DNA of 48,543 nucleotides from JAWOFN01 sp046497505 [NCBI: bacterium] (lineage in GTDB: Bacteria > Blakebacterota > Blakebacteria > Blakebacterales), in contig JAWOFN010000089.1 in assembly GCA_046497505.1 (NCBI GenBank), positions 1 to 48,543 of the forward strand, given 5' to 3'. Within the stretch, counting starts at the first letter, position 1. The number at the start of each line of letters is the position of its first letter. Position numbers and translations under genes: made by a program. Under the pieces are notes generated by a model. That model had not been told where the DNA came from. It saw only the letters and a list, made by a program, of their open reading frames with translations, and ran no database searches. Positions 1 to 48,543 of this stretch are shown in pieces.

Positions 1-508
1 GGACGATGGCATCGTACGCCCCCTCCCGCATCTTCCGGATGCGGGTGGGGACGTTCCCCCTGAGGTCGGCGAGCTCCAGGTCGGGACGCCAGCGGGCCAG
101 CAGGGCCCGGCGGCGGAGGCTGCTCGTACCCACACGGGTCCCCCCGGGGAGTTCGTCCACCCCGACCTCCTCGGGAGCCAGCAGCACGTCCCGGGGGTCC
201 TCCCGTTCCAGGACGGCCCCCACGGTCAGCCCGGAGGGCTGGTCGGTGGCCAGGTCCTTCAGACTGTGCACGGCCAGGTCCACCTGCTCGTCCAGCAGGG
301 CCTGCTCGATCTCCTTGGTGAAGAAGGCCTTGCCGCCCACCTGGGAGAGGGGCACGTCGACGATGACGTCCCCTTCGGTCTTGATGATGACGATCTCCAC
401 CTCGGGTCCCTCGGGGAGGGCGCGGAGGAGGCCGGCCACGTGGTCGGCCTGCCAGCGTGCGAGCTGGCTCCCGCGGGTCCCGATGCGGAGGGTCTGGGGG
501 GCACTCAT
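1..508 (-). CDS. hemC: Porphobilinogen deaminase (hydroxymethylbilane synthase), 3' end cut by the window edge
   Basis: HemC polymerises four porphobilinogen molecules to hydroxymethylbilane in the cytoplasmic tetrapyrrole pathway. The minus-strand reading starts MSAPQTLRIGTRGSQLARWQ, the family's N-terminal signature. It continues with QVGGKAFFTKEIEQALL, the substrate-site stretch AVHSLKDLAT and TSSLRRRALL, all typical of domains 1 and 2. About 169 codons are visible of the roughly 310 usual, so the cysteine that carries the dipyrromethane cofactor lies outside the window. The ATG at 508 overlaps the hemA stop (ATGA), so the two genes are probably translationally coupled in a HemX/CcsA-like, hemA, hemC operon. 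Confidence 0.96.
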   Translation of the reverse strand, partial: MSAPQTLRIGTRGSQLARWQADHVAGLLRALPEGPEVEIVIIKTEGDVIVDVPLSQVGGKAFFTKEIEQALLDEQVDLAVHSLKDLATDQPSGLTVGAVLEREDPRDVLLAPEEVGVDELPGGTRVGTSSLRRRALLARWRPDLELADLRGNVPTRIRKMREGAYDAIV

Positions 509-1821
509 GAGGCGTCGGCTCCTTCGTCGTCTTCTTCGGAGGACCCGCGGCCCGGGGGCGGGCCGAGGTCCAGGTCGAACAGGTCGGTGACGGCCTCCAG
601 TTTGGCGAGGCCGGACCGGCTCGACCGGTCGATCTCCTTGATCCGGACGGTGGGGTGGTGGAGGAGCTTGTTCACCAGGGAGCGGGTGTATTTCTGGAGC
701 ATCTCCCGGTCCTTGTCCTGGAAGTGCTTGGCCTGCTTCTCCGCTTCGGCCAGGGCGGTCTCGGTGAACGCCTGGCGGAAGGCCCGTATGATGGGCGCCA
801 CCTCCAGGGTGTCGTGCCAGGTGAAGAAGCGGTCGACCTCCTCGGAAACGATGCGCTCCGCCTTCGGGATCTCCTTCGCCCGGCGGGCCCGGTTCTGCTC
901 CACCACGCTCTCCAGGGCGTCCAGGTCGTAGAGGAAGACGTTGTCCAGGCCGGCGGCCTTCGGGTCCACGTCCCGGGGGCTGGCGATATCCACCACGACC
1001 ATGGGACGCCGGGAGCGGGCCTTCATGACCCGTCCCAGCTCAGCGGCCCGGATGACCGGTTCGGGGGCCGAAGTGGCCGTGACCACCACGTCCGCCTCCT
1101 CCAGGGCCTCGTACCGCTCCTCCCACGGCCGGGCCCTGCCGCCCAGCTCCTCGGCCAGGGCCTGCCCCCGCTCCAGGGTCCGGTTCACCACGGTGAGGGC
1201 GGCAGGGTGGAGGTCGGCGAAATGTCGCCCGGCCAGCGCACCGGTCTCGCCGGCCCCCACCACAAGCACCCGATGGCGGTTCATGTCGGCGAAGACCTTG
1301 GAGGCCAGCCCCACGGCAGCATAGGCCACCGAGAGGGCTCCCTCGCCGACCCCGGTCTCGGCCCTGGCCCGCTTGCCTGTGTGGACCGCGCCTTCGAAGA
1401 GCTTGTGCAGCAGCGTCCCTGCCGTGCCGTTATTCTCGGCATAGGCCAGGGCGTCCTTCACCTGGCCCAGGATCTCCGGCTCCCCGATCATCAGCGAGTC
1501 CAGCCCGGCGGCCACCGAGTAGAGATGGTGGACCGCCTCACGCCCCATTTTGAGATACGTGTAGTCGCCGTCCTCCATGTAGGGGACACCCTTCTGGGCG
1601 GTGACGGCCTCCCGCAGGGCCCCATCCGCGGCCCCCACGTCGTCGACCCAGCCCAGCACCTCGGTCCGGTGGCAGGTGGAGAGCACGGCGCTCTCGGTCA
1701 CCTCCTCCAGGCCCCGGAGCCGGGGATAGAGGTGGGCCAGCTCTGCCGCCTCCATGTGGAGGGTGTCCCGGATCCCGGCCGGTGCCGAGGTGTGGTTCGT
1801 GCCGATGAGGATCAGTTCCAT
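505..1821 (-). CDS. hemA: Glutamyl-tRNA reductase
   Basis: HemA reduces glutamyl-tRNA(Glu) with NADPH to glutamate-1-semialdehyde, the first committed step of C5-pathway tetrapyrrole synthesis. The 438-residue product has the usual length. It begins MELILIGTNHTSAPAGIRD and carries the catalytic cysteine in LSTCHRTEV. The usual motif has Asn after the Cys (STCNRTE); here it is His. VVGAGETGALAGRHF is the NADPH-binding Rossmann loop, and VVTATSAPEPVI and VVDIASPRDVDP are typical. A C-terminal helical dimerisation region follows. The ATG at 1821 lies 2 nt after the stop of the upstream HemX/CcsA-like gene, and the 3' end overlaps hemC by 4 nt. An acidic tail (SSEEDDEGADAS) ends the protein. Confidence 0.97.
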   Translation of the reverse strand: MELILIGTNHTSAPAGIRDTLHMEAAELAHLYPRLRGLEEVTESAVLSTCHRTEVLGWVDDVGAADGALREAVTAQKGVPYMEDGDYTYLKMGREAVHHLYSVAAGLDSLMIGEPEILGQVKDALAYAENNGTAGTLLHKLFEGAVHTGKRARAETGVGEGALSVAYAAVGLASKVFADMNRHRVLVVGAGETGALAGRHFADLHPAALTVVNRTLERGQALAEELGGRARPWEERYEALEEADVVVTATSAPEPVIRAAELGRVMKARSRRPMVVVDIASPRDVDPKAAGLDNVFLYDLDALESVVEQNRARRAKEIPKAERIVSEEVDRFFTWHDTLEVAPIIRAFRQAFTETALAEAEKQAKHFQDKDREMLQKYTRSLVNKLLHHPTVRIKEIDRSSRSGLAKLEAVTDLFDLDLGPPPGRGSSEEDDEGADAS

Positions 1822-1823
1822 GA

Positions 1824-2705
1824 TCAGATGAAGCTGTGGAAGGACTTGAGGAACAGGTTCACGGCGAAGGAGGAGAACACCATGAGGACGAAGGCGGCGA
1901 TGGAGAGCCAGGCCAGCCAGCGGGTGGGCCATTTGAAGAGCCAGCGGCCCCAGACGCAGATCCCGTAGAGGAACCAGACCACCAGGGTGCTCAGGAACTT
2001 GGGGTCGGTCAGGAAGCTGCCGGTGAGCTGGCCGGACTGCTGGAGACTCACCGACCACACCGCGCCCAGGATGATGGCCAGGGTGAGGGTGATCCAACCG
2101 AAGCTCAGGGCGGTGGAGGTCAGGCGTCCCAGGATCTCCAGGCTGGGCAGGCGCTGGTAGATCAGGCCCACCCGGTGTCCCTTCAGCTCCCGGTAGAGGA
2201 GGATGTAGAGGGTGCCGTAGACCGCCGCGATGGCGAAGGCGGCGTAGCCCAGCAGGGCCGCGCTCACGTGGAACCCGAAGAGGGAGGAGCGCAGGATCGG
2301 CGCCACCTCGGTGGTATGGGTCACGAAGGCGCTGGAGACGATCTGGAAGAAGAGGGCGGGGGCGAGGAGGAAGACCCCGGTGGCCTTGTCGTTCAGGATC
2401 GACTCCAGCACCAGGTAGACCACGGTCAGCGCGAAGGCGACGAAGGAGAAGGCCTCCCACACGTTGGCGATGGGCACGTGGCGGTAGGCGATGGTCTCCA
2501 GCACCAGGTAGACCAGGTGGAGACCGGCTACGGTCCAGGCCACCGGGGTGACCGACTCCCGGCTCCAGTCGGGGGCGCTCACGAAGAAGACCAGGTAGTT
2601 CAGTACGGCCAGGAGATAGCCCAGGGGGAGCAGGATGTTGAGGAGCTCGAGGAGTACCAGCACGACGGGCCGTCCGTTCCTTCTTGGCGTCAGCCCGGGC
2701 CTCAC
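1824..2705 (-). CDS. ccsA: CcsA/HemX-family cytochrome c assembly membrane protein
   Basis: A 293-residue polytopic membrane protein with about eight hydrophobic segments, matching the CcsA/CcmC/HemX superfamily. Family features include HVPIANVWEAFSF and the conserved His in FHVSAALLGYAAF. The tryptophan-rich WWD motif (normally ...WSWDPKE...) is degenerate and reads GSFLTDPKFLSTLVVW, keeping only DPK and the later Trp. With hemA and hemC directly downstream, a HemX-like role (modulating HemA or heme handling) is as likely as heme export for cytochrome c assembly; the sequence does not decide. The start used is GTG at 2705; no ATG occurs in the first part of the frame. It is the first gene of the hem operon. 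Confidence 0.82.
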   Translation of the reverse strand: MRPGLTPRRNGRPVVLVLLELLNILLPLGYLLAVLNYLVFFVSAPDWSRESVTPVAWTVAGLHLVYLVLETIAYRHVPIANVWEAFSFVAFALTVVYLVLESILNDKATGVFLLAPALFFQIVSSAFVTHTTEVAPILRSSLFGFHVSAALLGYAAFAIAAVYGTLYILLYRELKGHRVGLIYQRLPSLEILGRLTSTALSFGWITLTLAIILGAVWSVSLQQSGQLTGSFLTDPKFLSTLVVWFLYGICVWGRWLFKWPTRWLAWLSIAAFVLMVFSSFAVNLFLKSFHSFI

Positions 2706-2746
2706 AGGCTATTTCGGACTGACTGGTCGGTTTATTCGTCTTCCAT

Positions 2747-2774
2747 AAGGTAGCCGAAGTCTCATCCGGGTCAA
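2747..2774 (-). promoter_or_regulatory. Candidate sigma-70 promoter of the ccsA/hemX-hemA-hemC operon
   Basis: On the minus strand a TTGACC box (2774-2769) is followed after 16 nt by TACCTT (2752-2747), about 40 nt before the GTG at 2705. The -35 box is good and the -10 box is weak. The assignment rests on position and consensus only. Confidence 0.4.
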
Positions 2775-2911
2775 GCGGTAGTTGAGTGGCTCCGGAGCGG
2801 CTCCAGCCCCTGTGGGTCGTCCCGGCCCGTCGTGGGCCTGGATGGGCCGGACTGGACCGGGGGGTCGGGCCGGGGCAGGGGAGGTGACGGGTCGGGATGA
2901 GACGGGAGGTG

Positions 2912-2940
2912 TTCGCACCCGGCGGTGTCTGGTATATGAT
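2912..2940 (+). promoter_or_regulatory. Candidate sigma-70 promoter for GWxTD protein 1
   Basis: TTCGCA (2912-2917), 17 nt, then TATGAT (2935-2940). The bases before the -10 box are TGGTA. Transcription would begin near 2947, leaving a leader of about 40 nt before the start at 2986. The TATATGAT stretch stands out in very GC-rich surroundings. Confidence 0.5.
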
Positions 2941-2985
2941 AGGAGCCAAGGAACGCTATCCCCATGTACCGTGGACAGGATGCCC

Positions 2986-5325
2986 ATGCAGCAGTCCCCT
3001 CGAGATGCCCGAGTCGGGGTCCGATCAGGCCCTTCCTGGATCCTCGCCCTCGTTCTGGGTGCCCTCTTCTCCCTGCAGGCCGAGGCCGGTGCCCAGACCG
3101 ACCCGGCGCGTCTGGCCGCGCTGGCCGACTCCGCGTCGGCCCGGCTGGAGCGGGGGGATATCGAGGGGGCCCGGAGCCTCTACGAGCAGGTCCTGGAGGC
3201 CGAGCCGGACCACCTGGAGGGCCTGGTGGGGATGGGGCGGGTCTGGCTGGCCAACCGGGCCGGGGCCGAGCGGGCCCTGGAGGTCCTTCGGAAGGCCACC
3301 GCGAAACACCCCACCTCGCCGAAGACCCACTACTGGCGGGCCATGGCCCACCTGCGGTTCGTGGAGACCGACCTGGGCCGGGACAACGCGGCCTTCGCCC
3401 GCAGGGAGCTGGAGACCACGCTGGAGCTCGACCCCTCCCACGGGGACGCCCGCTATCAGATGGCCCGGCTCCTCCGCACCGTCTATGAGGACTACAACGC
3501 GGCGGCGGAGATCTTCCGGCAGCAGGTGGCGGCCAACCCCGGGCACCTGGATGCCCGGTTCGAGCTGCTGAAGGCGGAGATGGACCTGGGGAACTGGCGC
3601 CGGGCCATCACGGCGGGGGAGGAGCTGCTGGATCGGGACCCCGGTTACCGGGGCGCCTACCCCTACCTGGCCGGAGCGTACTGGCGCAGCGGGCAGACCG
3701 AGGAGGCCATGGGGGTCTTCGAGCGCTACTTCGGCCGGATCGGCGAGCAGGAACGGGGTCTCTACCTGGACATGGGCGTCATCCTGACCCCGGACGAGCG
3801 GGAGGAGTTCGCCTCCCTGGACGCCGAGGGGCGGCGGGCGTACTGGGCCCGCTACTGGCGGACCCGGGACCCCGACCCTCAGACCGACGTGAACGAGCGG
3901 CTCCTGGAGCACTACATCCGCGTCGCCTACGCCCGGATCGAGTTCGGGGAGGACGTCTGGCCCTGGGATGCCCGGGGGGACTTCTACGTCCGGTACGGGG
4001 AGCCGGACATGCGGAGCGGGCGGGGACGTCCGGTGGCGTGGGACCTGGTGGACGACGACCCGACCTTCCTGGACAAGAAACGCGACTACCAGGAGCGGAT
4101 GGGCATGTCCAGCAGCTACCAGCGCCGGACCCCCTTCGATTCCAGTGTCTGGGAGCCGCCTCCCACCATCCCGAAGCCGTTCGTGGTGGACATCGCTCTG
4201 GCCATACAGAACCGCACCGATCCCAGCGGAGTCGACCCGTCCCGCATGTCCCTGGACGAGATATGGGACCTGGCCTCCCAGCTGGCCGAGGAGCGCTACA
4301 TGGGCAGCCTGGCCGCCGCCACCCCCGAGCGGTGGGTCTACACCGACCGGGGGATCGATGTGGCCTTCGACGACCCGGTGCACTCCGGGAAGTACCTGGT
4401 GACGGGGGACCGGAGCCGCATGCTGGTGGACCAGATGGAGGAGCGGGCCCCGGTCATCAGTGAGGAGGAGGAGAAGATCGAGGTCATCGACCCGATGGAC
4501 TCGGTGGTGACCTTCAAGGGGCCCGATGGGAAGACCCGGGTGGAGTACGCCTTCGCCCTGCTCCCGGACGAGTTCGGGGCCTTCCGCTCCACGACCGGGA
4601 CCTTTGCCACGCTGGATGTGGAGGTGGCCCTCTACACCCCCCAGTGGAAGCCGGTGGAGGAGGCGGTCCAGCCGCGCCGACGCCTGCAGACCATCCCCCA
4701 GGTACGGATCCGTGACATCCCGCTGTTCGTGGATGCCACGAGCCTGAGCGTGGACCCGGGCGAGTACATCCTCACCACGCTCCTGCTCGACCCGGTCTCG
4801 GGGCGGCGGGCCTCAGCCGAAGAGACCGTGGAGATCCCCGACTACGCCACGGGGGAGCTGATGTTCAGCGACATCCTGCCGGCGGCGCTGATCCGGGAGG
4901 CCACACCGCAGTCGGACCCGAAGTTCGTGCGGGGCGAGCTGGAGGTGCTCCCCCTGCCGGGCCGGACCCTGCAGACCGACCAGCCGCTGTACGTGTACTA
5001 CGAGCTCTACAACCTCTCGAAGGACCCGATCGGGGCCACCGACTGGGAGATCGCCTACTCGGTGGCCGAGGCCCAGGAGGAACGGGGAGCGGCCAGCCGG
5101 CTCTACCAGGGGCTGAAGAGCCTGGTGGGGGCGGGGCAGGAGCGCGTGGTGATCACGAGCACGGTGAGTGCCTCGGGGATCCGCAGCGACGAGCGGGCCT
5201 ACCTGCAGATCGACCTGAGCGCCCTCCCGGCGGGTACCTACGAGCTGGTCCTCACCGCTACCGACACCCACGACGGCCGTACCGCCGCGGCCAGGCTGCT
5301 CTTCCGGACCATCCCGGGGAGGTAG
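2986..5325 (+). CDS. GWxTD-domain protein with TPR repeats, secreted (paralog 1)
   Basis: A 779-residue exported protein. A signal peptide (residues 1 to about 35, hydrophobic core SWILALVLGALFSLQAEAGAQ cleaved near AGAQ) is followed by TPR-like helical repeats (about 40-280). The GWxTD-type core begins near 286: RDPDPQTDVNERLLEHY, then WPWDARGDFYVRYGEPD at about 325-341. The eponymous Gly-Trp-x-Thr-Asp is replaced by WPWDA, but the following RG and YGEPD are kept. The C-terminal half is beta-rich with conserved stretches such as QPLYVYYELYNLSKDPIGA. The family is of unknown function and common in Gemmatimonadota and Acidobacteriota. I start at ATG 2986 because AGGA at 2977-2980 is well spaced; an in-frame ATG at 2980 is the alternative. 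Full-length relatives lie at 10995-13178 and, broken, at 31466-33132. Confidence 0.85.
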   Translation: MQQSPRDARVGVRSGPSWILALVLGALFSLQAEAGAQTDPARLAALADSASARLERGDIEGARSLYEQVLEAEPDHLEGLVGMGRVWLANRAGAERALEVLRKATAKHPTSPKTHYWRAMAHLRFVETDLGRDNAAFARRELETTLELDPSHGDARYQMARLLRTVYEDYNAAAEIFRQQVAANPGHLDARFELLKAEMDLGNWRRAITAGEELLDRDPGYRGAYPYLAGAYWRSGQTEEAMGVFERYFGRIGEQERGLYLDMGVILTPDEREEFASLDAEGRRAYWARYWRTRDPDPQTDVNERLLEHYIRVAYARIEFGEDVWPWDARGDFYVRYGEPDMRSGRGRPVAWDLVDDDPTFLDKKRDYQERMGMSSSYQRRTPFDSSVWEPPPTIPKPFVVDIALAIQNRTDPSGVDPSRMSLDEIWDLASQLAEERYMGSLAAATPERWVYTDRGIDVAFDDPVHSGKYLVTGDRSRMLVDQMEERAPVISEEEEKIEVIDPMDSVVTFKGPDGKTRVEYAFALLPDEFGAFRSTTGTFATLDVEVALYTPQWKPVEEAVQPRRRLQTIPQVRIRDIPLFVDATSLSVDPGEYILTTLLLDPVSGRRASAEETVEIPDYATGELMFSDILPAALIREATPQSDPKFVRGELEVLPLPGRTLQTDQPLYVYYELYNLSKDPIGATDWEIAYSVAEAQEERGAASRLYQGLKSLVGAGQERVVITSTVSASGIRSDERAYLQIDLSALPAGTYELVLTATDTHDGRTAAARLLFRTIPGR

Positions 5326-5559
5326 GAACTACCCCTCGTCCTTGAGCGGCAGTTCGGATAGAGCTCGCGGGCGCCGTCGGGACAGATGCTGCGGCTGAAC
5401 TCGATGGTCGAGCGGTCCTGGATGTACGACTCCATCGGCTCCCCTGCCCGCGCTGCCAAGTGCCTCCGAAGCTGGACGGGGGAAGGCGCCTCCTGTAGCC
5501 TCGCGCGCACCGATCCGCTGCCTGACACCCGTTCCGGAGCCCGGCTCCGAAGGACGACC

Positions 5560-6139
5560 ATGTACGCTCGATCTTCCCTCCCTGCACTGCTCTTCCTGCT
5601 GGTCCTCGGGGTATTCCCCCCGGAGACCGCCGCCCAGGGGAACGGTGTGGATACCGCTCCCTACCGTGATGCCGCCGACCGGCTGATCCAGGCCGCGCTG
5701 GCCGACAGCCAGCAGGTGTGGGACCGGATGGCGGAGATGTGCGACCGCTTCGGCCCCCGTTTCAGCGGTTCGGAGGGTCTGGAGCGGGCCAACGACTGGA
5801 TGCTGGAGGAGATGCGTGCGGACGGGCTGGAGAACGTGCGCGCCCAGCCGGTCATGGTGCCCCACTGGGTGCGGGGCGAGGAATCCCTCCATCTGGTGCA
5901 TCCCTACGAGCGGGAGCTGCCCATGCTGGGGCTGGGGTGGGGCCGACATCGGCCCCCTCATGCAGGACGCGGTGCCCGGGATGGGGCTGGTCGTGGATGG
6001 GGAGCGGTACTTCTGGTATCACCACACGGACGCCGACACGGTGGACAAGCTCGAGCCCGGAGAGATGGCGCGGTGCGTGGCCACCCTGGCGGTGATGGCC
6101 TACACGGTCGCCGACCTGCCCCAGCGGCTGCCCCGCTGA
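5560..6139 (+). pseudogene. M28-type (carboxypeptidase Q-like) metallopeptidase remnant with internal deletion
   Basis: The first frame opens at ATG 5560 after AGGACGACC. It encodes a signal peptide and the N-terminus of an M28 exopeptidase (RFGPRFSGSEGLERANDW; RGEESLHLVHPYERELPML), running to LGLGWG near 5941. The homology then resumes in another frame with GADIGPLMQDAVPGMGL and YFWYHHTDADTVDKLEPGEM, the family's C-terminus, ending at the TGA at 6137-6139. Only about 195 of the roughly 460 residues usual for the family remain. The centre, which holds most zinc ligands and the catalytic Glu, is missing. Both break points read as G-rich Leu/Gly/Trp codons (CTGGGGCTGGGGTGGGGCC), so deletion by recombination between short repeats is likely. 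An assembly collapse is the alternative. No activity is expected from either fragment. Confidence 0.82.
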
Positions 6140-6182
6140 GTCCCCCGGTCGCGAACCCCCCGTCCGGGCAGGACGCACCGGC

Positions 6183-6210
6183 GGGGGCCGGCAGGGGGAT
6201 GCCGGCCCCC
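6183..6210. terminator. GC-rich hairpin between convergent genes
   Basis: A perfect 10-bp inverted repeat (GGGGGCCGGC at 6183-6192, GCCGGCCCCC at 6201-6210) with an 8-nt loop. It lies between the end of the M28 remnant and the end of the S9 hydrolase gene, so it could stop transcription from both sides. No T-tract is present. Confidence 0.5.
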
Positions 6211-6230
6211 GGACCCGGCCTGCTCCCGCC

Positions 6231-7322
6231 TCAGCCCCCCTCCGGAGTTTCCTGGTAGGGCCGGAGGTTCCACTCCAGGAAGGTCCAGGTGCGGTTCCAC
6301 GAGTCCCGCATCTCGGGTGTGAGTTCCATCTGGAGGGTCTCCCGGTCCACCCGCCTGCTGAAGGAGTGTCCTCCCGGCGGGTCGGTGTAGATCTTCGTCT
6401 CGGCCAGCTCCGGCTTCTTCACCCTCAGGGCGTGCACGAGCATCTCGCACTCCACGAAGTTCACGTCCCGGTCGTTCGTGGCCAGGTGCACCAGGATGGG
6501 GTCCTGGATCCGGTCCACCTGATAGACGGGGCTGCGGGCGATGTACTCCTCGCGCTTCTCGAAGGGGAGCCCCTGGATGCGCTGCTGGGTGGAGAAGAGC
6601 CGCTGGTAGCGGGGTCCCTTGTAGGAGAGCCGGAAGACCAGGTTGGTCACCGGTACGATGGCTGCGCCCCCCTGGAAGGTCCCCGGGAAGCGAGCCAGGG
6701 CGTGGAGGGTGATGAAGCCCCCATGGCTCCACCCCATGATGCCGATCCGGTCCGGGTCCACATGGGGGAGGCTCTTCAGGTAGTCCACCGAGGAGACCGC
6801 ATCGTCCACCTCGTAGCCGCCGTAGTCGATGGCCTCGTGGAACGCCTTTCCGTAGCCGGTGCTCCCCCGGTATTCGGGGGCCACCACCACATACCCGCGG
6901 TCCACCGCTTCCTTCACGAAGGGCCAGTAGTTCTCCGTCCAGTTCCCGTGGACCCCGCCGTGGACCATGATGAGGGCCGCATGCCCCTTCGGTCCCCGCT
7001 TGTTCAGGGGCTGGTAGACGTAGAGGGGGAGGTCCATGTCCCCGATGCGGCTGGGGATGGTGATCTTCTGGTAGTCCACGACCCCCTCGGTGACCGCGGC
7101 GAAGACGCTGTCGGTCCGGGCCTTGCGCCGGATGTGACGTTCGTAGTCGGCCTCCGGGTGGTCGGCCGGGTCGGCGCTGACATAGAGGTCCCGCATCCGC
7201 TCCGGGTCCTGCGGCGCGGCCGCGGCCCGGGTCGGCAGGAGGGCGGCGAGCTGTGAGAGCACCAGGGTGAGGACGAGTATCGAAAGGCCATGTCCACTGC
7301 GGCGGGTATCGCTTGCTGACAT
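6231..7322 (-). CDS. Secreted prolyl-oligopeptidase-type (S9) alpha/beta hydrolase
   Basis: A 363-residue exported serine hydrolase. The signal peptide spans residues 1 to about 36 (hydrophobic run LSILVLTLVLSQLAALL, then AAAAPQ). The alpha/beta-hydrolase core follows: HGGVHGNW (oxyanion region), PEYRGSTGYGKAF (typical of S9C/acylaminoacyl peptidases), nucleophile Ser199 in GWSHGG, Asp in NDRDVNF, and His319 in GGHSFS. The N-terminal beta-propeller of classical S9 peptidases is absent, so this is a stand-alone catalytic domain. It could be a peptidase or an esterase. The start at ATG 7322 has AAGGA at good spacing. The gene is divergent from the Tricorn-type protease, with a 229-nt shared upstream region. 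Confidence 0.88.
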   Translation of the reverse strand: MSASDTRRSGHGLSILVLTLVLSQLAALLPTRAAAAPQDPERMRDLYVSADPADHPEADYERHIRRKARTDSVFAAVTEGVVDYQKITIPSRIGDMDLPLYVYQPLNKRGPKGHAALIMVHGGVHGNWTENYWPFVKEAVDRGYVVVAPEYRGSTGYGKAFHEAIDYGGYEVDDAVSSVDYLKSLPHVDPDRIGIMGWSHGGFITLHALARFPGTFQGGAAIVPVTNLVFRLSYKGPRYQRLFSTQQRIQGLPFEKREEYIARSPVYQVDRIQDPILVHLATNDRDVNFVECEMLVHALRVKKPELAETKIYTDPPGGHSFSRRVDRETLQMELTPEMRDSWNRTWTFLEWNLRPYQETPEGG

Positions 7323-7551
7323 CCCCGATTCCTTTTCCAGGGTTCCGATTCCTCCGGATCCGCCGGGCAGGCGTCCGGACACTGGGATATTGCCAGATGC
7401 AAGGCTCCAGGGCCAGGGGAAGAATGCCGACCGCTCCCCGCATGTATCTGCGGATTGCATCGTCGGGCCGGTTGGGGCATGCTCAACGGACAGGACCGCG
7501 ACGCGGTCCCGAACGTCCACCGGATGTCCCCTTCCACGGAGGATCCGAGCC

Positions 7552-10500
7552 ATGTCGCGTATCGCACGCACTTCCTTCCCGGCCCTGCTGCTGGGTCTCT
7601 CGCTGCTCCTGGTACCCCGGCCGGCCGCCGCCGAGCTCCCGGACGGGCCGACCCGGCTGCTGCGCAGGCCCACCATGAGCGCACAGCACATCGCCTTCGA
7701 GTACGCCAACGACATCTGGGTGGTGCCCCGCAGCGGCGGGCAGGCCCGGCGGATCACCTCCTTCCCGGGACAGGAGACCCACCCGAGCATCTCTCCCGAC
7801 GGCCGGTGGATCGCGTTCAGCGCGCAGTACGGCGGCAACACGGACGTCTGGGTGGCGGGGACCGAGGGAGGCGAGCCCGCACGGCTGACCTGGCACCCGG
7901 GAGGGGATGTGGTCCAGGGGTGGACCCCCGACGGGCAGCGGGTGGTCTTCGCCAGCGGACGCACCAACGCGCCCTCGGGTCAGAAGTTCTGGACCGTGGG
8001 GCTGGAGGCGGATCTTCCCCGGGCCCTGCCCATGCACCGGGCCCACCAGGGTTCCTTCTCCCCCGACGGGGAGCGCTTCGCCTACCGGATGGTGAGCCCG
8101 TGGGAGGACGAGTGGCGCAACTACCGGGGAGGCCAGAACCGCCCGATCTGGATCCTGGAGCTGGATGACCTGGACCTCACCGAGGTGCGTCCCTGGGACG
8201 GCAGCAACGACCAGGACCCGGTATGGGTGGGGGAGACGGTCTACTTCCTCTCCGATCGGGACTGGGCCATGAACATCTGGGCCTACGAGACGGCCACGAA
8301 GGAACTGCGGCAGGTCACACACTACCGCGAGTTCGACGTGAAGAACCTGGACACCGACGGGAGCGTCCTGGTCTTCGAGCACGCCGGGTACGTGAAGACC
8401 CTCGACCCGGCGGAGGGACAGGAGCGGACCGTCGAGATCACGGTGAAGGGTGACTTCCCCTGGCTCATGCCGAGCTGGGAGGACGTGAGCCGCCGTCTGA
8501 CCAACCCTGCGCTCGGTCCGACCGGACAGCGTGTGCTCTTCGAGGCACGCGGTGAGATCTTCAGCGTACCGGCCGACGAGGGGGACTGGCAGAACCTCAC
8601 GCGGACCAGCGGTGTAGCCGACCGGACTCCCGCCTGGTCGCCGGACGGAAGGCATGTGAGCTGGTTCAGTGACGCCAGCGGCGAATACCGTCTCATCATC
8701 GCTTCGCCCGATGGGATGGGAGAACGGCGGGTCGTCGAACTGCCCGACCCGACCTTCTACTATGAGCCTGCCTGGAGCCCCGATTCGGAGAAGATCCTCT
8801 TCACCGACACCGACCTGCGTCTGTGGGTGGTGGAGGTGGCCAGCGGAGAGGTCACCCACGTGGACACCGACCAGTGGATGGTCCCCTTCCGGTCCGTCAC
8901 GCCCCGATGGAGCCCCGATTCGCGCTACATCGCCTACGCGAAGCGGCTGGACAACCTGCTGCACGCCGTCTTCGTCTACGACATCGAGGGAGGGGAGATC
9001 CACCAGATAAGCGACGGGATGTCGGATGCCCTCTCACCGGCGTGGGACGCCTCGGGAGACTACCTCTACTTCCAGGCCTCCACCGACTTCGGGCTGAACA
9101 CCGGGTGGCTGGACATGATGTCGTACGACCGGCCCACCACGAGCGGGCTCTACGTCGCCCTCCTGCGGCGGGACCAGGCCAGCCCCTTCCTCCCCGAGGC
9201 GGGGGAGGAGCCGGTGAAGGGTGAGGAAGAGGAGGAGACGGGTACGGAGGGGACCGAGGGGGAGGAGACAGGGGTCCGGATCGACTTCGAGGGGCTGCAG
9301 GATCGTGTGATCGCCCTGGGAGTGACGGAGCGGAACTACAGCAGCGTGGAGGCCGGACCGGAAGGCAAGCTCTTCTTCCTGGAATCGCCCCGGGGGGGCG
9401 GTCAGGCGACTCTGAAGCGGTACGACCTGGAGAAGGACGAGGCCGTCGACTTCCTGGAAGGGGTGTACGCCTACACGCTCTCGGCCGACCGGAAGAAACT
9501 GCTCTACCGTCAAGGGAGCACATGGGGGGTGGTGGACGCCGGAGGCGGACCTCCCTCACGAGGAGCGGGCAGCCTGGACACCTCGGGGATCGAGATGCGG
9601 GTGGACCCCCCGGCGGAGTTCGAGCAGATGTTCTCTGAGGGGTGGCGTTTCCAGCGTGACTACCTCTATGTGCCGAACATGCACGGGGTGGACTACGAGG
9701 CCACGAAGGCCCGCTACGCACCGCTGGTGGACCACCTGGCCCACCGATCCGACCTCAACTACCTGCTGGACTGGATGGGGGGCGAGGTGGCCATCGGCCA
9801 CTCTTTCGTGCGGGGTGGGGATGCCCCGGACGTCGACCGTGTGAGCGTGGGGCTGCTGGGAGCCGACCTGGAGATCTCCGACGGCCGCTACCGCATCGCC
9901 CGGATCTACACGGGTGAGGACTGGAACCCGAACCTGCAGGGGCCCCTGGCCGTGCCCGGTCTGGGGGTCGCCGAAGGGGACTTCATCCTGGCGGTGGACG
10001 GTCAGCAGCTCAGAGCGCCGGCCAATCCCTATCGCCACTTCGAGAACACCGCGGGGCGCCAGGTCGTGCTGCGGGTGGCTTCGGACGCCTCGGGGCGGGA
10101 TGCCCGGGACGTGCGCGTGGTCCCCACCGGGAGCGAGGCAGGACTGCGCCGCATGGCATGGGTGGAGGGCAACCGCCGGAAGGTGGACGAGCTCTCCGAC
10201 GGCAGGCTGGCCTACGTCTGGCTCCCCAACACGGGGCAGGGCGGATACCAGTACTTCAACCGCTACTACTTCGCCCAGCAGGACCGGGAGGGCGCGGTCG
10301 TGGACGAGCGGTTCAACAGCGGCGGCTCGGCGGCCGATTACATCATCGAGTTCCTGATGCGCGAGCCCCACGGTTACTTCAACAACCCGGTGGGGGATCG
10401 GCAGCCCTTCACATCGCCCGCCTCGGGTATCTGGGGCCCCAAGGTGATGATCATCAACGAGAACGCGGGCTCCGGCGGCGACCTGATGCCCTATATGTTC

Positions 10501-10836
10501 CGCTACTACGAGGTCGGGCCGCTGGTGGGCAAGCGCACCTGGGGAGGTCTGGTGGGCACCTGGGACACCCCGCAGCTGCTGGACGGAGGGACCATGATCG
10601 CCCCGCGGGGCGGGTTCTTCGACATCGAGGGGGAGTGGGCGGTGGAGAACGAGGGGGTGGCTCCGGACATCCCGGTGGAGAACACCCCGAAGGCGATGGC
10701 CGAGGGACGCGACCTGCAGCTGGAGCGCGCCGTGCAGGAGGCCCTCCGCCTGCTCCGTACAGAGGCCTTCGACAGGAAGGAGGAGCCGGACTTCCCGATC
10801 CGGTCGCGCAGACCGCCCCCGGGAACGCGCCGCTAG
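7552..10836 (+). CDS. Tricorn-type protease (S41 family), exported
   Basis: A 1094-residue homolog of the archaeal Tricorn protease. A signal peptide (ARTSFPALLLGLSLLLVP, then AAAE) is followed by two WD40/PD40-type beta-propellers (repeated SPDGRWIAF, SPDGERFAY and WSPDG units, about 45-540). A Glu/Gly/Thr-rich linker (about 550-580) and the C1 region with the likely catalytic His750 (AIGHSFV) come next. Then follow a PDZ domain (GLGVAEGDFILAVDG, near 800-840) and the C2 catalytic domain: DERFNSGGSAADYI, nucleophile Ser974 in NENAGSGGDLMPY, and acidic residue in the VENEGVAPD stretch. Tricorn degrades oligopeptides; the signal peptide puts this copy outside the cytoplasm. GGAGGA lies 8 nt before ATG 7552. 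Confidence 0.93.
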   Translation: MSRIARTSFPALLLGLSLLLVPRPAAAELPDGPTRLLRRPTMSAQHIAFEYANDIWVVPRSGGQARRITSFPGQETHPSISPDGRWIAFSAQYGGNTDVWVAGTEGGEPARLTWHPGGDVVQGWTPDGQRVVFASGRTNAPSGQKFWTVGLEADLPRALPMHRAHQGSFSPDGERFAYRMVSPWEDEWRNYRGGQNRPIWILELDDLDLTEVRPWDGSNDQDPVWVGETVYFLSDRDWAMNIWAYETATKELRQVTHYREFDVKNLDTDGSVLVFEHAGYVKTLDPAEGQERTVEITVKGDFPWLMPSWEDVSRRLTNPALGPTGQRVLFEARGEIFSVPADEGDWQNLTRTSGVADRTPAWSPDGRHVSWFSDASGEYRLIIASPDGMGERRVVELPDPTFYYEPAWSPDSEKILFTDTDLRLWVVEVASGEVTHVDTDQWMVPFRSVTPRWSPDSRYIAYAKRLDNLLHAVFVYDIEGGEIHQISDGMSDALSPAWDASGDYLYFQASTDFGLNTGWLDMMSYDRPTTSGLYVALLRRDQASPFLPEAGEEPVKGEEEEETGTEGTEGEETGVRIDFEGLQDRVIALGVTERNYSSVEAGPEGKLFFLESPRGGGQATLKRYDLEKDEAVDFLEGVYAYTLSADRKKLLYRQGSTWGVVDAGGGPPSRGAGSLDTSGIEMRVDPPAEFEQMFSEGWRFQRDYLYVPNMHGVDYEATKARYAPLVDHLAHRSDLNYLLDWMGGEVAIGHSFVRGGDAPDVDRVSVGLLGADLEISDGRYRIARIYTGEDWNPNLQGPLAVPGLGVAEGDFILAVDGQQLRAPANPYRHFENTAGRQVVLRVASDASGRDARDVRVVPTGSEAGLRRMAWVEGNRRKVDELSDGRLAYVWLPNTGQGGYQYFNRYYFAQQDREGAVVDERFNSGGSAADYIIEFLMREPHGYFNNPVGDRQPFTSPASGIWGPKVMIINENAGSGGDLMPYMFRYYEVGPLVGKRTWGGLVGTWDTPQLLDGGTMIAPRGGFFDIEGEWAVENEGVAPDIPVENTPKAMAEGRDLQLERAVQEALRLLRTEAFDRKEEPDFPIRSRRPPPGTRR

Positions 10837-10994
10837 AAGGTCGGAGCCGTGGGGGGAGGGCCGGGGCCGCGTGAACGGAACCGCCCCCCGCGTGCGTCGT
10901 ACGGGTGACGAGCGAAGGACGACCGGGGAGGGGGCCATCGCGGCGGCCCCTCTCGGACATCCCCAGCGGGCCGCAGGAACGTCGGGCTGATCCC

Positions 10995-13178
10995 ATGTCA
11001 CCACACCGGATTCCATCCAGAGAGACGAAGGGAAGCCATGCCCTGAGGCCCGTCCTCCAGGTGGTCCTGGTCCTGCTGCTCGTCCCGGCGGGCCTGGAGG
11101 CGAGGCCCTCCCTCCAGGAGGACCCGGTGACGGTCCTCTGTAGCGAGGCGGACCGGGCCCTGGCGGGAGGAGATCCCGCATCCGCCTACCGTCTCTACCA
11201 GAGGGCCCACCGGAAGGACTCCAAATCGGTCCGACCTCTCCTCGGGATGGGGCGAGCCATGATGAAGAACCCGGCCGAAGGGACCTGGGCGCAGGCCCAT
11301 TTCAGGGAGGCGGTGAGGCTGGCTCCGGAGGACCCCCAGGTGCGCTACGAGAAGGCCCTGGCCCACCTCCGGATGAGCCGGAGCGGTATCGGGAAGGACG
11401 CCGCCCTGCGGGCCCGCGAGGAACTGGAGGCCGTGGTCCGGCTCAACCCCTCCCACCCCGAGGCGTGGTATCAGCTGGGCCGGCTGCACCGGGAGGTCTT
11501 CGAGGATTTCGCAGAGGCGATCCCCGCCTACAGGCGGCAGGTGGCCGCCAACCCCGCTCACATGGAGGCCCGCCGGGAGCTGGTGGAGTCGTACGCCCTC
11601 ACCGGTGAGTGGCAGTCCCTCATCGAGCTGGCCGAGACCACCCTGGAGCGGGACGAGGGGATCCCGGTGGTCTATCCCTACCTGGCCGCCGCCTACTGGG
11701 CGGGGAGCCGCTGGGAGGAGGCCATGGAGACCTTCCGCCGCTACTTCGAGGTGGTCGGGGAAGAGGAGCGGGACCTCTATCGCGACCTCTCGGTGGTCCT
11801 CACCCCCGGAGAGGCCGCCGAGTTCGAGGATCTGGATGAGGAGGGTCGCAGGAACTTCAGGGGACACTACTGGGAGATCCGCGACCCGGATCCCCGCACC
11901 GAAGTGAACGAGCGGCTCCTGGAGCACTACATCCGGGTGGCCTACAGCCGCCTGGAGTTCGCCGGGAACACGTGGCCCTGGGACGCCCGGGGGACCTTCT
12001 TCATCCGCTACGGTGAGCCGGATCTCCGGATCGGCTACGGTCGGCCCTATCCCGAGGACCTCATCGACCATGACCCGGAGTTCAACAGCCGTCGCCGTGC
12101 CCTCGAGCAGGAGATGGGCATGCTGAACGTGCCCGGAACGAAACAGGCGGGAAGCGGTGCCTGGGCCTTCCGGGAGCCGGAACGCTGGGTCTATCTCGAT
12201 CGGGGGATCGACATCAGCTTCGAGGACCCCACCCAGAGCGGGAGTTTCCGTCTGGTGGGGAACAGGAGCCGGATCCTCATGGAGAGGATGGAGGAACGGA
12301 TGCCGGTGCTGAGTGAGGAGGAGGAACGGATCGGCATCCTCGACCCCCTCGACTCGGCCCTGACCTTCCGCGGCCCGGAGGGGACCACGCGGCTGGAGTA
12401 CGCCTACGCGCTGCTCCCCGACGAGTTCGGACCCCTGCGCAGCGCGACCGGGGCCTATGCGGTACTGGATGTGTTCATGCAGCTCTACACCCCCGAGTGG
12501 ATCCCGGTGGCGGGGGCGGCTGACACCTCCCGGCGGGTGGAGATCGTGCCCCAGGTACGGATCCGGGGTCTGCCCCTCTTCGTGGACGGCACCCGCATGA
12601 GCGTGGAGCCGGGGAGCTATGTGCTCACCACCATGCTCCTGGACCCGGAGACCGGCGGGCGGGCCATTTCGCAGGAGGAGGTGGAGATCCCGGACTACTC
12701 GGGCAGCGAGCTGACGATCAGCGACCTCCTCACCGCTGCCTGGATCCAGCAGGTCCCCGGTGGGACCCGGGGCCGGTTCGTACGGGGGGACCTGGAGGTG
12801 CTCCCCCTGCCCGGGGCCACGGTGGAGAAGGACCGTCCCCTCTTCATCTACTATGAGATCTACAACCTGGCGAAGGACGATGTGGGGGCCACGGACCGGA
12901 CGGTCCGGTACCAGGTCTCCGAGGTGCCGGAGAACCGGGCCCTCACCGCGCGCCTCTTCCGGGGGATCCGCGACCTGGTGGGCCTGGGGCCGCAACGGGC
13001 GGTGCTGAGCAGCGACTTCCAGACCACCGGGATCCGCAGCGACGTGGAATCCTACTTCGAACTGGACATGAACCTGGCCCCCGCCGGTACCTACCAGCTC
13101 CAGGTGACGGTGACCGACAACCTCACCGGGGAGAGCGCCACCAGCGTGACGATCTTCCGGACCGTGCCGGCATACTGA
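10995..13178 (+). CDS. GWxTD-domain protein with TPR repeats, secreted (paralog 2)
   Basis: A 727-residue paralog of the 2986-5325 protein with the same order of parts. The signal peptide is LRPVLQVVLVLLLVPAGLEA. TPR-like repeats span about 45-280 (EAVRLAPEDPQVRYEKALAH). RDPDPRTEVNERLLEHYIR is followed by WPWDARGTFFIRYGEPD (about 327-343), where WPWDA again replaces the GWxTD pentapeptide. A beta-rich C-terminal half includes FIYYEIYNLAKDDVGATD. It lacks the roughly 60-residue insert that paralog 1 carries after its GWxTD-like core, which accounts for most of the length difference. The ATG at 10995 fits the signal peptide, but no strong Shine-Dalgarno sequence is visible. It may be co-transcribed with the Tricorn gene 158 nt upstream. 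Function is unknown. Confidence 0.85.
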   Translation: MSPHRIPSRETKGSHALRPVLQVVLVLLLVPAGLEARPSLQEDPVTVLCSEADRALAGGDPASAYRLYQRAHRKDSKSVRPLLGMGRAMMKNPAEGTWAQAHFREAVRLAPEDPQVRYEKALAHLRMSRSGIGKDAALRAREELEAVVRLNPSHPEAWYQLGRLHREVFEDFAEAIPAYRRQVAANPAHMEARRELVESYALTGEWQSLIELAETTLERDEGIPVVYPYLAAAYWAGSRWEEAMETFRRYFEVVGEEERDLYRDLSVVLTPGEAAEFEDLDEEGRRNFRGHYWEIRDPDPRTEVNERLLEHYIRVAYSRLEFAGNTWPWDARGTFFIRYGEPDLRIGYGRPYPEDLIDHDPEFNSRRRALEQEMGMLNVPGTKQAGSGAWAFREPERWVYLDRGIDISFEDPTQSGSFRLVGNRSRILMERMEERMPVLSEEEERIGILDPLDSALTFRGPEGTTRLEYAYALLPDEFGPLRSATGAYAVLDVFMQLYTPEWIPVAGAADTSRRVEIVPQVRIRGLPLFVDGTRMSVEPGSYVLTTMLLDPETGGRAISQEEVEIPDYSGSELTISDLLTAAWIQQVPGGTRGRFVRGDLEVLPLPGATVEKDRPLFIYYEIYNLAKDDVGATDRTVRYQVSEVPENRALTARLFRGIRDLVGLGPQRAVLSSDFQTTGIRSDVESYFELDMNLAPAGTYQLQVTVTDNLTGESATSVTIFRTVPAY

Positions 13179-13234
13179 GATACACCGGTCGCCTCGGCGG
13201 CCTGTCCCCACCCGGCCCATCGGGTGAAGAAAGA

Positions 13235-13263
13235 GCCCGGGACACCATGGGGGTGCCCCGGGC
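13235..13263. terminator. Hairpin between convergent genes
   Basis: GCCCGGGACACC (13235-13246) pairs with GGTGCCCCGGGC (13252-13263) with one mismatch and a 5-nt loop. It sits between the 3' ends of GWxTD protein 2 and diheme cytochrome 1. No strong T-run follows in either direction. Confidence 0.6.
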
Positions 13264-13313
13264 CCGGGTCTGTGAGGGGTCGGACGTGACGTCTTCAGCC
13301 GGTCAGTGTGAGG

Positions 13314-13865
13314 CTATGGGCTGTGCCACCCCCAGAAATCGCCGTAGAAGTCCCGGATGCGGCGGGCCTCCTCCTGGGTGATGGTCGACCCGGGGGTCTG
13401 GACCATCTCCATGATCACATCCCAGCGTTCCTTCGGGCTCATGATGGCCAGTTCCTTCAGCCGGCTGATCTCGTGGCAGTGCGCGCACTTCATGAAGGTC
13501 AGGCCGGCCTCCAGCCGCGGGATCTGCTCCTCCGCGATGCCGGCGCCCTCCATGTCGGCCATGCGGGCCACCACGTCGGCCACATCTCCGGTCATGCCGT
13601 GGGCCTTCGTGAAAGACTCGCTGGTGTGGCAGTCGGTGCACTCCTGCTCCAGGGCGGCCATAGCGGGGTTCGCCGGTCCGATGTTCACGGCCAAATTCTT
13701 CAGGTCCTGCTTGGTGGCCAGCTCGCTCCGCTGGTCCACGATCTCGCCGTGCAGGCTGATGACCATGTGGACCAGGAAGAGCAGCAGGATGACTCCCAGG
13801 ACCCCGAGCCATGTCGCGAGCATCCGCGAGCCGCTGCCCAGCCGCGTCTTCTCCTGATTCTCCAT
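13314..13865 (-). CDS. Membrane-anchored diheme cytochrome c (module copy 1)
   Basis: A 183-residue protein with one N-terminal transmembrane anchor (WLGVLGVILLLFLVHMVISL, about 19-38) and a periplasmic domain carrying two CxxCH heme c sites (CTDCH and CAHCH). It also has the conserved tail DFYGDFWGWHSP. I do not recognise a named family. Conserved His residues outside the CxxCH motifs, such as that in AHGMTGD, could be distal ligands. It is the last gene of a three-gene minus-strand module, 24 nt after the NrfD-like gene, with GGAGGAATGAG before its ATG. It probably takes electrons from, or gives them to, the FeS/NrfD pair. A clear paralog lies at 19752-20306. Confidence 0.85.
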   Translation of the reverse strand: MENQEKTRLGSGSRMLATWLGVLGVILLLFLVHMVISLHGEIVDQRSELATKQDLKNLAVNIGPANPAMAALEQECTDCHTSESFTKAHGMTGDVADVVARMADMEGAGIAEEQIPRLEAGLTFMKCAHCHEISRLKELAIMSPKERWDVIMEMVQTPGSTITQEEARRIRDFYGDFWGWHSP

Positions 13866-13889
13866 CTCATTCCTCCTTGCGGCTTCGGG

Positions 13890-15209
13890 CTAGCTGGAAC
13901 GGGCGGCTCTCAGGGCCGCCTGCTCCATGGGTGATCGGCCGATGGCCTCGTGGTCCAGCTGTTCCTCGTAGACCGGGAAGTACTGGACGATGAGGCGGAA
14001 CGCCAGCAGTCCCATGGCGATGAGGCCGATGCTCACCACGTACTCGAGCCACATCGGGTAGTAGGTGGGGTACTCGGGGATATCCATCGCGATCATGGTC
14101 ACCCCCACCCGGTGGACCGTGATGGCCACCACGCTGGCGATGCTGGCGAGCAGCAGGGTGACCTTTCGCTTCATGGCGTCCGGGTTGGCGTAGAGGGCCA
14201 GGGAGATGATGAGCAGGTGCATCTCCAGCCAGAACCAGAGCGCGTCCATCGAGACGCTCACCGTCTGCATGACCACCCCCCGTCCCACCAGGTCGGCCAG
14301 CCGTACCAGGATGTAGAACCCGATGACGTAGGGCATGGCCTTGCTGATCCCGAGCAGCAGGTCCATCTCAGGCTCCCGCCCCCGGATCTTCGGGGTGAGC
14401 AGCCGCTCCAGGACCACCATGCTGGGTCCCACCATGACCGCCGAGACGAAGAAGATGATGGGCAGGAAGGGGGAGTACCAGATGGGGCTCATCTTGTCCA
14501 CGATGAGGAAGAGTCCCCCCAGGGTGGACTGGTGGAGGGTGCTGAACATGATCCCCGCCATGATGAGCAGCAGGGGCATCTGGAGGTCGCGGGGCATGAT
14601 GCCCGCCCGCATCATCATCTCCCATGCCACCAGGATGGCCGCCACGATCGCGGCCCAGAGGACCGAGCTGGTCATGACGAAGGTGAAGAAGGCGAGCATG
14701 ACGATGATGAGGGCCGGGACCCACTGGTGGAAGAGCACCATGGCCCGCTTCAGGTCGAACTTCTCCAGTACCACGGGCAGGAACTCCAGGACCAGCACGA
14801 AGCTGTACATCATCACGCACCACGCCACCTCGAACATGGGGGAGTGGTGGTTCCAGCTGATGATGGCCCAGGGGAGGTTCCAGGGACGGCCCAGGTCCAC
14901 GATGAGGGCCGCGATGAAGAGTATGTAGCCCAGCAGGCCGGCCAGGATGGCCGAGCGGGCCACGCCGTGCATCCTGTGCCCGCCGAAGATGTGGATCACA
15001 CCGGCCATGACGAACCCGCCGGCCGCCAGGGCGATCTGGGTGAGTTTGTTCACTCCGGTGAGGAAGCCCCAGGCGTACCCGTCGGTGAGGTTGGTGGCCG
15101 CCCCCAGTCCGAAGATGAAGCGATATGCGATGGCCGCCGCCCCGATGACGGAGAGTGCGACGAGGATCTTCAGGCCCGGCGTCCATTCGAGCTTCTTACG
15201 CGGGGTCAT
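13890..15209 (-). CDS. NrfD/HybB-type quinone-reactive membrane subunit (module copy 1)
   Basis: A 439-residue integral membrane protein with about ten transmembrane segments, matching the NrfD/PsrC/HybB family that exchanges electrons between the quinone pool and an FeS partner. Recognisable stretches are TNLTDGYAWGFLTG, LAAGGFVMAGVIHIFGG, LIVDLGRPWNL, SPMFEVAWCVMMY and MPLLLIMAGIMFSTLHQS. The ATG at 15209 overlaps the stop of the FeS-protein gene (ATGA), so translation is probably coupled. NrfD-like proteins carry no heme; electrons would pass through the 4x[4Fe-4S] protein to the diheme cytochrome. The paralog is at 20334-21677. Confidence 0.92.
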   Translation of the reverse strand: MTPRKKLEWTPGLKILVALSVIGAAAIAYRFIFGLGAATNLTDGYAWGFLTGVNKLTQIALAAGGFVMAGVIHIFGGHRMHGVARSAILAGLLGYILFIAALIVDLGRPWNLPWAIISWNHHSPMFEVAWCVMMYSFVLVLEFLPVVLEKFDLKRAMVLFHQWVPALIIVMLAFFTFVMTSSVLWAAIVAAILVAWEMMMRAGIMPRDLQMPLLLIMAGIMFSTLHQSTLGGLFLIVDKMSPIWYSPFLPIIFFVSAVMVGPSMVVLERLLTPKIRGREPEMDLLLGISKAMPYVIGFYILVRLADLVGRGVVMQTVSVSMDALWFWLEMHLLIISLALYANPDAMKRKVTLLLASIASVVAITVHRVGVTMIAMDIPEYPTYYPMWLEYVVSIGLIAMGLLAFRLIVQYFPVYEEQLDHEAIGRSPMEQAALRAARSS

Positions 15210-16192
15210 GACTCATCTCCTTCCTCGATCTCCTGGAGATGCTCCGCACCCTCGTCCAGGTGATGCTGCCTGTTCACCATCCAGGCCACAGCTCCCAGGG
15301 AGAGCGCCAGGGCGCTCAGCACGTAGGGTACGCTCACCATGGACTTGTGCGTGTAGTCCCGGTACGACCGGAAGGGCACGTTCTGCCGGTATCCCAGCTC
15401 ATCGAACGGGCGCCCCGCGATGTGGAGGAGGTTCGTGCCCCCCGCCTCGTACTCACCGTATATGTGATGCACGTAGCTCCTGGGAGAGGCGACGACCCGA
15501 TCCTTGGCCTCCTTCAGCAGGTCCTCCCGGGTGCCCCACATGAGCGAGCCGGTGGGACAGGCCGCCACGCAGGCGGGGGCGTTCCCTTCGGCCTGCCGGT
15601 CGAAACACATGTCGCACTTGCGGATGTAGGGGTTCCAGGTGTCCCACTCGAAGCGGGGTACCAGGAAGGGACAGGCCAGCTCGCAGTACCGGCACCCCAG
15701 GCACCGTTCCGCGTTGTAGATGACCGGACCCTCGTCGGTCTTCTCCAGGGCGTACACCGGACAGCTCGAGACACAGGCCGGTTCGATGCAGTGCATGCAC
15801 TGCACCTTGCCCCACGAACCGGTGGAGGGGTCCCCTTCGACCTGATGGAAGGTGACGTAGGTCCACACGTCTGTGCTCAGTGCCCGGGCGTCCTCGGCGG
15901 GGCGCCCGTCGAAGATCTCCTCTTCGGTGCGCCCCAGCTCGTTGTCCTCTTCGCAGGCGATCTCGCACGCCCGGCATCCGATGCACAGGGTGGCATCGTA
16001 GAGGATGGCCTTCTGGCCGGCTCCCTCTTCCGCCAGCTCTGCCAGGCGGTCCTTCTGGTGTTCCGGGAGGTCGTCGATCTGCGTGGCCTCGGCCTCCGCA
16101 GGGAGGGCTGTGAAAGCGGCGGTCGCGGTGAGGAAACCGGCCGTCGCTGTCGGGCCCCGTTTCAGGAAGCTCCGTCGCGAACAGGTATCCAT
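15206..16192 (-). CDS. Tat-exported 4x[4Fe-4S] ferredoxin-like subunit, HybA/NrfC type (module copy 1)
   Basis: A 328-residue protein with a twin-arginine signal (SRRSFLKRG) and four Cys clusters: CIGCRACEIAC, CMHCIEPACVSSCP, CLGCRYCELACP, and CDMC followed by CVAACPTG. Together these can hold four [4Fe-4S] centres, as in HybA, NrfC, PsrB and DmsB. A hydrophobic helix near the C-terminus (VPYVLSALALSLGAVAWMV) resembles the HybA membrane anchor. A His/Glu-rich tail follows. It is the first gene of the module and overlaps the NrfD gene by 4 nt. No hydrogenase, molybdopterin or nitrite-reductase subunit lies nearby, so the usual catalytic partner is missing from this locus. Confidence 0.92.
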   Translation of the reverse strand: MDTCSRRSFLKRGPTATAGFLTATAAFTALPAEAEATQIDDLPEHQKDRLAELAEEGAGQKAILYDATLCIGCRACEIACEEDNELGRTEEEIFDGRPAEDARALSTDVWTYVTFHQVEGDPSTGSWGKVQCMHCIEPACVSSCPVYALEKTDEGPVIYNAERCLGCRYCELACPFLVPRFEWDTWNPYIRKCDMCFDRQAEGNAPACVAACPTGSLMWGTREDLLKEAKDRVVASPRSYVHHIYGEYEAGGTNLLHIAGRPFDELGYRQNVPFRSYRDYTHKSMVSVPYVLSALALSLGAVAWMVNRQHHLDEGAEHLQEIEEGDES

Positions 16193-16222
16193 GATTCGAG
16201 TTCCCTCTATGGTGATGGGCCG

Positions 16223-16236
16223 TTGTGGAATTTCAG
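16223..16236 (-). promoter_or_regulatory. Element shared with the other module's upstream region
   Basis: TTGTGGAATTTCAG (plus-strand reading) lies 31 nt from the FeS-protein start. A near-identical TTGTGGAGTTTCCAG is at 22691-22705, 40 nt from the start of the copy 2 FeS gene. It may be a regulatory site or leader sequence kept since the duplication. Confidence 0.4.
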
Positions 16237-16256
16237 GCCCGCTAGTCTGCTATTAA

Positions 16257-16273
16257 CTTAAGGCCCCCTTAAG
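16257..16273. promoter_or_regulatory. Palindromic candidate operator CTTAAGG-CCC-CCTTAAG
   Basis: A perfect 7-bp inverted repeat with a 3-nt spacer in the AT-rich gap between divergent FeS-protein and 4-TM-protein genes. It is about 65 nt from the minus-strand start and 185 nt from the plus-strand start. The binding factor is unknown. Confidence 0.4.
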
Positions 16274-16286
16274 GGATGGCAATGTC

Positions 16287-16300
16287 AATCACACGTGATT
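16287..16300. promoter_or_regulatory. Palindromic candidate operator AATCAC-AC-GTGATT
   Basis: A perfect 6-bp inverted repeat with a 2-nt spacer, 13 nt beyond the CTTAAGG palindrome in the same intergenic region. Its size suits a dimeric helix-turn-helix regulator. It does not match the FNR consensus TTGAT-N4-ATCAA. Confidence 0.35.
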
Positions 16301-16459
16301 ACTGATAAAATGCCTGGACTACCTGACTTGCGTAAATATTCACTAATGCCGTGCATTTTGGAGTCACTGGTATTAAATTGATTGCTGAAGACGAACCTTG
16401 ATGACATGAACAGCTTCTCACACCGCACCCCCGGAGAGGGGTACGGAGGGCGGAAGGCC

Positions 16460-16906
16460 ATGGACCTGCTGAAGAGCCCGATCGAGCGCCTCAGGCTGCT
16501 CCTGGCGGCTGTGGCCCTGCACTCCCTGGTCGTGGGACTGGGCCTGATCCTGGTCCCTCCCGAGCTGATGCAGCGCTTCGGTTACGGTCCCTTCCAGGAG
16601 CGGTTCTTCGCCGTCCAGGCGGGTGTATTCCACTTCGTCATGGTCACCATGTACGCGCTGCCGGCCTGGCGTCTCGAGCGGTGGGAACCACTTGCAGAAC
16701 TTGCGATAATCGCCAAATTCATCGCGTTCGTGTTCCTCATCATCTATTACACATTCGTCGATGCCATCTGGGTGGTGCTCTTCTCCGGTCTCGCCGATGC
16801 CGCCATGGGAGCGCTCATCTGGATCGCCCTGCGCTCCTATCGCCGGTCCGATCCGCGGCACACCCCCGAGGGGGATCCCGCACGTCCGTTCGAAGAGGGC
16901 GGGTGA
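16460..16906 (+). CDS. Small four-helix integral membrane protein, function unknown
   Basis: A 148-residue protein with four predicted transmembrane segments (about residues 10-30, 45-65, 75-97 and 98-120). It has a basic SYRRSDPRH stretch after the last helix and an acidic hydrophilic C-terminus. I do not recognise the family. The open frame extends upstream, but ATG 16460 has GGAGGG 9 nt before it and the protein then begins just ahead of the first helix (MDLLKSPIERLRLLLAAVAL). It leads a plus-strand operon: 6 nt separate it from the epimerase-like gene, and the third gene overlaps that one. The operon sits between the two electron-transfer modules and is divergent from copy 1. Confidence 0.7.
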   Translation: MDLLKSPIERLRLLLAAVALHSLVVGLGLILVPPELMQRFGYGPFQERFFAVQAGVFHFVMVTMYALPAWRLERWEPLAELAIIAKFIAFVFLIIYYTFVDAIWVVLFSGLADAAMGALIWIALRSYRRSDPRHTPEGDPARPFEEGG

Positions 16907-16912
16907 TGCAAC

Positions 16913-18583
16913 ATGGCACAGCGTCTCCCCACCATCCTGGTCACAGGCGCCTCGGGATTCATCGGACGTAACTTCCTGGATGCGGTGAAGGATGATTTCC
17001 GCATCTACGCCGTGGCACGGCGTTCGGAAGAGAGCGCCGACATCCGTCCCCACCCCAACATCATCTGGATCCAGGCGGACATCTCCGACTGGTCGATGCT
17101 CAAGGCCATCACCTCCAACATCAAGGAGCAGGGGGGGGCGGACTTCATCCTCCACCTGGCGGGTTTCTACGATTTCACCTACGAGGACGACCCGGAATAC
17201 CTCAACACGAACGTGAACGGTACCCGGCACCTGCTGGAACTGGGCAAATGGCTCTGCGTGCGCCGCTTCGTGTTCGCCAGTTCCCTGGCCGCATGTCCCT
17301 TCCCCGAGGAGGGGGAGTACATCACCGAGGACACACCCTGTTTCGACGAGTTCCCCTACTCATGGAGCAAGCGGGTGGGGGAGGAGATGTGCGAGCAGTA
17401 CTCGGCGTGGTTCCCCTGCACCATCGTCCGGTTCGCGGCGGTCTTCAGCGACTGGGGGGAATACGCACCCCTCTACTCCTTTCTGAGGACCTGGCTCTCG
17501 AGCAGATGGGACAACAGGATCCTCGGGGGGAAGGGGCAATCCTCGGTCCCCTACATCCACGTGGACGACGTGTGCAGGATGCTGGTGAAGATCTTCCGCA
17601 TGAGCGACCGGCTGCCTGTCTTCGACACATACCACGCCACCCCGAAGGGGAGCACCACGCATAACGAGCTCTTCCGAGCGGCGAACCGGTACTACCGGGG
17701 CAGACCCCGGAAGCCGATCCACATACCCCGCCTCCTGGCCTATCCGGGGATGGTCATCCGCGAGCTCTTCGGCCAGCTCATCGGATCCCGTCCCTTCGAG
17801 CGCCTCTGGATGCTCAGGTACGTGGACCTGCGCCTGGATGCCGACAACACCCACACCCGCGAGATGCTGGACTGGGAACCCAGGCCCAGGCTGCACATCC
17901 TCCGGCGGCTCCTCTTCCTGGTGGCCCGGATGGTGAGTCAGCCGGAACTTTGGCGGCTCAAGAACGAGGCGGCCATGAAGCGGGTCTCGGTGAGGAGCAG
18001 CTTCCTGGTCTACCAGGTGCTGGACGGCCGCAAGGAGGAGCTGCTGGATCAGTTCCTCGCGATCGTGCGGAACCCGGCGCACGCCAACCTCTACCCGAAC
18101 TACCAGGGACTGAGCCCGGAGGATCTCCGGCGCTATACCCGGACCTTCTACGACCTGCTCCTCACAGCGCTCCGCACCGAGGAGCGGACGATGATCCTCA
18201 ACTACATCGAGGAACTGGTCCCACACCGGGCGGCGGCGTCCTTCGACGCCGCGGAGCTCAAGCGCTACCTCTCCACCCTGCACGACCTCATGGTGAGCTA
18301 CGCCCGGGAGGACGAACGCCTGGTCGAGCGGGAGGAGGACATCCACCTGCATATCACCATGACCCTGCAGCTGGCGAAGGACCACGTGGAACACCTCTTC
18401 GAACAGATCAGGGAACAGAGCAGGGGGATGGTGGAGGAAGAGGTGGACGAGGCCGAGATGCGGGAGGACCTGATCGGGCCCATGGAGGACCTGGAACGGC
18501 TGCTGGACCAGCTCAACATCTTCTACCGGCAGCCGGATGAGGATGAGGAGGATTCGGAAGGGGTCGCGGAGGTGAAGTCGTGA
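16913..18583 (+). CDS. NAD-dependent epimerase/dehydratase (extended SDR) with long C-terminal helical domain
   Basis: A 556-residue protein. Residues 1 to about 330 are an extended short-chain dehydrogenase: nucleotide-binding TGASGFIGRNF (10-20), ILHLAGFYDF, FASSLAACPFP, and the catalytic pair Tyr149-x3-Lys153 in YSWSK. This fold acts on nucleotide sugars or other NAD(P)-linked substrates. Residues about 345-530 form a hydrophilic, mostly helical extension absent from ordinary epimerases. It includes DGRKEELLDQFLAIVRNP and LSPEDLRRYTRTFYDLLLTAL, which loosely resembles RsbRD-type helical sensor domains (a weak inference). The tail is strongly acidic. The stop overlaps the GTG of the next gene (GTGA), so the epimerase and HAMP protein are probably made together. 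Confidence 0.82.
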   Translation: MAQRLPTILVTGASGFIGRNFLDAVKDDFRIYAVARRSEESADIRPHPNIIWIQADISDWSMLKAITSNIKEQGGADFILHLAGFYDFTYEDDPEYLNTNVNGTRHLLELGKWLCVRRFVFASSLAACPFPEEGEYITEDTPCFDEFPYSWSKRVGEEMCEQYSAWFPCTIVRFAAVFSDWGEYAPLYSFLRTWLSSRWDNRILGGKGQSSVPYIHVDDVCRMLVKIFRMSDRLPVFDTYHATPKGSTTHNELFRAANRYYRGRPRKPIHIPRLLAYPGMVIRELFGQLIGSRPFERLWMLRYVDLRLDADNTHTREMLDWEPRPRLHILRRLLFLVARMVSQPELWRLKNEAAMKRVSVRSSFLVYQVLDGRKEELLDQFLAIVRNPAHANLYPNYQGLSPEDLRRYTRTFYDLLLTALRTEERTMILNYIEELVPHRAAASFDAAELKRYLSTLHDLMVSYAREDERLVEREEDIHLHITMTLQLAKDHVEHLFEQIREQSRGMVEEEVDEAEMREDLIGPMEDLERLLDQLNIFYRQPDEDEEDSEGVAEVKS

Positions 18584-19641
18584 GCCCCGACCGCGACACC
18601 TTCCGGTTCTCACCCCTGGCCCAGGCCGGCGAGAGGGAAGAGAAGAAGCGGCCCAGTCTGCGGAGCCGGCTCCTCCTGGGTCTGCTGGCCCTCGCGCTCC
18701 TCATGGGGGCGGTCCTGGCGGTGATCCTGAGGCAGCAGGCCGTCACCGCTCGGGCGGACAGGACCTTCCACGAGGTGGTGGCCATCGAGACGCAGCTCCT
18801 CACCTGCCGCAGCATGGAAGGAGACTTCGTGGTGGGCGGCGACCAGGGGAGCCTACCCCGTCTCTACGCCGTCCTGGATACGATGGTGGCCCAGACCCGT
18901 GAGTTCGCGGAGCGGACGGAGGGGGGCATGGTGGGTGATCGGCTCCAGGCGCTCCAGCGAACCATCGTGGACTACTCCGCCACATTGAAGGTGCTCCTGG
19001 CCCAGGAGGAGATAGAGGGGGAGTACCGGGACAGCGCGGTGCTGGCGGACCTGGCAGATACCTACGCCACCCGCTGCCACGAGCTGATGAACGAGGTGCG
19101 GGAGGCCGCCTTCGCCGAGGCGGCGGAAGCCAGCCGGCAGGCGCGCCAGATCATCATCTTCTCCGTGGCGGCCGGGCTGCTCCTGGCCCTGGTGGTGGGG
19201 CTGTGGCTGATCCGCCGCATCGTGACCCCCATGGAATCCATCACCTCCCTGGCGGACCGGGTCCGGGAGGGGGATATCCAGGACATGGACGTGCAGTTCC
19301 GCGACATGGATATGGACGCCTTCACCACCCGGGAGAGCTACTCCATGGCCCGGGCGTTCCAGCGCCTGATCACCCGGATCCGGATGTCGGTGTCCAGCGA
19401 GTTGGGGCTCATGGACACCTACCACATGACGATGGTGGTCCTCATCGACCGTGCCCTGGGAAGGATCGGGCGGGCCATCATGGAACAGGCACGGGCCCAG
19501 GCAGGTTTCCAATCCATCGTGGAGATCACGCCGGAGAACATCGATCGGTTCATCGAGGCCCTGAGGGATGAGGCCGGGGAGAGGGTGGACGAGGAGCGGC
19601 TCGAGGTGCTCTTTCAGGCCCTCAAGGACCTGGAGGAATAG
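18580..19641 (+). CDS. HAMP-domain membrane sensor without a recognisable output domain
   Basis: A 353-residue protein. It has a cytoplasmic N-terminus, TM1 (about 30-50, LLLGLLALALLMGAVLAVIL), a periplasmic helical region of about 135 residues, and TM2 (about 188-209, IIIFSVAAGLLLALVVGLWL). A HAMP linker follows (PMESITSLADRVREGDI). The C-terminal ~90 residues (LMDTYHMTMVVLIDRALGRIG...) contain neither kinase, cyclase, phosphatase nor chemotaxis-signalling motifs. Membrane topology resembles chemoreceptors and histidine kinases. GGAGGTGA precedes the GTG start, which overlaps the epimerase stop. The signal is probably passed to a partner protein, perhaps the helical domain of the epimerase; this is inference. 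A strong terminator ends the operon. Confidence 0.82.
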   Translation: MSPDRDTFRFSPLAQAGEREEKKRPSLRSRLLLGLLALALLMGAVLAVILRQQAVTARADRTFHEVVAIETQLLTCRSMEGDFVVGGDQGSLPRLYAVLDTMVAQTREFAERTEGGMVGDRLQALQRTIVDYSATLKVLLAQEEIEGEYRDSAVLADLADTYATRCHELMNEVREAAFAEAAEASRQARQIIIFSVAAGLLLALVVGLWLIRRIVTPMESITSLADRVREGDIQDMDVQFRDMDMDAFTTRESYSMARAFQRLITRIRMSVSSELGLMDTYHMTMVVLIDRALGRIGRAIMEQARAQAGFQSIVEITPENIDRFIEALRDEAGERVDEERLEVLFQALKDLEE

Positions 19642-19678
19642 ACCCCGGGCCGATCCGACCGGGGGACCGCCGCAAGAA

Positions 19679-19718
19679 GGGAAGGCCCCTTCCGTCGTCG
19701 GACGGCAGGGGCCTTCCC
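19679..19718. terminator. Strong hairpin terminator between convergent operons
   Basis: GGGAAGGCCCCT (19679-19690) pairs perfectly with AGGGGCCTTCCC (19707-19718). The loop itself contains CCGTC/GACGG, which extends the structure. It lies between the HAMP gene and diheme cytochrome 2 and can serve both strands. Confidence 0.8.
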
Positions 19719-19751
19719 TCACGTACGCTGAGCCCGGAAGGGATCAGAACA

Positions 19752-20306
19752 TCACGGGCTGTGCCAGCCCCAGAAGTCGCCGTAGAAGTCGCGGATGCGG
19801 CGGGCGTCCTCCTGGGTGATGGTGGAACCCTCCTTCTTCATCATGCCGATGATGACCTCCCACCGCTCCGCCGGGCTCAGGATGGCCAGCTCCTTCAGCC
19901 GGTCCGAGCTGTGGCAGTGGGAGCACTTCATGAAGGTGAGAGCCGCCTCCGCCCGCGGGATCTCCTCGGTGCCGAAGTGGGCCCCCGAGAGCTGTGCCAT
20001 GCGGGTGACCAGGTCGTGCACGTCCTCGGTCATGTTGTGGGCCGCCGCGAAGGTCTCCTTCGTATGGCAGTCGGTGCAGGTCCCCTCCAGGGCCGCCATG
20101 GCCGGGTCGGAGGGGCCGAGGTTCACCGCCAGGTTGGTGAGGTCCTCCTTGGTGGCCAGCTCGTCACGCAGATGGCTCACGTCCTGCTGCAGTCCGACCA
20201 GGATCGAGGTCATGAAGATGACCAGGATGAAGACCGCCACGCTCATGAAGTTGGCGAATATCCTGAGTCGGGTCCGGGAACCGGATCCCTGGTTGGTGCT
20301 TTCCAT
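19752..20306 (-). CDS. Membrane-anchored diheme cytochrome c (module copy 2)
   Basis: A 184-residue paralog of the 13314-13865 protein, with an N-terminal anchor (MSVAVFILVIFMTSILVGL), two CxxCH sites (CTDCH and CSHCH) and the shared tail DFYGDFWGWHSP. Long stretches are near-identical between the copies (ELATKEDLTNLAVNLGP; GSTITQEDARRIRDF), while the anchor has diverged. It lies 27 nt downstream of NrfD copy 2 with GGAGGTAGTAACG before the ATG, as last gene of the module. The role proposed is periplasmic electron exchange with the FeS/NrfD pair. Confidence 0.85.
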   Translation of the reverse strand: MESTNQGSGSRTRLRIFANFMSVAVFILVIFMTSILVGLQQDVSHLRDELATKEDLTNLAVNLGPSDPAMAALEGTCTDCHTKETFAAAHNMTEDVHDLVTRMAQLSGAHFGTEEIPRAEAALTFMKCSHCHSSDRLKELAILSPAERWEVIIGMMKKEGSTITQEDARRIRDFYGDFWGWHSP

Positions 20307-20333
20307 CGTTACTACCTCCAGTCGCTCAGCATG

Positions 20334-21677
20334 CTACCCTGCGGGGGCCGTGTTCGCCACGGCTTCGGGAGTCTTCTCCGATGCCGTGAGGTCCTCCGCG
20401 GCGGGTTCCTCCTCGTAGATGGGAAGGAAGTGGATGGCGAGTCGGAATGCGATGAGCCCCCAGCTCAGGATGCCCACCGTGATCATGATCTCGGTCCAGG
20501 CGGGATAATAGGCCGCGTACTCGGGCACGTCGATACCCACCATGGACACACCGACCCGGTGGGTCACCAGCGCGAAGATGACCGCCAGGGAGGCGGTGAA
20601 TATCCCCTTCGCCCTCGCCATGACCTCCGGAGTGGTGTAGAGGACCCAGGCGAAGGCCAGCAGGCCGATCTCCAGCCACCACCAGAAGGCATCGAAGGTG
20701 AAGGTCAGGGTGCCGCCCACAGCGCCGCGCACCACCATATCGCCCACCCGGAGCAGCAGGTAGATACCGATGATGTAGGGCATCGCCTTGCCCAGGCCCT
20801 GGAGCAGGCGGGTCTCGGGTGTGCGGCGGAAGGCCCAGGCGGTGGCCAGGGCCTCGAAGGAGACCATGGCCGGAGCCACCATCACGGCCGAGATGAAGAA
20901 GAGCAGCGGCAGGATGGGGGAGTACCAGAGCGGGTCCAGTTTGTCCACGATCAGGTAGAGGGTCCCCAGGCTGGACTGATGCATCACGCTGAACATGATG
21001 CCCGCCATGATCAGGAGCAGGGGCATCTGCTTGTCGCGGGGCATGATGTCCAGGCGCATGAGCACCTCCCAGCCCGTCATGAGGACGAAGATGGCTGCGG
21101 TCCAGGCGATGCTGCTGTGGGACATGGCATAGGTCCACAGGGTGACCATGCCGATGACCACGAAGGGGACCAGCTCGTGGAAGAGCTTCATGAGCCGGTC
21201 CAGCCTCAGCCGCTTGAAGACCGCCGGCAGGAACTCCAGGAAGAGCACGGTGGTGTACATCATCACGCACCACGCCACCTCGAACATGGGAGAGGCCTGG
21301 TTCCAGGAGTAGATCGCCTTGTAGAGGTTCCACGGCCTCCCCAGGTCCACCATCAGGCTGCCGATGAAGAGCAGGTAGCCGAGGAGGGCGGTGAGGATCG
21401 CCGGGCGGGCCAGCGAGTGATACTTCTTGCCCCCGAAGATGTGGACGACGCCCGCCATCACGAAGCCGCCGGCCGCCAGGGCGATGCCGGCGAGGATGTC
21501 GATGCCGATCCAGAAACCCCAGGGGTAGCCGTCGGAGAGGTTGGTCACCCCGCCGATGCCGGCGAAGAACCAGCGGTAGATGATCAGCCCCAGCCCGAAG
21601 AGGGCCAGTCCCACGATCAGGATGGTGTCAGGGGTGGCCTGCAGCCGTGCCTCGCGTATGCTCTTGGGGACCTTCAC
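20334..21677 (-). CDS. NrfD/HybB-type quinone-reactive membrane subunit (module copy 2)
   Basis: A 447-residue polytopic membrane protein, paralog of 13890-15209. It shares NLSDGYPWGFWIGIDI, LAAGGFVMAGVVHIFGGKK, LMVDLGRPWNL, SPMFEVAWCVMMYTTVL, RDKQMPLLLIMAGIMFSV and THRVGVSMVGIDVPEY. The start is GTG at 21677, overlapping the FeS gene's stop (GTGA), whereas copy 1 uses ATG at the same kind of overlap. The C-terminal 30 residues are hydrophilic and differ from copy 1. It is expected to oxidise or reduce membrane quinone and pass electrons to the 4x[4Fe-4S] subunit. Confidence 0.92.
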   Translation of the reverse strand: MKVPKSIREARLQATPDTILIVGLALFGLGLIIYRWFFAGIGGVTNLSDGYPWGFWIGIDILAGIALAAGGFVMAGVVHIFGGKKYHSLARPAILTALLGYLLFIGSLMVDLGRPWNLYKAIYSWNQASPMFEVAWCVMMYTTVLFLEFLPAVFKRLRLDRLMKLFHELVPFVVIGMVTLWTYAMSHSSIAWTAAIFVLMTGWEVLMRLDIMPRDKQMPLLLIMAGIMFSVMHQSSLGTLYLIVDKLDPLWYSPILPLLFFISAVMVAPAMVSFEALATAWAFRRTPETRLLQGLGKAMPYIIGIYLLLRVGDMVVRGAVGGTLTFTFDAFWWWLEIGLLAFAWVLYTTPEVMARAKGIFTASLAVIFALVTHRVGVSMVGIDVPEYAAYYPAWTEIMITVGILSWGLIAFRLAIHFLPIYEEEPAAEDLTASEKTPEAVANTAPAG

Positions 21678-22651
21678 GACGCACCTCCCTCGTCTTCGTC
21701 ACGGGAGGCCCTCACCCGCGGCGGCTCCTCATCGTGCTCCTCGTCGTGGCCCCCCGCCACCCAGGCCACCGCTCCCAGTGTGAAGGCCATGCCGGTCATG
21801 ATGTACGGGATGGTCCCCATCACGGGGCGGGTGTAGTCGCGGTAGGAGCGCATGGGGAGGTTGCGGCGGTAGCCCAGGTCGTCGAAGGGCTGGGCCGCCA
21901 TGTGGAGGAAGTTGGTCCCTCCCGCCTCCTCCTCGCCGTAGATGTGATGGATGTAGCCCCGAGGGTTGTCCACGATACGCCCGTGCGCTTCTCGGAGCAG
22001 CTCCTCCCGGGTCCCCCACATGAGGGAGCCGGTGGGGCAGGACTCGACGCAGGCGGGGGCATCCCCCTCCAGCTGGAGGTCGTAGCACATGTCGCACTTG
22101 GTGATGCGCGGGTTCAGGTCCTCCCACTCGAACCGGGGCACCAGGAAGGGACACGCCATCATGCAGTAACGGCAACCCAGGCAGAGGTCGGAGTGCCACA
22201 TGACCGGGCCCTCCGGGGTCTTCTCCAGGGCGCTCACCGGACAGCTGGACGCGCAGGCGGGTTCGATGCAGTGCATGCACTGGACCTTCCCGAAGGAGGC
22301 GGTCGTCGGGTCGGCCTCCGCCTGGTGGAAGGTCACATAGGTCCAGCAGTCGTTGCCGAGGGCCCGGGCGTCCTCTGCCGGCCGGCCCTCGAAGATCTCG
22401 TCGTCGGTACGTCCGAGCTGGTTGTCTTCGTTACAGGCGATCTCGCACGCCCGGCACCCGATGCACAGGGTGGCATCGTAGAGCATGGCGTTCTGGTCGG
22501 CGGCCTTCGCGGCCAGCACCTGCGGCTCCCCTCCACCGTCGTGGTCCCCGTGCTCCTGGGAGGCCACGGCGGCCAGGGGGGTCGCTACGCTGACGAGAGC
22601 GGCGGTCTTGCCGCTCTTTCGCAGAAAACCTCGCCGTGAGAGGGTACTCAT
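21674..22651 (-). CDS. Tat-exported 4x[4Fe-4S] ferredoxin-like subunit, HybA/NrfC type (module copy 2)
   Basis: A 325-residue paralog of 15206-16192. It has a twin-arginine signal (SRRGFLRKSG), four Cys clusters (CIGCRACEIAC; CMHCIEPACASSCP; CLGCRYCMMACP; CDMC with CVESCPTG) and a C-terminal hydrophobic helix (IPYIMTGMAFTLGAVAWVAG). A His/Asp-rich segment (HGDHDGGG) after the signal and an acidic, His-containing tail (HDEEHDEEPP) are specific to this copy. It is the first gene of module 2 and divergent from the 11-heme cytochrome gene, with 289 nt between them. As in copy 1, no catalytic oxidoreductase subunit accompanies it. Confidence 0.92.
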   Translation of the reverse strand: MSTLSRRGFLRKSGKTAALVSVATPLAAVASQEHGDHDGGGEPQVLAAKAADQNAMLYDATLCIGCRACEIACNEDNQLGRTDDEIFEGRPAEDARALGNDCWTYVTFHQAEADPTTASFGKVQCMHCIEPACASSCPVSALEKTPEGPVMWHSDLCLGCRYCMMACPFLVPRFEWEDLNPRITKCDMCYDLQLEGDAPACVESCPTGSLMWGTREELLREAHGRIVDNPRGYIHHIYGEEEAGGTNFLHMAAQPFDDLGYRRNLPMRSYRDYTRPVMGTIPYIMTGMAFTLGAVAWVAGGHDEEHDEEPPRVRASRDEDEGGAS

Positions 22652-22695
22652 CGCTCACATCCCTCCGGGCAGGCTTGTCGTGGACGGCTATTGTG

Positions 22696-22715
22696 GAGTT
22701 TCCAGTCTGAAACTC
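22696..22715. promoter_or_regulatory. Palindromic candidate operator GAGTTTC-N6-GAAACTC
   Basis: A perfect 7-bp inverted repeat with a 6-nt spacer, 45-64 nt upstream of module 2. It overlaps the TTGTGGA(A/G)TTTC element shared with module 1. Confidence 0.4.
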
Positions 22716-22836
22716 GCATCAACAATAAAACCGCCCTGCGGTGGGGGAAAGAGAAAAAATTCACAAATTCGAGAATTATCATAGGTTCTCAAGTTGCATG
22801 CCAGGAGAGGTCTCTCCGGAAAATAAGGGTGATTAG

Positions 22837-22873
22837 TCCGAAATTGCCTGATTCGGAGTTGATAATCCGAAAT
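22837..22873 (+). promoter_or_regulatory. Repeated TCCGAAAT sites upstream of the 11-heme cytochrome
   Basis: TCCGAAAT occurs at 22837-22844 and 22866-22873 as direct repeats 29 nt apart. An inverted version, ATTCGGA, lies between them at 22851-22857. The second copy is inside the spacer of the candidate promoter at 22859-22886, where a bound regulator would affect transcription. Confidence 0.4.
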
Positions 22874-22886
22874 AGGTGGCTAGATT
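22859..22886 (+). promoter_or_regulatory. Candidate sigma-70 promoter of the 11-heme cytochrome gene
   Basis: TTGATA (22859-22864), 16 nt, then TAGATT (22881-22886). Transcription would start near 22893, giving a leader of about 48 nt. It lies in the AT-rich divergent region shared with module 2. Confidence 0.5.
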
Positions 22887-22940
22887 GGGTCGTGACAGAC
22901 CCTGGACCCACGGGTTTTCAGCAACTACGGGAGAATCCTG

Positions 22941-24944
22941 ATGAGCGCGAATCCCGCCCGCCCCCGGCCGGCGTCCTCTTCGTCCGGCCGGTCACGTCCC
23001 GAGGCTGCTCCGGTCCTCCTGCTGGCCGGTCTCCTCATGCTCCTGGTCCTCCCGGGTCCCGCCCGGGCCCAGGACGTCGAGAGCTGCATGATCTGCCACG
23101 GCGAAGCCGCCATGTTCGAGGGGCTCCCCAACGAGGAGACCCTCACCCTGGAACCGCAGACCTACGAGGACTCGATCCACGGTGAGATGGGTTTCAGCTG
23201 TGTGGACTGCCACATGGACATGGTGGGGGTGGAGGACCTCCACGATGTGCCGGTCGAGCCGGTGGACTGCGGGATCTGCCACGCCGAGACCGCGCGGATC
23301 TATGAAGGCAGCCTCCACGGGTACGCGCTCCAGCGGGGGAACGACAGGGCCCCCGCCTGTGTCTCGTGCCATGCTCCCGAGAAGGAGCCCCACGACATCC
23401 TGTCCCCCCGGAACCCGCGCTCTACCGTGCACCAGGTACGCGTGCCTGACACCTGCGCCACATGTCACGGCAAGGCGGGTCTGCTCACCGACGAGTACGT
23501 GAAACTGCCCGAGTCGTTCAAGGACTACTCGCAGTCGGTGCACGGTCAGGGGGCGACCCACGGCATCGCCGCCGCCGCCTCCTGTGCGGACTGCCACGAG
23601 GTCCACGACCTGAAGTCGGCAGCCGATCCGCAGTCCCCGATCAACTTCCGGAACGTCTCCACCACCTGCGGTCAGTGCCACCCGGACATCCAGGTCCAGT
23701 ACGACGCCTCGATCCACGGCCGGGCGCTCCAGGCGGGGGTCACCGACAGCCCGACCTGTACCGACTGTCACGGAGAGCATCTCATCCTCTCCCCCTCCGA
23801 TCCCCAGGCCAAGACGTACGCCAGCCGACTGGCCACGGAGACCTGCGGTGCGTGTCATGACGATCCGGTGATCATATCCAAGTACGACCTTCAGGGCGGG
23901 GTGGTGGGCTCCTACACCGACTCCTACCACGGCTGGGCGGTCCGCCGGAACTACGAGGACGCGGCCACCTGCGTGAGCTGCCACACCGCCCACATGGTGC
24001 TCCCAGAGAGTGCTCCGGCCAGCACGGTGAGCAAGGAGAACGTGGTGAGCACCTGCCAGTCGTGCCACCCGGATGCCACCATGAACTTCGCCCTCAGCTA
24101 TACCCACGAGGCGGCCTCCATCACCGCCAACCCCATCAACCGAACGATCCGGGCCATCTACTTCCTGCTCATCGCGCTGGTCATCGGCGGGATGGTGGTG
24201 CATAACCTGGTGGTCATGAACTTCTACATGGTGGAGAGCCGCCGGAGGCAGGAGCACACCTCCTGGGTGATGCGGTTCGACAAGAGTCAGATCGTCCAGC
24301 ACCTGCTGCTGACCGTCTCCTTCATCGGGCTGGTGATCACCGGTTTCGCACTGCGCTTCCCGGACGCCCTCTGGGTGCGGTGGCTGCTCGAACTGGGGAT
24401 GACCGAGCAGGTCCGGTCCGACCTGCACCGCATCCTGGCGGTGGTCCTGGTGTTCACCTCCGGCTACCACATGTATTACATATTCGCCACGCGCAGGGGC
24501 TGGGAGGAGTTCAAGGCGATGCTCCCCCGGGTCTCCGACCTGAAGGATTTCGTCCAGAACGTCCGCTATCATACCTGGCAGAGCAAGCGCGAGGTGAAGT
24601 TCGGCCGGTACGACTATTCCCAGAAGGCGGAGTACTGGGCCCTGGTGTGGGGCACGATCCTCATGATCATCACCGGTTTCGTGCTCTGGTTCCCCGCCCA
24701 GGCGGTGAAGGTCTTCCCCCACTGGATCGTCACGGCGAGTCAGACCATCCACTACTACGAGGCGTGGCTGGCCACCCTGGCCATCATCGTGTGGCACTTC
24801 TTCTTCGTGATCTTCCACCCCGAGGAGTACCCCATGAGCTGGACCTGGCTCACCGGGCGCATGTCGGAGGAATCGGTGAAGAAGCACCACACCCAGTGGT
24901 ACGAGGACGAGATCGCCGGTGCCTCCTTCGGTGAGGAGGAGTAG
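22941..24944 (+). CDS. Eleven-heme cytochrome c fused to a b-type cytochrome membrane domain
   Basis: A 667-residue protein. After a signal peptide (LLLAGLLMLLVLPGPARA) comes a periplasmic domain to about residue 395 with eleven CxxCH motifs: CMICH, CVDCH, CGICH, CVSCH, CATCH, CADCH, CGQCH, CTDCH, CGACH, CVSCH and CQSCH. From about residue 400 a membrane domain follows with several helices and conserved His (VVHNLVV, VQHLLLTVSF, LHRILAVV, YHMYYIF, IVWHFFFVIFHPEEYPM), resembling cytochrome b561/formate dehydrogenase gamma subunits. The layout recalls Geobacter CbcL, an inner-membrane quinol-oxidising cytochrome, but with more c-type motifs than I recall for CbcL. It could pass electrons from quinol to periplasmic or outer acceptors. 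Divergent from module 2; GGGAG lies before ATG 22941. Confidence 0.9.
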   Translation: MSANPARPRPASSSSGRSRPEAAPVLLLAGLLMLLVLPGPARAQDVESCMICHGEAAMFEGLPNEETLTLEPQTYEDSIHGEMGFSCVDCHMDMVGVEDLHDVPVEPVDCGICHAETARIYEGSLHGYALQRGNDRAPACVSCHAPEKEPHDILSPRNPRSTVHQVRVPDTCATCHGKAGLLTDEYVKLPESFKDYSQSVHGQGATHGIAAAASCADCHEVHDLKSAADPQSPINFRNVSTTCGQCHPDIQVQYDASIHGRALQAGVTDSPTCTDCHGEHLILSPSDPQAKTYASRLATETCGACHDDPVIISKYDLQGGVVGSYTDSYHGWAVRRNYEDAATCVSCHTAHMVLPESAPASTVSKENVVSTCQSCHPDATMNFALSYTHEAASITANPINRTIRAIYFLLIALVIGGMVVHNLVVMNFYMVESRRRQEHTSWVMRFDKSQIVQHLLLTVSFIGLVITGFALRFPDALWVRWLLELGMTEQVRSDLHRILAVVLVFTSGYHMYYIFATRRGWEEFKAMLPRVSDLKDFVQNVRYHTWQSKREVKFGRYDYSQKAEYWALVWGTILMIITGFVLWFPAQAVKVFPHWIVTASQTIHYYEAWLATLAIIVWHFFFVIFHPEEYPMSWTWLTGRMSEESVKKHHTQWYEDEIAGASFGEEE

Positions 24945-24970
24945 CCTGGGAAGGGGGACCAGGAAGCGCT

Positions 24971-24996
24971 GACGGGCAGCCGCGGGGCCGCCCGTC
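24971..24996 (+). terminator. Intrinsic-type terminator after the 11-heme cytochrome gene
   Basis: GACGGGC (24971-24977) pairs with GCCCGTC (24990-24996), with an inner GCC/GGC pairing in the loop. It is followed by T-rich CTGTCTGTTCTGTTTC. It begins 27 nt after the stop codon. Confidence 0.7.
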
Positions 24997-25092
24997 CTGT
25001 CTGTTCTGTTTCCGCTTCAAACCTCCCGCCGGCCCGGTTAGGCTGGGAAGCCGACAGCGAAAGCTTCCGAACCCTTCCAAGGATGCAGCCCC

Positions 25093-26844
25093 ATGCGGCG
25101 GACCCTCCCCCTGCTGACCCTCTTCCTCCTCCTCCCTCTCCTGAACGGATGCGGCGGTTCGGATGCGGGGGTGGCGGATATGATCTACACCGACGCTTCC
25201 TTCTACACGATGGATCCCGACCGGCCCCGCGCGGAGGCGGTGGCGGTGAAGAACGGCCGATTCGCCGCGGTGGGGAGCCGTGCGGAGGTGGACCGCTGGC
25301 GCGGTCCCGGTACCCGCACCGTGGACCTGGGAGGCGGCTTCGCCCTGCCCGGTCTGAACGACAGCCACACCCACTTCGACTCAGCGGGACGGCTGCTGCT
25401 GGGAGCCAACCTCCTGGCGGTGAGCGATGCGGAGGGCCTGCGGGAGGAGATCGCCGCGGCGGCGGAACGGATGCCCGAGGGGGCCTGGATCACCGGCGGG
25501 AGCTGGGGGGCGTACGAATCGTGGGAAGCCGGCTCGACGGGTGAGGAGAAGAGCGGGGCGGGGGAGAAGTCGGAACTCTTCCGCCCCGCGAAAGGGATCA
25601 TCGACCCGGTGAGCCCGGAGAACCCGGTGCTGGTGGACCGGTGGGACCGGAGCATGTACCTGGCCAACTCCCTCGCACTGGAGGAGGCGGGGATCACCGC
25701 TTCCACCCGGGCCCCCCGCGGGATCACGATCCACCGGGACGCCGACGGGGAGCCCACCGGTCTCTTCGAGGTCACAGGGGGCTCGATCATGACCCTCTTC
25801 GGTGACGCGATCGATCCTCCCAGCCACGAGCAGCGCCTCGCCGAGGCCCGCCTGGCCCTCGAGGAGGTCCGCAGGGCGGGCATCACCATCATCAGCGACA
25901 TCACCGGTCCCCGGATGCTCCGGATATTCAAGGAGCTGAAGGATAACGGGGAACTCACGGTGCGGGTGCGGCCCCGCCCGCCGCTGACCACGGCGGAGGA
26001 CTTCCGGGCGATCGGGATCACCACCACCGTCGGCGATCCCTGGCTCCGGTTCACGGGGCTGAAGGGGTATGTGGACGGGATCATGGGTTCATCGGGGGCC
26101 CAGTTCTTCGAGCCGTACGAGGACGACCCGACCAACTACGGCCACGACCGTCCCATGATGCGGCCCGAGGGGAACATGGAGCGGCTCGTACGGGAGACCG
26201 CAGCCGCCGGGATGGTGCCGCATGTCCACGCCATCGGTACCCGGGGGGTGGATATCCTCCTGGACATCTATGAGGAGGTCCTGGGCGACATGGGGCTGAC
26301 CGACCACCGCTGGCGGGTGATCCATGCCCAGGTGGTCCGCCCCGAGGACCGTCCCCGCTTCGGTCAGATGGGGCTGGTGGCGGAGATCAACCCCTACCAC
26401 CTTTCGGACGACATGCGATGGATGGCCGAGCGCATCGGGGAGCGATCACGCTGGGCGTACGCGTTCCGGAGCTTGAAGGACGCCGGGGCGGTGCTGGTCT
26501 TCGGCAGCGACTGGCCCGGGACCAACGCGGCCCGGTATCACCAGCACCCACGCTATCTCATCCACGCCGCGGTGAATCGCACCACGCTGGAGGGGGCCCC
26601 GGAAGGGGGATGGTTCCCCGAGGAGAAGATCACGGTCCAGGAGGCCCTCGAGGCGTTCACCATCAACGGGGCATGGGCCAATTTCGAGGAGGAGGAGTTC
26701 GGCTCGATCGAGACGGGGAAGTGGGCGGACCTGACCGTCCTGGACCAGGACCTGCTGGAGATCGACCCGCAGCGGATCATGGATACCGAGGTGCTCTACA
26801 CGATCATCGAGGGGAATGTCATCTGGCGGAACCCGGACCGCTGA
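25093..26844 (+). CDS. YtcJ-like amidohydrolase, predicted lipoprotein
   Basis: A 583-residue metal-dependent amidohydrolase. The N-terminus is a lipoprotein signal with lipobox LNGC (Cys near residue 19), so it should be membrane-tethered outside the cytoplasm. Catalytic-fold signatures are the HxH motif in NDSHTHFDS, the YtcJ-type GGSWG and [17 protein letters not shown] stretches, [19 protein letters not shown], and the metal-ligand Asp in [11 protein letters not shown]. The C-terminal [21 protein letters not shown] closes the composite beta-sandwich. The substrate is unknown; relatives hydrolyse amides, formamides or carbamates. Its 3' end overlaps the convergent ABC-F gene by 26 nt. Confidence 0.88.
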
Positions 26845-28792
26845 ACTGCTCTTCCAGGGCCTCGAGCTCCTGGCTGAGCGCGAGCCACTCCGCCTCGGCC
26901 CGATGGATGCGCTCCTCCAGTTCGGCGTGCTCGGCGGTGGCCCGGTGCCGGGCGGCGGGGTCCTCGTAGAGGGCGGGGTCGGCCATCCGCTCTTCCAGCT
27001 CGTCGCGACGCCGATGGAGCCGTTCCACCTCGGCCTCCTTCTCCTCCAGCTTCCGACGGGGCTCCCGGGTGGCGCGGTGGATCCGGTTCCGGGCCTCCGC
27101 CTCCCGGCGCTTCCTGGCCGACCGGTCCTCGGCCGCATCGGACACCGCGGTCTCCTCCGGGTCGGAGGCGTCCCCGGCTCCCCGCTGTCCCTGTTTCCAG
27201 AGGTAGTAGTCGTAGTCCCCCTCGTAGAGCCGGACTCCGCCGCCCCCCACCTCGATGATGCGGTCCGCCACCGCGCGGATCAGGTGACGGTCGTGGGTGA
27301 TGAGGACCAGGGTTCCGGTGAACTGCCGGAGTGCCTCCTCCAGTACGTCGCTGGAGGGGATGTCCAGGTGGTTGGTGGGCTCGTCCATGCAGAGCAGGGG
27401 GGCGGGGGAGGCCAGCAGCTTCGCCAGGGCCAGGCGGGAACGTTCCCCGCCTGAGAGGACCTGCACCTTCTTCTCCACATCGTCCCCGGTGAAGAGGAAG
27501 GCACCCAGCAGGGAGCGTACCTGCTGGGGGGTCCACCGCGGGGCGGCGGCCTGCAGCTCGTCGAAGACGGTGCGCGCCAAGTCGAGGGCCTGGAGCTGGT
27601 GCTGGGCGTAGTAGGCGGTCTCCACATGGGTGCCCGGCCTGCGTTTTCCCGCATCCGGTTCCAGCTCACCCGCCATGAGTTTGAGGAGGGTGGACTTGCC
27701 CGCTCCGTTCGGCCCCACAAAGGCGGCCTTCTCCCCCCGGCGGAGGATCAGGTCGAGGTCGTCGTAGACCACGTTCTCCCCGTAGGCCTTCCGCACACCG
27801 GAGAGAGTGAGGACGATGTCGCCCGTGCGGGGGGGCTGGGGGAACCGGAACCGCACGGTGTTCCGTTCGGGGGGCTCCTCCACCAGCTCTTCCTGGATCC
27901 TCTCGATGCGGCGCAGGCGGTCCCGGGCCTGGCTGGCCTTGGTGTTCTTGGCGCGGAAGCGGTCCACGAAGGCCTGCAGGCGCTCGATCTCAGCCAGCTG
28001 CGCCTCCCGCTTCTTCCGCTGTTGTTCCCGGGCCAGCTCCCGGGCCGCTTCGTAGTCGCTGAAGGAACCGGTGTAGTTGACCAGGCGATCCCCGTCGATC
28101 TCGGCTACCCGGCCCACCAGCCCCTCCATGAAGGCCCGGTCGTGACTGACCAGTACCAGGGCCCCGTCGTAGTCGTGGAGGAAGCCCTCGAGCCACCGTA
28201 CCGACTCGAGGTCGAGGTGGTTGGTGGGCTCGTCGAGCAGAAGGAGGTCGGGCGCGCTCAGGAGCAGGCGGGCGAGGGCCACCCGCATGAGCCAGCCGCC
28301 GGAGAAGGTCTCAGCGGGACGGTCGATCTCCTCCTCGGAGAATCCCAGGCCCCCCAGTACGGCCCGGGCCCGGCCTTCCAGGGCGTAGCCCCCTGCCCGC
28401 TCGAAGCGGTGACGGAGCCTTCCGTACTCCTCGAGCATCCGCTGCTGCTCCGGCCCGGCTCCGGTACCCGCCAGGTCGGATTCCAGCTCCTCGATGCGCC
28501 GCTCCAGGGTCTGGAGGTCCCCCGCCGCGGTGAGGGCCTCCTCGAGGACGGTCCGGCCCCGGATCTCGATGGCCTCCTGCCGGAGATAGCCCACTGACGC
28601 ACCCTTCGTCCGGTCCACCGACCCCTCGTCGGGATGCTCGAGGTCCGCCATGATCTCAAGGAGGGTGGTCTTCCCCGAGCCGTTCGGACCCACCAGGGCC
28701 AGGCGGTCGCGGGCACCCACGCGGAGGTCCACCCCCTGGAAGAGGGTCTGACCGCCGAACGCCTTCGATATGTCCCGGAGGGTGATGAGCAT
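26819..28792 (-). CDS. ABC-F family ATPase (Uup/YheS-like), ribosome-associated type
   Basis: A 657-residue cytoplasmic protein with two ABC ATPase domains and no membrane segments. Domain 1 has Walker [10 protein letters not shown], signature [15 protein letters not shown] and Walker [14 protein letters not shown]. Then come the charged interdomain linker ([20 protein letters not shown]) and domain 2 with Walker [10 protein letters not shown], signature [15 protein letters not shown] and [13 protein letters not shown]-terminal coiled coil of about 90 residues is rich in Arg and Glu. This matches ABC-F translation factors, some of which confer ribosome protection against antibiotics; a housekeeping role is more likely here. 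The start is ATG 28792; an in-frame TTG at 28801 is possible, and no clear Shine-Dalgarno sequence is seen. Confidence 0.93.
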
Positions 28793-28855
28793 GGCGCCCA
28801 ATATATGCGGGGCGGCCGCGACCCGACAGGGCGGGGCGCCCCGATCCCCGTGGCC

Positions 28856-29629
28856 CTACCTCCCCAGGAGCCGGGCCAGCCGGGGGCGGCTGAGACGCAG
28901 AAGGTGCCTCTCTTCGGAAACGAGATCGGGCGCGGGGAAGAAGCGTACGAGGCGGGCCCCGGCGAGGAACTCCGGCTCCCGCCGGAAGAGGCCCTCCGGG
29001 AGGAAGGGGAGGGGGCCCCGCTCCTCCTCCAGGGCGGTGCGGTAGAACTCCGCCGTTTCGGGCGGTGCCAGGAAGGTCCAGCCCAGGCCGACGGCGAAGG
29101 GGACGATCCGCTCGGGGTGGTCACGGAGCAGGGCGAGGAGACCCTCCGCGACGGAGGGACGGTCCGCATCGAAGGCGCCGGCCACGGCCGCGAACCCCAT
29201 GAGGTGCAGACCGCTGGAGGCGATTTCGGTCCGGGTGTAGGCCTCCTCCGCGCTGGCGGCCCCGGTGACCAGGAGGATGCGGGCGGTGGCCGAGGTGTCG
29301 GCGGTGGTGAGGTCGTAGGCGGGCTTGCGGACGATCTCCAGGGTGCTGTCGGGGGGGAGGGCCCGACCCACCTCCTTCAGGATGCCCTGTTCGGAGAGGA
29401 CCCGGTCCGCCCCGCAGATCCGGACCACCTCCTGGCCTGGGAGCTGGAGATACCCGAGCAGGGCGGCGGACCGGAGGGAGGCCCCCCCGATCTGGCAGAG
29501 GTCCCCCTCCACCGACTCCCCCTGCTGGATGCGGGCGATCTGTGCGATGAGCGCACCCGACCAGGGTGCGAGGTCACCGGGCAGGCGGCGGATCCGCCGC
29601 CAGGCCCGGGGGTAGTGCGCCGGTTCCAT
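28856..29629 (-). CDS. Conserved-looking protein of unknown function
   Basis: A 257-residue soluble protein that I do not recognise. It has no signal peptide or transmembrane segment. Composition is rich in Ala, Leu and Arg, with predicted alternating alpha/beta structure. Notable stretches are GDLCQIGGASLRSAALLGYL, RILLVTGAASAEEAYTRTE and FAVGLGWTFLAPPETAEFY. GGAGG precedes ATG 29629 at good spacing, and codon use is like the neighbours, supporting a real gene. It lies 52 nt downstream of the decarboxylase gene and 63 nt upstream of the ABC-F gene on the same strand, so the three may be co-transcribed. Confidence 0.72.
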   Translation of the reverse strand: MEPAHYPRAWRRIRRLPGDLAPWSGALIAQIARIQQGESVEGDLCQIGGASLRSAALLGYLQLPGQEVVRICGADRVLSEQGILKEVGRALPPDSTLEIVRKPAYDLTTADTSATARILLVTGAASAEEAYTRTEIASSGLHLMGFAAVAGAFDADRPSVAEGLLALLRDHPERIVPFAVGLGWTFLAPPETAEFYRTALEEERGPLPFLPEGLFRREPEFLAGARLVRFFPAPDLVSEERHLLRLSRPRLARLLGR

Positions 29630-29681
29630 GGAGCCTCCTGACCGGCGGCTGGCACCCAGGAGCGTAGCAGGTCCGGACGGT

Positions 29682-31196
29682 CTATGTCATCTCCCCGGAG
29701 ATCGCACGGGCCAGACCCGTGAGCAGGTCCCAGACCGCCCGGACGTCCCCGGCAGTGGTGCGAGGATGGCCGATGGCCAGGCGCAGGGTGTAGACCCCGT
29801 CCAGCTTCGTGTGGCTCAGGAAGACCTGCCCGGTGGCGTTGGCCCGGTCCATGACCCGGCGGTTCAGTCCCTCCAGGCGCTGCTCCGCCTCCTCGCTCCC
29901 CGCCTCCCATCCCTGCGGGCGGAAGCGGAAGCAGACCGTGGCGAAGGGCACCGGGGCCACGAGTTCCACGCCATCCTGCTCCTCGATGATCCGGGCCAGC
30001 CCGTCGGCCAGCTCCATGTGGTAGCGGAGCCGGTCCCGGATCCCCTCGGCCCCGTACCAGCGGAGGATCATCCACATCTTGAGCGAGCGCCACCGCCGCC
30101 CGAGCTGGAACCCGTAGTCCATGAGGTTGACCAGCTCCTCGTCGCTGTCCAGGTCGCTGGTGAGGTACTCGGGGACCAGGCTGAAGGCGCTGCGGAGCTT
30201 CTCACGGTCCCGGACGAAGAAGGCGGAGAAGTCCATGGGGGTGAAGAGCCACTTGTGGGGGTTGACCACGATGGAATCGGCCCGCTCCCATCCCTCGAAG
30301 AGGGCACGCTTTTCCGGGACCGCCGCAGCGGACCCGGCGTAGGCGGCGTCGATGTGGAACCAGAGACCGAACTCCTCGGCGATGTCCGCGATGGCAGCGG
30401 CCGGGTCCACGCTGGTGCTGGAGGTGGTGCCCAGGGTACCCACAACCGCCAGGGGGCGGTGCCCCGCCTCCAGGTCCGACCCCACCGCCGCCCGCAGGGC
30501 GTCCGCCCGCATGCGGAAGGCCTCGTCGGAGGGGATCTTCCGGACCTGCTCCAGCCCGTACCCCAGGGTCATGGCCGCCTTGTCGATGGAGGAGTGGGCC
30601 TGGTCGGAGGCATACACGATGAGCCGGGGCACCTCGGCCCGGCCCGCCAGCCCCCGGCTGCGGAGCCGCAGGTCCCCCGCCTTCTCCCGGGCGGCGGCCA
30701 GAGCCACCAGACTCGAGGTGGAGGCGGTGTCCAGGATCTCGCCGAAGAAGGTGTCGGACAGGCCGAAGAGGTCCCGGAGCCACTCCATGACCCGCACCTC
30801 CAGCTCGGTGCCCGCCGGGCTGGTGCGCCAGAGCATGTTGTTCTGGCCGAACCCTGCGGCCAGCATCTCCCCCAGCGCCCCGGGGGCCGAGGCGGAGGAG
30901 GGGAAGTAGGCCATGTAGCGGGGGCTGTTCCAGTGGGTGAGGCCGGGGTAGAGGACCTCCTCGAAGTCGGCCATGATCGCTTCGAACGGCTTGCCCTGGT
31001 CGGGGGCCCGCTCCGGGACCTGCTTCCGGATGCTCCCGGGCGCGATGTCGGGGAGGACCGGGGTTTCCCGGACCGCCTCGAAGTAGCGGGCGATCCGCTC
31101 CACGATCGTCTGCCCCGCGGCCCGGAACGCCTCGGGGGACATCTCCTGGGGGGCGGGGCGGTCGGGGAGGTGGGAGAAGTCGGGGGTCTGGGGCAT
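29682..31196 (-). CDS. PLP-dependent group II decarboxylase (aromatic-L-amino-acid decarboxylase type)
   Basis: A 504-residue cytoplasmic enzyme of the PLP-dependent group II decarboxylase family. Features include HWNSPRYMAYFPSSAS (substrate region typical of aromatic amino acid decarboxylases), AHSSIDKAAMTLG, WFHIDAAYAGSA (Asp binding the PLP ring nitrogen), and the PLP-linked Lys315 in NPHKWLF. The length matches the AADC/tyrosine/tryptophan decarboxylase group. The best assignment is decarboxylation of an aromatic amino acid to the amine, but the exact substrate cannot be read from sequence. ATG 31196 starts the likely minus-strand unit decarboxylase, unknown protein, ABC-F. Confidence 0.92.
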   Translation of the reverse strand: MPQTPDFSHLPDRPAPQEMSPEAFRAAGQTIVERIARYFEAVRETPVLPDIAPGSIRKQVPERAPDQGKPFEAIMADFEEVLYPGLTHWNSPRYMAYFPSSASAPGALGEMLAAGFGQNNMLWRTSPAGTELEVRVMEWLRDLFGLSDTFFGEILDTASTSSLVALAAAREKAGDLRLRSRGLAGRAEVPRLIVYASDQAHSSIDKAAMTLGYGLEQVRKIPSDEAFRMRADALRAAVGSDLEAGHRPLAVVGTLGTTSSTSVDPAAAIADIAEEFGLWFHIDAAYAGSAAAVPEKRALFEGWERADSIVVNPHKWLFTPMDFSAFFVRDREKLRSAFSLVPEYLTSDLDSDEELVNLMDYGFQLGRRWRSLKMWMILRWYGAEGIRDRLRYHMELADGLARIIEEQDGVELVAPVPFATVCFRFRPQGWEAGSEEAEQRLEGLNRRVMDRANATGQVFLSHTKLDGVYTLRLAIGHPRTTAGDVRAVWDLLTGLARAISGEMT

Positions 31197-31465
31197 GACG
31201 GATCCCTCCGGTCGGGTTGCTGGACGAGGGCCTTCGTCCCGAATGTAGACCCGCCGCCGCCGGATTCCAACGGCGGGCTTAGAGAACTCTCCCCCATGCG
31301 TTCATTTCTCCTGGGGGCCCCGAATCCTGATAAACTCCCGCCCGGGAATACCGTCCTGCTTGCAGGCGGTCATGAAACGGAGGACGATCATCCGGGATGC
31401 CTCGGTCCTCGGGGTACAGGCAATCCGGGTCCTTATGAGGCATCTTCCCTGTGAGGTGAGCAGCC

Positions 31466-33132
31466 ATGAGAGGGACGACCACCCTCACGGCCGCGGTCCT
31501 GGTCCTCCTGACGGGGGTCCCGGCCACCGCCCAGCACGACCGGCCGGTAGATCGGGTCCAGCGGTCCGAACTCATCCTGCGGATCTTCCACCCCGCTGAG
31601 ATACTGGGCCTCGAGGAGTACCATCGTCTGCTCGCCGTGCGGGACCTGACGCAGCCGGCGAGCCGGGAAGAAGCACCTCCTCCCCGGGCGGTGCGGGAAG
31701 CACGCGATCTGCTGCGACTCGGCCGGGCGGAGAGAGCGCTCGCGGTCCTGGAAGGGGCGTATCAGTCGGGCCAGCGGTCGCCCGGTATCACCTCCATGCT
31801 GGCGCTTCTGTCGGCCGAGGATGAACAACCGGGCCGGCGGCGGAGAGCGCTGGACCTCATCAACGAAGCGCTCAGGGCAGAACCGGGTGACCCGGACCAT
31901 CACATGGCCCGGGCCGTGATCTACGTCGCCCTCACGCTCGAGGCATATGCCCTCAGAGAACTCGATGGATTGATCGAACGGGAACCCGGCAGGGCGGAAG
32001 CCCACGCGATCAAGGGACAGCTCATCGTGGAGGGGCTCACACGCTTCGAAAGGCGCCAGAGCGGGGTCTTCGCCGGGGCGGTGACGGGGAGCCGATCCGA
32101 GGCAGAGTGGCTCCTCGCTACCGCGATCACCCTGGACAAGCGAAACGCGCGCGCACTCCAGTGGCTCGCTCATCTCTATCTCCACGAAGGGGAGTGGGCG
32201 AGGGCGATGCCGGTCCTCAACCACATGCTGCGGGAGGGGGTCGAACCGGCTCTGGCACGGCTCGGTCAGGGCATGGCCCTCTACAATCTCGGACTTTTCG
32301 AGGACGCACGCCGTGCCTTCGAAGAAGCGGAGCGTGACCTCGGGCTCCAGTCGGGACACCTGCTGATGAATCCCGGCTGGGCGACTCCCATAGACAGGAT
32401 GGGGCCGCCAGAGCAGGGAGAGGTGGACAGCACGTCGGTGGCGGTCTTCTGGGCCAGCAAGGATCCTCTGCTGAGCGATGAGCACGAGATGCGGAGCCTG
32501 GAACAGATGCGCAGGTTCGCCAACGTCGCCTGGTTCTTCGGTCTCCCCCGGCTCGGGCTGGAAGGATGGGAGACCCTGAAGGGACAGATCTACCTCCGGT
32601 ACGGCACACCGCCGGTGTGGAGCGCCGCCTCGTCCGAGAAGGAGCACCCGTGGGGTGGGGCGAGGTCCCGATTCACGGTCACCCGCCAGGCCATTCCCAC
32701 AGAAGCACCTGGCGGAAGCAACCCCACGGCCGGCGGTCACTTCAGTTACATCCCCACCTTCCCGGGGAGCCGGTGTATCTCTACTTCGAGGTCGCGGGGC
32801 TCGAGAAAGACGATATCGGCGCCACCGACTACACGATCGCCCTGAGCGTCTCCGAAGAGCAGGGCGGGGGCCCGGTCGAGATCGTCGCGGACCTGTTCCG
32901 CGAGCTCACAGGTCGTTCGGGCGAACAGGGCACCGTCACCACCAGCTGGCGTCGCAGCGGGATCGCGGCCCGGACCGCGGAGAGCCTGCGGGTGGTCTTG
33001 CCCGAGCCGAGGTCCCAGGATCACCAGGTGACCATCAGGGTCACCGACCATGTCACTGGAGAATCCGCTGAAGTGACGATCGAGCTTCGGATAAGCGAGC
33101 GGCCTCCGTCTCCGGAGCCCGCGGGTAGTTGA
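31466..33132 (+). pseudogene. Third GWxTD-type TPR protein, frameshifted and lacking its middle
   Basis: Frame 1 starts at ATG 31466 after GAGGTGA. It encodes a signal peptide (TTLTAAVLVLLTGVPATAQ), TPR-like repeats, and a GWxTD-type core (WASKDPLLSDEHEMRSLEQM; GWETLKGQIYLRYGTPP, Gly367 onward). At 32761-32767 (CCCGGGG) the homology moves to the -1 frame and continues as EPVYLYFEVAGLEKDDIGA to the stop at 33132, matching paralog 1 (QPLYVYYELYNLSKDPIGA). One added C in the CCC run would restore a single frame of about 555 residues. About 220 residues between core and C-terminal beta domain, present in both full-length paralogs, are also missing. It may be a pseudogene, a sequencing error on a naturally short paralog, or, least likely, a programmed frameshift. 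Confidence 0.75.
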
Positions 33133-33181
33133 CAGACCATCGTGCGGGGCACATCTTTGAAGACTCTGGAACGACCTGCAG

Positions 33182-33260
<79 letters not shown>

Positions 33261-33265
33261 TGAAA

Positions 33266-33300
33266 GAGAGCCCCGCCGGGTCCGGCCCGGCGGGGCTCTC
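33266..33300. terminator. Strong bidirectional hairpin terminator
   Basis: GAGAGCCCCGCCGGG (33266-33280) pairs perfectly over 15 bp with 33286-33300, with a 5-nt loop. It begins 6 nt after tRNA-Ile and lies 27 nt past the stop of the convergent symporter gene, so it serves both. Confidence 0.85.
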
Positions 33301-33326
33301 GGCGTTCGGGTGCCGCCGGGCCGGCC

Positions 33327-34715
33327 TCAGTCGGCCAGCAGCGGGTTCTCCTCCAGGGCCTGTTTGGTGACCTTCGCCACCACACCGCTCAGCATGAGCA
33401 GCCCGATGAGGTTGGGCAGCGCCATGAAGGCGTTGGCGATGTCCCCGACGAAGAAGACGATCTCGATGCTCACCACCGAGCCGATGAAGGTCAGCATGAT
33501 GAACACCACGCGGTAGGGGATGGTGGCGGAGTCGCCGAAGAGGTAGCGCAGGCTCTGCTCGCCGTAGTAGCTCCAGCCGATGAGGGTGGAGTAGCCGAAG
33601 AGCAGGGAGGCCAGGGCCACCACGCCGCCTCCGAAAAACGGGATCGTGCTGCTGAAGGCGGCGGCGGTCATGGCCGCACCCTCCGCCACCCCGGAGTTCC
33701 ACAGGCCGCTGGTGATCAGGATCAGGGCGGTGAAGGTGCAGACCAGGATCGTGTCGATGAAGACCTCGGCCACGCCGATCATGCCCTGGAAGATGGGACC
33801 GGGGGTCTGGGCGGCGGCGTGGGCGATGGGTGCCGAACCCAGCCCCGCCTCGTTGCTCAGGATGCCCCGGCGGGCGCCGAACTGTACCGCGGCGGCCACC
33901 GTGGAACCGACGAACCCGCCCGTGGCGGCCATGGGTGAGAACGCCCCCTTGAAGATCATCGCGAACGCCTCGGGGATGCCGCCGATGTTGGCGAAGAGGA
34001 CCACGAAACCGAAGAGGAAGTAGATCACGATCATGGCGGGGACCAGCCGGCTGGTCACCGCGCCGATGCGCTTGATCCCCCCCAGGATCACCAGGGCCAC
34101 CATGATGGTGATGATGGTGCCGGTGAGGACGGGGGGCACGCCGAACTCGCCCTGGAAGGCGGCGGCCATCTGGTTCGACTGCATCATGTTGCCGGTCCCG
34201 AAGAGGGCGGTGAAGCCCCCCACCACCGCGAAGAAACCGGCCAGGAACTTCGCGAAGCCGGTCTCCTTCAGACCGTACCGGATGTAGTACATGGGACCGC
34301 CGGCGATGGTGCCGTCGCTGTGCTTCTGCCGGTAGATCACACCCAGCAGCGCCTCGCTGTACTTGGTGGCCATGCCCAGGAAGCCGCAGATCCACATCCA
34401 GAAGATCGCGCCCGGGCCGCCCCACATCAGCGCGGTGGCCACCCCGGCGATGTTGCCGTTCCCCACCGTGGCGGCCAGCGCCGTGGCCAGGGCGGCGAAG
34501 GGGGTCACGTCCCCCTCGTGCTCCGACTTGGCCCGGGCCTTCTTGCCCAGGGCGAGCCGGAAGGCCGTGGGGAGCTTGCGGAACTGGAGGAATCCGATGC
34601 GGAACGTGAGGAGGAGGCCGACACCGAAGAGTACCGGCACCATCCATGTCCAGACCGAGGTGGCGATCGATTCCACCAGGATCCCGATCTGGTCGATCGT
34701 ACTGCTGGAGTTCAT
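33327..34715 (-). CDS. Alanine/glycine:sodium symporter (AGCS family)
   Basis: A 462-residue inner-membrane transporter with about eleven transmembrane segments. AGCS signatures are FAALATALAATVGNGNIAGV, AGGPMYYIRYGL, FGARRGILSNEAGLGSAPIAHAA and GWSYYGEQSLRYLFG. It imports alanine or glycine with Na+. AAGGAG precedes ATG 34715 at normal spacing. The gene is divergent from the EF-G2-like gene, with 212 nt between them, and convergent with tRNA-Ile across a strong hairpin. Amino-acid uptake would suit the peptidase-rich surroundings. Confidence 0.95.
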   Translation of the reverse strand: MNSSSTIDQIGILVESIATSVWTWMVPVLFGVGLLLTFRIGFLQFRKLPTAFRLALGKKARAKSEHEGDVTPFAALATALAATVGNGNIAGVATALMWGGPGAIFWMWICGFLGMATKYSEALLGVIYRQKHSDGTIAGGPMYYIRYGLKETGFAKFLAGFFAVVGGFTALFGTGNMMQSNQMAAAFQGEFGVPPVLTGTIITIMVALVILGGIKRIGAVTSRLVPAMIVIYFLFGFVVLFANIGGIPEAFAMIFKGAFSPMAATGGFVGSTVAAAVQFGARRGILSNEAGLGSAPIAHAAAQTPGPIFQGMIGVAEVFIDTILVCTFTALILITSGLWNSGVAEGAAMTAAAFSSTIPFFGGGVVALASLLFGYSTLIGWSYYGEQSLRYLFGDSATIPYRVVFIMLTFIGSVVSIEIVFFVGDIANAFMALPNLIGLLMLSGVVAKVTKQALEENPLLAD

Positions 34716-34821
34716 CGCGGCGTTCTCCTTAACTGATTCAGGGTCGGGCTTCCACTTGTATAGATGCGAGCCGCTGCTCTGTACAGGGAAATTCGCGGGC
34801 CGACATCGGCGGTTGCTGTGG

Positions 34822-34850
34822 TTGACACCGGCAGGTGCGGGACGTAACGT
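34822..34850 (+). promoter_or_regulatory. Candidate sigma-70 promoter of the EF-G2-like gene
   Basis: A perfect -35 TTGACA (34822-34827), 17 nt, then TAACGT (34845-34850). Transcription would start near 34857, leaving a leader of about 70 nt before the GTG at 34928. Confidence 0.55.
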
Positions 34851-34927
34851 GCCGCCTGTCCCGCGCGCTTGCGATACCCTCGGTGCGGGCGCCGATCAAG
34901 AACCATCGAAAGGCCGAGAGATTTGCC

Positions 34928-37021
34928 GTGACTGTCTATACCAGCGACGCCATCCGCAACATCGCCCTCGTCGGGCACGGTGACTCGGGCAAGACCACGC
35001 TGCTGGATGCCCTCCTCGTCACCGCCGGAGATATCAGCCGTATCGGGAGCGTGGAGAACGGGAGTACCGTCTCCGACTTCACCGAGGAGGAGCAGGAGCG
35101 GCAGATCTCCATCAACACCTCCCTGGTCTACCTGGAGCACGACGGCACGAAGATCAACGTGCTGGACACCCCCGGCTTCGCCGACTTCCTGGCCGAGGTG
35201 AAGGGGGCCCTCCGGGTGGTGGAGGGTGCCGTGGTGACCCTGAAGGCCGACTCCGGTCTCGAGGTGGGGACCGAGCAGGTCTGGCGCTTCGCCCGGGAGG
35301 CCGGGGTGCCCCGGCTCCTGGTGGTGAACAAGCTGGACAAGGAACACACCGACTTCGACGGCGTGGTGCAGCAGGCCATCGACCGGTTCGGTACCGGCGT
35401 GGCCCCCCTGCAGTTCCCCGCCAACCCGGGGCCCAACTTCGACACGGTGGTGGACCTGCTGAAGAACAGGGCCCTGGTCTTCAAGCAGGGGGGGACGGGG
35501 ACCTACACCGAGGAGGAGATCCCCGAGAGCGTGGCCTCCCGTGCCGCCGAGCTGCGGCAGACCCTCGTGGAAGCCGCCGCCGAGGCGGACGACGCCCTCC
35601 TGGAGAAGTACTTCGAGGAGGGCGACCTGGGTGCGGAGGACATCATCAAGGGCCTCCTGAAAGGGGTCCGGGAAGGCACCGTCTACCCCCTCATGTGCCT
35701 TTCGGGCCAGTCCAACGTGGGGACCGCACGGATCATGGAACTGCTCGTGGACCTGGTCCCCTCCCCGGCGGACGCCGGACCGTATGTCGGTCACGACCCG
35801 GACGACGAGGAGAAGGAGGTCGAGCGGCAGGGCAACGAGACCGAGCCCTTCAGCGGCCTGGTCTTCAAGACCCTCTCCGAGGCCCACGTGGGAGAACTCT
35901 CCTTCCTGAGGGTATTCAGCGGCACGCTGAGGTCGGGGGACGAGGTCCGCAACACGAGCCAGGAGATCAAGGAGCGGATGGGCCACTTCAGCTTCCTGAA
36001 GGGGCACAACCGCACCGAGGTGGAGGAGGTCAAGGCCGGGGACATCGTGGCCCTGGTGAAGCTCAAGGACACCCACACCGGGGACACCCTCTGTGCGGGC
36101 AACGGGAAGATCGAATACCCGAAGATCGCCTTCCCCGAGCCGGTCATCCGGATCGCGGTGGAGCCCACGGGCAAGGGGGACGAGGCGAAGCTCTCCACCG
36201 GTTTCCAGAAGCTTCACGAGGAGGACCCGTCCTTCATCGTGGAGACCGACCCTGAGCTGGCGCAGACCCAGGTCTTCGGGCAGGGTGAGGTCCACCTCGA
36301 GGTGGTGCTCAACAAGCTGAAGAAGCGGTTCGGTGTGGAGGTCGAGACCCGGGAGCCGAAGGTGAAGTACCGGGAAGCGATCACCCGGAAGGCCGAGGCC
36401 CATGCCCGTCACAAGAAGCAGACCGGAGGCCGGGGGCAGTTCGGCGACGTCCACCTCCGGGTGGAACCGCTCCCCCGGGGCAGCGGCTACGAGTTCGTGG
36501 ACGAGATCAAGGGGGGCAACGTCCCCAACAAGTTCATCCCCAGCGTGGACAAGGGGGTCCAGGCCGCCGCCGCCAGGGGGGTCATCGCCGGGTATCCCTG
36601 CGTGGACTTCCGGCTGGTGCTCTTCGACGGCGCCTACCACGACGTGGACTCCTCCGACGCCGCCTTCCAGCGGGCCGCCTCCATGGGCTTCAAGAAGGCG
36701 TGGAAGGAGGCGGGGCCCCTGCTGCTGGAGCCGATCTACACGGTCGAGGTCACCGTCCCCGAGGAGTACACCGGGGACATCATGAGCGACATCTCCTCAC
36801 GCCGCGGCAAGGTGGAGGGGATGAGCCAGGAGGGCCCCTTCCAGGTGGTGCGGGCCAAGATACCGCTGGCCGAACTCTACAAGTACAGCACGACGCTCCG
36901 GTCGATGACCCAGGGGCGGGCCAGCCACCACCGGGAGTTCAGCCATTACGAGCCGATGCCCCACGACCAGATGCAGCAGGTCATCGCCCGATCGGAGCTC
37001 GAGGAAGAAGAGGAGGACTGA
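34928..37021 (+). CDS. Elongation factor G-like GTPase (EF-G2 type)
   Basis: A 697-residue translational GTPase with EF-G domain order: G domain, beta-barrel domain II, domains III-V. GTPase motifs are GHGDSGKTT (G1; canonical EF-G has AHIDAGKTT), RQISINTS in place of the usual RGITI switch I, DTPGF (G3) and NKLD (G4). Domain IV includes RGQFGDVHLRVEPLPRGSGYEF. These substitutions mark the EF-G2/EF-G-like subgroup, not the canonical translocase. Its role is uncertain. The start is GTG 34928, giving MTVYTSDAIRNIALVGHGD, because the upstream frame has no plausible start context. It is followed after 5 nt by the S46 peptidase gene. Confidence 0.9.
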   Translation: MTVYTSDAIRNIALVGHGDSGKTTLLDALLVTAGDISRIGSVENGSTVSDFTEEEQERQISINTSLVYLEHDGTKINVLDTPGFADFLAEVKGALRVVEGAVVTLKADSGLEVGTEQVWRFAREAGVPRLLVVNKLDKEHTDFDGVVQQAIDRFGTGVAPLQFPANPGPNFDTVVDLLKNRALVFKQGGTGTYTEEEIPESVASRAAELRQTLVEAAAEADDALLEKYFEEGDLGAEDIIKGLLKGVREGTVYPLMCLSGQSNVGTARIMELLVDLVPSPADAGPYVGHDPDDEEKEVERQGNETEPFSGLVFKTLSEAHVGELSFLRVFSGTLRSGDEVRNTSQEIKERMGHFSFLKGHNRTEVEEVKAGDIVALVKLKDTHTGDTLCAGNGKIEYPKIAFPEPVIRIAVEPTGKGDEAKLSTGFQKLHEEDPSFIVETDPELAQTQVFGQGEVHLEVVLNKLKKRFGVEVETREPKVKYREAITRKAEAHARHKKQTGGRGQFGDVHLRVEPLPRGSGYEFVDEIKGGNVPNKFIPSVDKGVQAAAARGVIAGYPCVDFRLVLFDGAYHDVDSSDAAFQRAASMGFKKAWKEAGPLLLEPIYTVEVTVPEEYTGDIMSDISSRRGKVEGMSQEGPFQVVRAKIPLAELYKYSTTLRSMTQGRASHHREFSHYEPMPHDQMQQVIARSELEEEEED

Positions 37022-37026
37022 CCGGC

Positions 37027-39312
37027 ATGGACACCACACGCACCGCATCCCGGGTCACCCGGTTCGTCTCCCTGGCCGCCGCCGTGGGGTTCCTGGCGGC
37101 ATGCGCGGGAGCTTCGTCCCAGACGCCGCCCTCCACCACCTCCCAGCCCCGGCCCGGGACGGAGCAGGCCGGCCCGGTGCAGGAGTCACCGCAGCCCTCG
37201 AACCCCGACTCCGCCGGCGTGCCCACGCTGCTGGACTACCTGGGGCCGGTCTCCTTCGACCCGGACACGGTGGAGGCCCAGCGTTTCGACACCGGTCGGA
37301 TGTGGACCTTCGACGCCCCTCCCGCGGACTACTTCGCCGATCGGTACGGGCTGAACGTGGACGAGGCGTGGCTCACGCATGCCCGCATGGGCGCGATCCG
37401 TCTCGCGTCGTGGTGCAGCGCCTCGTTCGTGAGCGCCGACGGTTTGGTCCTCACCAACCATCACTGCGGCCGGGAACCGGTGACCCAGGTCTCCCGTCCG
37501 GGGGAGGACCTCCTCAACAACGGTTTCTATGCCGAGACCCTGGAGGAGGAGCGGAAGGCCGAAGGGGTCTACGTGGACCAGCTGGTCGAGATCACCGATG
37601 TCACCGACGAGGTGCACGCCGCGGTGGATGCGGCCCAGGACGACCAGGCGAAGTCCCGGGCCCGCTCCGAGAAGATCGGTGAGATCGAGGAGCGCTTCAG
37701 CCGGGAGAACGGCCGGACCAACCAGGTGGTGGAGCTCTTCAACGGGGGCCGCTACTCGGTCTACACCTTCAAGCGATACGATGACGTGCGCCTGGTCATG
37801 GCGCCGGAACTGGCCATCGGCTACTTCGGCGGCGACCCGGACAACTTCACCTACCCCCGGTACAACCTGGACGTCTCTTTCTTCCGTGTCTACGAGGACG
37901 GCCGTCCGCTGGACACCTCGGAGTTCTTCTTCAAGTGGAGCGCGGAGGGTCCCGAGCGGGGGGAGCCGGTCTTCGTGGTGGGCAACCCGGGGAGCACCAC
38001 CCGGCTGAACACCGTCGCCCAGCTCACCTACACCCGGGATATCGACAACCCCTCGGTGCTGCGGCTCTACCGTGACGCCATGGGGGCCTTCCGGCACTTC
38101 CTGGACACCCACACCGGCATCGAGAACTGGGAGCAGCTCAACAACCTCTACTTCAGCCTCTCCAACAGCGAGAAGGCCACCAGCGGTCAGCAGGGGGGGC
38201 TGGAAGACGCCTGGATGATGGCCCGCAAGCACGACTGGGAAGACGACCTCCGGTCGGCGGTGATGCGGGACTCCACGCTGCAGGGGAAGTACGGCGACCC
38301 CTGGACCGAGATCGCCCGGATCCGGGAGCAGATGCGGGAGCACGGCAACCTGAGCTATGCGCTCTCGTTCGGAGGGTCGATCCGTTCCGCCATCCTGGGG
38401 AAGGCCTCGATGCTGGACCAGTACCGCTTCCTGCTGGCCAACGGGGTGGACTCCTCCTCGCAGCAGGCCCAGACCCTCCGGGACCAGATCACCAGTCCCA
38501 TCACCCGGCACCCGGACCTGGAGCGGCGTCTGCTGGCGGCGCAGCTGGGTCAGCTGCGGGACTGGCTGGGTCCCGACGACGACATGGTCCGGGGACTGCT
38601 GGGCATGAGGAGCCCCGACGCGGCGGCGGCGTGGCTCCAGGAGAACACATCCCTCGCCGATCCCGATCGGCTGGAGACTCTCATCCAGGGGGCCCCGGGG
38701 TCCATCACGGGCTCGGAGGACCCGGTGCTGAGCGCCATGGACGGGGTCGTCGAGCGGATCCTCCCCCTGCAGCAGGCCATGAGCCAGCTGAACAGCCGGG
38801 AGTCCTCGGAACGGGACAAGCTGGCCCGGGCGGTCTACGACGTCTACGGTACCTCGATCCCGCCGGACGCCACCTTCTCGCTGCGGATATCGGACGGCAT
38901 CGTCACCGGCTACCCCTACAACGGGACCGTGGCCCCGGAGTGGACCACCTTCTACGGGCTCTACGACCGGTGGGCGAGCAGCGGCGGGACGGACCCCTGG
39001 GCCCTGCCCGCGCGGTGGCAGGATCCGCCACCCGCCTTCGACCTCGATACCCCGGTCAACTTCGTGGCCACCACGGATATCATCGGCGGCAACTCGGGGA
39101 GCCCGATGCTGAATGCCGACCTGGAGGTGGTGGGGGCGGCCTTCGACGGGAACATCGAGAGCCTGCCGGGCGAGTTCATCTTCCTCCCCGAGCGGAACCG
39201 TACGGTGGCGGTCCACTCCGCGGGGATCCTCGAGGCGATCGAGGACCTCTACGGCTTCATCGGCCTGGCGGAGGAACTGAGGACGGGCGGGCTGCCCGAT
39301 CCGAAACGGTAA
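37027..39312 (+). CDS. S46-family dipeptidyl peptidase (DPP7-like), predicted lipoprotein
   Basis: A 761-residue exocytoplasmic serine peptidase. The signal ends in a lipobox-like LAAC, followed by a Ser/Thr/Pro-rich spacer. S46 motifs are TNHHCG (His at 145/146), FGGDPDNFTYPRY (Asp at 270/272) and nucleophile Ser690 in GGNSGSP. At the position that sets P1 preference, 18 residues after the Ser, it has Gly708 in FDGN. Gly is the state of DPP7 and DPP BII (hydrophobic P1); DPP11 has Arg (acidic P1). It removes dipeptides from peptide N-termini. It starts 5 nt after the EF-G2-like stop, and a terminator follows it. Confidence 0.93.
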   Translation: MDTTRTASRVTRFVSLAAAVGFLAACAGASSQTPPSTTSQPRPGTEQAGPVQESPQPSNPDSAGVPTLLDYLGPVSFDPDTVEAQRFDTGRMWTFDAPPADYFADRYGLNVDEAWLTHARMGAIRLASWCSASFVSADGLVLTNHHCGREPVTQVSRPGEDLLNNGFYAETLEEERKAEGVYVDQLVEITDVTDEVHAAVDAAQDDQAKSRARSEKIGEIEERFSRENGRTNQVVELFNGGRYSVYTFKRYDDVRLVMAPELAIGYFGGDPDNFTYPRYNLDVSFFRVYEDGRPLDTSEFFFKWSAEGPERGEPVFVVGNPGSTTRLNTVAQLTYTRDIDNPSVLRLYRDAMGAFRHFLDTHTGIENWEQLNNLYFSLSNSEKATSGQQGGLEDAWMMARKHDWEDDLRSAVMRDSTLQGKYGDPWTEIARIREQMREHGNLSYALSFGGSIRSAILGKASMLDQYRFLLANGVDSSSQQAQTLRDQITSPITRHPDLERRLLAAQLGQLRDWLGPDDDMVRGLLGMRSPDAAAAWLQENTSLADPDRLETLIQGAPGSITGSEDPVLSAMDGVVERILPLQQAMSQLNSRESSERDKLARAVYDVYGTSIPPDATFSLRISDGIVTGYPYNGTVAPEWTTFYGLYDRWASSGGTDPWALPARWQDPPPAFDLDTPVNFVATTDIIGGNSGSPMLNADLEVVGAAFDGNIESLPGEFIFLPERNRTVAVHSAGILEAIEDLYGFIGLAEELRTGGLPDPKR

Positions 39313-39336
39313 AGGGTTCTCCGGCCTCCCGGTGAC

Positions 39337-39368
39337 GAGACCCCGCGCTTGTACGGGCGCGGGGTCTC
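39337..39368 (+). terminator. Terminator between the S46 gene and yebC
   Basis: GAGACCCCGCGC (39337-39348) pairs perfectly with GCGCGGGGTCTC (39357-39368) with an 8-nt loop, followed by TTCGTATCTTT. It ends only 19 nt before the yebC ATG, so it may also shape the yebC leader. Confidence 0.75.
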
Positions 39369-39387
39369 TTCGTATCTTTGGAGGACT

Positions 39388-40140
39388 ATGTCCGGACATT
39401 CCAAGTGGTCGACGATCAAGCGCAAGAAGGCCAAGAACGACCAGGCCCGCGGCAAGCTGTTCTCCCGGCTCACCAAGGAGATCATCGTGGCCGCCCGGGA
39501 GGGGGGAGGGGACCCGGAGATGAACCCCAGGCTGCGCACGGCGATCGACAACGCAAAGGCCAACAACCTCCCCAACGACAACATCGAACGGGCCATCCAG
39601 CGCGGGACCGGCGAACTCCCGGGGGTCGACTACGAGCAGGCGTGGTACGAGGGGTACGCGCCCGGCGGGGTGGCGGTACTGGTTGAGACCCTCACCGACA
39701 ACAAGAACCGGACGGTGAGCGAGATCCGGCACATCCTCACCAAGCACGGGGGGAACATGGCCGAGACGGGGGCGGTCTCCTGGCAGTTCGAGACCCGGGG
39801 CACGCTGCTGGTGGACGATGAGGCGGTGGAGGAGGAGGAGCTGATGATGGTGGTCCTGGAAGCGGGGGCCGAGGACATGGAATCGGAGGAGGACGGGTTC
39901 TACATCACCTCCCCGGTGGACGACTTCGAGCGGGTGAAAGATGCTCTGCGGGATGAGGAGATCGGCTTCCGGGACGCCCAGCTGAGCCGGATCCCCAAGA
40001 ACCTCCTGGACCTGGAGGAGATTGAGCAGGAGAAGGTGCTCCGCCTGCTCGAAGCCATCGAGGACCAGGACGACGTCCAGAACGTCTACACCAACCTGGA
40101 CATCGACGAGGACCTGGCCGAGACGGCGGCGGAGGCGTGA
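39388..40140 (+). CDS. yebC: YebC/PmpR-family DNA-binding or translation-associated protein
   Basis: A 250-residue protein of normal family length. It has the invariant N-terminus MSGHSKWSTIKRKKAKND, then GKLFSRLTKEI, NPRLRTAIDNAKANNLPNDN and YEGYAPGGVAVLVE. YebC proteins have been described as transcriptional regulators and, more recently, as ribosome-associated factors for difficult peptide sequences; the sequence does not choose. GGAGGA lies directly upstream of ATG 39388. The stop overlaps the ruvC GTG, a common yebC-ruvC arrangement in bacteria. Confidence 0.96.
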   Translation: MSGHSKWSTIKRKKAKNDQARGKLFSRLTKEIIVAAREGGGDPEMNPRLRTAIDNAKANNLPNDNIERAIQRGTGELPGVDYEQAWYEGYAPGGVAVLVETLTDNKNRTVSEIRHILTKHGGNMAETGAVSWQFETRGTLLVDDEAVEEEELMMVVLEAGAEDMESEEDGFYITSPVDDFERVKDALRDEEIGFRDAQLSRIPKNLLDLEEIEQEKVLRLLEAIEDQDDVQNVYTNLDIDEDLAETAAEA

Positions 40141-40640
40141 GTCCCCCCGGTGCGGTCCGTATCCTCGGCATCGACCCCGGCTCCCAGGTCACCGGGTGGG
40201 GGCTCATCGAGCTCCGCGGCACCGACCTCGCCTGTGTGGCGTACGGGGTCCTCGACCTGTCCGCCGACCGCCCCCTCCACGAGCGCCTGGTCGCTCTGGC
40301 CGACGGTCTCGCCGAGCTGTTCGAGCGCCTCGATCCGGACGAGGTGTCGGTGGAGGACCTCTATGTACACCGGAACGTCCGCGCCGCCCTGACCCTGGGG
40401 CACGCCCGGGGGGTGATCCTGCTGGCGGCCGCCCGAAGGGGGCTGGATCCGGCGGAGTACCCGGCCAACACGGTGAAGCAGGCGGTCCTGGGCCAGGGGG
40501 GACGCTCGGCCACGAAGGAGCGGGTGGCCTTCATGGTCCGGGCGATCCTCGGTCTGGCCGAGACGCCGGAACCCGCCGACATCACCGACGCCCTGGCCTG
40601 CGCCATCTGTCACGCACATAAGCGGGACCTGCCCACATGA
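40137..40640 (+). CDS. ruvC: Crossover junction endodeoxyribonuclease RuvC
   Basis: A 167-residue Holliday-junction resolvase that cuts four-way DNA intermediates after RuvAB branch migration. Acidic catalytic residues sit in GIDPGSQVTGWG (Asp), VEDLYVHRN (Glu) and ITDALACAICHAH (Asp). PANTVKQAVLGQGGRSATK is the conserved DNA-binding segment. The GTG start overlaps the yebC stop (GTGA) and the end overlaps ruvA (ATGA). Confidence 0.96.
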   Translation: MSPPGAVRILGIDPGSQVTGWGLIELRGTDLACVAYGVLDLSADRPLHERLVALADGLAELFERLDPDEVSVEDLYVHRNVRAALTLGHARGVILLAAARRGLDPAEYPANTVKQAVLGQGGRSATKERVAFMVRAILGLAETPEPADITDALACAICHAHKRDLPT

Positions 40641-41242
40641 TCGCGTACCTGGACGGGAAGCTGGTGACCAAGCGCCCCACCGAGGCCATCGTGGAGGTCG
40701 GGGGTGTGGGGATGCGCTGCCGCATCAGTCTCACTACCTACGCCGATCTCCCCTCGGCGGGTGCGGGTGTCCGGATCCTCACCCGGATGGTGGTCCGCGA
40801 GGACGGGATGGACCTATACGGCTTCTCCTCCGAGGCGGAGAGGACCCTCTTCGGACTGCTCCAGGGGGTGTCGGGGGTCGGCCCTAGAATGGCCCAGGGT
40901 GTCCTCTCCGGTCTCAGTGCCCGCGAGTTCGCCCGGGCGCTGGCCGTCGAGGACCTGGCCGCCCTCACCTCCATCAAGGGGGTGGGTCGGAAGACCGCCG
41001 AACGTCTGATCCTGGAACTGAAGGACAAGCTCCCCGAACTGGAGGAGGTCACCGGCGAACCTCTCCCCGAGGGGGCCGAGGAGGAGCCCGTCTCGGACGA
41101 GGACGAGGCCGTCCTGGCCCTGCGCTCCCTCGGATACGCCCCGGCGGACGCCCAGCGCGCGGTGCGCAGGGCCCTGGAGGGGCTGGAGGGGGAAGCCGGA
41201 GTGGAAGCCGTCGTGAAGCGCGCCCTGACCCTCACTCGATAG
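40637..41242 (+). CDS. ruvA: Holliday junction branch migration protein RuvA
   Basis: A 201-residue junction-binding subunit of RuvAB. It has an N-terminal OB fold (MIAYLDGKLVTKRPTEAIVE), two helix-hairpin-helix units (LLQGVSGVGPRMAQGVLSGL and LTSIKGVGRKTAERLILELK), an acidic flexible linker (EEEPVSDEDEAV) and a C-terminal RuvB-binding domain (ALRSLGYAPADAQRAV). The ATG overlaps the ruvC stop. ruvB follows after 27 nt. Confidence 0.96.
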   Translation: MIAYLDGKLVTKRPTEAIVEVGGVGMRCRISLTTYADLPSAGAGVRILTRMVVREDGMDLYGFSSEAERTLFGLLQGVSGVGPRMAQGVLSGLSAREFARALAVEDLAALTSIKGVGRKTAERLILELKDKLPELEEVTGEPLPEGAEEEPVSDEDEAVLALRSLGYAPADAQRAVRRALEGLEGEAGVEAVVKRALTLTR

Positions 41243-41269
41243 CCCAGGCCCCCGAGCCGGGGGGACCCC

Positions 41270-42334
41270 ATGTCCGAACCCCGCATCACAACACCCGGGC
41301 CCTCCGACGAGGAGCTCGAATACGAAGAGGTCCTGCGTCCCGCCTCCTTCGACCAGTTCGTGGGACAGGAGGGGACGGTGGACAGTCTCCGTCTCTTCAT
41401 CCAGGCCGCCCGGGAGCGGGGAGAGGCGCTGGACCACCTGCTCCTCTTCGGTCCTCCGGGACTGGGCAAGACCACCCTGGCGCACATCGTGGCCAACGAG
41501 ATGGACGTGGAGATCAAGCCCACCTCGGGGCCGGTGCTGGAACGGCCCGGCGACCTGGCCGGTCTGCTCACCGGCATCGGGGAGGGGGATGTGCTCTTCA
41601 TCGACGAGGTACACCGGCTCAGTCCGGTGGTGGAGGAGTACCTCTACTCGGGGATGGAGGACTACCGGCTGGACATCCTCATCGACAAGGGACCCAGTGC
41701 CCGGAGCATCAAGCTCAACCTGAACCGCTTCACCCTCATCGGGGCCACCACCCGCGCCGGCATGCTCACCGGGGCACTCCGTGCCCGCTTCGGCCTCACC
41801 CTCCGTCTCGATTTCTACGGGCCCCCCGAACTGGCCCGTATCCTGGCCCGTTCCGCCCGGGTACTGGACGTGCCCCTCGAGAAGGAGGGGGCCCTGGAGA
41901 TCGCCCGGCGCAGCCGGGGGACCCCCCGGATCGCCAACCGCCTGCTCCGCAGGGCCCGAGACGTGGCCCAGGTGAAGGGGGAGGGGGTGGTCACCGCCGG
42001 CGTGGCCCGCCAGGCACTGGAGATGCTGGGGGTGGATGAGCAGGGTTTCGACGAGATGGACCGTCGTCTGCTGCTGACCATCATCGACAAGTTCGGCGGA
42101 GGACCGGTGGGCCTCAACAGCCTGGCGGTCGCGGTGGGGGAGGAGGCTGAGACCATCGAGGAGGTCCACGAGCCCTACCTCATCCAGGAGGGCTTCCTGC
42201 ACCGTACCCCCCGGGGACGTGTGGTCACACCCCAGGCATTCCGCTACTTCGAACGCAGCCCTCCCGCCGACCTGGCGGACCGAACGGGGCAGACCCATCT
42301 CTTCGGCGAGGATGACGGCGAGGACGGGAGTTAG
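41270..42334 (+). CDS. ruvB: Holliday junction branch migration ATPase RuvB
   Basis: A 354-residue AAA+ motor that drives branch migration with RuvA. It starts with [13 protein letters not shown], the usual RuvB opening. It has Walker [10 protein letters not shown], Walker [10 protein letters not shown], sensor/arginine region [18 protein letters not shown], and the C-terminal winged helix ending [14 protein letters not shown] short acidic tail (GEDDGEDGS) is added. It is 27 nt from ruvA and 9 nt from ispD, so recombination and isoprenoid genes share one transcription unit. Confidence 0.97.
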
Positions 42335-42343
42335 GAGGTCGGT

Positions 42344-43042
42344 GTGCGCGCTGAGGCCATCGTGGTGGCGGGCGGAGCGGGGGAACGCATGGGCTCGGGG
42401 GTACCGAAGCAGTTCCTGGAGGCGGCCGGCAGGCCGCTGCTGGTACACGCCCTCGTCCCCTTCCAGGCCCATCCCGACGTGACCGCCATCACCGTCGTGC
42501 TCCCCGGAGCCTACCTGGAGGAGATGAGGACGGCCCTCGCCGACCGGTGGGGGCTGGACAAGGTCCGGGGGGTGTGTCCCGGCGGCAGCAGCCGCCGGGC
42601 CTCGGTACGGGCGGGTCTGGAGTCGGCGGGGCTGGAGGAGGGGGACCCCGGCTCCCTGGTGGCGGTGCATGACGGTGCCCGTCCCCTGCTCACCACCGGC
42701 CTGCTGGACGCTCTGCTGCGGGCAGCGGAGGGTCCCGGTGCGGCGGCCCCCTCCCTGCGGGTGGCGGACACGGTGGTACGGGACGAGGGAGGGACGGCGG
42801 GGGAGGTGGTGGACCGGAGCGGGCTCCGGCGGGTGCAGACCCCCCAGGTCTTCCGCTCCGACTGGCTGGCCGAGGCGCACCGTGCGTGGCCCAGGGAGCG
42901 GGAGGCCACCGACGATGCCCAGATGGTGAGGGCACTGGGACATCCGGTGGCCCTGATCGAGGGGGACCCGATGAACCTGAAGGTGACCACGCCCCGGGAC
43001 CTGGAGATGGTCCGGCGGTGCCTGGGAGGAGGATCCGCATGA
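42344..43042 (+). CDS. ispD: 2-C-methyl-D-erythritol 4-phosphate cytidylyltransferase
   Basis: A 232-residue enzyme of the MEP isoprenoid pathway that joins CTP to methylerythritol phosphate. VVAGGAGERMGSGVPKQFL is the CTP-binding loop. VHDGARPL, RRVQTPQVFR and TDDAQMVRALGHPVALIEG are further family motifs. The start is GTG 42344 after GGAGG. The stop overlaps the ispF ATG (ATGA). Confidence 0.95.
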   Translation: MRAEAIVVAGGAGERMGSGVPKQFLEAAGRPLLVHALVPFQAHPDVTAITVVLPGAYLEEMRTALADRWGLDKVRGVCPGGSSRRASVRAGLESAGLEEGDPGSLVAVHDGARPLLTTGLLDALLRAAEGPGAAAPSLRVADTVVRDEGGTAGEVVDRSGLRRVQTPQVFRSDWLAEAHRAWPREREATDDAQMVRALGHPVALIEGDPMNLKVTTPRDLEMVRRCLGGGSA

Positions 43043-43566
43043 GCGCGCCCGGCGCACACGATCCCGGCGTGCGGGTGGGGACGGGTTACGACGTCCACCG
43101 CGCCGACCCGGAGCGGCCGCTGGTGCTCTGCGGGGTCGAGCTCCCCGACGCCCCCTTCGGTCTCGCCGGCCACTCCGACGCGGACGCCCCCCTGCACGCC
43201 CTGGGGGACGCCTGTCTCGGGGCTCTCGCGCTCGGGGACATCGGCACCCACTTCCCCGATGACGACCCGGCGTGGGCGGGGTCGGACTCGAAGGACCTCC
43301 TCCGGCGGATCGTCGCCATGCTGACCTCGCGGGGGTGGGGCGTGGTGAATGCGGACGTCACCATCATCGCCCAGAGGCCCCGGCTGGCGCCGCGCATCCG
43401 GGAGATGCGCGTCACCCTGGCGGAGGTGATAGACTGTCCGGAGGAGCGCGTCTCGGTGAAGGCGACGACCCACGAGGGTCTCGGGCCCCTGGGACGAGGA
43501 GAGGGTATCGCGGCCCATGCGGCGGTGCTGCTGGCCAGGACCCGCAGGGGAAGGACGGAAGGTTGA
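43039..43566 (+). CDS. ispF: 2-C-methyl-D-erythritol 2,4-cyclodiphosphate synthase
   Basis: A 175-residue trimeric enzyme two steps after IspD in the MEP pathway. Metal and substrate motifs are VGTGYDVHR (Asp and His ligands), AGHSDADAPLHALGDA, GDIGTHFPDDDP, and near the end VKATTHEGLGPLGRGEGIAAHA. The ATG at 43039 overlaps the ispD stop. Confidence 0.96.
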   Translation: MSAPGAHDPGVRVGTGYDVHRADPERPLVLCGVELPDAPFGLAGHSDADAPLHALGDACLGALALGDIGTHFPDDDPAWAGSDSKDLLRRIVAMLTSRGWGVVNADVTIIAQRPRLAPRIREMRVTLAEVIDCPEERVSVKATTHEGLGPLGRGEGIAAHAAVLLARTRRGRTEG

Positions 43567-43571
43567 AGGAC

Positions 43572-44549
43572 GTGCGGACGGCAGGAGTGCTCTATGGAGG
43601 GACCAGCCCGGAGCGGGAGGTCTCCCTCTCCTCGGGTGAGGCGGTGGCCGCGGCCCTGGAGGAGGCGGGGCTGGAGACGGCACGCTACGATCACGGCGCT
43701 CCGGGGCAGGAGGAGCACGGGACGGTAGCTGCCCGGCTCCAGTGGGCCCTCACCGACGGGCCCCTCCTCTCCGCGGAGGTGGTCTTCATCGCCCTGCACG
43801 GGGGAGCGGGGGAGGATGGCCGGGTACAGGGTATGCTGGAGATGGCCGGGGTACCCTACACCGGGACCGGTGTGCTGGGGAGCGCGGTGAGCATGGACAA
43901 ATGGGTGTCGAAGAACCTGATGCGTCAGGCGGGCCTTCCCGTGCCCGAGGGGCGGCTGTGGTCCTCCGGAGAGCCCCCACCCGACCACCTGGTCACCGGG
44001 GAGTGGGCCGGCCTGCTGGGATGGCCCATGGTGGTGAAGCCCTCCGCCCAGGGCTCCACGGTGGGCCTCTCGGTGGTGGATGGGCCGGAGGGGATGGCGG
44101 AGGCGGTGGAGGAGGCATCCGCCTACGGTCCTCGGGTGCTGGTGGAGCGGTTCGTCCGCGGCCGGGAGGTCACGGTGGCCGTGCTGGAGGGGAGGGCGCT
44201 GCCGCCCATCGAGATCCACCCCGAGCACGGGATCTACGACTACGAGTGCAAGTACACCCCGGGCATGAGCAGCTATACCTGCCCGGCGGTGCTGGAGCCG
44301 GAGGGGACCCGGAGGGTGCAGGAGATCGCCCTGGCTGCCTTCGAGGTCCTGGGGCACCGGGATTATTCCCGGCTCGACTTCCGGCTGGGGGAGGACGGGG
44401 TGTTCTACCTGCTGGAGGGGAACACCGCCCCCGGGTTCACCGCCACCAGCCTGGTCCCGAAGGCGGCCGCCGCCGCCGGGATCGGGTTCCCCGGGCTGTG
44501 CGAGCGCCTGGTGCGGGCCGCGGCCGGGAGGGACGGGGCCCCGCTGTGA
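43572..44549 (+). CDS. ddl: D-alanine--D-alanine ligase
   Basis: A 325-residue ATP-grasp enzyme that makes D-Ala-D-Ala for peptidoglycan. Motifs are VLYGGTSPEREVSLSSG, ALHGGAGEDGRVQGMLE, MVVKPSAQGSTVGLSV, the DFRLGEDGVFYLLE metal-site region, and EGNTAPGFTATS (usually NTLPGMT). I start at GTG 43572, giving a typical MRTAGVLYGG opening, with GGAAGG 9 nt before it. A TTG at 43563 that overlaps the ispF stop is the alternative. The stop overlaps the next gene's GTG. Confidence 0.94.
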   Translation: MRTAGVLYGGTSPEREVSLSSGEAVAAALEEAGLETARYDHGAPGQEEHGTVAARLQWALTDGPLLSAEVVFIALHGGAGEDGRVQGMLEMAGVPYTGTGVLGSAVSMDKWVSKNLMRQAGLPVPEGRLWSSGEPPPDHLVTGEWAGLLGWPMVVKPSAQGSTVGLSVVDGPEGMAEAVEEASAYGPRVLVERFVRGREVTVAVLEGRALPPIEIHPEHGIYDYECKYTPGMSSYTCPAVLEPEGTRRVQEIALAAFEVLGHRDYSRLDFRLGEDGVFYLLEGNTAPGFTATSLVPKAAAAAGIGFPGLCERLVRAAAGRDGAPL

Positions 44550-45202
44550 GCTGGTTCATCAACCTGGTCCTCATCGTGATCGTGGCGGGCGGGACCCTGG
44601 GCGGACTGATGCGCGGGATCCGGCGGGAACTGCTGAACGTGGCGGGCCTCGCGGTCTCGGTGGCCGGCGGGATCCTGCTGGCCAAGCCCGTCGCCGCCCT
44701 GGTGAGCGGATGGGGGGTGGTGGAGGAGGTACCCTACCTCCTCGCCTTCCTGCTGGGCTTCGTGGCATCCTCCCTGGCCTTCAGTATCCTGAAGACACCG
44801 CTGGTGCCGCGAGAACGCGACATCGCGGAGAGGGTGAGCGGCGCGGCAGTGGGCCTGGGGAAGGGACTGCTCCTCTCCGCCGTCCTCCTCTACCTTCTCA
44901 TCGGGGTCTTCCCGGGCGTTCGGGAACCGGTGCAGGAGGCCCCCGCCTCCGCCTACGTGCTTCCCCTCACCCCGGCGGTGGACCGCCTCGCCGGCTGGCT
45001 GGAGAGGGTGCTCCCCCGGGAGTTCACCGACCGGGTCCAGGAGGGATACGAAGTGTTCCGACGTGCCGGCGAGGGGATCGGGCGTGCCCTGGAGGACCTG
45101 GAGGAGGCGGGGGAGAAGGCGAAGACCGTGGGGGAGGGTGTACGGGAAGGGGTCTCGGCGGCCGATTCGCTGGCCCGCTCCCTGCAGCCCCCTCCCCGGT
45201 GA
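44546..45202 (+). CDS. CvpA-family inner-membrane protein
   Basis: A 218-residue protein with four hydrophobic segments in the first ~130 residues. It opens with the CvpA-like pattern INLVLIVIVAGGTLGGLMRG (small-residue-rich helix ending in RG), then GLAVSVAGGILLA and FLLGFVASSLAFSIL. The C-terminal ~80 residues are a charged helical tail. CvpA proteins are linked to colicin V production in E. coli and envelope stress; the biochemical role is unclear. The GTG start overlaps the ddl stop. Family assignment is fair, not certain. Confidence 0.72.
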   Translation: MSWFINLVLIVIVAGGTLGGLMRGIRRELLNVAGLAVSVAGGILLAKPVAALVSGWGVVEEVPYLLAFLLGFVASSLAFSILKTPLVPRERDIAERVSGAAVGLGKGLLLSAVLLYLLIGVFPGVREPVQEAPASAYVLPLTPAVDRLAGWLERVLPREFTDRVQEGYEVFRRAGEGIGRALEDLEEAGEKAKTVGEGVREGVSAADSLARSLQPPPR

Positions 45203-45231
45203 GGAATGCGACCCGTTACCCTGGACCCATC

Positions 45232-46650
45232 ATGCCCCTGAGTCTCTACAACACCCTCACCCGGCGACGGGAGACGTTCCAGCCCCTCCACGAGGGGGAG
45301 GTCCGCATCTACTCCTGCGGACCCACGGTCTACGACTACGCCCACATCGGGAACTGGCGGGCCAACATCTTCGCCGACCTGCTCCGGCGCTACCTCCGCT
45401 ACCGGGGGTTCGAGGTCCGGCACGTGATGAACCTCACCGACGTGGACGACAAGACGATCAAGGGCGCGCGGGAGGAGGGGGTGGACCTGGATGCGTACAC
45501 CGGGCCTTACATCGAGGCGTTCTTCGAGGACCTGGACACCCTGCGCATCCAGCGGGTGGAGGTCTACCCCCGGGCCACCCGGCACATCCCCCAGATGCAG
45601 GACCTGGTATGGGCCCTGGAGGAGAACGGCTACACCTACACCTCGGAGGGGTCGGTATACTTCGCCGTGAACAGGATGGATGATTACGGGAAGCTGAGCC
45701 GTCTGGACACCGCGGGGCTCAGGGAGGGAGCCCGGGTGGATTCCGATGAGTACGGCAAGGAGGAGGCGAGGGACTTCGTCCTCTGGAAGGGCCGGAAGCC
45801 GGAGGACGGTGAGGTGTACTGGGATTCCCCGTGGGGAGAGGGTCGGCCGGGGTGGCACCTGGAGTGCTCGGCCATGAGCGCGCACTACCTGGGCAACCCC
45901 TTCGACATCCACACCGGCGGTGTGGACCTCACCTTCCCCCACCATGAGAACGAGATCGCCCAGACCGAGGGTGCCACGGGTCGGTCCCTGGCGAAGTGGT
46001 GGCTCCACAACGAGCATCTCATGGTGGAGGGGGAGAAGATGAGCAAGTCGGTGGGGAACGTCCACACGCTCAGGGACCTGATGGACGAGGGGGAGGACCC
46101 GCTGGCCGTACGATGGGTGCTCATGGCCACCCACTACCGGCAGCGGCTGAACTTCAAGCGGGAGGGTCTCAAGGCCGCGGAGAGCAGTATCGCCCGTCTC
46201 CGGGAGGCGGCCCGCCTGTGGCGGGAACGGGCGAACAGGACCGGGGATGAGACGTCCCTGCTGGAGGAGGCGCGGACCGCCGCACGCGAGGCCCGGGAGG
46301 GTTTCACCGCGGCCATGGACGCCGACCTGAACATCTCCGAGGCCCTGGCGGCCGTCTTCGACCTCGTCCGCAGGGGGAACGCCCTGCTGGAGGAGGGGAC
46401 AGGTGCCGAAGGGGCGGCCCTGCTGCTGGAGACGCTGGGAGGTTTCGACGAGGTCCTGGCGGTCGTGGGAGAGGCGGAGGAGGAGACGACCCTGCCGGTC
46501 CGGATCCGGGAGATGATCGAGGCCCGGGAACAGGCCCGGCGTGCGGAGGATTGGGGGGAGGCGGATCGCCTTCGGGAAGCGCTCCGGGCGGAAGGGTATA
46601 TCGTGGAGGACACGCCGGACGGGAGCCGCTGGAAGCGGGTCGAGGAGTGA
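45232..46650 (+). CDS. cysS: Cysteinyl-tRNA synthetase
   Basis: A 472-residue class I synthetase that charges tRNA-Cys. It has the zinc-site Cys in YSCGPTVYDYAHIGNWR (HIGN as the HIGH motif), MNLTDVDDKTI, further zinc ligands in WHLECSAM and FPHHENEIAQTE, and the KMSKS loop in EGEKMSKSVGNV. The C-terminal region carries the anticodon-binding helices and ends in the usual DTPDGSRWK. ATG 45232 is 29 nt after the CvpA-like stop; no clear Shine-Dalgarno sequence is seen. Confidence 0.97.
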   Translation: MPLSLYNTLTRRRETFQPLHEGEVRIYSCGPTVYDYAHIGNWRANIFADLLRRYLRYRGFEVRHVMNLTDVDDKTIKGAREEGVDLDAYTGPYIEAFFEDLDTLRIQRVEVYPRATRHIPQMQDLVWALEENGYTYTSEGSVYFAVNRMDDYGKLSRLDTAGLREGARVDSDEYGKEEARDFVLWKGRKPEDGEVYWDSPWGEGRPGWHLECSAMSAHYLGNPFDIHTGGVDLTFPHHENEIAQTEGATGRSLAKWWLHNEHLMVEGEKMSKSVGNVHTLRDLMDEGEDPLAVRWVLMATHYRQRLNFKREGLKAAESSIARLREAARLWRERANRTGDETSLLEEARTAAREAREGFTAAMDADLNISEALAAVFDLVRRGNALLEEGTGAEGAALLLETLGGFDEVLAVVGEAEEETTLPVRIREMIEAREQARRAEDWGEADRLREALRAEGYIVEDTPDGSRWKRVEE

Positions 46651-46685
46651 GACCACCGGTTTGAGCACGGGAAGGAGGCGAGTTC

Positions 46686-47561
46686 ATGGCGCGGGACGAG
46701 ATGAGCGGGACGCGCGACAGCCCCCTGGAGGGCAGGGCGGCGGCCGCCTATCTCCGGGAGCAGGCGCTTGAGACCGAGGAGCGGGTGGCCCGTATCCGGG
46801 TGTGGGTGGCGGTCTGGGCCTTCCCCACCGGTTCCTACCTGGCCTTCGCCGGCCAACTCCCGCTGCTGACCTCCCCCTGGCTGTACGTCGGGGTGCTGGC
46901 GGGACTGCTGGTCTACGCCCTGGTCTACCGGGCCCGGCGGATCCACCGCCGCTTCGACCTGCACAGCGCCGTCCGGTGGGTCTCCCTCCTCGACCTGGTC
47001 GTGGTGCTCTTCGTCGTGATGAACACCGGGGGGCTGCGCGGGCCCTACTGGGGAGTGGTCGGGGTGCTCCTGCTTCTCTATGTCATGCGCTTCGGGTTCG
47101 ACTGGATGGAGGCCGTGGGCACGGTCGCCATCGTGGGAGGGACCATCGCCACGTCCTACGTCCTGGACCCGGTCCCGATAGGGACGCTGGTGAACGCGGT
47201 CTTCGGGATCGCTCTGAGTCTGGTCCTCATCACCCTCGTCGGATATATCCTCCTGGAACGGGAACGGCGGGCGGTGGAGGAGGCCTTCGCGGCGGAGATC
47301 CGGTCGATCTCGCGGATCGTGAACACCGTGCAGCATGAGGTGAACAACCCCCTGGCCATCGCCAGCGGCAACATGGAACTGCTCCGGAACCGTCGGGAGG
47401 GCATGGGAGAGGGGCCCTACCTGGAGCGGATCGAGGGGGCGCTGGAGCGGATCCAGCACGCTGTGGGCCGGCTGCGGGACCTCGATGAGGTCCCGGAGGT
47501 GGAGGGGGAGGGACTTCTCGAGCGCTACGGGGAGAGATCGAAGGAGGAAGGAGGAGGATAG
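46686..47561 (+). CDS. Membrane protein with histidine-kinase H-box but no ATPase domain
   Basis: A 291-residue protein. About six transmembrane helices (37-190) are followed by a dimerisation/phosphoacceptor-like helix pair with His217 in VQHEVNNPLAIASGNMELL, a clear HisKA H-box. The product ends about 75 residues later (GERSKEEGGG) with no N, G1 or G2 boxes of the HATPase domain. No kinase continuation is seen downstream, where the tRNA genes follow. It could be a degenerate sensor, a phosphotransfer protein acting with another kinase, or a truncated gene. GGAGG precedes ATG 46686. It lies 35 nt after cysS and closes the yebC-to-cysS run. Confidence 0.8.
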   Translation: MARDEMSGTRDSPLEGRAAAAYLREQALETEERVARIRVWVAVWAFPTGSYLAFAGQLPLLTSPWLYVGVLAGLLVYALVYRARRIHRRFDLHSAVRWVSLLDLVVVLFVVMNTGGLRGPYWGVVGVLLLLYVMRFGFDWMEAVGTVAIVGGTIATSYVLDPVPIGTLVNAVFGIALSLVLITLVGYILLERERRAVEEAFAAEIRSISRIVNTVQHEVNNPLAIASGNMELLRNRREGMGEGPYLERIEGALERIQHAVGRLRDLDEVPEVEGEGLLERYGERSKEEGGG

Positions 47562-47596
47562 GGGAGTACAAGACGCGGATGCGGGCCGTTTGCGGG

Positions 47597-47624
47597 TTGA
47601 CCCCCGGGCATGCCGCCATAAATT
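47597..47624 (+). promoter_or_regulatory. Candidate promoter of the tRNA-Thr/Tyr/Gly unit
   Basis: TTGACC (47597-47602), 16 nt, then TAAATT (47619-47624). Transcription would start just ahead of the first tRNA at 47639. Confidence 0.55.
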
Positions 47625-47638
47625 ACCTTGCCTGTCGG

Positions 47639-47714
47639 GCCGGCGTAGCTCAGTTGGTAGAGCCACTGATTTGTAATCAGTAGGTCGGGGGTTCGAGTCC
47701 CTTCGCCGGCTCCA
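47639..47714 (+). tRNA. tRNA-Thr (TGT)
   Basis: 76 nt with encoded CCA. The acceptor GCCGGCG pairs with CGCCGGC, and the anticodon stem ACTGA/TCAGT encloses loop TTTGTAA (anticodon TGT). It is first of a cluster with the same order as E. coli thrU-tyrU-glyT-thrT-tufB. Confidence 0.97.
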
Positions 47715-47776
47715 GGACGTCTTGGGAACGGCACGTGCCGCGGAGCGGGTCCGCGGCGGGCCGAACGAGAACACGT

Positions 47777-47862
47777 GGTGGGGTAGCGAAGCGGTCAACC
47801 GCGGCAGACTGTAAATCTGCTGGCTTAAGCCTTCGGAGGTTCGAATCCTTCCCCCACCACCA
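47777..47862 (+). tRNA. tRNA-Tyr (GTA)
   Basis: 86 nt with a long variable arm and encoded CCA. The acceptor GGTGGGG pairs with CCCCACC, and the anticodon stem GCAGA/TCTGC encloses loop CTGTAAA (anticodon GTA). Confidence 0.97.
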
Positions 47863-47870
47863 CATATTCC

Positions 47871-47946
47871 GCGGGAATAGCTCAGTTGGCAGAGCGCCAG
47901 CCTTCCAAGCTGGGGGTCGCGGGTTCGAATCCCGTTTCCCGCTCCA
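47871..47946 (+). tRNA. tRNA-Gly (TCC)
   Basis: 76 nt with encoded CCA. The acceptor GCGGGAA pairs with TTCCCGC, and the anticodon stem CCAGC/GCTGG encloses loop CTTCCAA (anticodon TCC). It starts 8 nt after tRNA-Tyr. Confidence 0.97.
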
Positions 47947-47962
47947 TCTGGACAGCCGTACA

Positions 47963-47990
47963 CGGGGCCCTTTCCCGGGCCCCGCTTTTT
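47963..47990 (+). terminator. Intrinsic terminator inside the tRNA-tuf cluster
   Basis: CGGGGCCC (47963-47970) pairs with GGGCCCCG (47977-47984) and is followed by CTTTTT. This is the only hairpin in the window with a canonical T-run directly after it. It separates the first three tRNAs from tRNA-Thr(GGT) and tuf. Confidence 0.85.
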
Positions 47991-48038
47991 CGACCTCTCC
48001 GCAGGGTCGAGAAGGACAGGGAGAGGACCATGGAGCAC

Positions 48039-48067
48039 TTGACACCCCAGTGGTCCGTCCATACGTT
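48039..48067 (+). promoter_or_regulatory. Candidate promoter of the tRNA-Thr(GGT)-tuf unit
   Basis: A perfect -35 TTGACA (48039-48044), 17 nt, then TACGTT (48062-48067), 55 nt after the intrinsic terminator and about 90 nt before the tRNA. Confidence 0.6.
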
Positions 48068-48156
48068 GCCGGTCTGTCGATTTTTCCCGGAGGAGCGCCC
48101 CCGGGAGGACCGAAACGCGCAGCCGAGGCAAGTCCGCGACGACAGATTGAACCGGT

Positions 48157-48232
<76 letters not shown>

Positions 48233-48352
48233 GATCTCAGAACCAGATGAACGACGAGGACGGTCGTGTCCCGCGACGGGGCGATCGTCTGACCCGAACC
48301 GACCCCTAAGCGGGGCAACGCGCCTGGCGCAGGAGCAGGAGGATCCCGAGGT

Positions 48353-48543
48353 ATGGCGAAGGAGAAATTCGAGCGTACGAAGCCCCACGTGAACGTGGGG
48401 ACCATCGGTCACGTGGACCATGGCAAGACGACGCTGACCGCCGCGATCACGGAGATCCAGAACAAGCGTGGGCTATCGGACTTCGTGTCGTTCGACCAGA
48501 TCGACAAGGCGCCGGAGGAGAAGGCGCGGGGGATCACGATCGC
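48353..48543 (+). CDS. tuf: Elongation factor Tu, 3' end cut by the window edge
   Basis: The first 63 codons of EF-Tu, which delivers aminoacyl-tRNA to the ribosome. It reads [20 protein letters not shown], then G1 [15 protein letters not shown] and the switch I stretch EEKARGITI at the window end. AGGAGGATCCCGAGGT precedes the ATG. The insertion-free N-terminus and the upstream tRNA-Thr(GGT) match the tufB-type location. Confidence 0.98.

What the first reader, a model, noticed from the sequence alone, without database searches (positions are those of the whole stretch)
13314..24944. Two copies of an FeS/NrfD/diheme-cytochrome module with no catalytic subunit, beside an 11-heme cytochrome
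Two three-gene sets of identical order and strand (Tat 4x[4Fe-4S] protein, NrfD/HybB protein, anchored diheme cytochrome c) flank another operon. An 11-heme/cytochrome b fusion is divergent from one of them. NrfD plus FeS plus multiheme cytochrome units are known in CbcSTU, Qrc, alternative complex III and DsrJOP, but those have different cytochromes or extra catalytic subunits. Here none is present, and the diheme protein ending DFYGDFWGWHSP matches no named subunit I know. Together the genes could form a branched quinone-to-cytochrome electron conduit. That function is inference.
Basis: partly seen in the sequence, partly recalled or inferred. Interest (0 to 1): 0.75.

Follow-up and report, generated by a model that had tools for sequence, protein, structure and literature searches.

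The report
Quinone module with diheme cytochrome
A probably Gemmatimonadota genome carries two copies of a membrane machine that likely moves electrons between the quinone pool and a small two-heme cytochrome; the machine is built from known kinds of parts, but this combination looks rare and new.

Summary
In detail: two FeS–NrfD–diheme gene sets (13314–16192, 19752–22651), an 11-heme/cytochrome b fusion divergent from the second, and no hydrogenase or molybdoenzyme found in the window.

FeS and NrfD score best to HmcB/HybA and HybB/HmcC, below cut-offs, with all 16 cluster cysteines and most HybB functional residues. The diheme protein is membrane-anchored, has two repeated c domains and reaches no Pfam or NCBIfam cut-off. 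Homologues are in four Gemmatimonadota genomes; diheme-type NrfD and FeS each form one clade (100/100). Related FeS–NrfD pairs sit beside other cytochromes, hydrogenases or GcvH-like proteins, so the pair is a swappable module.

Best reading: a menaquinol:cytochrome c oxidoreductase with the diheme protein as electron outlet, working like Nhc/Hmc or a stripped-down alternative complex III. Complex formation, direction and potentials are inferred. Three relatives tested also encode ActD (alternative complex III) and COX1-family oxidase, so this is an extra branch.

The CbcL-like 11-heme fusion is far more widespread and only loosely tied to the set. Copy 1 has Asn where all 29 other NrfDs compared have the quinone-site Asp, suggesting the copies diverged. 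New variant of a known kind.

The parts
13314..13865 (-). Copy 1 diheme cytochrome: N-terminal membrane anchor and coiled coil, then two CXXCH domains, C-terminus DFYGDFWGWHSP
   Evidence: two CXXCH; alignment of 6 homologues; AF2 was run on the copy 2 protein only, pLDDT 65
13890..15209 (-). Copy 1 NrfD (HybB/HmcC-like quinone-site membrane subunit); Asn at the position of HybB Asp58
   Evidence: Pfam NrfD; NCBIfam PRK10881 252 bits, HmcC 216 bits, both below cut-off; residue alignment
15206..16192 (-). Copy 1 Tat-exported 4x[4Fe-4S] protein, HmcB/HybA-like, C-terminal membrane helix
   Evidence: HmcB 265 bits, HybA 214 bits, below cut-off; 16 of 16 cluster Cys
16382..19641 (+). Intervening three-gene run: membrane protein 16382-16906, NAD-epimerase-like protein 16913-18583 with a weak RsbRD_N-like C-terminal match, HAMP-like membrane protein 18580-19641; probably not part of the system
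   Evidence: Pfam; no tblastn match at 1e-5 in the other loci then held
19752..20306 (-). Copy 2 diheme cytochrome
20334..21677 (-). Copy 2 NrfD; keeps the Asp equivalent to HybB Asp58, has Lys at the HybB Glu155 position
21674..22651 (-). Copy 2 Tat-exported 4x[4Fe-4S] protein
   Evidence: HmcB 271 bits, HybA 221 bits, below cut-off; 16 of 16 cluster Cys
22652..22940 (.). Divergent intergenic region between copy 2 and the 11-heme gene: one sigma-70-like match on each strand, one terminator-like match on the minus strand
   Evidence: promoter-like 2 found, shuffles mean 0.2; terminator-like 1 found, shuffles mean 0.3; consensus matches only
22941..24944 (+). 11-heme c / cytochrome b fusion, CbcL-like in architecture; neighbour, not a proven partner
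   Evidence: 11 CXXCH and Ni_hydr_CYTB; 11 further invariant His in the c domain in nine aligned sequences, window included

Best explanation
Each set encodes a three-subunit menaquinone-linked cytochrome c oxidoreductase. NrfD holds the quinone near the periplasmic face; the Tat-exported FeS protein carries electrons between the quinone site and the periplasm; the anchored diheme c protein stands where hydrogenase or a multiheme cytochrome stands in Hyd-2 or Hmc/Nhc and exchanges electrons with a periplasmic partner. Both c domains resemble small class-I domains with invariant Met residues as candidate axial ligands, so I favour the direction menaquinol to cytochrome, as in alternative complex III. 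It would run beside ACIII and the 11-heme/cytochrome b protein, not instead of them. Shown: gene content, order, recurrence, conserved residues, repeat of the c domain. Inferred: complex formation, heme ligands, potentials, direction, acceptor.
For: FeS and NrfD match HmcB/HybA and HybB/HmcC profiles at E 2e-63 to 9e-86. Of 25 HybB sites listed in PMC8076601, copy 2 matches 18 and copy 1 matches 15; of the five residues whose replacement in HybB mattered (D58, R89, Y99, E148, H184), copy 2 has 5 and copy 1 has 4. A Tyr in the CRYC motif, which from the paper's description I take to be QrcC Y113 (QrcC itself was not aligned), is kept in all five diheme-type FeS proteins. The genes recur together: FeS-NrfD-diheme in window x2, G001, G190 and (across two abutting contigs) G002; NrfD-diheme in G497, whose contig ends inside NrfD. 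Diheme-type NrfD and FeS are each one clade, 100/100. The two c domains align to each other (hhalign P 8.5e-7) and have weak, below-cut-off matches to SorB and, for copy 1, to cytochrome c-551 of green sulfur bacteria. Met103, Met126 and Met155 are invariant in 6 of 6.
Against: No biochemical evidence. The AF2 model of the diheme protein is weak (pLDDT 65) and has no PDB match at E<=0.001, so the class-I fold rests on weak sequence matches; Pfam also gives weak matches to the bis-His type families Cytochrome_C7 (E 0.0019, 0.015) and MtrC/MtrF (E 0.015, 0.0059). Single-sequence scores between the two c domains beat shuffles clearly in 2 of 5 homologues, marginally in 1 and not in 2. The nearest studied NrfDs, HybB and QrcD, work as quinone reductases (PMC6303296, PMC13059093), which argues for the other direction. 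Some of the kept residues are not essential in relatives: QrcD D120A kept about 66% and R358A about 50% of activity, and altering HybB S129 had little effect (PMC13059093). ActD and COX1-family genes are present in all 3 relatives tested, so no unmet need for a complex III is visible.
Confidence: 0.5

Rival explanations
1. Same complex, opposite direction: the diheme protein takes electrons from a periplasmic cytochrome or enzyme and the FeS-NrfD pair reduces menaquinone with protons from the cytoplasm, as in Qrc and perhaps Nhc.
For: Best profiles are HybB and HmcC, judged likely electrogenic and close to the quinone reductase QrcD in PMC6303296 (passages). N-side residues R89, Y99, Y141, E148 and H184 are kept in both copies.
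Against: No low-potential donor enzyme is linked, as far as tested. The c protein has two hemes, not the many of Nhc, Hmc or Qrc. Copy 1 lacks the Asp that QrcD needs for quinone reduction. The direction of Hmc itself is unsettled: PMC4215793 (passages) argues for flow towards the periplasm.
Confidence: 0.25
2. Branched conduit: the sets and the 11-heme/cytochrome b protein work together as one electron route out of the membrane.
For: The 11-heme fusion is divergent from copy 2 in the window and convergent with the set in G002; a 19-heme/cytochrome b fusion is divergent from the set in G001 and G002. G190 also holds both fusions, on another contig.
Against: 48 of 248 phylum genomes hold a relative of the fusion at E<=1e-20, but only 2 of 249 hold the diheme protein. 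In G190 and G001 the 11-heme gene is on another contig. Homologues in G160, G168 and G186 (the last a partial match) lie outside any set, and these genomes gave no diheme match.
Confidence: 0.2
3. The set is the membrane part of an enzyme whose catalytic subunit is encoded elsewhere in the genome and docks on the diheme or FeS protein.
For: FeS-NrfD pairs often serve a catalytic partner (PMC6303296). The window's own genome is not held, so unlinked genes cannot be excluded; G190 has a molybdoenzyme gene on another contig.
Against: No hydrogenase or molybdoenzyme found in the window or the relatives' loci. The diheme gene, not an enzyme, is the constant neighbour of NrfD in six of six loci.
Confidence: 0.1

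Closest known systems
Nhc/Hmc complexes of Desulfovibrio (NhcABCD, Hmc)
   Same: FeS protein plus NrfD plus a periplasmic c cytochrome, no classical catalytic subunit; the FeS protein's best profile is HmcB
   Different: Two-heme anchored cytochrome instead of a 9- or 16-heme one; scores far below the HmcB and HmcC cut-offs; no HmcE/HmcF-like family in the window's Pfam lists
E. coli hydrogenase-2 (HybOABC)
   Same: HybA-like FeS with C-terminal helix, HybB-like NrfD, most listed functional residues kept
   Different: No HybO or HybC in the window or the relatives' loci; diheme protein in their place; 27% (copy 1) and 30% (copy 2) identity to HybB
Alternative complex III (ActABCDEF)
   Same: FeS and NrfD feeding c-type hemes; proposed direction quinol to cytochrome c
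   Different: Only the FeS part of ActB matches; no ActD family in the window's Pfam lists; three relatives carry ActD at a separate place
CbcL of Geobacter (for the 11-heme neighbour only)
   Same: Multiheme c domain, apparently all bis-His, fused to a membrane cytochrome b domain (CbcL from passages of PMC9129911)
   Different: 11 rather than 9 c hemes; b domain of the FdnI/Ni_hydr_CYTB type; direct homology to CbcL not tested

Membership tests
NrfD/FeS dimeric redox module (NrfCD/QrcCD/HybAB superfamily) | NrfD-family membrane protein | tested here: met
   Pfam NrfD above cut-off in both copies; absence of cofactors not testable here
NrfD/FeS dimeric redox module (NrfCD/QrcCD/HybAB superfamily) | Conserved Ser near the quinone entry and Asp/His/Glu in TMH2 | tested here: met
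   HybB S129 and D109 equivalents in w1, w2, G001, G002, G190
NrfD/FeS dimeric redox module (NrfCD/QrcCD/HybAB superfamily) | Partner FeS protein with up to four clusters | tested here: met
   16 of 16 cluster Cys in 5 of 5
Hmc/Nhc complex | HmcB and HmcC at curated cut-off | tested here: not met
   HmcB 265/271 bits vs 420; HmcC 216/244 vs 550
Hmc/Nhc complex | 16-heme HmcA or nine-heme NhcA as the cytochrome subunit | tested here: not met
   Partner has two hemes; the 11-heme neighbour scores 30 bits to HmcA vs cut-off 400
Hydrogenase-2 | HybO and HybC linked | tested here: not met
   tblastn negative at diheme loci, positive in hydrogenase control loci
Alternative complex III | ActB with molybdoenzyme-like part, ActD, ActE, ActF | tested here: not met
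   Only residues 596-832 of ActB match; no ActD family in the window's Pfam lists
SorB / class-I monoheme c family | Curated SorB cut-off and class-I fold with Met ligand | tested here: inconclusive
   SorB 23.6 and 27.3 bits vs 93; fold search negative with a weak model; invariant Met103 and Met155; weak C7-type matches as well
CbcL-like quinol oxidoreductase (11-heme protein) | Multiheme bis-His c domain fused to diheme cytochrome b | tested here: inconclusive
   11 CXXCH, 11 extra invariant His in the c part and further invariant His in the membrane part; AF2 pLDDT 40; quinone activity not testable
FeS-NrfD-diheme set | The three proteins form one complex and react with quinone | not testable with these tools
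   single-chain prediction only; no biochemistry

The most novel reading that the evidence does not exclude
A further type of quinol:cytochrome c oxidoreductase in Gemmatimonadota, beside bc-type complexes and ACIII: a minimal FeS-NrfD-diheme c complex, duplicated in this organism so that copy 1 (Asn for the quinone-site Asp) can only oxidise quinol while copy 2 stays reversible.
Probability: 0.15. Interest if true: 0.7.

Novelty: new variant of a known kind. Interest (0 to 1): 0.45.

Why it matters
A survey of 326 Gemmatimonadota genomes found bc1 cytochrome b in 23% and ACIII in under 10%, and named unrecognised complex III subunits or modules as one possible reason (PMC9426454, section read). 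FeS-NrfD modules with swapped cytochromes are candidates for such modules, and this set is a small, testable one, although it is rare and three of its holders do have ActD. The natural Asp-to-Asn change in one copy also gives a ready test of what that residue does for direction.

Tried and rejected
Plasmid tblastn with the copy 2 diheme protein: no match at E<=0.1. PHROGs: no match. PDB sequence search: nothing for NrfD at E<=0.01, best for the diheme profile E 0.0073. AF2 of the 11-heme protein, pLDDT 40: discarded, no fold search made. Foldseek with the diheme model: 52 matches up to E 10, none at E<=0.001, not used. First gene calls for L006 followed the wrong strand because of high G+C and were redone with trained codon use. 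First five-row trees failed on a thread setting and were redone.

Considered and rejected: filing the set as Hmc, Nhc, Hyd-2 or ACIII (defining features tested and not met); the diheme protein as a phage or plasmid gene; the intervening genes as part of the system (no match in the other loci then held).

Rows dropped: G445 (E 9.9e-4, 56 positions of one heme domain) was not counted as a diheme homologue. Of the 45 genomes with an HmcC match, neighbourhoods were read for 24 loci in 23 genomes besides G001 and G190; three further fetched loci (L069, L070, L071) were not put in that count; the remaining matches were weak, all but one (G011, 62 bits, at a contig end) below 35 bits. In the tree the label 'signalling' for L048 and L053 was assumed: their partner gene was not seen. 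Gene calls in relatives are from my own simple codon-usage script, and the print-out was cut (L057-L059 re-read).
Full report
What is there. Seven genes match the finding at the stated coordinates. Each FeS gene overlaps its NrfD gene by 4 bp and the diheme gene follows within 30 bp. The two copies are old relative to each other: 62% (FeS), 52% (NrfD) and 59% (diheme) protein identity. In an unrooted concatenated five-row tree the two window copies are split from the other three with 97 (SH-aLRT) / 94 (bootstrap); single-gene support for that split is lower: FeS 86/80, NrfD 74/77, diheme 92/88. In the larger trees they are sisters in FeS (95/92) and only weakly in NrfD (80/50).

Family placement. 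NCBIfam ranks HmcB then HybA for FeS, and HybB (PRK10881) then HmcC for NrfD, all below cut-off. The FeS proteins keep all 16 cluster cysteines and a Tat-like motif. Of 25 HybB sites listed in PMC8076601 (passages and two sections read), copy 2 NrfD matches 18 and copy 1 matches 15. Kept in both are D109, S129, E133, H85, R89, Y99, Y141, E148, H184, S186, K198, R265, E291 and R329. H200 is lost in all five diheme-type proteins compared. At HybB D58 (QrcD D70), copy 1 has Asn, while copy 2, G001, G002, G190, HybB and the 24 other NrfDs aligned have Asp (29 of 29); the G497 contig does not reach this site. PMC13059093 (passages and part 1 of 2 of the discussion read) reports that QrcD D70A/H abolished function, and that HybB D58A lost menaquinone reduction but still allowed H2 evolution. 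It also reports that QrcD D120A and R358A keep about 66% and 50% of activity, so not every kept residue is essential. Copy 2 has Lys where the others have Glu at E155. So the two copies probably differ in function; how is inference.

The diheme protein. The copy 2 model has an N-terminal helix (residues 9-57: membrane anchor plus coiled coil) and two CXXCH domains with a similar run of helices (pLDDT 65). The domains align to each other by profile (P 8.5e-7); single-sequence scores are reached by 0, 1 and 36 of 1000 shuffles for three homologues and by 153 and 419 for the other two. Weak, below-cut-off matches are SorB (domain 1 of copy 1, domain 2 of copy 2) and cytochrome c-551 (copy 1); the profile's best PDB match is 7uea chain C, 'Cytochrome c', E 0.0073 (that this is the green sulfur reaction-centre cytochrome is recalled). 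Pfam also gives weak C7-type and MtrC/F-type matches, E 0.0019 to 0.015, which point to bis-His families instead. Met103, Met126, Met155, His90 and the C-terminal DFYGxFWGWH are invariant in 6 of 6. That Met103 and Met155 are axial ligands is inference, and so is the higher potential that would follow.

Distribution. A close-relative scan of the genome collection (84,980 species) found two loci, both Gemmatimonadota MAGs. Profile searches found: 2 of 249 in the phylum sample, 2 of 288 in the order of G001, 2 of 154 in the order of G190, one of them a weak partial match not counted, 3 of 394 in a class sample, and 1 of 43 in the order of G497. The sets overlap. Counted homologues are in G001, G002, G190 and G497; handles run to at least G497. 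Other phyla could not be searched by profile, so rarity is shown for this phylum only. That the window itself is from Gemmatimonadota is inferred from these relatives.

Neighbourhoods. In G001 the set is divergent from a 19-heme/cytochrome b fusion, followed by an unassigned 494-aa protein, 9-heme, class-I, 9-heme, Rieske, cytochrome b and 4-heme genes. In G002 two contigs abut inside NrfD with a 14-base overlap; together they give a 19-heme fusion, FeS-NrfD-diheme, then a convergent 11-heme fusion, 21-heme, 9-heme, cytochrome b, a weakly Rieske-like protein (below cut-off) and an 8-heme gene. In G190 the set has no cytochrome gene beside it on a 13-kb contig. In G497 only NrfD-diheme is on the 4.5-kb contig. 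No hydrogenase or molybdoenzyme was found at these loci; the hydrogenase queries hit hydrogenase loci of other genomes, while the molybdoenzyme query's only control was itself.

The FeS-NrfD pair is a swappable module in this phylum. HmcC searches hit 45 of 248 genomes at E<=0.001, none over the cut-off. In 24 neighbourhoods other than the diheme ones the partner was: NiFe hydrogenase 5, 12- to 13-heme cytochrome 5, NrfD fused to a 6-heme domain 3, anchored tetraheme 2, a nearby 11-heme protein 1, and a GcvH-like protein (with sensor and regulator genes where the contig reaches) 8, of which two (L048, L053) were assigned without seeing the partner. In the NrfD and FeS trees the diheme, 13-heme, 6-heme and GcvH groups are each one side of a branch, while the hydrogenase group falls in two. 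This supports reading the diheme protein as the docking cytochrome of the pair.

The 11-heme fusion. Nine aligned sequences, window included, share 11 extra invariant histidines in the c domain, enough for 11 bis-His hemes. It resembles CbcL, described in PMC9129911 (passages read) as a six-helix diheme b domain with nine bis-His c hemes. Relatives are in 48 of 248 genomes at E<=1e-20. In G160, G168 and G186 (the last a partial match) it lies near a two-CXXCH protein, CCP/MauG by Pfam for G160, and these genomes gave no diheme match. It is therefore a system of its own that is only sometimes adjacent.

Function. FeS-NrfD pairs pass electrons between quinone near the periplasmic face and periplasmic partners (PMC6303296, passages read). 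With the diheme protein as third subunit, the most likely activity is menaquinol:cytochrome c oxidoreduction. Direction is open: the nearest studied relatives reduce quinone, whereas ACIII runs the other way (PMC13059093). All three relatives tested have COX1-family genes and ActD; in G001 ActD lies in a run that looks like ActB to ActF (names other than ActD from size and order, recalled). G497 was not tested. The set is thus an addition to the chain.

In print. Searches for NrfD with Gemmatimonadota and cytochrome and for NrfD-like with diheme cytochrome c and quinol found no paper; the listings show none whose title or abstract start describes this set. Most subscription papers and all preprints are outside that library.

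Noticed in passing
L047, L049-L052, L054 (e.g. L052:6922-10595, L050:7023-10720): FeS-NrfD pairs sit beside one or two GcvH-like proteins (Pfam GCV_H confirmed for two proteins of L052 and one of L050; others by similar sequence start) and, in L050, L051, L052 and L054, a sensor-like protein and a response regulator. A lipoyl-type carrier next to a quinone module is unexpected and unexplained.
   Followed up: partly
L008, L070, L093, L094, L097, L098, L099: Recurring Gemmatimonadota multiheme loci with various subsets of: 11-heme and 19-heme cytochrome b fusions, 21-heme, 9-heme, 8-heme, cytochrome b, weakly Rieske-like, an unassigned 450-500 aa protein and 12- to 16-heme cytochromes; may be an extracellular electron transfer route.
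   Followed up: partly
L056:8890-10836, L059:7857-9827, L060:8330-10201: NrfD fused in one chain to a six-CXXCH domain: another cytochrome-swapped version of the module.
   Followed up: partly
L095:5286-9481, L096, L100: 11-heme/cytochrome b fusion near a two-heme protein (CCP/MauG in L095) and a fructose-bisphosphatase gene (Pfam run on L095 only; the others by similar sequence start).
   Followed up: partly
window 13890-15209: Copy 1 NrfD has Asn at the HybB Asp58 position, Asp in all 29 other NrfDs compared.
   Followed up: partly
window 16913-18583: Epimerase-like protein with a weak RsbRD_N match at its C-terminus, between the two copies; no match in the other loci then held.
   Followed up: partly
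window 505-2663: hemA (glutamyl-tRNA reductase) next to a cytochrome c assembly protein gene, both on the minus strand.
   Followed up: no
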